DNA of 30,690 nt. Origin: a virus. Numbering within the stretch: the stretch's first letter is position 1; each line of letters begins with the position of its first letter. The DNA lies in the IMG/VR virus record IMGVR_UViG_3300027985_001100, positions 1 through 30,690 of that record; one strand, given 5' to 3'. This document shows, one piece after another, positions 1 through 30,690 of this stretch. Position numbers and translations under genes: made by a program. Below the pieces are notes generated by a model. That model did no database searches. It saw nothing but the letters and a program-made list of their open reading frames with translations, and had not been told where the DNA came from.

Positions 1-19
1 CACAACTGACGCACGGCAT
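1..19 (-). CDS. Start of a minus-strand gene cut by the window edge
   Basis: An ATG on the minus strand (19-17) shares one base with the TGA of the upstream gene (21-19), the same stop/start overlap used throughout this element. Only the first six codons are visible (M-P-C-V-S-C). The CxxC is compatible with another small zinc-binding protein, but six residues do not allow identification. The call rests on the overlap and on the dense packing of the neighbours. Confidence 0.35.
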
Positions 20-243
20 CACGCAGTCTCCTTCTTCGGCTCGATCTCGGCCTCGCACAGCTCGCACAGCTCTCCGCTTCCGCCGTGCCACTCTCCGCAC
101 TCGCATGGGCGCGGCCCGTGCTCGCAGCAGTCCTCGCAGAGCCATGAACCGTTGCGCTGCTCGGCCACGTCGGTCATGCGTCCGCAGTCGTTGCACTCGA
201 TGAGCTGCTCTGGCTCTGGATTGAGGTGGCAATCGAGCATCAC
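19..243 (-). CDS. Small Cys-rich zinc-ribbon-like protein
   Basis: A 74-residue acidic protein with four cysteine pairs: CNDC near residue 17, CEDC near 36, a CxC near 47, and CELC near 60. Paired CxxC knuckles are typical of small zinc ribbons that bind nucleic acid or proteins, but I recognise no specific family. Its ATG overlaps the stop of the upstream minus-strand gene by 4 nt (ATGA), so the two are probably co-transcribed and translationally coupled. The group lies downstream of the putative repressor-controlled promoter at about 748-774, which suggests expression on induction. No function is assigned. Confidence 0.6.
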   Translation of the reverse strand: MMLDCHLNPEPEQLIECNDCGRMTDVAEQRNGSWLCEDCCEHGPRPCECGEWHGGSGELCELCEAEIEPKKETA

Positions 244-584
244 GCCACCTCGAGGCCGAGGGCCATGCGGGCGAGCTGCTCGTCCTTCGCCGGGCGAGAT
301 CCAAGCTTGAGCGATTCGCTCTCACCGAAGCAGTCAACGTGCTCGCCGGCGATGCTCATGAAGCCGGCCGAGACCACCTCGCCGCCCATGCGCTCGGCGA
401 CGTCGCTGTGCCTCTCGTGCCGCGGAAAGATGATGATCGATTCGCAGAGCTTCCCTTTGACGACCACGTACTTGGCGCACATCGGCAAGACCTCTCCCGC
501 TCGCGCCGAGCGGAAGCCCGGCGCGTACCCTGGTTTGGACCTGGTTGGATTCGCTACTCGTTCCTCGGTCCGGCTCTGCGCCAT
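240..584 (-). CDS. Conserved small phage protein of unknown function
   Basis: About 114 residues from the ATG at 584, which has an AGGTGG ribosome-binding-like sequence 8 nt upstream. An in-frame GTG at 596 would add four residues. The convincing part is the C-terminal 80 residues: a beta-rich KYVVVKG segment, an IIIFP strand, a His-containing helix, the phrase VVSAGF, then CFGES and SRP. I recall this arrangement from small phage-encoded proteins of unknown role but cannot name a characterised family. It is first in the minus-strand unit behind the operator/promoter at 748-774, so it is probably an early gene under repressor control. Confidence 0.65.
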   Translation of the reverse strand: MAQSRTEERVANPTRSKPGYAPGFRSARAGEVLPMCAKYVVVKGKLCESIIIFPRHERHSDVAERMGGEVVSAGFMSIAGEHVDCFGESESLKLGSRPAKDEQLARMALGLEVA

Positions 585-747
585 CAGCAGCGCCACCTGT
601 CCGCTCGCGCGAGGGTGAGTCCTCGGCTCAGGTCAGCGCGCCTACGGCGCTTTGCCGCTCCGTTCCACCGACACCTCGGAGTGGCCTGCAGCCGCTCCGC
701 TCAACCTGCCCACCGTCACCGCCCGTGTGCCGTCCGACGAAAAGAAC

Positions 748-774
748 GGTATACCAAGACATGGTAAGAGTCAA
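748..774 (-). promoter_or_regulatory. Putative leftward promoter carrying an operator dyad
   Basis: Read on the minus strand, TTGACT (774-769) is followed 15 nt later by TATACC (753-748), preceded by TG-G as an extended -10. The 15-nt dyad TACCA-AGACA-TGGTA (752-766) fills the spacer, so a bound repressor would block RNA polymerase. Transcription would run into the gene ending at 240. The dyad has the same arm sequence and geometry as the one at 2046-2060. The elements are visible in the sequence; promoter and operator function are inferred. Confidence 0.55.
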
Positions 775-808
775 GGCGTGCGGAAGCGGCTGGTATGCCG
801 CCGGGCGA

Positions 809-1453
809 CTAGGAAACAGGCAGGCAGATCGAGACCGCGTAGCGGAATCCGCGCCGACTCACCAGATGCCACGCCAGCGCGAGATTCCCAGCGCTCAGGC
901 ACTTGCCCCGGCCGCGCTTGTACGCCTCTCGGACAGCCGCGAGCTCGGCGCCTGTCGCCGCAGGCTCAGGGCGCCGCCACTTCGGCTGCAGATCCGACCA
1001 CGCAGCGCTGGAGAATCCTGGGAGAAGATCGGACAGGCGGCTTCCGATGGCCTCCCACGAGGCATGCTTCCAGCGACGACGAGCTGCTGGCAACTCCCAG
1101 CCGCAGTCGAACATGGAGGAGATGAATTCGCGCTGGGGCAAGAGAAGCGCAGCGGCCCCGCGCTGGCAGATGCGCTCGCACAGGCAGTCGTCCTTCCGCA
1201 CATCATCGGGAATGGACAACTCGATGAGCTCGTGCGCGATCGTCAGCTCTCGCCGCGGGCGGTAGGAGCAGGGTGCAACCAGGATGGTGGTCGTTCTCGG
1301 GCTGCTCATCCCGCGGCAGTGCGGCGGCAGCATCGGAGACTCGACGACTCGGTAGCCTAGAGCTGCAGCGATCTCGGTCGCGGACGCTCCCGCCTCGAGT
1401 CCGCTCTCCTTAAGAAGGCGATCCGCCGCTCCCTCCGACAGGGTCGAGAGCAT
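809..1453 (-). CDS. ImmA/IrrE-like metallopeptidase-family protein
   Basis: The 214-residue reading starts at the ATG at 1453, inside the 3' end of the repressor gene (44-nt overlap). A longer open frame to 1723 runs antisense to nothing but overlaps the repressor and is not needed. Near residues 70-80 the segment LTIAHELIEL matches the zinc helix of ImmA/IrrE proteins, followed by a CER-CQRGAAALLLP helix typical of the family (E-x2-A-x2-FAA-x2-LLMP) and an ASWEAIGSRL segment. In Bacillus ICEBs1, ImmA cleaves the cognate repressor ImmR to induce excision. The operon with an XRE repressor fits that role. The second ligand of HExxH is Glu here (HELIE), so proteolytic activity is uncertain. Confidence 0.8.
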   Translation of the reverse strand: MLSTLSEGAADRLLKESGLEAGASATEIAAALGYRVVESPMLPPHCRGMSSPRTTTILVAPCSYRPRRELTIAHELIELSIPDDVRKDDCLCERICQRGAAALLLPQREFISSMFDCGWELPAARRRWKHASWEAIGSRLSDLLPGFSSAAWSDLQPKWRRPEPAATGAELAAVREAYKRGRGKCLSAGNLALAWHLVSRRGFRYAVSICLPVS

Positions 1454-1934
1454 GTCGCCAAGCGCGCCAGACGGCGAACCAGAAGTCGCGGTCCATTCGA
1501 GCTCCGCTCGGATGCTGGAAGTGGCTCGTTTCCAGGAGCCGTCGCTCCTCAGGCGTGACTTTGTCGCCGAACTCATCCAAGAACTCCTGAAGACCGGTCG
1601 GCAGTATACCAGTGCCGACCTGTTCTCCCGGAGTGTTTGCGATCTGGATTTCGCTCGAGGACGACTGGACCGGAGCAACTCCTGCAACCAGGTCGTTTTC
1701 CTGCGCGCCGAGGGCCTCGGCAATCATCACCACCTGGCGTCGCTGGAGGAGGCGCTTGCCGCTCTTGAAGTTGCTCAGGTGCCCCTGGATGATGCCGGTC
1801 CTCCGCGAGAGCCATGACCACGTCTGCTCATCCGCTGGGCGCTCCTTCAGTCGCTGCTCAACCCGACGCATGACCTTGAGCGTCTGCTCCTTGCCCAGCG
1901 AGTAGCCAGATGGATCACGTGCGCGTCCTGCCAT
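1410..1934 (-). CDS. XRE-family phage repressor (CI/ImmR-like)
   Basis: A 174-residue protein with a predicted Cro/CI-type helix-turn-helix at about residues 38-76 (TWSWLSRRTGIIQ, then HLSNFKSGKR as recognition region, then VVMIAEALG). The C-terminal half is a linker plus a short helical region, with no S24 Ser/Lys peptidase signature, so induction by RecA self-cleavage is unlikely. Cleavage by the adjacent ImmA-like protein is the natural alternative. The start ATG at 1934 has a good GTGAGGAC ribosome-binding site. The gene is divergent from 2074, and putative operators lie in both promoter regions around it, so it is probably the lysogeny repressor and may regulate itself. Confidence 0.85.
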   Translation of the reverse strand: MAGRARDPSGYSLGKEQTLKVMRRVEQRLKERPADEQTWSWLSRRTGIIQGHLSNFKSGKRLLQRRQVVMIAEALGAQENDLVAGVAPVQSSSSEIQIANTPGEQVGTGILPTGLQEFLDEFGDKVTPEERRLLETSHFQHPSGARMDRDFWFAVWRAWRHALDPVGGSGGSPS

Positions 1935-1990
1935 TGATCGTCCTCACGAGCGCAAACCGTTGAAACAACGGTGATTCACTCTGTCATTCA

Positions 1991-1999
1991 AGTATACCA
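1991..1999 (-). promoter_or_regulatory. Putative repressor promoter with operator half-site
   Basis: On the minus strand, TATACT (1996-1991) preceded by TG-G forms an extended -10 about 57 nt before the repressor ATG. No convincing -35 is seen. The TACCA half of the operator dyad (1995-1999 on the plus strand) overlaps it, but the second arm is missing (AAGAA in place of TGGTA). This would fit a weaker, autoregulatory site. Another lone half-site, TACCA, lies at 1607-1611 inside the repressor gene. Confidence 0.4.
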
Positions 2000-2035
2000 A
2001 GGGCAAGAATTTGACAGGAATAGGCTGCGGGCCGG

Positions 2036-2064
2036 TTGCTGGCGTTACCATTTAATGGTATACA
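2036..2064 (+). promoter_or_regulatory. Putative early rightward promoter with operator dyad
   Basis: TTGCTG (2036-2041) and TATACA (2059-2064) are separated by 17 nt. The perfect 15-nt dyad TACCA-TTTAA-TGGTA occupies 2046-2060, across the spacer and the start of the -10. Transcription would begin near 2071, only a few bases before the ATG at 2074, and no ribosome-binding site is visible, so the first early message may be leaderless. The same arms and spacing recur at 752-766. The promoter assignment is inference; the dyad is read directly. Confidence 0.55.
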
Positions 2065-2073
2065 CTGGCGGCT

Positions 2074-2361
2074 ATGGGACCAACGGGACAGAGGAGCCTT
2101 CCTGACATCATCGAGCCGTTCCTGGAGCGCTCAGGGATGCGGCCGATCGAACTCGCCAGGAAGGCCAGGATCAGTCCGCAGAGGATGTGCGACATCCGCG
2201 CGGGCCGGATTGGCGTGAGCCAGGTCGTCGCTCGCGGCCTTGCTCGAGTGCTGCGGCGGCACGGAGAGGCAACCTCCGAGACGGAGCTTCGCTCGGCTCT
2301 TCGCTATCCGACGCGGAACCGGGCTGGCGCGGAGCGCCAGGCGGATGGCGGGCTGCGATGA
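2074..2361 (+). CDS. Small HTH protein, Cro/CII position
   Basis: A 95-residue basic protein with a helix-turn-helix-like stretch at about residues 15-45 (PIELARKARISPQRMCDIRAGRIGVS), followed by helices and a disordered Arg-rich tail. It is the first rightward gene, divergent from the repressor, the usual place for a Cro-like or CII-like regulator. The ATG lacks a ribosome-binding site and lies about 3 nt after the predicted transcription start, as in leaderless phage messages such as lambda cI from PRM. Its TGA overlaps the next ATG (ATGA at 2358). Identity as Cro is positional, not proven by sequence. Confidence 0.7.
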   Translation: MGPTGQRSLPDIIEPFLERSGMRPIELARKARISPQRMCDIRAGRIGVSQVVARGLARVLRRHGEATSETELRSALRYPTRNRAGAERQADGGLR

Positions 2362-2594
2362 ACCACACGCGTTTCGTGGCCGTAGCCAGAGTTCCAGGCG
2401 CGAGCGCACCGCGCTTCTGCGGCCACATCCACCGCAGTCTGGCCCGCGCGAATCGCTGCCGGGTGCTCTTCGAGCGCCGGCTGCGCGGGGCGACTTGCGA
2501 GGTCGCCGAGGCGTGGGACGCGGAGACGGCACCGTGCGTCTTGCTCGACTACCACCGCTCCGGGCGGCCGTGCCCGGCATGCGGGCAGGAGTGA
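2358..2594 (+). CDS. Small Cys-containing early protein, unknown
   Basis: A 78-residue protein beginning at the ATG that overlaps the previous stop (ATGA). The same frame is open further upstream to 2187, but that part would overlap the HTH gene and is a shadow. Visible features are a beta-like RFVAVARV start, several single cysteines and a C-terminal CPAC pair, so zinc binding is possible. It is coupled at both ends to neighbours (TGATG at 2592-2596) in the early operon. No family recognised. Confidence 0.55.
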   Translation: MNHTRFVAVARVPGASAPRFCGHIHRSLARANRCRVLFERRLRGATCEVAEAWDAETAPCVLLDYHRSGRPCPACGQE

Positions 2595-3217
2595 TGATGA
2601 CGACCAGCGCAGAGCGGACGATCGGGCTCGGCTGCCGGCGCGCGCTCGGGAAGATCTGCGAGCGGCTCGGCATCGGCGAGTACCGCCCGACGAACAAGCA
2701 CATCAGCAGCTCGCGGCGCCCTCCGGCCGGCTGGTTCGTCTCGCCGGAGGAGATGAAGCGCGTTCTGGCTGAGCGCAGGACCGAGGAGCGCGCGATTCGC
2801 GATCGGTTCAACGCGATGCGCCGGTCGAAGTCGCGCAGGAACTACAAGCGCACCGAGCGGCCTGTTCGCTCTTCCTCCGGTCAGATTGAGAGAGTTCGCC
2901 GCACATGGCTCCGCGAGTGGCTCGATCCGCAGTCGCCGCGGCGCACGCCCGAAGAGTGCTGGGTGTACGCGGTGCGGTCGTGCATGGACCTGCGCGAGGA
3001 GGAGCCGCTCCCTCCAATGCCGAGCGACGAGTTGCCGCCGCGGCTGCCGCGCACCGTCGTCACTGACGAGCTCGCCGGGCGGCGTGCCGACCACTGCTAT
3101 GGCCGCGCCGAGACCGAGCACGAGAGAGATGCGCGGCTGACGCGGGAGCGCAGGCGGGCCCAGCGGACGCCGAGCGCAGGGACTGCGCGAGCGCAGGACG
3201 GGGGCCGGAATGGCTGA
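2594..3217 (+). CDS. Basic early protein, unknown
   Basis: A 207-residue Arg-rich protein. The ATG at 2594 was chosen because a GCAGGAGTG ribosome-binding sequence precedes it and it overlaps the stop of the previous gene by one base; the frame is open to 2240 but that part is antisense-like shadow. An N-terminal compact part (GLGCRRALGKICERLGIGEYRPTN) is followed by a highly charged, probably disordered centre and a tail rich in R and E. It may bind nucleic acid, by charge only. The stop overlaps the next gene by 8 nt. Confidence 0.55.
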   Translation: MMTTSAERTIGLGCRRALGKICERLGIGEYRPTNKHISSSRRPPAGWFVSPEEMKRVLAERRTEERAIRDRFNAMRRSKSRRNYKRTERPVRSSSGQIERVRRTWLREWLDPQSPRRTPEECWVYAVRSCMDLREEEPLPPMPSDELPPRLPRTVVTDELAGRRADHCYGRAETEHERDARLTRERRRAQRTPSAGTARAQDGGRNG

Positions 3218-3614
3218 GTGCGCGCGATGGCCAGACCGCGCCCGGTGCACGTTCGCTGGTGCGTCCTGCGAGACGTGCGAGAGATTCGAGTCCTACGCGC
3301 AGGCGCAATCGGCGCTCGCGCGGCATCGGCTGCTGATGCTCAGCGGCGCAGGCTCGCTCGAGGAAGACCGGCGTCGGCGCGTGGTGCGCGCGCTGCTGCG
3401 CGAAATCGGTGCGCGGCTCGACGAGGACGCGCTCGACAGCGCCGTAGAAGACGCCGGAGCCTACGTCCACGGGCGCTGCTGCGACATGCTCGGCATACCC
3501 ATAGATGCAGCCGTGCTCGAACATGGCCAGCACGCGCTGGAGCTCGAGGCGGCGTGGCTGCGTGAGTGGGTCGAGCGCTGGCAGGCGCAACGCGCGGGGG
3601 CGAGCCATGGGTAG
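3210..3614 (+). CDS. Cys-rich N-terminus plus helical early protein, unknown
   Basis: A 134-residue protein. The first 25 residues carry four cysteines (CARW, RC, and CETC), which could form a small zinc site. The remainder is predicted helical (SLEEDRRRRVVRALLREIGARL and EHGQHALELEAAWLREWVERW). The start has a GGGGCCGGA sequence just upstream and overlaps the previous gene by 8 nt; the stop overlaps the next ATG by 8 nt. It belongs to the same early operon. I recognise no family. Confidence 0.55.
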   Translation: MAECARWPDRARCTFAGASCETCERFESYAQAQSALARHRLLMLSGAGSLEEDRRRRVVRALLREIGARLDEDALDSAVEDAGAYVHGRCCDMLGIPIDAAVLEHGQHALELEAAWLREWVERWQAQRAGASHG

Positions 3615-3822
3615 GGCGATGGCGCGCTTCGACGCGCGCACGCACGCGGCCCAGGAGTCGGCGATCGCTCACGGCCGGCGAAGTGCGGCCAGCTGCTCGC
3701 AGTGTGGCTCGGTCGCGCCGCTCTACCGACGCCCGCGGCCAGGTTTCGAGCGGACGTTCCCGCTCGCCGACCACCAGATGGAGGCGCCGATCTGCGGTCT
3801 GTGCCTCGACGGGGTGAAGTGA
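3607..3822 (+). CDS. Small zinc-ribbon-like protein
   Basis: A 71-residue protein whose second half has two CxxC knuckles about 36 residues apart (CSQCG and CGLCLDG), separated by an Arg/Pro-rich segment with a His. This is the shape of a single treble-clef or zinc ribbon that might bind DNA. The start ATG overlaps the upstream stop, and its own TGA overlaps the ATG of the replication protein (TGATG), so it is likely translated together with it. No specific family or activity is assigned. Confidence 0.6.
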   Translation: MGRAMARFDARTHAAQESAIAHGRRSAASCSQCGSVAPLYRRPRPGFERTFPLADHQMEAPICGLCLDGVK

Positions 3823-4904
3823 TGGCTCGCCCAGGTCTCACCAGACACCGGAAGTTCGCCCGGCTAGCGCGGCTCATCGGGAGCGAGGTCGCCGCACGCG
3901 GCCACCTCGAGCTGCTCTGGGACGTGGCCTACGAGTCCGGGGACGAGCTCCTCGGCGACGCCGGAGACGTCGAGTTCCTGGCGAAGTGGACCGGGGAGGC
4001 TGGAGCCCTGGCGTCCGCGCTTGCGGAGTCGCGCTTCCTCGACGTCGTCGACGGCGAGTATCACGTCCACGACCTGTGGGATCACGCGCCGGACTACGTC
4101 CGCAAGCGCCGGTCGCGGGAGTCTCAGCGACGCGAGAAGGGCGCGCGCCTCGCTGGAGCGGCGGTCAGTGACCGGTCAGTGACCGGTCAGCGTCCAGACG
4201 GCGACCAGCCTGAGTCCGGACAGCGACCGCCGAACGGGAGGACTCGCACACCCACACCCGCACCCACACAAGAAACAACAGACACGTCGGCTGACGCCGA
4301 CGGCTCTGTGCTCGAAGGGCAGGTCGAGCCTGCGCAGGAGCAGCAGCCGACGACGACGGCAACGCCCGAGGAGACCGCGCAGCCTCGGGGGCCAGACTAC
4401 GGCGCCCAGGCCGCCGAGGTGTTCGCCTACTGGCGCCAGGTCATGGGCAAGCGCCCCGGCGAGCTCCCGACGAAGCTCGACCGCAAGCGCAGGGCGAAGG
4501 TCGAGGCGCGGCTGCGCGAGGGGATCACCGTCGCGCAGCTGCAGCGCGCGATCGACGGGTGCAGGGCGAGCGAGTGGCACATGGGGGCGAACGACCGAGG
4601 GGCGCGCTTCGACGACCTCGAGCTCATCTGCCGCGACCAGTCGCAGGTCGCCAAGTTCATCGCGATCGCCGACAGGCTCGGAGGCGCGGCGCCGCAGGCA
4701 CCCGGCGCGCTCGAGCCGGAGAAGCCGTGCGCGATCTGCGGCCGCATGGTCGGTGCCATCGGTCGCCGCGCGGTCGGAGACGGCGTGCTCTGCGTGCGCC
4801 ACGCGATGGAGCTCGACGCTGCCCCAGGCCGTCCGGAGCGCGCGGCCGAGAGGGACGCGTGGGCGCTCCGTTGGGTCTCCGAGCAGCGCGGGAGGTGCGC
4901 ATGA
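3822..4904 (+). CDS. Replication-initiator-like protein
   Basis: A 360-residue protein of three parts. The N-terminal ~100 residues (RHRKFARLARLIG, then a helical ELLWDVAYESG, then DVVDGEYHVHDLWDHAPDY and a basic KRRSRESQRREKG) look like the winged-helix start of phage replisome organisers. A Pro/Thr/Gln-rich linker (about 110-195) follows. Residues about 199-285 form a helical domain (AYWRQVMGKRPGELP, with a GANDRGARFDDLELI motif) common in phage replication proteins. The C-terminus adds a CAIC...CVRH zinc knuckle near 304-327. In lambda and relatives such a protein binds iterons within its own gene and recruits the host helicase; an iteron-like array lies at 4163-4190 here. Loader partner not seen. 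Confidence 0.7.
   Translation: MARPGLTRHRKFARLARLIGSEVAARGHLELLWDVAYESGDELLGDAGDVEFLAKWTGEAGALASALAESRFLDVVDGEYHVHDLWDHAPDYVRKRRSRESQRREKGARLAGAAVSDRSVTGQRPDGDQPESGQRPPNGRTRTPTPAPTQETTDTSADADGSVLEGQVEPAQEQQPTTTATPEETAQPRGPDYGAQAAEVFAYWRQVMGKRPGELPTKLDRKRRAKVEARLREGITVAQLQRAIDGCRASEWHMGANDRGARFDDLELICRDQSQVAKFIAIADRLGGAAPQAPGALEPEKPCAICGRMVGAIGRRAVGDGVLCVRHAMELDAAPGRPERAAERDAWALRWVSEQRGRCA
4163..4190 (+). repeat. Iteron-like direct/palindromic repeats, possible origin
   Basis: GGTCAG recurs at 4163, 4174 and 4185 with an 11-nt period, and the perfect 10-nt palindrome TGACCGGTCA is present twice (4169-4178, 4180-4189). The array sits at the start of the linker region of the replication protein gene. 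It is followed at 4246-4285 by a T-free, CA-rich stretch ending in an A-rich segment (about 4268-4284), a possible melting region in this GC-rich genome. Lambda's origin has the same arrangement inside gene O. Origin function is inferred. Confidence 0.45.
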
Positions 4905-5284
4905 GCATCGTCGAGGTCGTGGCTCCCATCCGCACGGTGAGCGCGCTCAACCATCGCGAGCATTGGGCCAAGCGGGCGCGGCGGGTGAAGGGCGAGCGAG
5001 CGGCGACGCTCGTCGCCCTGAGCCTGGGACCTGGCTGGCGCGCGCAGGCCGCGCTGCGCAAGCGGCTCGCCGCCGGAGCTCGGCTGGCGGTGCTGCTCGA
5101 GCGCCGGGCCGCGCGCGGGCTCGACGACGACAACCTGCGGGCCGCGCTCAAGGGCGTGAGGGACGAGATCGCCCGCTGGCTCGGTGTCGACGACCGGGAT
5201 CCGCGCGTGCGGTGGGATTACGCCGAGGTGAAAGCCAGCGGGTTCGCAGTGAGGATTCGATTCGACGAGGTGATCGATGTGTGA
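4901..5284 (+). CDS. rusA: RusA-like Holliday junction resolvase
   Basis: A 127-residue protein, close to the usual ~120 for RusA. It shows the N-terminal SALNHREHWAKRARRVK pattern and the conserved acidic motif RGLDDDN (D75-N78) followed by an AALKGVRDEIARWLGVDD helix-plus-acid segment (D97, D98). In E. coli RusA, Asp70, Asp72 and Asp91 bind the metal that cuts Holliday junctions. Phages use such enzymes to resolve recombination or branched replication intermediates before packaging. The ATG overlaps the stop of the replication gene (ATGA), fitting a joint replication-recombination role. The N-terminus is shorter in beta structure than typical, so exact activity is not certain. Confidence 0.75.
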   Translation: MSIVEVVAPIRTVSALNHREHWAKRARRVKGERAATLVALSLGPGWRAQAALRKRLAAGARLAVLLERRAARGLDDDNLRAALKGVRDEIARWLGVDDRDPRVRWDYAEVKASGFAVRIRFDEVIDV

Positions 5285-5672
5285 CCAGTGCGAAGCGCTT
5301 GCGACCGCTGGGATGAAGGACCACGCCAGACTCGAAAGCGCGAGGGCGCGTCTCGCGCGCGACCTCGCCGACTGCGAGGAGCGCCGACAGGATGCGCTCG
5401 ACGCTGCAGAGCACGCTCAGGACGAGGTCGGCGGGCTGCAGCGCGAAGTCGAGCGGCTGCGGGACGAACTGCGCGGATCCCGCCGGACGGTTGCGGAGCT
5501 GACTGCGCGGCTCGCTGCGGTGGACGCGGCGATTGGGCCCAGAACGGGCCGCCACGCGCTCTCGGAGCCGGCAATGGTTCATGTGTCAGGCGAGGTGCCG
5601 ATCGTCGCAGGACGGGCCGCCTCAGTCGATTCTGGACGGTGTTGCGAAGTGGGCGAGGAGACGAACCGATGA
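5277..5672 (+). CDS. Coiled-coil early protein, unknown
   Basis: A 131-residue protein with a CDQC pair at its N-terminus, a long uninterrupted heptad-like helix from about residue 15 to 85 (DHARLESARARLARDL... RLRDELRGSRRTVAELTARL), and an unstructured tail with a CC pair. It is likely a dimeric or trimeric coiled coil. It overlaps the resolvase stop by 8 nt and the next gene by 4 nt (ATGA). No enzymatic motif is seen and no family is recognised. Confidence 0.6.
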   Translation: MCDQCEALATAGMKDHARLESARARLARDLADCEERRQDALDAAEHAQDEVGGLQREVERLRDELRGSRRTVAELTARLAAVDAAIGPRTGRHALSEPAMVHVSGEVPIVAGRAASVDSGRCCEVGEETNR

Positions 5673-6211
5673 ATCTGCCACCCGATGCGCGCAGGTCTGT
5701 CTCCGATCTGCTCTGGTTCTGGGCCGAGGCCGACGGCGACCTGGGCCTGTGCAGCTCGTTTCCCGCCATGGTCGCGCGCCTGCAGTGCGGCGGACCCACG
5801 GGCGGCAGGCCCATCGTCGAGATCCCCGAGCACCAGCTGTCCGCCGCCACCCGCGAGCGGCGCATCCGGCGAGCCCTCGAGGCCATCAGCGCAGAGCGCC
5901 TACGCGTGCTCCGGTCCTGCCTGGACCCGCAGGCGACCCGACTCGCCGAGCTCGGCAGCGCCTCCGCAGTGGCCCCGCTGACCAGCGCTGCCCGCCGTGC
6001 ATGGCGCTCGTCTCGCTCGACCAGGTCCATCGAGGAGTGGCTCGTGCGCCTCTGCCACCGCGTGCGCCACGGCATCGGGGAGCGTCCCGCCGCCGACCGA
6101 CTTCTGGTCGAGGTCATCCGCCGCGAGTCGGAGGCGATGCTGCTCGCGGCACTGCGCGCCTACAGCCAGGCAAGGCGTGGACAGGACGCGTGGCGACGTA
6201 GGCTGGCGTAG
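5669..6211 (+). CDS. Unknown basic protein, last gene before the late control region
   Basis: A 180-residue helical, Arg-rich protein starting at the ATG that overlaps the previous stop. Segments such as SVSDLLWFWAEADGDLGLCSSF and SIEEWLVRLCHRVRHGIG suggest a compact fold, with no catalytic motif I can identify. Its place, last in the early operon and directly ahead of a repeat-rich control region and the terminase, is where late-gene activators (lambda Q, Mu Mor/C) are encoded. A regulator is therefore possible, but this rests on position alone. Confidence 0.6.
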   Translation: MNLPPDARRSVSDLLWFWAEADGDLGLCSSFPAMVARLQCGGPTGGRPIVEIPEHQLSAATRERRIRRALEAISAERLRVLRSCLDPQATRLAELGSASAVAPLTSAARRAWRSSRSTRSIEEWLVRLCHRVRHGIGERPAADRLLVEVIRRESEAMLLAALRAYSQARRGQDAWRRRLA

Positions 6212-6295
6212 GTGTCATGGGGGTATGGCATGGGTGTCATGGAAAAATTTGCACCCACCCCCTTGGTTCCAAACTGCGCAGTTCGCGTGCGAACT
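6211..6295 (+). promoter_or_regulatory. Late control or packaging-site region (repeats and palindromes)
   Basis: The 128-nt gap before the small terminase gene is unusually structured and A/T-richer than its surroundings. GGTGTCATGG occurs twice, at 6211-6220 and 6233-6242, exactly 22 nt apart (about two helical turns), followed by GGAAAAATTT. Then come three overlapping dyads: TTGG-TT-CCAA (6263-6272), AACTGCGCAGTT (6272-6283) and AGTTCGC-GT-GCGAACT (6280-6295), and a run of seven or more A at about 6299. Such elements suit an activator-dependent late promoter or a terminase recognition (cos/pac) site, which in lambda-like phages lies beside the small terminase gene. The function is not decided by sequence. 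Confidence 0.5.
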
Positions 6296-6339
6296 CAGAA
6301 AAAAAGTTGAACAACAACAGCAGGTTCACGGGGTAACAG

Positions 6340-6987
6340 GTGGAAGCCACAAAGCTGAAGCTGACCGAGGATGGCGCCCGCGCTCTCAAGGCGTGGATGG
6401 CCCGCAGCTCGGTGACGCTCGTCGAGCTCGGCGAGGCTGTGCCAGGCGCCCACCCGATGGCGGTGTCGAGGTGGATCAAACGGCAGGGGCTGCTGACGCT
6501 CGAGCAGCTCGGCCACCTCGTGGCCTACTCCTGCGGCGAGCTGACGGCGGAGATGCTCGTGGGCCGCGAGCGCGCCTCTGGCGTGCCGACCTACCCGCCG
6601 CGTCAACGCCCTGGGCGCGGAGCAGTGCAGGTCGAGCGGCCGGCTGCAGGTGCTCCGCGCGCGGCTTCTGCTGTGGACGCCTCGGAAGACGACGGGCCGC
6701 CGAGCATCGAGGAGCTTCGCCGGCTCGGTCGGAAGGGCCTCACTAGACTCGAGGCCGTCGTCGACGACGAGGGATCTGCAACGACGGCCGCCGCGGAAGC
6801 CGCCTATCGCCTCGTGAAGAACTGGATCGCGGCTGAGGAGTTGGAGCGTGAGAAGGAGAAGGCGGCCGACGTCACCGAGACGGACCTCATCGCGAAGTTT
6901 GAGACCTTGCTCTTCCACGCCAGGCGCCGAGCTGAGGAGCTGGAGCAGGCCGAGTCGGCGGGCGAGATCGCGAGCGAGCAGGGATGA
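6340..6987 (+). CDS. Terminase small subunit-like protein
   Basis: A 215-residue protein beginning at GTG 6340, with GGGG about 7 nt upstream. The N-terminal 65 residues form a helix-turn-helix (LVELGEAVPGAHPMAVSRWIKRQG), then a Pro/Ala-rich linker. The C-terminal ~100 residues are helical (SIEELRRLGRKGLTRLE... AAYRLVKNWIAAEELEREKEK), the usual oligomerisation plan. Small terminases bind cos/pac DNA and hand it to the large subunit. Its position immediately before the ATPase gene, with a 4-nt overlap, strongly supports the call although sequence conservation in this family is low. Confidence 0.75.
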   Translation: MEATKLKLTEDGARALKAWMARSSVTLVELGEAVPGAHPMAVSRWIKRQGLLTLEQLGHLVAYSCGELTAEMLVGRERASGVPTYPPRQRPGRGAVQVERPAAGAPRAASAVDASEDDGPPSIEELRRLGRKGLTRLEAVVDDEGSATTAAAEAAYRLVKNWIAAEELEREKEKAADVTETDLIAKFETLLFHARRRAEELEQAESAGEIASEQG

Positions 6988-8507
6988 CCGCTTCGCAGCC
7001 AGCAGGGCGCGGCGACCCTGATGCGCGGTTCAGCCGCACGGCACTTGCGCGAGCGTCGCTGTCGCCGCTGCAGGAGTTGGTCTGCCTGCTCGGGCCCGAG
7101 GCGGTTCACGACGCATTCACGCCAGAGGAGCGCAAGGTCCTCAGGGGCGCGATCGGACTCTGGTCGACCCCGCTCACTCGTCTTCCGCCACTGCCGGCAC
7201 CGAGGGTGAATCCAGGGTTCGGCCGCTGGACCGGGCAGTGGCCGCTCCCTCCTGGCCCGTGGGGGCACTGCCTGAGCATCGGGGGCCGCGGTTCCGGAAA
7301 GAGCACAGCGGCCAGGCGCTGGCTGCTCGAGCGCGCCAAGGAGGCGGCCGGGGAGCAGGTCGCCATCGTGGCGCCCACCAAGCCCGACCTCTGGGGAACC
7401 TGCGTCGACAACCCCTACACCGGGATCATGGCGCTCAGCTCGCCGGACTTCCCGCTGAAGCTCGAGCGATCCGAGAAGTTGAGCCGGATCATCTGCGAGA
7501 AGAACGGCTGCATCATCCGCCTGCTCTCGGCTGAGAAGCCCGAACGCCTGCGCGTCGCCAACAACCTCGCCGCGGCATGGGTGGAAGAGCTCGGAGCGAT
7601 GTCCCGCCCGGACAAGATGTGGAAGATCCTGCGCTTCTCTGTGCGCACCGGGCGCTTGCCGCAGATCCTCATCACGACCAACCCGCAGAAGGGCGTGCGG
7701 CTCATCAAAGAGCTGATGGAGTCCCCGCAGGGCGCCGTGGTGGTCAGCAACAGCCTCCAGAATCCGAACCTGCCGCCCGAGTTCTTCGAGAGCGTCATCC
7801 GCCCGATGCTCGGCACCAGCGATGCGCGCGAGCACATCTTCGGGAACCAGCTCGACGACGATCCGAGTGCGCTGTTCAAGCGCGACTGGATGCGCCCGAT
7901 CACGCCGGCAGAGCTCGCCGAGATCAACTTCAAGCGCGTCGGGATTGGCTACGATCCGGCAGAGACCTCGAAGAGATCGGCCGACGACTCCGGGATCGTC
8001 GGCGCTGGAGTCGATGAGAACGGCTTTGGGGTCGTGCTCGCCGACGCGACCGCGGTCGTTCCCGATGGCTCGCCGAAGCCGACACCGGGGCAGAACGCCC
8101 GCCGCGTGGTCGAGCTCTACTGGCAGATCGGAGCGTCGTTCGTTGTCATCGACGCAGTCCGCAATGGCGAGACCGCGCGAGATCTGGTGCTCGCCGCGGC
8201 ACGCGAATACGCGGCCGAGAAGGGCGAGCCGCGGTTCTCCGCCGTCCGGGTCATCTGCAAGGGCGGCAACAAGACCAAGGAGGCACTCGCGGTACCGGTC
8301 GCGACGAAGCTCTACGAGCGGAAGCTGGTGCGCCACGCGCCCGGGCTTGACCTGCTCGAGGACCAGATGTGCGAGTGGACGCCGGATTGCGGCTGGTCGC
8401 CGGACCGGATGGACGCCGCATGCGCGGTGCTGACCGAGCTGATGCTTCGCTCGGCGCCGTCGCAGAAGGGCCTCAACGACGAACGCCTGGCGCCACGGCG
8501 CTGGTAG
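6984..8507 (+). CDS. terL: Terminase large subunit (ATPase/nuclease)
   Basis: A 507-residue packaging motor. Walker A is GGRGSGKST (100-108). The Walker B/catalytic segment is AAWVEELGAM (about 197-206), with Glu201/Glu202. The coupling motif ITTNPQ is near 230-235. The C-terminal RNase H-like nuclease has IGYDPA (Asp324), VVIDAV (Asp390) and a final SPDRMDAA (Asp474/Asp477). This order and length match phage large terminases of the T4/GTA-like branch. It powers DNA translocation into the prohead and cuts concatemers. All expected motifs are present, so it should be functional. The GTG/ATG choice is clear: the ATG at 6984 overlaps the small subunit stop (ATGA). Confidence 0.95.
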   Translation: MTASQPAGRGDPDARFSRTALARASLSPLQELVCLLGPEAVHDAFTPEERKVLRGAIGLWSTPLTRLPPLPAPRVNPGFGRWTGQWPLPPGPWGHCLSIGGRGSGKSTAARRWLLERAKEAAGEQVAIVAPTKPDLWGTCVDNPYTGIMALSSPDFPLKLERSEKLSRIICEKNGCIIRLLSAEKPERLRVANNLAAAWVEELGAMSRPDKMWKILRFSVRTGRLPQILITTNPQKGVRLIKELMESPQGAVVVSNSLQNPNLPPEFFESVIRPMLGTSDAREHIFGNQLDDDPSALFKRDWMRPITPAELAEINFKRVGIGYDPAETSKRSADDSGIVGAGVDENGFGVVLADATAVVPDGSPKPTPGQNARRVVELYWQIGASFVVIDAVRNGETARDLVLAAAREYAAEKGEPRFSAVRVICKGGNKTKEALAVPVATKLYERKLVRHAPGLDLLEDQMCEWTPDCGWSPDRMDAACAVLTELMLRSAPSQKGLNDERLAPRRW

Positions 8508-8516
8508 GGGGCGAGC

Positions 8517-8852
8517 ATGGGAAGCCTGGTTGGATTGATGGGCAGCACGTTGGCGCTGAGCTCCGGGCTCAGGTCTGTCTTCTTCGACTCGCGGACCGCC
8601 GTCGATCGGCAATCGGAAGTCGAGCACGAGCGCCGCTGGCCAACGGCCAAGAACCGCCCCGACCGGTGGCGCGTCGAGCTCAACGCCTGGCGCAGGGAGA
8701 CAGAGGGCTGGGTGCGCCGCGAGATCGCGAACGGAACGGATGCTGGTGCCTACCTCGATGCGCGGCGCGCCCACGTGCTGGCCGCGCTCGGCATTGGATT
8801 CGAGGAGGCGCTGCAGCAGCTCACCACGGAGACGACGGAGCGAGGCGAATGA
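8517..8852 (+). CDS. Small protein between terminase and portal, unknown
   Basis: A 111-residue protein. The first 25 residues are fairly hydrophobic (GSLVGLMGSTLALSSGLRSVFF), perhaps a membrane-associated or buried helix. The remainder is charged and helical (RWRVELNAWRRETEGWVRREI) with an acidic end. The ATG at 8517 follows a GGGGGCGAGC sequence. Its stop overlaps the next start (ATGA). No family is recognised; its location suggests a head or packaging accessory function. Confidence 0.6.
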   Translation: MGSLVGLMGSTLALSSGLRSVFFDSRTAVDRQSEVEHERRWPTAKNRPDRWRVELNAWRRETEGWVRREIANGTDAGAYLDARRAHVLAALGIGFEEALQQLTTETTERGE

Positions 8853-9082
8853 CGGGAGCAGAGTTGATGCAGCGTGTGGTGGTGACGATTCCCGAGCTAG
8901 CCGAGCTCGCGGGGATCAGTCGTTGGCGAATGCGCCGGATGCTGATTGCAAGCGGGGCAAAGTTCGAGGCCGTCGGTCGCTCATCGGTCGTCTGCACTTC
9001 CGAGTTGGAGCGGGCGATGCCGCGGCTCTACGAGTCGCTCTGTGCGAAGTCGATGGCGGAGCAGCTTGGTTTTGAGGAGTGA
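8849..9082 (+). CDS. Small MerR/excisionase-like HTH protein
   Basis: A 77-residue protein with a winged-helix-like pattern: VVVTIPELAELAGISRWRMRRMLIASGAKFEAVGRSSVV, resembling helix-turn-helix domains of MerR/excisionase type in which a DNA-reading helix is followed by a short beta wing. A single-domain DNA-binding protein between the terminase and the portal is unexpected. It could be a packaging helper, a late regulator or an excisionase moved from elsewhere. The GGGAGCAG just after the start and the ATGA overlap with the previous stop support translation. Confidence 0.6.
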   Translation: MTGAELMQRVVVTIPELAELAGISRWRMRRMLIASGAKFEAVGRSSVVCTSELERAMPRLYESLCAKSMAEQLGFEE

Positions 9083-9083
9083 G

Positions 9084-9134
9084 CGCCCGAGGCGCACGAA
9101 TGGTGCGTCTCGGGCGTCTCGGGCGTCTCGGGCG
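9084..9134 (+). terminator. Strong stem-loop with three tandem 9-nt repeats
   Basis: The arms 9084-9097 and 9103-9116 pair over 14 positions with a single G-U wobble around a GAATG loop. The right arm includes the first of three exact tandem copies of TCTCGGGCG (9108-9134), so the left arm could pair with any of the three. There is no long U run after it, so a classic intrinsic terminator is doubtful. It may attenuate or stabilise mRNA at the junction between the packaging genes and the portal. Confidence 0.5.
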
Positions 9135-9186
9135 GGTTCTGCAGTAGCTGGTTGTCAGCCATCGATACCTGACCAGCAGTCGCCCC

Positions 9187-10467
9187 GTGCCCACCCAGAT
9201 CACCACCAGCATCCGCGAGCTGCCGATCTCCACGGCGGGCGTCTTCGACAGCGTTGGGACGATCCGCGCCGCGCTTCGGGAGTTCGAGAACGGCAGCCTC
9301 CAGCGCGCGGCCCAACTCGGCGACGCGTTCGGCGAGGACGACCGGATCAAGGGCGTCCTCGACACCCGCGTCGACGCGCTCTTCGGCCTTCCGCTCGAAC
9401 TCAAGCCGCGGGGCGACGCGCGCAAGTCCAAGTCGGTCGTCGGCGCGTTCGAGGAGAACTTCAAGGCCTGGTTCCCCGACGCGGAGCTGAAGAAGTTCCT
9501 GCGCTGGGGAGTCCTGCTTCGGGTCGCTTTCGGTCGGCTCGAGTGGCAACGCGGCCCGCGATCCTGGGAGCCTCGATTCCGGTGCTGGGAGCCGCACTAC
9601 TGCCGCTGGGATCAAGAGCGTCGTGCGTGGCTGACGCTGACGGAGGACGGCGAGCGCGAGATCACGCCCGGGCGCGACGGGTGGATCGTCTACGCGCCTG
9701 ACGGGCTCTACCGCGGCTGGATGCAGGGCTTGGTCCGGTCCCTCGCGCTGCTCTACGTCATCCGCAAGTGGGCATGGCGAGATTGGGCGCGCTACAGCGA
9801 GGTTCACGGTCTGCCGATGCGCGTCGGCATTGTTCCGGCCGCGGCTCCCGAGGAAGAGAAAGAGGCCTTCGCTCGCTCCATCAGGACGATCGGCGGCGAG
9901 TCGGTGTTCCGGGTTGCGAAGGACGACCAGGGCAACGGCTTCGATCTCAAGCTGGTCGAGGCGGCGGCTCAGAGCTACGAGGGATTCCAGCGACTACTCG
10001 AGAAGAGCGACGAGTGCATCGCCGTCGACGTGCTCGGGCAGAACCTGACGACCTCGATGAAGTCTGGCGGCTCCTACGCGGCCGCCAACGTCCACGACAG
10101 GATCCGGCTCGACCGACTCGAGGGGGACGCGCAGAGCGTTGGCCCGTGCCTGCGCGAGCAGGCCGCCAAGCCGATCGCGGAGGCGCTGCACGGAGACGCC
10201 GAGCTCGCCCCCGGGCTCGGGTGGTCGACCAAGGCGCCGGAGGACCGAGCGGCCACGGCGAAGACGCTGAACGACCTCGGCGACGCGCTGACGAAGCTGA
10301 AGAAGGCCGGGCTGAACGTCGACGTGGTGAAGGTCGCCGAACAGTTCCGCGTGCCGCTGGTCGAAGGCAAGCCGACCGTCGAGCCGGAGCCGGACGACGA
10401 GCCGGAGCGCGTCGACGAAGGTCACGACGAGCCGGCCGACGAGGAAGACGAGGCAAGCGATGCCTAA
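9187..10467 (+). CDS. Portal protein, Mu gp29-like (DUF935)
   Basis: A 426-residue protein from GTG 9187. The order of segments matches the DUF935 portal family of Mu-like phages: an N-terminal DDRIKGVLDTRVDALFGLPLEL region, a central GWMQGLVRSLALLYVIRKWAWRDWARYSEVHGLPMRVG stretch, a GQNLTTSMKSGGSYAAANVH motif and a C-terminal ALHGDAELAPGL part, ending in an acidic tail. The dodecameric portal forms the vertex through which DNA passes, docking terminase and then the neck. It lies directly after packaging genes and overlaps the protease gene by 8 nt. The usual Mu gpF minor head gene does not follow it. Confidence 0.9.
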   Translation: MPTQITTSIRELPISTAGVFDSVGTIRAALREFENGSLQRAAQLGDAFGEDDRIKGVLDTRVDALFGLPLELKPRGDARKSKSVVGAFEENFKAWFPDAELKKFLRWGVLLRVAFGRLEWQRGPRSWEPRFRCWEPHYCRWDQERRAWLTLTEDGEREITPGRDGWIVYAPDGLYRGWMQGLVRSLALLYVIRKWAWRDWARYSEVHGLPMRVGIVPAAAPEEEKEAFARSIRTIGGESVFRVAKDDQGNGFDLKLVEAAAQSYEGFQRLLEKSDECIAVDVLGQNLTTSMKSGGSYAAANVHDRIRLDRLEGDAQSVGPCLREQAAKPIAEALHGDAELAPGLGWSTKAPEDRAATAKTLNDLGDALTKLKKAGLNVDVVKVAEQFRVPLVEGKPTVEPEPDDEPERVDEGHDEPADEEDEASDA

Positions 10468-11632
10468 CGGACTCCAGTTCACGCTCCGGGCCGGCAAGCC
10501 CGAGATCGGCGACCTGCGCATCTACGACGTGATCGGCGCCGGCCTCTTCGGCGGCATCTCAGCCGAGGACGTCGCCGCCAAACTCGACGGGTTCAAGGGC
10601 CGCGAGCTGCACGTCTTCATCAACAGCCCCGGCGGCAATGCCTACGACGGGATCGCGATCTACAACGCGCTCAAGCGCTTCGAGGGCCAGAAGACGATCC
10701 ACGTCGACGGGCTTGCGGCGAGCGCGGCCAGCCTCATCGCGATGGCCGGCGACAAGATTGTCACGGCGCCGAACGCTCAGTGGATGATCCACGAGGCGAG
10801 CACCTTCGCGAGCGGCAACGCGGCTGCGCTGCGCAAGCGCGCGGACCTCGCAGAGAAGCTTTCCGAAAGCGTCGCCGACACCTACTGCCGCCGCACCGGC
10901 CGGAGCGCCGAGGACGTGCGGCGGTGGATGCGCGACGAGACCTGGATGAACGCCGCCGAGGCCAAGGCCCGCGGCTTCACTGACGAGATCTCCGACGAGG
11001 AGCCCGAGGGCGCCATCGTCGAGAACAGCGCGGCCGAGCGCGTGTTCGCGCTCTTCGAGCGCACGCCGCCCGAGGCCGCTCGATTCTTCAACCTGGCGCC
11101 CGCGGCGCCGCAGTCCGCCCGGAAGGGCGCCGAGGAGAAGCCGATGAAGAACCTGCTCGCGAAGATGGGCCTGTCCGAGACCGCCACCGAGGCCGAGGCG
11201 CTGGTCGCCTTCGAGCGTCTCCAGTCCGAGCGCGCCGAGCTCGTCGCCGCCACCGGCGCCGCCGACGCGACCTCGGCCGCAGCGACGATCGCTGGCCTTC
11301 GCGCGAAGGCCTCGCGCGCCGACGAGCTGCAGGCGCAGATCACCAAGCTCGAGGCGGCGCAGCGCCAGGCCGAGGTAACCGCGCTGCTCGACGAGGCCAC
11401 CGCGGACGGTCGCCTGACGCCGGCGAAGCGTGTGGAGTTGACCGCGGCGGACGCCCCGGGCTTCGCGCGCGATCCCGCCGCGCTGAAGGTCTTCCTCGGC
11501 TGCCTGCAGAAGGCCGCTCCGGCTCCCCGCGAGCCCGCGGCGCCCGCGCCCTCGGCGCTGTCCAAGGAGGCGCTCGACGTCGCCAAGCAGATGGGCGTCG
11601 ACCCGAAGGACCTCGCGGCGAACGCCAAGTAG
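10460..11632 (+). CDS. ClpP-type prohead protease fused to scaffold
   Basis: A 390-residue protein. Residues about 15-190 are a ClpP/S14-like serine protease: INSPGGNAYDGIAIYNAL (54-71), the nucleophile segment GLAASAASLIAMAGD with Ser88, catalytic His111 in MIHEAS, and a putative Asp near 159 in RDETWMNAAEAKARGFTDE. Residues about 229-390 are an Ala/Glu-rich helical scaffold region. In Mu and lambda, protease and scaffold share one frame in this way (I/Z, C/Nu3). The enzyme would process head proteins and degrade the scaffold inside the prohead. The protease type is ClpP-like, not the Mu gpI family, which marks module exchange. Confidence 0.9.
   Translation: MPNGLQFTLRAGKPEIGDLRIYDVIGAGLFGGISAEDVAAKLDGFKGRELHVFINSPGGNAYDGIAIYNALKRFEGQKTIHVDGLAASAASLIAMAGDKIVTAPNAQWMIHEASTFASGNAAALRKRADLAEKLSESVADTYCRRTGRSAEDVRRWMRDETWMNAAEAKARGFTDEISDEEPEGAIVENSAAERVFALFERTPPEAARFFNLAPAAPQSARKGAEEKPMKNLLAKMGLSETATEAEALVAFERLQSERAELVAATGAADATSAAATIAGLRAKASRADELQAQITKLEAAQRQAEVTALLDEATADGRLTPAKRVELTAADAPGFARDPAALKVFLGCLQKAAPAPREPAAPAPSALSKEALDVAKQMGVDPKDLAANAK
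11144..11632 (+). CDS. Nested in-frame head scaffold protein
   Basis: A second ATG at 11144, codon 229 of the protease gene, is preceded by GAGGAG at 11132-11137 with 6 nt spacing, a near-ideal ribosome-binding site inside a coding region. Translation from it gives a 162-residue helical, Ala-rich protein with coiled-coil character (ELQAQITKLEAAQRQAEVTALL), the usual look of a head scaffold. Lambda Nu3 and Mu Z are produced from the same kind of internal start. The protein would guide capsid assembly and be removed by the full-length protease. The site is seen directly; its use is inferred. Confidence 0.7.
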   Translation: MKNLLAKMGLSETATEAEALVAFERLQSERAELVAATGAADATSAAATIAGLRAKASRADELQAQITKLEAAQRQAEVTALLDEATADGRLTPAKRVELTAADAPGFARDPAALKVFLGCLQKAAPAPREPAAPAPSALSKEALDVAKQMGVDPKDLAANAK

Positions 11633-11682
11633 GACCAACCAACCCAGAACCCTGAACTTGCGGCTCGAGCACGGGCCGCGAC

Positions 11683-11711
11683 GGGAGGCCTCTGCCTCCC
11701 AACACGGAGGC
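11683..11711 (+). promoter_or_regulatory. Hairpin overlapping decoration-gene translation signals
   Basis: GGGAGGC (11683-11689) and GCCTCCC (11694-11700) form a 7-bp stem with a 4-nt loop. The downstream ribosome-binding sequence GGAGGC (11706-11711) could instead pair with the same GCCTCC. The two pairings exclude each other, so the upstream copy may keep the ribosome site free. It may also simply be an mRNA-stabilising hairpin after the protease gene. Confidence 0.35.
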
Positions 11712-11718
11712 AGAAACC

Positions 11719-12138
11719 ATGGCTCTTTCCGCAGCCCGAAACACGAAGGCGATGGCCGGGGGGCCGAACCCCGAGATCCTGAGCCTGCCCGTCAAGGCCA
11801 ACACCAAGGTCTACGCCGGCAGCCTGGTCGTCATTGATGCCGGCTACGCCGCGCCCGGGCGCGCAGCCACCGGCCTGATCGCCGTCGGCCGCGCCGAGGA
11901 GACCGTCGACAACACCGGCGGCGCCGCAGGCGCGAAGAGCGTGAACGTGCGCCAGGGCGTCTTCCCGTGGGCGAACAGCGCCGACACCGACGCCATCGCC
12001 CAGGCCCAGGTCGGCTCGACCGTCTACATCGTCGACGACCAGACCGTCGCCAAGACCGACGGCTCGAGCGCGCGGTCGGCGGCCGGCAAGGTCATCCAGG
12101 TCGACACCGACGGCGTCTGGGTGAAGACCAACCTCTAG
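11719..12138 (+). CDS. Head decoration/stabilisation protein (DUF2190-like)
   Basis: A 139-residue beta-rich protein, typical in size for capsid cement proteins. Segments NPEILSLPVKANTKVYAGSLVVIDAGYA, then GLIAVGRAEE, a central GVFPWANS and a terminal VIQVDTDGVWVKTNL match the DUF2190 pattern, in which strands alternate with short loops. It lies between the protease/scaffold and the capsid gene, the usual place for decoration proteins. A strong GGAGG site is 8 nt before the ATG, consistent with high expression. Confidence 0.85.
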   Translation: MALSAARNTKAMAGGPNPEILSLPVKANTKVYAGSLVVIDAGYAAPGRAATGLIAVGRAEETVDNTGGAAGAKSVNVRQGVFPWANSADTDAIAQAQVGSTVYIVDDQTVAKTDGSSARSAAGKVIQVDTDGVWVKTNL

Positions 12139-12177
12139 CCCCGAGCTCGCGGACTCCGCGGATCGCAGGAGAGCACG

Positions 12178-13098
12178 ATGAACATCACCCCCGCCGCGCT
12201 CGCGGCCATCAACCAGAGCATCACCACCATCTTCCAGGGCGCGCTCAAGCGCGCTCCCAACCGCTTCGAGCGGTTCGCCCGCCGGGTCTCGAGCGACAAC
12301 GCGAGCGAGCTCTACGCGTGGCTCGACGAGCTCGACGAGCTGCGCGAGTGGATCGGGCCCCGCCAGGTGCAGAACCTGTCGGCGCGCGTCCAGGAGCTGG
12401 AGAACAAGCTCTACGAGTCCACGATCGGCATCAAGCGGACCCACGTCGAGGACGACCGCCTCGGCATCTACACGCCGCGCGTGGAGATGCTCGGCGCCTC
12501 GGCCGCCATGTGGCCCGAGAAGCTCGTCGTCGACGCTCTCAAGGCCGGCGGGAGCACGCTCTGCTACGACGGGCAGTACTTCTTCGACACCGATCACCCC
12601 GTCGATCCGGACAACGCTGGCTCCGCGACCCAGAGCAACCTGCACACGAGCACCGCGCTCTCCGGCGACAACTACGCCACCAAGCGCGCGGCGTTCGCGT
12701 CCATCAAGGGCCGCAACGGCGTTCCGCTCGGGCTGCTGCCCGACCTGCTGATCGTCCCGCCCGCGCTCGAGGCGCTCGCGAAGTCGATCGTGATGGCCGA
12801 CTACGTCGGCGTCGCGGTGGGCTCGTCGGCGGCGACGCAGAACAACCCGAACAAGGGCACCGCCGATGTGCTCGTGCTCCCGCGGCTCGCCGGCCAGGAC
12901 AACACCTGGTACCTCGCGCACACCGGGCTGCCCATCAAGCCGCTCATCTTCCAGGAGCGCACGGCGCCCGAGATGACCCCGCGCACCGCTCCGGATTCCG
13001 ACAACGTCTTCGAGCGCGACGAGTTCCAGTGGGGCGTCCGGGCCCGCGGCGCGGCCGGGTACGGCCTCTGGCAGCTCATCCACAAGTGCGTCGGCTAG
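12178..13098 (+). CDS. Major capsid protein, Mu gpT-like
   Basis: A 306-residue protein, the usual length for the Mu gpT family. Recognisable segments are the N-terminal QSITTIFQGALKRAP, a YAWLDELDELREWIGPR helix, WPEKLVVDALKAG and the signature LCYDGQYFFDTDHPVDP (about 128-144), followed by a PDLLIVPPALEALAK helix and RTAPDSDNVFERDEFQWGVRARGAAGYG near the end, all typical of the HK97-fold capsid of Mu-like phages. It has a strong AGGAG ribosome-binding site and is followed by a stable hairpin. It should form the main shell after scaffold removal. Confidence 0.95.
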   Translation: MNITPAALAAINQSITTIFQGALKRAPNRFERFARRVSSDNASELYAWLDELDELREWIGPRQVQNLSARVQELENKLYESTIGIKRTHVEDDRLGIYTPRVEMLGASAAMWPEKLVVDALKAGGSTLCYDGQYFFDTDHPVDPDNAGSATQSNLHTSTALSGDNYATKRAAFASIKGRNGVPLGLLPDLLIVPPALEALAKSIVMADYVGVAVGSSAATQNNPNKGTADVLVLPRLAGQDNTWYLAHTGLPIKPLIFQERTAPEMTPRTAPDSDNVFERDEFQWGVRARGAAGYGLWQLIHKCVG

Positions 13099-13121
13099 CC
13101 CAAGGCTGACCACGCCATGAC

Positions 13122-13146
13122 GCCCGGCGCGTAGCAGGCGCCGGGC
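13122..13146 (+). terminator. Hairpin after the major capsid gene
   Basis: GCCCGGCGC (13122-13130) pairs perfectly with GCGCCGGGC (13138-13146) around a 7-nt loop. No U run follows, so it is not a standard terminator. A 3' hairpin after the most abundant late gene could stabilise the capsid mRNA or reduce read-through. Confidence 0.5.
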
Positions 13147-13159
13147 TTCGGAGACCACC

Positions 13160-13345
13160 ATGAAGATCATCGTCAGTGCCCGCAGGGCCGAGGGCTTTCG
13201 TCGGGCTGGCAAGTTCTGGCCGCCCACGCCGACCGAGGTCGACGTCGACGAGAAGACCCTCGCCGTGCTGAAGGCCGAGGCGCAGCTCGTCGTCGTCGAG
13301 GCTCAGAAACCCGCCAGCGACAACAAGCCCGAGGGCAAGCGGTAG
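13160..13345 (+). CDS. Mu-like HI1506-type small protein
   Basis: A 61-residue protein: KIIVSARRAEGFRRAGKFWPPTPTEVDVD, then a short helix and a Lys/Glu tail. The pattern (small beta start, RRAG-x-FWP, V-x-V-x(3)T, then a helix with LK-x-EAQLVV) is that of the HI1506/Mu FluMu small protein found after the capsid gene of Mu-like phages. Its role is unknown, probably head completion. The gene sits between the capsid and the DUF1320 protein, exactly as in Mu-like order. Confidence 0.75.
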   Translation: MKIIVSARRAEGFRRAGKFWPPTPTEVDVDEKTLAVLKAEAQLVVVEAQKPASDNKPEGKR

Positions 13346-13348
13346 TCG

Positions 13349-13741
13349 ATGGCGCGCTACGCGACCACGACCGACCTGACGCGCCTGGGGCTGCCCGCTG
13401 TCGCGCTCGAGGGGATCTCCTCGGACGACCAGCAGGCTGCCCTTGACGCTGCATCGTCCACGGCAGACGGATACCTCGCCTCGAGGTTCCGCCTGCCGCT
13501 CACCGCGTGGGGCGAGGACCTCACCCGTGCTGTCTGCCAGATCGCGGCCTACGACCTGATGGTCACCCGCGGCATGGCGCCTGGATCCGGAGAAGCGGAG
13601 CTCCTCGGCGACCGAAGCCGTGGCGCTCTCGCGTGGCTGCGCGACGTCGCCGACGGTCGCGTGACTCCGGTGGTGACCGAGACCTCTCCGGCGGTGCTCG
13701 GAGGCGCACGCGTCGAGTCGAACACGCCGCGCGGCTGGTGA
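13349..13741 (+). CDS. Head-tail adaptor, DUF1320 (Mu gp36-like)
   Basis: A 130-residue helical protein. ARYATTTDLTRLGLP at the start, then QQAALDAASSTADGYLASRFRLPLT and a helical AVCQIAAYDLMVTRG match the DUF1320 signature (a short helix pair, D-G-YL-x-RY/F-x-LPL, then helices). In Mu-like phages this protein is a neck or head-completion adaptor. It follows the HI1506-like gene by 3 nt and precedes the virion morphogenesis gene by 3 nt, the canonical order. Confidence 0.88.
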   Translation: MARYATTTDLTRLGLPAVALEGISSDDQQAALDAASSTADGYLASRFRLPLTAWGEDLTRAVCQIAAYDLMVTRGMAPGSGEAELLGDRSRGALAWLRDVADGRVTPVVTETSPAVLGGARVESNTPRGW

Positions 13742-13744
13742 GCC

Positions 13745-14353
13745 ATGGAGATCCGCCTCGACGCGACCGGCCGCGCAAGTCCAGCTCGGCAGCTCCAGGC
13801 GATCATGGCGCGGTTGCGCGACGTCGGCGGAGAGGCCGGCGTGCTGCGCGACATCGAGGCCGAGCTCGAGAGCACCGCGATGCGCCTCGCGCGGCTCGGG
13901 TACCTGCGGCGCATGAGCCCCGAGGGGAAGCCGTGGCGCGGCGGCAAGGATGGCGGCGGCGACCTCATCTTGAGCGGCGCGATGTTCGCCTCGCTCAGGG
14001 TCGAGGATCGACCGAGCGGGTTTGCTCTCGTCGATCGCGTCGGGTCTGCCAACGGGCAACTCTACGGCGGCTCGCACCAGTACGGCAGGACGATCAAGCC
14101 TCGCGGCGTGGTGAACCTGCGCACGAGCAGTGGGCGCGCGATTCGCGGGGCCTACGCCAGGATGGAAGGCGCGCGGCCCCTCACCTGGCGGACGCCTGAT
14201 GGCCGGTGGCACTCGGCCTGGCAGGTGCGCATCCCGGCCCGGCCGATCTTCCCGCGCAAGGGCACACTCCCACCGCTGTGGGCGCGCGACTTCGAACGCG
14301 CATCGGCAGCGATCTTGAATCGGCACTTCGGCGTCAACTCGCTGCGCGGATAG
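13745..14353 (+). CDS. Phage virion morphogenesis protein (Mu gpG/P2 gpS family)
   Basis: A 202-residue protein with the family landmarks: N-terminal helical region with LARLGYLRRMSPEGKPW, LILSGAMFASL (about 77-87), a HQYGRTIKPRG segment near 112-122 and the C-terminal IPARPIFPRKGTLPPLW followed by a terminal helix. Members are tail-completion or connector proteins that complete the neck. An insert between the HQYG region and IPARP makes it slightly longer than average. It sits between the DUF1320 adaptor and the tail terminator, as in Mu. Confidence 0.88.
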   Translation: MEIRLDATGRASPARQLQAIMARLRDVGGEAGVLRDIEAELESTAMRLARLGYLRRMSPEGKPWRGGKDGGGDLILSGAMFASLRVEDRPSGFALVDRVGSANGQLYGGSHQYGRTIKPRGVVNLRTSSGRAIRGAYARMEGARPLTWRTPDGRWHSAWQVRIPARPIFPRKGTLPPLWARDFERASAAILNRHFGVNSLRG

Positions 14354-14357
14354 CACC

Positions 14358-14837
14358 ATGCACACCTCGACCATCATCAACGCGATCGTCGAGACGCTGA
14401 ACTCGGGGCGGGCGACGCCGATCCCGTCGTTCATCGGCGCGCAGCACCTGGACGCGCACGGCACTCCGCCGAGGCTCGTGTGGGTGCCGACCGTCGATTC
14501 ATTCGGCGACGCGAAGAACCACGGCATCTCGCCGGCATCGGTGAAGACTCGCTACGCCGGCTACGACTGCGCGATCTGGTGCGCATCGATCGACGACTGC
14601 GAGCAGATGCTTGCTGACCTGATGCTCGCGCTCGACGCCCAGCGCGACTCGAACGGCCTTCCGGTGCGCGGCTTCTACAGGATCGGCGGGCTGAACTGGA
14701 TCAACGAGCAGGCGCTGATCGCGAAGGGCGCTGCGTGCGATCTCGAGATCACGTTCGAGCTCCCGCTGGTCGCCGCGGCACCGACGACGGCGCCAATCAG
14801 CGAGGTCATTGGAACATGCACGACTCCGAACCCGTAG
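14358..14837 (+). CDS. Tail terminator-like protein (Mu gp37 position)
   Basis: A 159-residue alpha/beta protein: an N-terminal helix (STIINAIVETLN), a strand region RLVWVPTVDSFG, a central YDCAIWCASIDDCEQMLADLMLALD and a C-terminal strand LEITFELPLV. This strand-helix arrangement is that of tail terminator proteins, which cap the tail tube and mediate joining to the head. Mu encodes the DUF1834 protein gp37 here. The sequence similarity is not enough for a firm family name, so the call depends largely on position and fold outline. Confidence 0.65.
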   Translation: MHTSTIINAIVETLNSGRATPIPSFIGAQHLDAHGTPPRLVWVPTVDSFGDAKNHGISPASVKTRYAGYDCAIWCASIDDCEQMLADLMLALDAQRDSNGLPVRGFYRIGGLNWINEQALIAKGAACDLEITFELPLVAAAPTTAPISEVIGTCTTPNP

Positions 14838-15001
14838 CCATCGAGTTCAAGACCGTCGAACAGTGGGCGAGCGAGAAGAGTACACCCGACTGGCTCTTCG
14901 CAGCGGCCAAGGTCGGCAACCGATGGCCGATCGGACGCGAGCTCTCCGAGGCCGAGTACGACGCCGCGATCAAGCGCGCGGCCCACACCACCGCCGGATA
15001 G
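14816..15001 (+). CDS. Small tail-region protein, unknown
   Basis: A 61-residue protein starting at an ATG 22 nt inside the previous gene. It reads EFKTVEQWASEKSTPDWLFAAAKVG, then WPIGRELSEAEYDAAIKRA. The compact W-x(2)-K-x(3)-P-x-WLF-A-AK and the final helix look like a small phage protein found before sheath genes. In Mu-like order this is the place of gp38 (DUF2635), but the sequence does not match that family visibly. Unknown role, perhaps tail assembly. Confidence 0.65.
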   Translation: MHDSEPVAIEFKTVEQWASEKSTPDWLFAAAKVGNRWPIGRELSEAEYDAAIKRAAHTTAG

Positions 15002-15024
15002 CCGGCAGCTTCTGCCAGCCCAGA

Positions 15025-15062
15025 CCTCACGGCGCCGCAGCCCCCTCGGCGCGACGGTGAGG
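15025..15062 (+). other. Stem-loop upstream of the tail sheath gene
   Basis: CCTCAC plus GCGCCG on the left (15025-15037) pair with CGGCGC plus GTGAGG on the right (15047-15062), with a 1/4-nt internal bulge and a 9-nt loop. It lies in the 104-nt leader of the sheath gene and could act as an mRNA stability or processing element. No U run follows. Confidence 0.4.
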
Positions 15063-15105
15063 ATCTGCGCGCTGGCGCCCATTCACTCCTCTCTGCGAGG
15101 CCAGC

Positions 15106-16509
15106 ATGTCGCTCCCCGAAGTCAACATCGCCGTCCAGGATCCCAACCTCGGGATCGTGCCCGAGGCCATTGACGGGATCACCGCGGCCGTGGGCATCTG
15201 CTCGAGCGGCGCGGCGAACGAGGTCCACAACTTCAGCGACAAGCAGGCGCTCAAGGACGCCCTCGGCGTCGGCCCGCTGGTCGAGTACGCGGCGCACCTG
15301 CTCGACGTCGCCGGAGGCCCGATCCGCTGCGTCCGCGCGACCCAGGCGGTTGCCGGCGCGCCGGGCTCGGTCACCAAGAGCGGCTCTGGGCCCACGATGA
15401 CCGTCGCAGGCGATGCCAAGGACGCCTACCAGGTCATCGTCGAGATCGTCACCGGAGGCGTGCTCGGCGTCGGGTCGTTCAAGTACTCGCTCGATGGCGG
15501 CGACACCTACTCGCCTGAGATCGCGCTCCCGAGCGGCGGCACCTATGCGCTGCCGGACACCGGTCTGACGCTGACCTTCCCTGCAGGCACCTACGTCGCC
15601 GAGGAGACCTACTCGTGCTCCTGCACCGCGCCGCTCTATGACGCGACCACGCTGGCCGCCGCGCTCGATGCGCTGCTGGCGAGCCCGCTCGAGTGGCGCT
15701 TCGTCGCGATCGTCGGGCAGGCGGCGAGCGGCGCAGCGTCGGCGACGCTTGCGGGCACCCTCTCGACCAAGATGGCGTCCGCGGCGACCAACTACCGCTA
15801 CGCCCGCGCGATGATGCAGGCCGCCGACGACACCGACGCGAACCTGATCACCGCGTTCTCGGCTTTCGATGACGGCCGCGTGACTGTCGTTGCTGGCCAT
15901 GCCGAGATCGGGAGCTCGATCACCGGCCGCCCCGAGAAGCGCGGCGCTCTCACTGCGGTTGGCGCCCGCGCGGCCAAGGCCCCGGTGCACGAGGACCTCG
16001 GAAGGGTCGCGTCTGGCTCGCTGCCTGGCGTCTCGTCGCTCTACCGCGACGAGCGGGTGAAGCAGGCCCTCGACTCGCAGCGGTTCACGACGCTGCGCAG
16101 CTTCGTCGGCATGAACGGCTACTACATCACCGCCGGCCGCACGATGGCCTCGAAGACGAGCGACTTCCAGCTGCAGCAGAACGGCTTCGTCATCGACAAG
16201 GCCTGCCGCACGCTGCGGAACGCGCTGCTGCCGTACCTCAACGACTCGGTCCGCGTGAACAAGACGACGGGCTACATCCTCGAGGAGGACGCCCAGGCCA
16301 TCGAGCAGGACGTACAGGGGCAGCTCGAGGCCTCGATCATCGCTCCGGGCAACGCGTCGAGCGTCGAGGCCAAGGTGAAGCGCGACGAGAACATCCTCTC
16401 GAGCCAGACCCTGCGCGTCACCGTGTCGGTCGTGCCGCTCGGCTACGCCCGCGCCATCTCTGCCGAGATCGGCCTGAAGAACCCCGCGCTGACGCCGACG
16501 GCTCAGTAG
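15106..16509 (+). CDS. Tail sheath protein (Mu gpL-like)
   Basis: A 467-residue contractile sheath subunit. The N-terminal PEVNIAVQDPNLGI and ITAAVGICSSGAANEVHNF are typical, as is the C-terminal part: RTMASKTSDFQLQQNGFVIDKACRTLRNALLPYLND, then KTTGYILEEDAQAIEQDV and RVTVSVVPLGYARAISAEIG. Residues about 108-178 are an inserted beta domain (SLDGGDTYSPEIALPSGG and FPAGTYVAEETYS), related to one in the baseplate J protein. The sheath contracts to drive the tube through the envelope and shows that the phage is a myovirus. It is slightly shorter than Mu gpL. Confidence 0.92.
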   Translation: MSLPEVNIAVQDPNLGIVPEAIDGITAAVGICSSGAANEVHNFSDKQALKDALGVGPLVEYAAHLLDVAGGPIRCVRATQAVAGAPGSVTKSGSGPTMTVAGDAKDAYQVIVEIVTGGVLGVGSFKYSLDGGDTYSPEIALPSGGTYALPDTGLTLTFPAGTYVAEETYSCSCTAPLYDATTLAAALDALLASPLEWRFVAIVGQAASGAASATLAGTLSTKMASAATNYRYARAMMQAADDTDANLITAFSAFDDGRVTVVAGHAEIGSSITGRPEKRGALTAVGARAAKAPVHEDLGRVASGSLPGVSSLYRDERVKQALDSQRFTTLRSFVGMNGYYITAGRTMASKTSDFQLQQNGFVIDKACRTLRNALLPYLNDSVRVNKTTGYILEEDAQAIEQDVQGQLEASIIAPGNASSVEAKVKRDENILSSQTLRVTVSVVPLGYARAISAEIGLKNPALTPTAQ

Positions 16510-16527
16510 TAGCGCCGGCAGCGCACC

Positions 16528-16546
16528 GGGCCCGCTCTGTGGGCCC
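16528..16546 (+). other. Small hairpin between sheath and tube genes
   Basis: GGGCCC (16528-16533) and GGGCCC (16541-16546) pair around a 7-nt loop in the 66-nt gap after the sheath gene. There is no U run. Similar GC-rich hairpins lie after several other late genes in this window, suggesting a common mRNA-processing or stabilising role. Confidence 0.35.
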
Positions 16547-16575
16547 TCAACTCTCACGACAACCGAGGAGCCACC

Positions 16576-17007
16576 ATGGCGCTCGACTACCCCCTGGTCA
16601 ACGGCCACCGCTACAGCTACGCGTCGATCGAGCTGCGCATGAAGGGCAAGCGGCGCCGCGGGTTCACGGCGATCAACTACTCCACCCGCCGCGAGCACGG
16701 AGACGTCGAGGCCGACGGCGACAGGAAGATCGGCCGCACCGCCGGATTCGTGCGCAACGAGGCGTCTATCACGATGCTCAAGGAGGAGGCCGACGAGCTC
16801 CTGCGCGACCTCGGCGACGAGTACGGCAAGCAGAGCTTCGACGTCATCGCGACCTACTCCGCTGGCGTCGGAACCATCACCGACACGGTCCGCGGATGCT
16901 CGATCTCCTCGGTCGGCAACGCGCACCAGTCGGGCGGAACTGGAGGCCTCGTCGTCGAGCTCGGGCTCAACGTCATGGAGATCCTGCTCAACGGCAAGCG
17001 CATCTAG
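16576..17007 (+). CDS. Tail tube protein (Mu gpM-like)
   Basis: A 143-residue beta-rich protein. Typical tube features are YPLVNGHRYSYASIELRMKGKRRRGFTAINYS at the N-terminus, VEADGDRKIGRTAG, and a final VELGLNVMEILLNGKRI. It follows the sheath and precedes the tail chaperone, the invariant sheath-tube-chaperone-tape order of contractile phages. It would polymerise as hexameric rings forming the DNA conduit. A GAGGAGCC ribosome-binding site precedes the ATG. Confidence 0.88.
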   Translation: MALDYPLVNGHRYSYASIELRMKGKRRRGFTAINYSTRREHGDVEADGDRKIGRTAGFVRNEASITMLKEEADELLRDLGDEYGKQSFDVIATYSAGVGTITDTVRGCSISSVGNAHQSGGTGGLVVELGLNVMEILLNGKRI

Positions 17008-17034
17008 AGCTGGCGTCGCAGCAGATTGAACAAC

Positions 17035-17050
17035 CGCGGCCCCGGCCGCG
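17035..17050 (+). other. Short GC hairpin upstream of the tail chaperone gene
   Basis: CGCGGC (17035-17040) pairs with GCCGCG (17045-17050) over a 4-nt loop, a few bases before the AAGGGGAGC ribosome-binding region of the chaperone gene. It may limit translation, keeping a high tube-to-chaperone ratio, but this is speculative. Confidence 0.3.
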
Positions 17051-17062
17051 AAGGGGAGCACG

Positions 17063-17380
17063 ATGGAAACGAAGAGCAAGTTCGACGAGGCGAAGGTCCA
17101 GAAGCTGCGCGCTGAGCACGGCGAGGTGTTCGAACTGACCGAGGGCGGCGAGACCATCTTGGCGCGGCGCCCGACCCGCGCCGACTGGCGCAAGTTCAAG
17201 GCCGCGCGCGCCGACGACAAGAAGAAGATCGTCGCGCTCGAGGAGGTCTTCGAAGCGTGCCTTCTCCTGCCGGAGCTCGACGAGTTCGATCGGGTGCTCG
17301 AGAGGAAGCCAGCGCTCGCTGACACGTTCGGACAGCTGCTCATCGAGATCGCGGCCGGGGAGGACCCCGAGGGAAAGTGA
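17063..17380 (+). CDS. Tail assembly chaperone, zero-frame product (Mu gp41-like)
   Basis: A 105-residue protein with a FDEAKVQKLRAEHGEVFELTEG start, a basic RPTRADWRKFKAAR segment and a helical end (PALADTFGQLLIEIAAG). Its position between the tube and tape-measure genes is where contractile and non-contractile phages encode a chaperone made as two proteins through frameshifting. The last sense codons form GGGAAAG followed at once by the TGA stop. The chaperone coats the tape measure before tube polymerisation. Confidence 0.85.
   Translation: METKSKFDEAKVQKLRAEHGEVFELTEGGETILARRPTRADWRKFKAARADDKKKIVALEEVFEACLLLPELDEFDRVLERKPALADTFGQLLIEIAAGEDPEGK
17371..17377 (+). promoter_or_regulatory. 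-1 programmed frameshift slippery site GGGAAAG
   Basis: In the zero frame the heptamer reads G GGA AAG and is followed directly by TGA. After a -1 slip the two tRNAs re-pair with GGG and AAA and the ribosome continues GTG ATC TTG into the open -1 frame. GGGAAAG is the heptamer used in lambda G/GT frameshifting. A minor GC stem (CGAGC-GG-GCTCG, 17394-17405) lies downstream. Confidence 0.85.
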
Positions 17381-17538
17381 TCTTGGGGGCCTTCGAGCGG
17401 GCTCGTGACGACCTGCTCGAGGCCTCCATCTGCCTGCAGGCGTTCGCCCGCGGCGAGCACGGCACCGACGCTGATGTCGGCGGTCTGCTCGTCGCGGAGT
17501 TCATCACCACCATGCGGACTGCATTCGGGGCGCGCTGA
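17377..17538 (+). CDS. Tail assembly chaperone, -1 frame extension (gp41')
   Basis: The -1 frame is open for 53 codons after the slippery site, so the fusion product is about 158 residues (105 from the first frame). The extension reads ILGAFERARDDLLEASICLQAF, then GEHGTDADVGGLLVAEFITTM, a helical domain as seen in the downstream half of GT-type chaperones. It has no ribosome-binding site of its own apart from a possible GTG at 17377, so synthesis by frameshifting is the likely route. Its TGA overlaps the tape-measure ATG. Confidence 0.8.
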   Translation: MILGAFERARDDLLEASICLQAFARGEHGTDADVGGLLVAEFITTMRTAFGAR

Positions 17539-19316
17539 TGGCATCTGGCAAGGCCGAGTGGATCTTCTCAATCATCGACAAGGCCTCCGGACCTACGTCG
17601 ATGATCGAGCGCAAACTCGGCCTGCTCGAGAAGCGCCTTTCGGCTGTCGACCGCGCGGCGAAGAGCGCCAGCGACCCAGCGACGCGCGACCGCGCGAACT
17701 TCAAAAAGCTCGGGCTCGAGCTGCAGCGCGACCAGCTGCTGATGCGGAAGCTCAACGACGAGTCCGGAACGTGGGTCCGCAACCTCCACGCCGGGCTCGG
17801 CGCGATCGGCATGATCGGCGGCGCATTGCGGACCGTGGTCGGCGGAATGGCCGACCTCGGAATTGGGGCGGCGAAAGTCACCGCTGCGTTCGGGAAGAAG
17901 GGAATTGAGGCTGGCGCATACCGCGAGACGAACATCGCTGCGCTCGAGGTACTGCTCGGCGACAAGGGCAAGGCGAACGCAGCATTTGAGTTCGGCCAGC
18001 AGTTCGCGTCTGAAACGCCGTTCAAGATCAGCGACGTAATGCGCTGGCAGAAGAACCTGCTGGTCGGCGGGTTCTCGCAGGACGATGCCAAGGTGATCAT
18101 GAAGGGCCTTGGCGACATGGGCGCGATGAACGACTTCGATACCCAGGTCGTTGATCGAGCTGCACTCGCGCTGAAGCAGATCAAGGCGAAGGGCCGCTTG
18201 ATGGGCCAGGAGATGCTGCAGCTTGCCGAGGCCGGCGTGAACCAGGGCGCGGTCTACAAGCACCTCTCCAAGATGACCGGACTCGATGATGTTGGCGTCC
18301 GCAAGCTGCAAGAGAAGGGCGGGATCTCTGCCGACATGGGGATCTACGCCATCATGGCTGCTGCAAAGGACACGACGTCAGGAGGAGTCCTCGGCGGGGC
18401 TATGGAGAAGTTCGGGAAGGGAACTCTGACGGGACTCCTCTCGACTCTCTTTGACAAGCCGGACGCATACCTAGCGAAGCTCGGCGACAGTCGTGGCTTC
18501 GAGACCTTCAAGTCGGCCGTCACTACGACAATCCAGGTTCTGGACACGAAATCGGAGACTGGAAAGCGGATCTCGAGCACGCTCGAAACGACGTTCGACA
18601 GGCTCTTCGAGAACGTCTTCGGACGGTTCACCGGACCAGATGGTCCAGCGCAAGTCGAGAAGACGATCGAGCGGATGCTCGCGGGATTCGAGCGTGTGAC
18701 GCAGGTCGGTCAGGTGACGATCACGGCGCTCGAGGGTGTCGCCGATGGGTTCCTGAAAGGGATCGACCCTGCCGGCAAGATGTTCGGCGAGGACGGACTG
18801 TCGCCAGAGAAGCTTCAGCGCGTCGCCGAAGCTGGCGAGAAGCTTGGCAGTTCGCTTGCGAAGGTCGCTGACGCATTCTCCAGTCTGTTCGGAGACCTGT
18901 TTGATAGGAACACGCTCCTCGGTCGAATGATCGGAAATCGACTCGATGACATGTCGGAGTACGGCGTTGTTGGTGGAACGCTCAAGGGCGGCTTCGAGTC
19001 GGCTCTCGGCATCGGGATGATTCGTGATGTCGGCGGATGGGCGGACAATCGGCTGAATGCATTCGAAAAGCAGCTCTTCGACGACAAAAGCGAGCAGTCA
19101 GTCGACTCAAGCAATGGAAACATGGGGCTGCGCGCGACTGCTCCAGCGATTGAGCGTCGCTCAACGATGGTGCAGATCAACGCGCCAATCAGCCTGCCGG
19201 CAGGGCTCAACTACACGCCCGCTGAGATCCAGTCGATCGCGAGCGATGCGGGCAGGCAGACCGCTGAGGCTGTCGCTGGCGCGCTGTCCTCTGCAGCCGC
19301 GAGTCAGGGGGCGTAG
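17538..19316 (+). CDS. Tail tape measure protein
   Basis: A 592-residue protein, short for a tape measure; at the usual 1.5 Angstrom per residue it predicts a tail of roughly 90 nm. It begins with a coiled-coil-like region (IDKASGPTSMIERKLGLLEKRL), has a hydrophobic glycine-rich segment at about 85-115 (GAIGMIGGALRTVVGGMAD), and a tape-measure-type domain with YRETNIAALEVLLGDKGKA, FGQQFASETPFKISDV and a QEMLQLAEAGV segment. The C-terminus (QINAPISLPAG, then a helix TPAEIQSIASDAGRQ) also fits. The ATG overlaps the chaperone extension stop (TGATG). It sets tail length and may help DNA entry. Confidence 0.88.
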   Translation: MASGKAEWIFSIIDKASGPTSMIERKLGLLEKRLSAVDRAAKSASDPATRDRANFKKLGLELQRDQLLMRKLNDESGTWVRNLHAGLGAIGMIGGALRTVVGGMADLGIGAAKVTAAFGKKGIEAGAYRETNIAALEVLLGDKGKANAAFEFGQQFASETPFKISDVMRWQKNLLVGGFSQDDAKVIMKGLGDMGAMNDFDTQVVDRAALALKQIKAKGRLMGQEMLQLAEAGVNQGAVYKHLSKMTGLDDVGVRKLQEKGGISADMGIYAIMAAAKDTTSGGVLGGAMEKFGKGTLTGLLSTLFDKPDAYLAKLGDSRGFETFKSAVTTTIQVLDTKSETGKRISSTLETTFDRLFENVFGRFTGPDGPAQVEKTIERMLAGFERVTQVGQVTITALEGVADGFLKGIDPAGKMFGEDGLSPEKLQRVAEAGEKLGSSLAKVADAFSSLFGDLFDRNTLLGRMIGNRLDDMSEYGVVGGTLKGGFESALGIGMIRDVGGWADNRLNAFEKQLFDDKSEQSVDSSNGNMGLRATAPAIERRSTMVQINAPISLPAGLNYTPAEIQSIASDAGRQTAEAVAGALSSAAASQGA

Positions 19317-19318
19317 CG

Positions 19319-19930
19319 ATGGCCGCTCCGATGTGGGACCAGGGCGGCTCGAACGCTGACCTGGGCGCGCAGTGGGCGCAGCCCGGGCCGTGGCAGTCGG
19401 TTCGCATCGCCGGCGAGCAACTGCCCGGCAAGGCGGAGGTGATTGGCGGCGCCGCAGCTCGGAAGGTGGATGTCAAGCACGCCACGGGCGCCGATGGGGC
19501 GGGCGTCACCGACCGCGGGCTTGAGCCGGCCAGGTTCAAGATCCGCGTCTCGCTGTGGACCGGAGAGCATCTGGCGCGCTGGGAGCGGATCGTCGCGAGG
19601 GTACAGCCGCGGGCGGGGAAGGGCGGGTTGCAGCGGGTCAGCGTTTACCACCCGGCGCTCGCGCAGCTCGGGATTCACCACATCTGCATCGTGCAGGTCT
19701 CCGTGCTGCAGCCTGGCAATGTCCGCGGCGTCTACACGACAGAGATCGATTGCCTGCAGTGGATGCCGCCGGGCAAGGACGTGACCAAGACCGTGAGCAC
19801 CAACTCTCCGTCGCTCACGGATCTCGATGCGTCGAGTTCGAACTATCAGCTTCCGAACGGCAAGTCGGTTCACGTTGCGCCAGAGGCGTCGTCCGTCAGC
19901 CCGCCGAGTGAGACCGAGGCAGCGCCATGA
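19319..19930 (+). CDS. Baseplate/tail adaptor protein (gpN position)
   Basis: A 203-residue protein in the place of the Mu gpN DNA-circularisation/hub protein, but half its length. The core has LPGKAEVIGGAAARKVDVKHATGADGAGVTDRGLEPARFKIRVSLW, W-x-RIVARVQPRAGKGG, and VSVYHPALAQLGI, a pattern seen in small baseplate hub adaptors lacking a LysM domain (XkdP-like). The C-terminal ~60 residues are Ser/Thr/Pro-rich and probably flexible. Overlaps the hub/spike gene by 4 nt (ATGA). Function is inferred from order and general appearance. Confidence 0.6.
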   Translation: MAAPMWDQGGSNADLGAQWAQPGPWQSVRIAGEQLPGKAEVIGGAAARKVDVKHATGADGAGVTDRGLEPARFKIRVSLWTGEHLARWERIVARVQPRAGKGGLQRVSVYHPALAQLGIHHICIVQVSVLQPGNVRGVYTTEIDCLQWMPPGKDVTKTVSTNSPSLTDLDASSSNYQLPNGKSVHVAPEASSVSPPSETEAAP

Positions 19931-21057
19931 GCTTCGCAAGGCTGGCTGATCACCCGGTAATGGGCGCGGTCATCACGATGCCACGGATCGGTGCGTGGAC
20001 CGCCAATGTCGTTGCGGACGCCCAGGAGGACCTGTCCGGCGCCGTCGAGCTGCGGGCCGGAGGCGTTGCTTGGGCCGGGACCGCCGTTCGAACCGGAGTG
20101 GCCCAGGACACGGTGCGCGCCGCGATCGTCGGTGGAGCGGGCGGACTGTCCTTGCAGGTGTCGCCGAAGTTCTACCGCGACACCACCGCTCGGATCGTCG
20201 TCGAGGACATCCTCTCCGCAGTCGGCGAGATGCTCTCTCAAACCTCGGATGCTGCGTTCCTGGGAAAGATGCTGGCTGCCTGGTCGCGAGCCGGCGGCAA
20301 GGCCGGAGCTGCGCTCCGCCAGTTCGTCGAGCCATACGGGGCCGCGTGGCGAGTGCTCGCCGACGGATCGATCTGGGTCGGCCAGGAATCGTGGCCCGAG
20401 GCGCAGCTCGAGCACGAGCTCGTCGCCGAGGACCCGCGGGCGGGCTGGGTGGAGATCGCGACCGAGGACCTGTCGCTGACACCCGGGACGATGTTCCGCG
20501 GGCGCATGGTCGCGAAGGTCGAGCACCGCGTCTCGGCGACGAGCGTGCGCACCAGGTGCTGGTTCGCTGACGCTCAAGCCGAGGATCCTGCGGAGGCCAT
20601 CGCGGCGCTCGTGCGGCACCACACCGCGGGAAGCCTCTACCTCGGGCAGTTCCCGGCGCGAGTGGTGGCGCAAAACGGCGACGGCAGCCTTGAGCTACAG
20701 CCGGACGACTCGCGTTTGCCGGGCATGTCCAAGGTGCCCATCCGCTACGGCCTGCCTGGAGTCACGGTGGAGGTCCTCGCCGGCGCTCGCGTCGCGATCG
20801 AGTTCGAGGCCGGGGATCCGGCGAGACCGGTGGCCACGGTGTGGGAGAGCGGAACGGTGACGAAGATGGTGATCGCGTCCGCTGCCGAGGTGACCGTGAA
20901 CGCTCCGACCGTGAACGTGGGCGGCGCGACCTCGGCGGTGAAGCTCGCCGACGGCACGCCGGTCCAGGGTGTTGCTCGGATTGGCGACCAGGTGCAGGCC
21001 GGGCCGTTCGGCGGAGTCGTCCTGAAGGGTTCGACGCTCGTGACCGCGGGCGGGTGA
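19927..21057 (+). CDS. Baseplate hub-spike fusion (gpD/gp27 + gpV-like)
   Basis: A 376-residue protein. Residues about 1-215 resemble the hub half of gpD/gp27 (RIVVEDILSAVGEML... FVEPYGAAWRVLADGSIWVG). From about 235 a gpV-type OB fold follows (GQFPARVVAQNGDGSLELQPDD, VPIRYGLPGVTVEVLAGARVAIEFEAGDPARPVATVW), then a repetitive V-T-V-N-A-P-T-V-N-V stretch and a glycine-rich end suited to a triple beta-helix needle. In Mu and P2 the hub and spike are separate genes; VgrG proteins fuse them. The trimer would tip the tube and pierce the outer membrane. Confidence 0.8.
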   Translation: MSFARLADHPVMGAVITMPRIGAWTANVVADAQEDLSGAVELRAGGVAWAGTAVRTGVAQDTVRAAIVGGAGGLSLQVSPKFYRDTTARIVVEDILSAVGEMLSQTSDAAFLGKMLAAWSRAGGKAGAALRQFVEPYGAAWRVLADGSIWVGQESWPEAQLEHELVAEDPRAGWVEIATEDLSLTPGTMFRGRMVAKVEHRVSATSVRTRCWFADAQAEDPAEAIAALVRHHTAGSLYLGQFPARVVAQNGDGSLELQPDDSRLPGMSKVPIRYGLPGVTVEVLAGARVAIEFEAGDPARPVATVWESGTVTKMVIASAAEVTVNAPTVNVGGATSAVKLADGTPVQGVARIGDQVQAGPFGGVVLKGSTLVTAGG

Positions 21058-21058
21058 C

Positions 21059-21445
21059 GTGATCAAGGAAGAGCTATCCCAGATCATCTACGACGCCTGG
21101 ATCGCAGACGCCGAACTCGCCGGCATCCTGCACAACGAGGACGGCAGCCCGGTGCATTCGGACATGCTGTGGGCGCTCACCGATGCCATCTCCGATGGCG
21201 TCCTGCAGGCGATCTCGTCTGGTGGGTCTGTCGGTGTTCCGGCGTGGCGATGGGACGTCCTGGCGGGCACTGGCACCGCGTTCACGCTCTCGAAGACGCC
21301 GCTGCCGAACAGCCTGCAGGTCTTCCGAAACGGGCTCCTCGAACTCGGGTGGACCCTGGCCGGGACGACCCTGACGCTCTCCTCGACGCGGACGTCGAAC
21401 GACGCGGACCTGCGCGCCCACTACCAGTACATCGAGCCCACCTGA
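21059..21445 (+). CDS. Tail/fibre appendage protein, unknown
   Basis: A 128-residue protein from GTG 21059, one base after the hub-spike stop. The N-terminal half is helical (KEELSQIIYDAWIADAELAGIL). The C-terminal half is a beta domain (AFTLSKTPLPNSLQVFRNGLLELGWTLAG and LRAHYQYIEPT), a common pattern in phage appendage proteins in which an NG turn connects strands of a small beta-sandwich. It begins an insertion of fibre genes in the baseplate cluster and may link or decorate the fibre encoded next. Confidence 0.65.
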   Translation: MIKEELSQIIYDAWIADAELAGILHNEDGSPVHSDMLWALTDAISDGVLQAISSGGSVGVPAWRWDVLAGTGTAFTLSKTPLPNSLQVFRNGLLELGWTLAGTTLTLSSTRTSNDADLRAHYQYIEPT

Positions 21446-21453
21446 GGAACACT

Positions 21454-22947
21454 ATGCTGCGAACCATCTCCATCGCCGCGGCCGCCGTCGCGCTGCTCTT
21501 CGTGTCTCCGGTGCGCGCGCAGCTCACCACCCGTCAGATGCGCACCGTCGGGACTCCGACCTCGATCCCTGCCGCGAGCGCGAGCAATGGCGCGAGCGAC
21601 AGCGTCGCCCGCGTCGACCACGCGCACACGTGCTCGATCGCGAACGCGAGCCAGGCCGGGTGCGTGAGCGCGGCGGACTGGTCGAAGTTCAACGGAAAGG
21701 AAAGCGTGCTCACGTTTTCCGACGGGTTGACGCGCGCGACCAACTCGGTGGCCTGCGACGACGCCGCGCTGCTCGCGAAAGGATGCGTCACCAGCGCCGC
21801 ACAGACAATCGGCGGCGAGAAGACATTCGCCGGAGGGATCAGGACGCAGACCATCACCGGAAACAGCGGACTCAACATCGCGAGTTCTGGCAGTTCCGCA
21901 CTGACGTTCGATTCGGCGTCGTCCTCCATCGGTATTGGGGACGGAACAACCTCGATTGCATGGGGACCGAACAGCGCCGGAAAGTTCAGCATCGACCTGT
22001 CGAGCAAGGACATCGGCGAGTCCACCCTCGCAGTCACAAACACCGCATGGACGTCTGAGGCGTCCGGCTTCACGACCGACCTCGACATCGAGCACGGTGA
22101 CCTGGAGGTTTGCTCGGTGCAGCGGATTGCGTGCGACGGGTCCGCCTCGCTCGGGGCCACGAGCACTGGGGCACTCACTGCCGATGAGGTCTATTCCGGG
22201 TACGCCGAGCTTGGATCCGTCTACGTGGACAATCTCTCGGTGTCTACCTGGCCTGACCACTCCCACACCAATTCGACGACGGGTGGAAAGCTCTCCATAG
22301 CCTCAGCCACAACTGGCACCCTCACCTATGACCGAGGCGGCACCGGAGGGGTGAACTACCCCTACGCCGGCCGCGTGGCCTATGGCACCGGGGGGGCGAT
22401 CTCCTACACCGCCCAGGGAACCGCCGGGAAGCCTCTCCTCAGCAACGCTACGAACGCCCCCTACTTCGGCACGCTGGGCTATTCAGGAGGCGGGACCGGA
22501 TCGACGTCAGCACCAACTGCAGGCGGAGTCGTGTACGGCACCGGCTCGGAGATGGCGACCACATCCGCTGGATCCAGCGGACAGCTGCTCAAGAGCAACG
22601 GCAGCAGCGCGCCGAGTTGGGATGGAGACACAGCTTGGACCTACGTTTCGTCATTCTATAACTCGTGGACCAACTATGACTCGACCGAGTCGACGTGGGC
22701 GCATGCCAAGTATCGCAAAACCGCAGACGGTACCGTCTACCTCACCGGGCTAATCAAGAGTGGAACGATCGGATCGATCGCCTTCTACCTCCCGGCGGGT
22801 TACCGGCCGGGGAAATCGAAGAGCTGGGTCGTCGAATCGAACGGAGAATTCAGCTTCGTCCGTGTCGCCGCGTCCGGGGCCGTGACGCCAGCATTGGGCA
22901 ACAACGCCTTCATCTACCTCGACCTGTCTTTCGTCGCGGAGCTGTAG
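21454..22947 (+). CDS. Tail fibre with signal peptide and paired cysteines
   Basis: A 497-residue protein; the frame is open to 21169 but the ATG at 21454 follows TGAGGAAC and the previous stop. It begins with a textbook Sec signal peptide (MLRTISIAAAAVALLFVSPVRA, then Q), cleavage expected after Ala22. Cysteines come in pairs: C60/C70, C101/C111, C220/C227. The middle has fibre-type Ser/Thr/Gly beta repeats, and residues about 290-395 contain two copies of the GGTG...AG-x-V-x-YGTG...GQ-x-L-x-SN-x(3)-AP repeat common in tail fibres. The C-terminal ~100 residues (TYVSSFYNSW...) are a beta domain likely to bind the receptor. A signal peptide on a fibre is unusual. Confidence 0.8.
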   Translation: MLRTISIAAAAVALLFVSPVRAQLTTRQMRTVGTPTSIPAASASNGASDSVARVDHAHTCSIANASQAGCVSAADWSKFNGKESVLTFSDGLTRATNSVACDDAALLAKGCVTSAAQTIGGEKTFAGGIRTQTITGNSGLNIASSGSSALTFDSASSSIGIGDGTTSIAWGPNSAGKFSIDLSSKDIGESTLAVTNTAWTSEASGFTTDLDIEHGDLEVCSVQRIACDGSASLGATSTGALTADEVYSGYAELGSVYVDNLSVSTWPDHSHTNSTTGGKLSIASATTGTLTYDRGGTGGVNYPYAGRVAYGTGGAISYTAQGTAGKPLLSNATNAPYFGTLGYSGGGTGSTSAPTAGGVVYGTGSEMATTSAGSSGQLLKSNGSSAPSWDGDTAWTYVSSFYNSWTNYDSTESTWAHAKYRKTADGTVYLTGLIKSGTIGSIAFYLPAGYRPGKSKSWVVESNGEFSFVRVAASGAVTPALGNNAFIYLDLSFVAEL

Positions 22948-22949
22948 CC

Positions 22950-23003
22950 ATGAGCGCGACCCGACTCGAGTTTGACAACGCCACCGTGTACCTCGACCGA
23001 TGA
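22950..23003 (+). CDS. 17-residue leader or relic peptide before the wedge gene
   Basis: ATG 22950 opens a 17-codon frame (MSATRLEFDNATVYLDR) whose TGA overlaps the ATG of the wedge gene (ATGA, 23000-23003). No other ribosome-binding site is visible immediately before that gene, so translation of this short frame may deliver ribosomes by coupling. It could equally be the remnant of a gene truncated when the fibre genes were inserted. Confidence 0.4.
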   Translation: MSATRLEFDNATVYLDR

Positions 23004-23386
23004 CCGACTTCGGCTCGGACATCTCCACGTTCCCAGATCTCGATCCGTCGTTCGTGGCGCTCTCCGGTTCACGTGTCGTCCTGGAGGCCTGTGCGCGTCG
23101 GCTTCAGACGCCACGCGGTGCGCTGTGGGCCCACTCGGACTACGGACTCGACCTGCGCGCGTGGCTGAACGAGTCATTCGACGCTGGGGCGCAGGCCGCG
23201 ATGGCGGCTGCCATCGAGGCAGAGCTCGAGAAGGACGAGCGCGTCCTCGGCGTGCAGGTCGCGGCTTCGCTCGACCACCGAACGAATGCGCTCCGGATCG
23301 CGGTCTCGATCGCCACCTCGGATGGTCCCTTTCGTCTGGTGCTCTCCGTCTCTCGAATCTCCGTCGACGTGCTCCTCGCCGAGTAG
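23000..23386 (+). CDS. Baseplate wedge protein, Mu gp46/gp25-like
   Basis: A 128-residue protein with a gp25/GpW-like pattern: an N-terminal acidic part, GSRVVLEACARRLQTPRGALWAHSDYGLDLRAWLN (about 24-58), then IEAELEKDERVLGVQV and GPFRLVLSVSRISVDVLL. The TPRG-x-LW-DYG motif is diagnostic for the gp25-like lysozyme-fold wedge family, in which enzymatic activity is usually absent. It connects the tube end to the baseplate. It precedes the J protein by 3 nt, as in Mu. Confidence 0.88.
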   Translation: MTDFGSDISTFPDLDPSFVALSGSRVVLEACARRLQTPRGALWAHSDYGLDLRAWLNESFDAGAQAAMAAAIEAELEKDERVLGVQVAASLDHRTNALRIAVSIATSDGPFRLVLSVSRISVDVLLAE

Positions 23387-23389
23387 CCC

Positions 23390-24778
23390 ATGCTCTCTCT
23401 CTCCCAACTCATCGCCCCGCGGTCCAAGCAGGCGCTGCTCGCGCGTCGCATCCAGGCGCTGCAGGGCATCGGCTTCGTGCGCCACCAGGGCACCGGGCTC
23501 CCTGTAGTCGAGGCGACCGGGGTCGCACTGGTCGAGGCCGCAGTCGTCCTCGAGGTCATCGCTGGAGGCGCTCCAGGGGCCGCCACCTTCCGCAGCAGCG
23601 TGGACGGCGGCGCGACTTGGGGCTCGACAGCGTTGATTCCGGCCAGCGGGAACTACATGCTCTCCGGCACAGGAGCGATCGTGCGCTTCGGCGCTGGCTC
23701 CTACATCGCCGGGGACCTGTACTCCTTCGGTCTCGCCGTTCCGACGTTCCCGACCGCCGCGTGGCAGCCGGGCTCGGTTCCGCTGACGCTCCTCGAGGTC
23801 GAGTCGCTCGCGGCCGAGGACCTCGACCAGCTGGTCTCGAAGGTCGCCGGAAGCGGGTTCGTCGACTACGCCTCTGGCGCATGGCTCGACATGCTTGCCG
23901 AGAGCCTCTACTCGCTCGAGCGCATCCAGGCGAGCTACACGCGCGGCACTCGCGCGCTCTCAGCGCTGGCGACCTCTGGCCCTCACGCCATCGCCGTTGG
24001 GCAGCTCTGGGCGACGACGGCGTCGGGGCGGCGGTTCACCAACACGACCGGCGGCACGCTCATCGCCGGCGGGACGCTCGCGCTCGAGTGGAGGGCCGAG
24101 TCTCCCGGCTACGCATGGAACGTCTCCTCGGCGGACGCGCTCTCGCTGGTGACGGCGCTGCCCGGCGTGTCGTTCGCGGCCGAGTCCGGAGGTCCGACCG
24201 ATTGGATCAGCGAGTTCGGCGACGACACCGAGCCGGACGCGCAGCTGCGCGCGAGGTGCAAGGGCAGGTGGTCGGAGCTCGGGATTGCCACGATTGAGAC
24301 CTTCGAGACCTGGGCCCGCGCGTCGGCTACTGGCAACCGGAAGGTCAAGACGCTCGAGGATCCGGACGTGCCAGGGCGCGTGCTCGTCTACGTCGCCCCG
24401 GAGATCGGCGGGACTGCCAACGCCGCTGCGGCGCAGGAGTACATCGATCTGCGCGCGCCGCTCACCTCCACCGCAGTGGTGGCCGAGGCTGCGTCGGTCG
24501 AGGTCTCGATCGTCGGCACCGTTCAGGTCTCCGCGGGCTACACCGAGTCCGCGAGAGCGGCCGCGGTCGCCGCGCTGACCGACCTCTTCGACGCGCTGCC
24601 GATCGGCGGGACCGCTGGCGGCGTTCTGTCGCACGAGCGGATCGCTGGGCACATTGCGGTGCAGGCCGGAATCGTCAACCTCGCGCTGAGCAGCCCGGCC
24701 GCTGACGTCGCGATCGGCGCTTCCGAGAACGCGACGTTCGATCCCGAGCTGCCCGGGCTGACCTGGATCGAGGTGTGA
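23390..24778 (+). CDS. Baseplate J protein (Mu gp47-like)
   Basis: A 462-residue protein. After an N-terminal helix, residues about 50-125 hold a beta domain (VDGGATWGSTALIPASGNY, GAGSYIAGDLYSFGL) similar to that inserted in the sheath. The J core follows: GSGFVDYASGAWLDMLAESLYSLERIQA, then TLIAGGTLALEWRAESPGYAWNV, a DWISEFGDDTEPDAQLRARCKGRWSELG motif (about 266-295) and a C-terminal VEVSIVGTVQVSAGYTESARAA with ALPIGG. Baseplate J (gp6/gp47) forms the wedge ring that triggers sheath contraction. It overlaps the next gene by 4 nt (GTGA). Confidence 0.9.
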   Translation: MLSLSQLIAPRSKQALLARRIQALQGIGFVRHQGTGLPVVEATGVALVEAAVVLEVIAGGAPGAATFRSSVDGGATWGSTALIPASGNYMLSGTGAIVRFGAGSYIAGDLYSFGLAVPTFPTAAWQPGSVPLTLLEVESLAAEDLDQLVSKVAGSGFVDYASGAWLDMLAESLYSLERIQASYTRGTRALSALATSGPHAIAVGQLWATTASGRRFTNTTGGTLIAGGTLALEWRAESPGYAWNVSSADALSLVTALPGVSFAAESGGPTDWISEFGDDTEPDAQLRARCKGRWSELGIATIETFETWARASATGNRKVKTLEDPDVPGRVLVYVAPEIGGTANAAAAQEYIDLRAPLTSTAVVAEAASVEVSIVGTVQVSAGYTESARAAAVAALTDLFDALPIGGTAGGVLSHERIAGHIAVQAGIVNLALSSPAADVAIGASENATFDPELPGLTWIEV

Positions 24779-25737
24779 TCGTGGGCTACCGCGACTACCA
24801 GGGGAAAGTCAGCCCGCCGTGGCTGCGTGGACCGTTTGGCGCGGCATGGGCGCGCGCCTCTGGCGACACCCGCGACGAGCTCGTCGATCGGCTCAAGCTG
24901 GCGGTCAAGGCGCGGATGCCGGACTACGCGCCGCCGGACGCCATGCAACTCATCGGCGCCGAGCGCGGTGTCGAGCGGCTTCCCGGGGACACCGACGAGG
25001 AATATGCCTCGCGGGTTCGGAACGTCTGGGAGATGCGCCGGTGGGCCGGAACGCCTTTCGGTCTGCTGCTCGCCCTCGCGGATATCGGCTATCCGGCGGC
25101 TCGATTGATGATCCATCGCGGGCGCGACTACTACCTCGACGCCGGGGCGCTCGAGACGTGCCTGATGGACTCCGAGCGCTGGGTGATGGACGCGCGCGAG
25201 TCGTTCTGGTCGCAGTTCCAGGTGCTGCTGCCTGCGCCGCACCCGTGGGCGACCAGCGTCGACCTCGATCCGAGCACCGATGGCACAGCGACGCTTACGC
25301 CTGGCGGAACCCCGGACGCTCCATGGGTCGTCGAGGTGTTCTGCACAACCGGAGGCACGGTCGCCAGCGGTCTCGCGCGGCTGACCGTAACCGTCGGAGG
25401 ATCAGCCGACTACGACATTCCAGTGCCCGCGCACGGCATCGTGTCCTTCAATAACATCGGGCTCGGCTTCGCGTCCGGAGTCGAGTGCACGATCGAGGGA
25501 ACGCTGGTTGCTGGCGATTCCTGGGCGTGGACCTCTGGCGTGTTCCCGGACCAGGCCTCGCAGGACGTCGAGCGGCTGCGGCGCGTGATTCGTCGGTGGA
25601 AGCCGGCGTTCGCGACCTGCCGCGGGATCGTTGTGCAGACGGCCGGGGACCTCTTCGGGTTCCGGCACAGGACGTTCGGAACAGCTGGGGCGCTCGGAGA
25701 GAGCGCATCGCACAACCGAGTCATCTGGTCGGCGTAG
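24775..25737 (+). CDS. Tail protein I-like baseplate wedge (Mu gp48 position)
   Basis: A 320-residue protein, longer than Mu gp48 or P2 gpI (about 180-190). The gpI-like part (residues 1-165: LPGDTDEEYASRVRNVWEMRRWAGTPFGLLLALADIGY) is interrupted by a beta-rich insert at about 172-262 (WVVEVFCTTGGTVASGLARLTVTVG, LVAGDSWAWTS) and resumes with VERLRRVIRRWKPAFATCRGIVV. The insert has an I-G-x-GFASG-x-E beta pattern that is distantly like the sheath and J domains. The protein connects wedge and fibre. GTG 24775 overlaps the J stop; a GTG at 24781 is an alternative start. Confidence 0.8.
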   Translation: MIVGYRDYQGKVSPPWLRGPFGAAWARASGDTRDELVDRLKLAVKARMPDYAPPDAMQLIGAERGVERLPGDTDEEYASRVRNVWEMRRWAGTPFGLLLALADIGYPAARLMIHRGRDYYLDAGALETCLMDSERWVMDARESFWSQFQVLLPAPHPWATSVDLDPSTDGTATLTPGGTPDAPWVVEVFCTTGGTVASGLARLTVTVGGSADYDIPVPAHGIVSFNNIGLGFASGVECTIEGTLVAGDSWAWTSGVFPDQASQDVERLRRVIRRWKPAFATCRGIVVQTAGDLFGFRHRTFGTAGALGESASHNRVIWSA

Positions 25738-25755
25738 CCCGGCCTCGGAGAGAGC

Positions 25756-26661
25756 ATGTCCCACGACTACAACGGCAACGCTGCAGGCATCTCGGCGCAC
25801 GATGCGCCCGTCATCACCGCCCACGACGACGCCGACCAGTTCAGCGCGGCGGTCGCGAACGCGCCGCTGCAGCAGCTTGCGGACATGCTCGCGTTCCTCC
25901 AGACGAACGCGGCGCTCCGCGGCGCGCTCGAGACGGCGCTCTTCTCGGTCGCCGGCGACACGACTGCCGTCATGCAACTCGGCGGCGCGCCATCGACGCG
26001 CAAGCTGAAGCTCCAGCTCGACGGTGTCGAAACCCACACGCGCTTCTACGTGCTGACCAGCGGCGCACTTGAGATCACCACCAACGCGGCTTGGAGCGGC
26101 AGCCAGTGGGTTCGCGACCAGGCCGGCAACGCGAGCAAGCTCGCCATCGGCTTCGGGTCGTTCGCGTTCTACGCCTACCCGGCGGCCAGTGCGTCGCCGT
26201 TCTCCGACTCGGCCTGGCAGAGCAAACTGCAGTTCCCGACCGACGGGCGGTTCGCGTTCACCGGGACGACCACGGGGGCGGCAGGGTCGAACCCGCCGGC
26301 GAACACGGCGATGGCGAACACGCTGGTGGCGAAGAACATGCCGAAGGCGTGGGCCACGATCACGCGAGACGGCGGGACCGGAGTGATCACGGTCAATGAT
26401 GGGTTCAACGTGGCCGGCGTGGCGCTCGTGAACAGCGACCTCGACGTCGAGGTCACGTTCGCCCAGGCGATGGGCAGCGCGAACTACGCCGTTCTGCTGA
26501 ACCACATGCGCACCGCCAGCCATGCGGAACTTGATTTGCAGGCCATTCACGTGAACTCGAAGGCCGCTGACAAGATGACGATCCGCTACGGCAACGGCAT
26601 GACGCTCACCAGCCTGTACTTCAAGATCGATCTGGTCGTGTTTGGAGCGCAGACCACCTAG
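25756..26661 (+). CDS. Tail fibre/appendage protein
   Basis: A 301-residue protein in the fibre position after the gpI-like protein. The N-terminal ~60 residues are helical (DADQFSAAVANAPLQQLADMLAFLQTN), perhaps for attachment, followed by beta-rich segments (KLKLQLDGVETHTRFYVLTSGALEITTNAAW) and a C-terminal domain ending LYFKIDLVVFGAQTT. No signal peptide and no trypsin-like or SGNH motif. It has a CGGAGAGC ribosome-binding site. Its TAG stop overlaps the TAG of the convergent lipoprotein gene. Confidence 0.7.
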   Translation: MSHDYNGNAAGISAHDAPVITAHDDADQFSAAVANAPLQQLADMLAFLQTNAALRGALETALFSVAGDTTAVMQLGGAPSTRKLKLQLDGVETHTRFYVLTSGALEITTNAAWSGSQWVRDQAGNASKLAIGFGSFAFYAYPAASASPFSDSAWQSKLQFPTDGRFAFTGTTTGAAGSNPPANTAMANTLVAKNMPKAWATITRDGGTGVITVNDGFNVAGVALVNSDLDVEVTFAQAMGSANYAVLLNHMRTASHAELDLQAIHVNSKAADKMTIRYGNGMTLTSLYFKIDLVVFGAQTT

Positions 26662-27182
26662 TCAACAGAGATGGACAGGCGCGAAAGGCTCGCAGTGATC
26701 TCCGTCGCGGTATAGGCGTCGTATGGCTCATTCCAGCGATTGCATGCCCCATCGCTGCCGATGTTGAAAACAGTTTCAAAGTGAACCGGAGCGCCAATTT
26801 CAAACGCTCTATTGTTGTCAGCATTCCGCGCATATTTTGCGGCTGACGCAGACTCGGGCAAACCAACGGCGAACTGCGTGCACTGTGCGTCCGAGTACAA
26901 GACGAAGCTGACCACGTCCATACTCGGAACGCACCTGATCTCGCCGTCGACAGTCTTCGCGAACTCGCAGTCGACCCCGAGCTCTGCGTCGTGCCAGCCC
27001 ATGAACAGCTTCGCTCCGTCGTCGGTGCGCCCGACCAACATCCGGATCCGCGTGCCTGACTCCAGCGGCGCGCCGGCGGCCGGCCCCACCGGACCCTGCT
27101 CTCCCTGAGGGCCCGCAGGTCCCTCGACCTGACACGCGGTTGCGACGACGGCTGCGGCTACGGCGATGACGAAGCGCTTCAT
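26658..27182 (-). CDS. Collagen-like lipoprotein, host-like moron
   Basis: A 174-residue lipoprotein. The ATG at 27182 has an excellent AGGAGGG site 5 nt upstream; the open frame extends to 27224 but is not needed. The signal peptide (MKRFVIAVAAAVVATAC) ends in a lipobox-like VATAC, with Cys17 as the acyl site. It continues with a collagen-type GPAGPQGEQGPVGP run (21-34), then RIRMLVGRTDDGAKLFMGWHDAELGVDCEF and CVPSMDVVSF, a pattern I know from abundant lipoproteins of Myxococcota. It is the only right-half gene on the minus strand, with lower local GC (26700-26870). Such morons are often expressed in lysogens and may alter surface or exclude phages. Confidence 0.85.
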   Translation of the reverse strand: MKRFVIAVAAAVVATACQVEGPAGPQGEQGPVGPAAGAPLESGTRIRMLVGRTDDGAKLFMGWHDAELGVDCEFAKTVDGEIRCVPSMDVVSFVLYSDAQCTQFAVGLPESASAAKYARNADNNRAFEIGAPVHFETVFNIGSDGACNRWNEPYDAYTATEITASLSRLSISVD

Positions 27183-27193
27183 GGTGCCCTCCT

Positions 27194-27208
27194 GGCCCGT
27201 GGCGGGCC
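27194..27208 (-). other. Hairpin upstream of the lipoprotein gene
   Basis: GGCCCG (27194-27199) pairs with CGGGCC (27203-27208) around a 3-nt loop, a few bases before the AGGAGGG site of the minus-strand lipoprotein gene. It could modulate translation of that message. No consensus promoter is evident in the 62 nt between it and the rightward gene. Confidence 0.3.
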
Positions 27209-27244
27209 CGATCTGCATTCCCAACTACCAGTGAGGCACAGGCA

Positions 27245-27655
27245 ATGCCAACTCTCCTCATCGTCCTCGGCTTCGTCTGGTCGCTTCCAATCACGCTGCT
27301 CGGCTACCTGCAGGCGCTCCTCGGCGGTGCGCGGTTCATTGGCTTTACGCGCCTCGGAACGGCGCTGTTCGCCAACACGGGGCGGGGCATCATCGGCGTG
27401 TTCTTCGCGCGCCTGCCGGTCGCGGCCTACACCTGGGGCGCGGTCATCGTGCTCGAGCGGCCTGAGCTGAGCGCCAACGCGCGGCTGATCGCGCACGAGC
27501 TCGAGCACACGCGGCAGGCGTTCGTGTTCGGGCCGCTGATGCCTGTCGTCTACGTGATCGCGTCGGCGATGGCCCTCGCGCGAGGCGGGCACTGGTACCG
27601 CGACAACCGCCTCGAGGTCGCCGCGCGGGCGGCGGGCGCTTCCGTCGCCGAGTAG
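27245..27655 (+). CDS. Membrane protein with HExxH metalloprotease motif
   Basis: A 136-residue protein with two hydrophobic N-terminal segments (residues about 3-25, and 46-70), then LIAHELEHTRQ (H84-E85-x-x-H88), another hydrophobic stretch (about 94-108) and a YRDNRLEVAARAAG end that offers a downstream Glu as a possible third ligand, as in gluzincins. The three features suggest a small membrane-anchored zinc peptidase, but no family is certain. It begins the rightward block of lysis genes, beside the lipoprotein moron, so it could be a lysis or conversion factor. The ATG has a weak ribosome-binding sequence. Confidence 0.7.
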   Translation: MPTLLIVLGFVWSLPITLLGYLQALLGGARFIGFTRLGTALFANTGRGIIGVFFARLPVAAYTWGAVIVLERPELSANARLIAHELEHTRQAFVFGPLMPVVYVIASAMALARGGHWYRDNRLEVAARAAGASVAE

Positions 27656-27714
27656 CTCCTCCTCAACAGCATCCACCACGCCGCCCGCGAGCCGGGCGGA
27701 CTGGAGACTCCTGC

Positions 27715-28059
27715 GTGAGCCCCACGACACTCGAGCCCCCTGGCCCGCTGCACCAGACCGGCGAGCAGCCGGCGACGTTCACCGAGAAGAGCCGGTTTTC
27801 CTGGCCGGTCGTGCTCACGATCGCGGGGCTCTCCGTGTCGGCGGTGAGCGGCATCGCGGTCGCGAGCAGCACGGCAAAGAGCGCCGACGAGAAGGCCGTC
27901 GCCGCCGAGTCCTGCTGCAAGAGCGCGACGGGAGACCTTCACCGACACGAGCTGCGCATCCAGCGGGTCGAGGATGCCCAGGCCGCTACGACGAAGACGC
28001 TCGAGCGCATCGAGAAGAAGCTCGACGAGATGCTCGATGCACGGCGAGGCCAGCGATGA
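27715..28059 (+). CDS. Single-TM coiled-coil membrane protein (holin/spanin-like)
   Basis: A 114-residue protein from GTG 27715, preceded by GGAG (about 27702). An unstructured N-terminus leads to one membrane segment (about 30-50, WPVVLTIAGLSVSAVSGIAVA) and then a C-terminal coiled coil (HRHELRIQRVEDAQAATTKTLERIEKKLDEML). This shape matches phage holins of the hemolysin XhlA type or inner-membrane spanins. The stop overlaps the endolysin ATG (ATGA), a strong sign of a lysis role. Topology and exact class cannot be decided from sequence alone. Confidence 0.7.
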   Translation: MSPTTLEPPGPLHQTGEQPATFTEKSRFSWPVVLTIAGLSVSAVSGIAVASSTAKSADEKAVAAESCCKSATGDLHRHELRIQRVEDAQAATTKTLERIEKKLDEMLDARRGQR

Positions 28060-28571
28060 CCCGTCCAGACTTCGTCATCCGCCTCCTGCGCGCGCTCTCC
28101 GGCGTGCCCGTGCTCGAGCAGATCCCCGAGGAGAGCTGGCCGATCGTCGTCGCCCACTCCGCCTACGAGAGCGGGTGGGGGAGCACGCGCCAGGCGCGCG
28201 AGGCGCGGAACGTCTTCAACGTCTCGGCGGGCGCGCGCTGGACCGGACCAACGCTCGCTGGAGGCGACCTCGAGTACTCCGGCGGCCAGGTCCGGAAGAT
28301 CACCCAGCGCTGGCGCTGCTACGCGACCGACACCGAGGCGGTGCGCGACTACCTGCAGCTCCTGCAGCTGCGGCGCTACCAGCCCGCGCACGAGGCCCTC
28401 GTCGCCTGCGACGCCGATCGGTTCATGCGAATGCTCGGCCCGGACCGCGCCGCCGAGCGGCCACCGGTCGGCGGCTACTACACGCTCCCGACCGCGCGCT
28501 ACGCGGCCGAGTTCGCCGCGGTGCTCGAGCAGGTCCGCGCGGCGCTGCCGGCAGAGATGCCGATCGGCTGA
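28056..28571 (+). CDS. Glucosaminidase-type endolysin (GH73-like)
   Basis: A 171-residue protein. The segment AHSAYESGWGSTRQAREARNVFNVS (about 33-57) matches the FlgJ/GH73 signature: catalytic Glu38 in ESGWG and the conserved N-x-FN turn. A Tyr-rich end, GGYYTLPTARYAAEFAAVLEQV, is also seen in the family. It would cleave peptidoglycan glycan strands at lysis. No signal peptide, so it needs a holin or pinholin partner; the upstream overlapping membrane protein and the later holin-like protein are candidates. Confidence 0.88.
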   Translation: MTRPDFVIRLLRALSGVPVLEQIPEESWPIVVAHSAYESGWGSTRQAREARNVFNVSAGARWTGPTLAGGDLEYSGGQVRKITQRWRCYATDTEAVRDYLQLLQLRRYQPAHEALVACDADRFMRMLGPDRAAERPPVGGYYTLPTARYAAEFAAVLEQVRAALPAEMPIG

Positions 28572-28646
28572 CCTTCACCCACAGCCACGCCAGCACCGCC
28601 GCGAGCGCGGCTGGGCCGACGTGTGCCAAACGCAGGAGCACCACCC

Positions 28647-28943
28647 ATGGCAGAGAACCAGAAGCCCACCGTCGGCCGCATCGTTCACTACGTGCTCACG
28701 GACCAGCAGGCCGAGCAGATCAACCGCAGCCGCGACGCAATCGGCGGACGTGGCAACTACGCGCAGGCCGGCGACGAGTTGCCGCTCGTCGTCGTGCGCG
28801 TGTGGCCGGACGAAGGCGGCCCAGGTGTCGACGGTGTCAACGGGCAGGTCTTGCTCGACGGGCCCGACACCCTATGGGTGACCTCCGCGCTCCCCTCGAG
28901 CGGCCCTGTCCCGGGCTGCTGGCACTGGCCCGAGCGCGCGTAG
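28647..28943 (+). CDS. Conserved phage protein in the lysis region, unknown
   Basis: A 98-residue protein starting at ATG 28647 with AGGAG about 9 nt upstream. It reads KPTVGRIVHYVLTDQQAEQINRSR, then GDELPLVVVRVWPDEG, VNGQVLLDGPDTLWVTS, and a terminal GCWHWPER. This compact beta fold is widespread in phage and prophage genomes near lysis or late genes, with no known function. The 75 nt before it show no gene, and the 123 nt after it hold no gene that I can support. Confidence 0.75.
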   Translation: MAENQKPTVGRIVHYVLTDQQAEQINRSRDAIGGRGNYAQAGDELPLVVVRVWPDEGGPGVDGVNGQVLLDGPDTLWVTSALPSSGPVPGCWHWPERA

Positions 28944-29066
28944 CCCCCGGATGCGAGTCGCCGCACGGCGTCCGCTTCGAAACACCGCCCCGGCCCGCGT
29001 GTCGCCCGCTCGACGCTTCCAGCCACCCAACACCTTCACCCGCTGAACCCTGCAAGGAGCTGCACA

Positions 29067-29666
29067 ATGTTCAAGTCTCGCTTCAGTTTCGTGCTCGCCA
29101 TCGTCGCCTGCCTCGCACTGCCCGCCACTGGACTGGCCGTGCCCGCCGGCGCTCAGCTCACCGCGCTCGACGAGGCCGCCGGCGCCGTCGCGGTGCCGCA
29201 CGCTGGCGTCGCTCCGGCCGCCGCCGCCCCCCAGGTCGTCTACCTGGTGCAGCCCGCCCAGGCCGCTGCGGCGCCCGCCGAGTCGACCTCCGCGCTCGCG
29301 GGGCTCGCCGGTGCCCTCGGGAGTGTCGGCGGCTGGGCCGCAATTGTCGGTGCCCTCGCTCTCGTCATCTTCTCGATCTGGAAGGGAGGCAAGGCCGACG
29401 CGGCCAAGATGGCGGTGATCCGCGCGGCCGAGTCGTCCTGGTACATCGCCGAGGCGATCGGCGGGGACGGAGCGCAGAAGTACCAGCTCGCCTGCGCGAA
29501 GTTCCTCCAGATGCTGGGGGTGCAGGACCTCTCTGCCGATGCGAAGGCACTCGCGCTGCGCGACCAGACCTTCGAGACCATGAGCTCGGCGGACAAGGTC
29601 GCCCGGCAGCGCACCCCCGTCGCCGCGGCGGACGCCCGCCCTCAGATGCCCCTCGCCGCGAGCTGA
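29067..29666 (+). CDS. Holin-like membrane protein with signal peptide
   Basis: A 199-residue protein. A Sec-type signal peptide (MFKSRFSFVLAIVACLALPATGLAVPAGA) is followed by an Ala/Pro-rich linker, one membrane segment (about 87-105, VGGWAAIVGALALVIFSIW) and a charged helical part AAKMAVIRAAESSWYIAEAIGGDGAQKYQLACAKFLQMLGVQDLS resembling the cytoplasmic region of LL-H-type holins. A holin-like role is plausible, though the exported N-terminus is odd. AAGGAG lies 9 nt before the ATG. Its TGA is shared with a CTG of the next reading frame. Confidence 0.65.
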   Translation: MFKSRFSFVLAIVACLALPATGLAVPAGAQLTALDEAAGAVAVPHAGVAPAAAAPQVVYLVQPAQAAAAPAESTSALAGLAGALGSVGGWAAIVGALALVIFSIWKGGKADAAKMAVIRAAESSWYIAEAIGGDGAQKYQLACAKFLQMLGVQDLSADAKALALRDQTFETMSSADKVARQRTPVAAADARPQMPLAAS

Positions 29667-29866
29667 GCGAGGGGCTCGACCGTGTCCTCACGACGCCGGT
29701 CGGCCGCGGCTACCTCGACGCAATGCTCGGGGCCTCGACGCTGTCGGGGCCCCTGGCTCGCCTCGAGGCCGGCTGGCACCCGCGCTCCAACTTCGGACTG
29801 TTCGGGTTCGCCGAATGGCGACCCACCGAGTCGAGCGCGGGCGTCGGCGCGCGGCTGACGTTCTGA
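29663..29866 (+). CDS. Small protein probably starting at CTG, coupled to the holin-like gene
   Basis: The frame is convincingly coding: SEGLDRVLTTPVGRGYLDAMLGASTLSG, then LEAGWHPRSNFGLFGFAEWRPTESSAGVGARLTF, a pattern like small phage proteins with a beta-rich, aromatic C-terminus ending in F. No ATG, GTG or TTG is available at the expected start. The CTG at 29663 overlaps the upstream TGA (CTGA, same geometry as the ATGA pairs elsewhere), giving 67 residues. The first ATG, at 29723, would leave 47 and remove the conserved LDRVL part. Its function is unknown; adjacency suggests a lysis or structural accessory. Confidence 0.65.
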   Translation: MSEGLDRVLTTPVGRGYLDAMLGASTLSGPLARLEAGWHPRSNFGLFGFAEWRPTESSAGVGARLTF

Positions 29867-29870
29867 ACCC

Positions 29871-29891
29871 GGGCGGCCCGCGCGGCCGCCC
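29871..29891 (+). terminator. GC hairpin after the CTG-start gene
   Basis: GGGCGGC (29871-29877) pairs with GCCGCCC (29885-29891) around a 7-nt loop, 4 nt after the stop codon at 29866. No U run follows, so termination is uncertain. The next gene begins 22 nt downstream with AGGAG. Confidence 0.4.
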
Positions 29892-29913
29892 AATCACCAC
29901 CAGGAGCACCACC

Positions 29914-30309
29914 ATGAAGAAGCCCTTCGTCTTCCCGCTCGCCGTCATCGCGCTGCTCTTCGCGGCGCCCGCCCACGCGCTCGGTCCCGACGCCGACGGC
30001 CGCACTCCGGTCACCGTGAGCGCGATGCCCGGGGACTGCGTCGGCGCGAACCTCACGACCACCTCGAGCAGCGTCACACTGCAGACCGGCGTGACCTACC
30101 GCGTGATCGCGCTGACTGACCTCTGGCTCAGGCTCGGGGCCACTGCAACGGCCGACGCTCCGAGCGAGTTCTACTCCGCGCGCACCGCGAGGATCTACAC
30201 GTTCGCCGGCAGCGGGGCGGCGCCCGTCGTCCACGGCATCCTGCCTGCCGGCGCGATAGTCCTCGCCGGAGCCGAGGTCCTCTTCTGTCCGATGAGGAAG
30301 GTGCAGTGA
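29914..30309 (+). CDS. Small exported beta protein, unknown
   Basis: A 131-residue protein with a clear Sec signal peptide (MKKPFVFPLAVIALLFAAPAHA, cleavage after Ala22). The mature part is beta-rich (SSVTLQTGVTYRVIALTDLWLRLGATATADAPSEFYSARTARIY) with a GDC and an LFCP cysteine, which might form a disulfide. The WLRLG-ATA pattern is similar to small phage decoration-type proteins, but here with an export signal. It has CAGGAGC before the ATG, and its TGA overlaps the next ATG. No function assigned. Confidence 0.7.
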   Translation: MKKPFVFPLAVIALLFAAPAHALGPDADGRTPVTVSAMPGDCVGANLTTTSSSVTLQTGVTYRVIALTDLWLRLGATATADAPSEFYSARTARIYTFAGSGAAPVVHGILPAGAIVLAGAEVLFCPMRKVQ

Positions 30310-30690
30310 TGCGGCTGCTCGATCGATTGCGCAGGCTGCTCGGCGTGCGCGCGCTGGCCGGGTGCGTGGCTGCGGCCGCGCTGCTCGTCGCGGCGCCCGT
30401 GCGCGCGCAGCTCGTCGAGGCGGCGGAGGGCGAGCACTCGGCGGTCGCCGCGCGCTACCAGTTCGGCTCGACGGGCGGGGACTGGGCGGTTCCGGCCGAC
30501 GCGCCACAGCCGCTCGTCGACTGTCGCGGCGACTTCCGCGACGGCTCGTGCGGCGCGACGCAGTTCACCGCGTCCGGCTCTCCCGGCACCGCCCCGACCT
30601 ATTGGCGGCACGACGGCGGGGCGACTGGAGTGGGCGTCGCATTCGACGGGGTGGACGACTATCTCGACGCTGGCGATGCTGGAGACCAGG
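30309..30690 (+). CDS. Exported LamG-like protein, cut by the window edge
   Basis: An open frame of 127 codons continues off the end with no stop. The signal peptide is unusually long and Arg-rich at first (MRLLDRLRRLLGVRALAG), then hydrophobic (AAAALLVAAPVRA, then Q), with cleavage expected after Ala33. After a short acidic start and a CRGDFRDGSC pair comes GVAFDGVDDYLDAGD, the phrase that opens many LamG/concanavalin-like domains. It may be a fibre, spike or exported carbohydrate-binding protein; the -3/-1 site PVRAQL is the same as in the fibre at 21454. Function is undetermined because the gene is partial. Confidence 0.7.
   Translation, partial: MRLLDRLRRLLGVRALAGCVAAAALLVAAPVRAQLVEAAEGEHSAVAARYQFGSTGGDWAVPADAPQPLVDCRGDFRDGSCGATQFTASGSPGTAPTYWRHDGGATGVGVAFDGVDDYLDAGDAGDQ

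Follow-up and report, generated by a model that had tools for sequence, protein, structure and literature searches.

Phage tail fibres are usually regarded as virion parts made in the cytoplasm. What, then, is a fibre-like gene with a Sec leader and closely paired cysteines doing among the baseplate genes of a contractile-tailed phage? The window studied here, the whole virus record of 30690 bases, raises this question through its open reading frame at 21454-22947. The first-pass annotation had described the product as a tail fibre with a cleavable leader and three cysteine pairs, and had proposed that it might be exported to the cell surface to block superinfection, be added to the virion after lysis, or serve the lysogen as an adhesin. 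We examine below what the sequence, its relatives and a predicted structure say about each of these proposals.

Results

The window and its phage

The window has a GC content of 68% and the gene order of a Mu-like contractile-tailed phage (Table 1). At its left end, weak matches to an HTH repressor and to an ImmA/IrrE-type peptidase suggest that the phage is temperate. The nearest sheaths to that of the window are from Meiothermus MMP7 (48%), Thermus Riverbug and Myxococcus Mx4 (42%), and from L278 (51%), a contig whose genome belongs to the same family as a Polyangiaceae MAG. Sheath matches occur in 28 of the 108 genomes of that family. The host is likely a myxobacterium, as far as such sequence relationships indicate. 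Rfam and tRNA scans returned no matches.

Table 1. Features of the window discussed in the text, in order of position.
Feature	Position	Strand	Remarks
Sheath	15106		Tail gene set
Tape measure	17538		Tail gene set
Spike, Mu gp45-like	19927..21057	+	Left marker of the insert
128-aa protein	21059..21445	+	Same insert, upstream of the exported fibre; no leader, 0 Cys
Ribosome-binding site GAGGA	21444..21448	+	Ahead of ATG 21454
Exported fibre-like protein, 497 aa (P0001)	21454..22947	+	Open reading frame, leader score, fibre-type motifs
Predicted signal peptide MLRTISIAAAAVALLFVSPVRA	21454..21519	+	Cleavage predicted before Q23
C60/C70	21631..21663	+	At both ends of a fibre-type loop, HTCSIANASQAGCVSAADWSKFNGK; the L002 motif is the same but without Cys
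C101/C111	21754..21786	+	Same spacing as C60/C70
C220/C227	22111..22134	+	Third Cys pair
Receptor-binding-head-like domain, residues 385-497	22606..22944	+	C-terminal; matches and predicted structure
Wedge (GPW/gp25), baseplate	23000..23386	+	Right marker of the insert
gpJ	23390		Tail gene set
gpI	24775		Tail gene set
Ordinary tail fibre after gpI	25756..26661	+	No leader, 0 Cys, N-terminal module present

The reading frame and its leader

The ATG at 21454 is preceded by TGAGGA, 6 nt upstream, and no such site stands before the next in-frame ATG (21538). The leader is therefore not an artefact of the chosen start, and the possibility that translation begins further downstream, which had been raised as a way for the whole idea to fail, finds no support. 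The leader comprises a charged n-region, a hydrophobic h-region and an A-x-A-like c-region, and has no lipobox. Superinfection-exclusion lipoproteins of the Llp and Cor type carry their lipobox cysteine straight after the leader; here the residue following VRA is a Q, and that cysteine is absent. The mature N terminus opens directly on fibre-type repeat sequence, and the motifs DHxH and AGxVSxxDWxxFN can be read by eye in the protein (compare L002).

Leaders were scored with a home-made signal-peptide score, run on every start of the open reading frames of at least 100 aa, on both strands of the whole window. The reading frame at 21454 scores 11.07. It is one of five flagged in the window, all of them plausible genes, the others being the three that begin at 29067, 29914 and 30309 and a lipoprotein gene on the minus strand (26658-27182). 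The same score flagged a single one of 269 sheath, spike, wedge, gpJ and gpI reading frames, and so sets the product apart from cytoplasmic phage proteins. Shuffles of the whole protein attained the threshold in 0.2% of cases, and shuffles of the first 44 residues attained its actual score in 2.6%. Sec export of the product can thus be inferred fairly securely, with probable cleavage after VRA, and the gene is presumably expressed late. The cleavable leader ahead of fibre repeats is as the first-pass annotation described it.

The other flagged genes deserve a description of their own. Three leader genes follow one another at 29067-29666, 29914-30309 and 30309-30690, all on the plus strand: the first also has a membrane segment and looks holin-like by eye, the second has two cysteines, and the third, cut by the end of the record, has a close cysteine pair (CRGDFRDGSC) and is perhaps LamG-like by eye. 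The gene at 26658-27182 (minus strand), directly after the ordinary fibre and opposed to it, encodes a putative collagen-like lipoprotein (GPAGPQGEQGP) with a DUF7481 match above cut-off, and is a candidate moron. Between these, at 27245-27655 (plus strand), lies a small protein with an eCIS_core match above cut-off (HELEH motif), unusual for a phage lysis region.

The cysteine pairs

The product contains exactly six cysteines, which form three close pairs with the positions and spacing originally claimed (Table 1). Three pairs as close as these would arise by chance with a probability of about 0.001 in a post hoc test, while cysteine is absent both from the ordinary fibre of the window and from the neighbouring 128-aa protein. 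An even number of cysteines is expected in proteins oxidised outside the cytoplasm, and we remark, again post hoc, that the mature part has an even number in 8 of the 9 leader proteins examined in the window and in related phages. The pairing suggests that the exported fibre probably contains disulfides.

A receptor-binding head

The C-terminal 113 residues have matches among the receptor-binding proteins and minor tail proteins of phages of Bacillus, Streptomyces and Janthinobacterium. Modelled by AlphaFold from an alignment of 52 sequences, they form a beta-sandwich head (pLDDT 94; the full-length product, modelled from its single sequence, gives 32) that matches solved folds with a Foldseek probability of 1.0. 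Its nearest folds are Listeria phage PSA gp15 (Z 13.7) and the Pa223 tail needle (Z 13.2), and the heads of lactococcal phages, including p2 and TP901-1, follow at Z 8.6-9.6. The model supports the view that the C terminus would be a receptor-binding tip.

The rest of the protein has few relatives. Its middle matches no family, neither a Pfam model nor a meaningful NCBIfam model fits the product, and searches with the whole protein found just a weak match to a cysteine-less repeat (L002) besides the head-only matches. The exact cysteine-variant fibre motif, searched in viral contigs, gave unrelated matches only, and gpJ alone as a query had no relatives among viral contigs. A first alignment of the head domain (A2) was too diverse for the contig scan; the PDB sequence matches obtained with it are designed Pizza proteins and were taken as chance.

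Myxococcota chromosomes also encode proteins with a leader-like N terminus and the same head (L142 and L104, the leader of L104 being judged by eye, as the score gave no flag). These exported proteins suggest that the head already works outside cells in the likely hosts, and it may have been traded between phages and Myxococcota.

A fibre-sized insert at one place in the tail operon

Sixty loci carry both the spike and the wedge marker, 42 with the window included and 18 from Myxococcota genomes; for the most part the loci compared are fragments of metagenomic origin on which genes were called mechanically. As a rule spike and wedge are direct neighbours. In 2 of the 60, namely the window and L047, they are separated by a leader-bearing insert the size of a fibre, and neither the 1.6 kb insert of L074 nor the inserts below 1 kb elsewhere hold leader fibres. 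In the window the insert also holds the 128-aa protein, whose first half resembles, by eye, small genes that L086, L084 and L093 have at this position.

The L047 protein (14526-17324) has 932 aa, the leader MKTTLIALLALLASSTAAA and 16 cysteines, most of them closely paired (P = 0.0008). It cannot be aligned with the window's leader fibre, to which it is unrelated in sequence. In the sheath tree the window belongs to a clade of 17 members (support 0.96). L047 lies outside this clade, in a weak pairing with Mx4 (0.66), so that the two phages are not sisters. Two independent insertions of a leader fibre are the simplest reading of these sequences; repeated loss is possible instead. In both phages the ordinary fibre after gpI is kept beside the leader fibre, and in both it is leaderless. 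The L047 phage has further genes with leader and cysteines near its lysis region, as the window does (L144, reverse complement, 9092-9586 and about 10900-11529).

A leader in place of a probable attachment module

The ordinary fibres of this Mu-like group share an N-terminal module (DPRNAASVN...ALANRTxYL), which by its position and conservation would attach the fibre to the baseplate. A model of the module was built from 30 fibres with the window left out. It recovered the window's ordinary fibre with an E value of 1.3e-6, against 0.24 for the exported fibre, and did not find the module in L145 (2023-4710) or L212. The L047 phage has a short ordinary fibre that likewise escapes the model, so that absence of the module is a weak, if suggestive, test for any one sequence. 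The exported fibre also lies in the spike/wedge interval and not directly after gpI, where the ordinary fibres of the group are found.

A comparable arrangement was found in L212, a virus contig with the same head. Its leader tailspike begins at about position 149 of a tail-protein profile, the point at which its leaderless partner spike has some 195 extra N-terminal residues. Judged on these comparisons, the leader is where the attachment part would be, in the window fibre as in the L212 tailspike. In 80 viral loci with this head we count one distinct convincing leader tailspike (L212, identical in DNA to L213) and four weaker leader flags, inside proteins or poorly scored. The L212 tailspike gene (4945-6303) is convergent with a gene that looks acyltransferase-like by eye (6290-7369), with a 14-base overlap, and the contig also has a gene that looks ParA-like by eye.

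Among the fibres that follow gpI in 34 loci, L093 alone has a leader, on the sole fibre seen at its ordinary place. This suggests that a leader protein can be a virion fibre.

Discussion

The reading that we prefer, at a little under an even chance when the fate of the protein is included, is that of an exported, disulfide-stabilised accessory receptor-binding fibre that acts off the virion. The protein would be made late, together with the tail genes, pass through Sec and be cut after VRA. Oxidation in the periplasm would then give a disulfide-braced fibre with a receptor-binding head at its end, which would most likely stay off the virion and get to the cell surface or escape at lysis. There, we conjecture, it might bind its receptor, whether on the infected cell, on debris of that cell or on neighbouring cells. 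It might in this way hide receptors from the phage's own progeny and from competing phages, or stick cells together.

The off-virion part of this account follows from the leader standing where an ordinary fibre has its attachment module. Together with the retention of an ordinary fibre in the window and in L047, the apparent loss of the module favours a virion-independent role rather than docking. Against this, the exported fibre could dock by another site, and its gene sits in the virion morphogenesis operon. One may indeed suppose that the protein is exported, folds with its disulfides in the periplasm and joins the completed baseplate when the cell lyses or afterwards, which would give the virion a second receptor specificity. 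The location of the gene between two baseplate genes speaks for such late docking, as does the L093 leader fibre at the ordinary position after gpI, and the neighbouring 128-aa protein could be an adaptor. However, the mature N terminus is fibre-type repeat at once, without the conserved module, and both phages already have an ordinary fibre. We consider late docking the main rival, though rather unlikely. Of what had first been proposed, the exported, probably disulfide-bonded fibre finds good support and has counterparts in other phages. Sequence alone does not separate the three roles suggested for it, although the comparisons lean away from addition to the virion after lysis, with L093 pulling the other way.

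The proposal of a lysogen adhesin or superinfection-exclusion protein, a case of lysogenic conversion derived from secreted proteins of the host that have this head, would suit the temperate features of the phage (the weak HTH repressor and ImmA-like matches), the head in common with secreted Myxococcota proteins and the acyltransferase-like gene adjoining the L212 leader tailspike; there is also an earlier example of a prophage fibre that works as an adhesin, PblB (PMC4508584). But the genes of the late tail operon are packed tightly round this one, and no sigma-70-type promoter-like site was found in 19800-30690, by a scan that covers GC-rich hosts poorly. This packing among late genes, with no separate promoter seen, makes expression confined to the lysogen less likely, and we regard the lysogen role as improbable. 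Finally, the leader might have no function: the protein would be a cytoplasmic virion fibre, the cytoplasm being the normal assembly site of fibres, with its hydrophobic N terminus as an unusual anchor and fortuitous cysteines. Yet the n-, h- and c-regions are complete, with VRA before Q, the cysteines are paired, and a leader with paired cysteines recurs independently at the same place in L047; a non-functional leader thus seems quite improbable.

Returning to the off-virion fibre, a wider version can be put forward, tentatively and with considerable doubt: unrelated tailed phages may repeatedly put a Sec leader where a fibre or tailspike would have its attachment module, and so produce disulfide-stabilised, virion-independent proteins that bind receptors round the infected cell and mask or clear them. 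A receptor-binding fibre whose anchor has given way to a leader would imply that phages also deploy free receptor binders, which bears on self-exclusion, on the escape of progeny from adsorption to debris, and on the movement of host-range proteins between phages and the secreted adhesins of bacteria. Such a fibre also offers a search rule: a fibre head plus a Sec leader minus the anchor.

How does the exported fibre compare with known systems? The receptor-binding proteins of PSA (gp15), p2 and TP901-1 are made in the cytoplasm and sit on the baseplate, and are not known to carry a leader. The exported fibre has the C-terminal head fold in common with them, by predicted structure, at a sequence identity of just 12-16%. 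The secreted Myxococcota proteins L142 and L104 combine a leader-like N terminus with a homologous C-terminal head, as the exported fibre does, but differ in their chromosomal context, in their middle and in being without the phage DHxH motif. The PblB of pneumococcal and S. mitis prophages is a fibre-like tail-region protein with a C-terminal binding domain that acts at the cell surface, and the pneumococcal protein has a predicted signal peptide (PMC4508584). The likeness, in tail-region gene, leader and C-terminal head, is one of analogy only, and PblB, unlike the exported fibre, has roles in tail morphogenesis and Gram-positive hosts (PMC4508584). The gene of lambda Lom, also an exported protein, lies between tail receptor-binding genes; Lom, however, is no fibre but a beta-barrel of the outer membrane that lysogens express (PMC12309495). 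In open-access papers we found no report in which a leader takes the place of the virion anchor at one fixed locus among the tail genes. PblB and Lom are thus precedents in kind, and the swap of an anchor for a signal at such a locus appears to be new.
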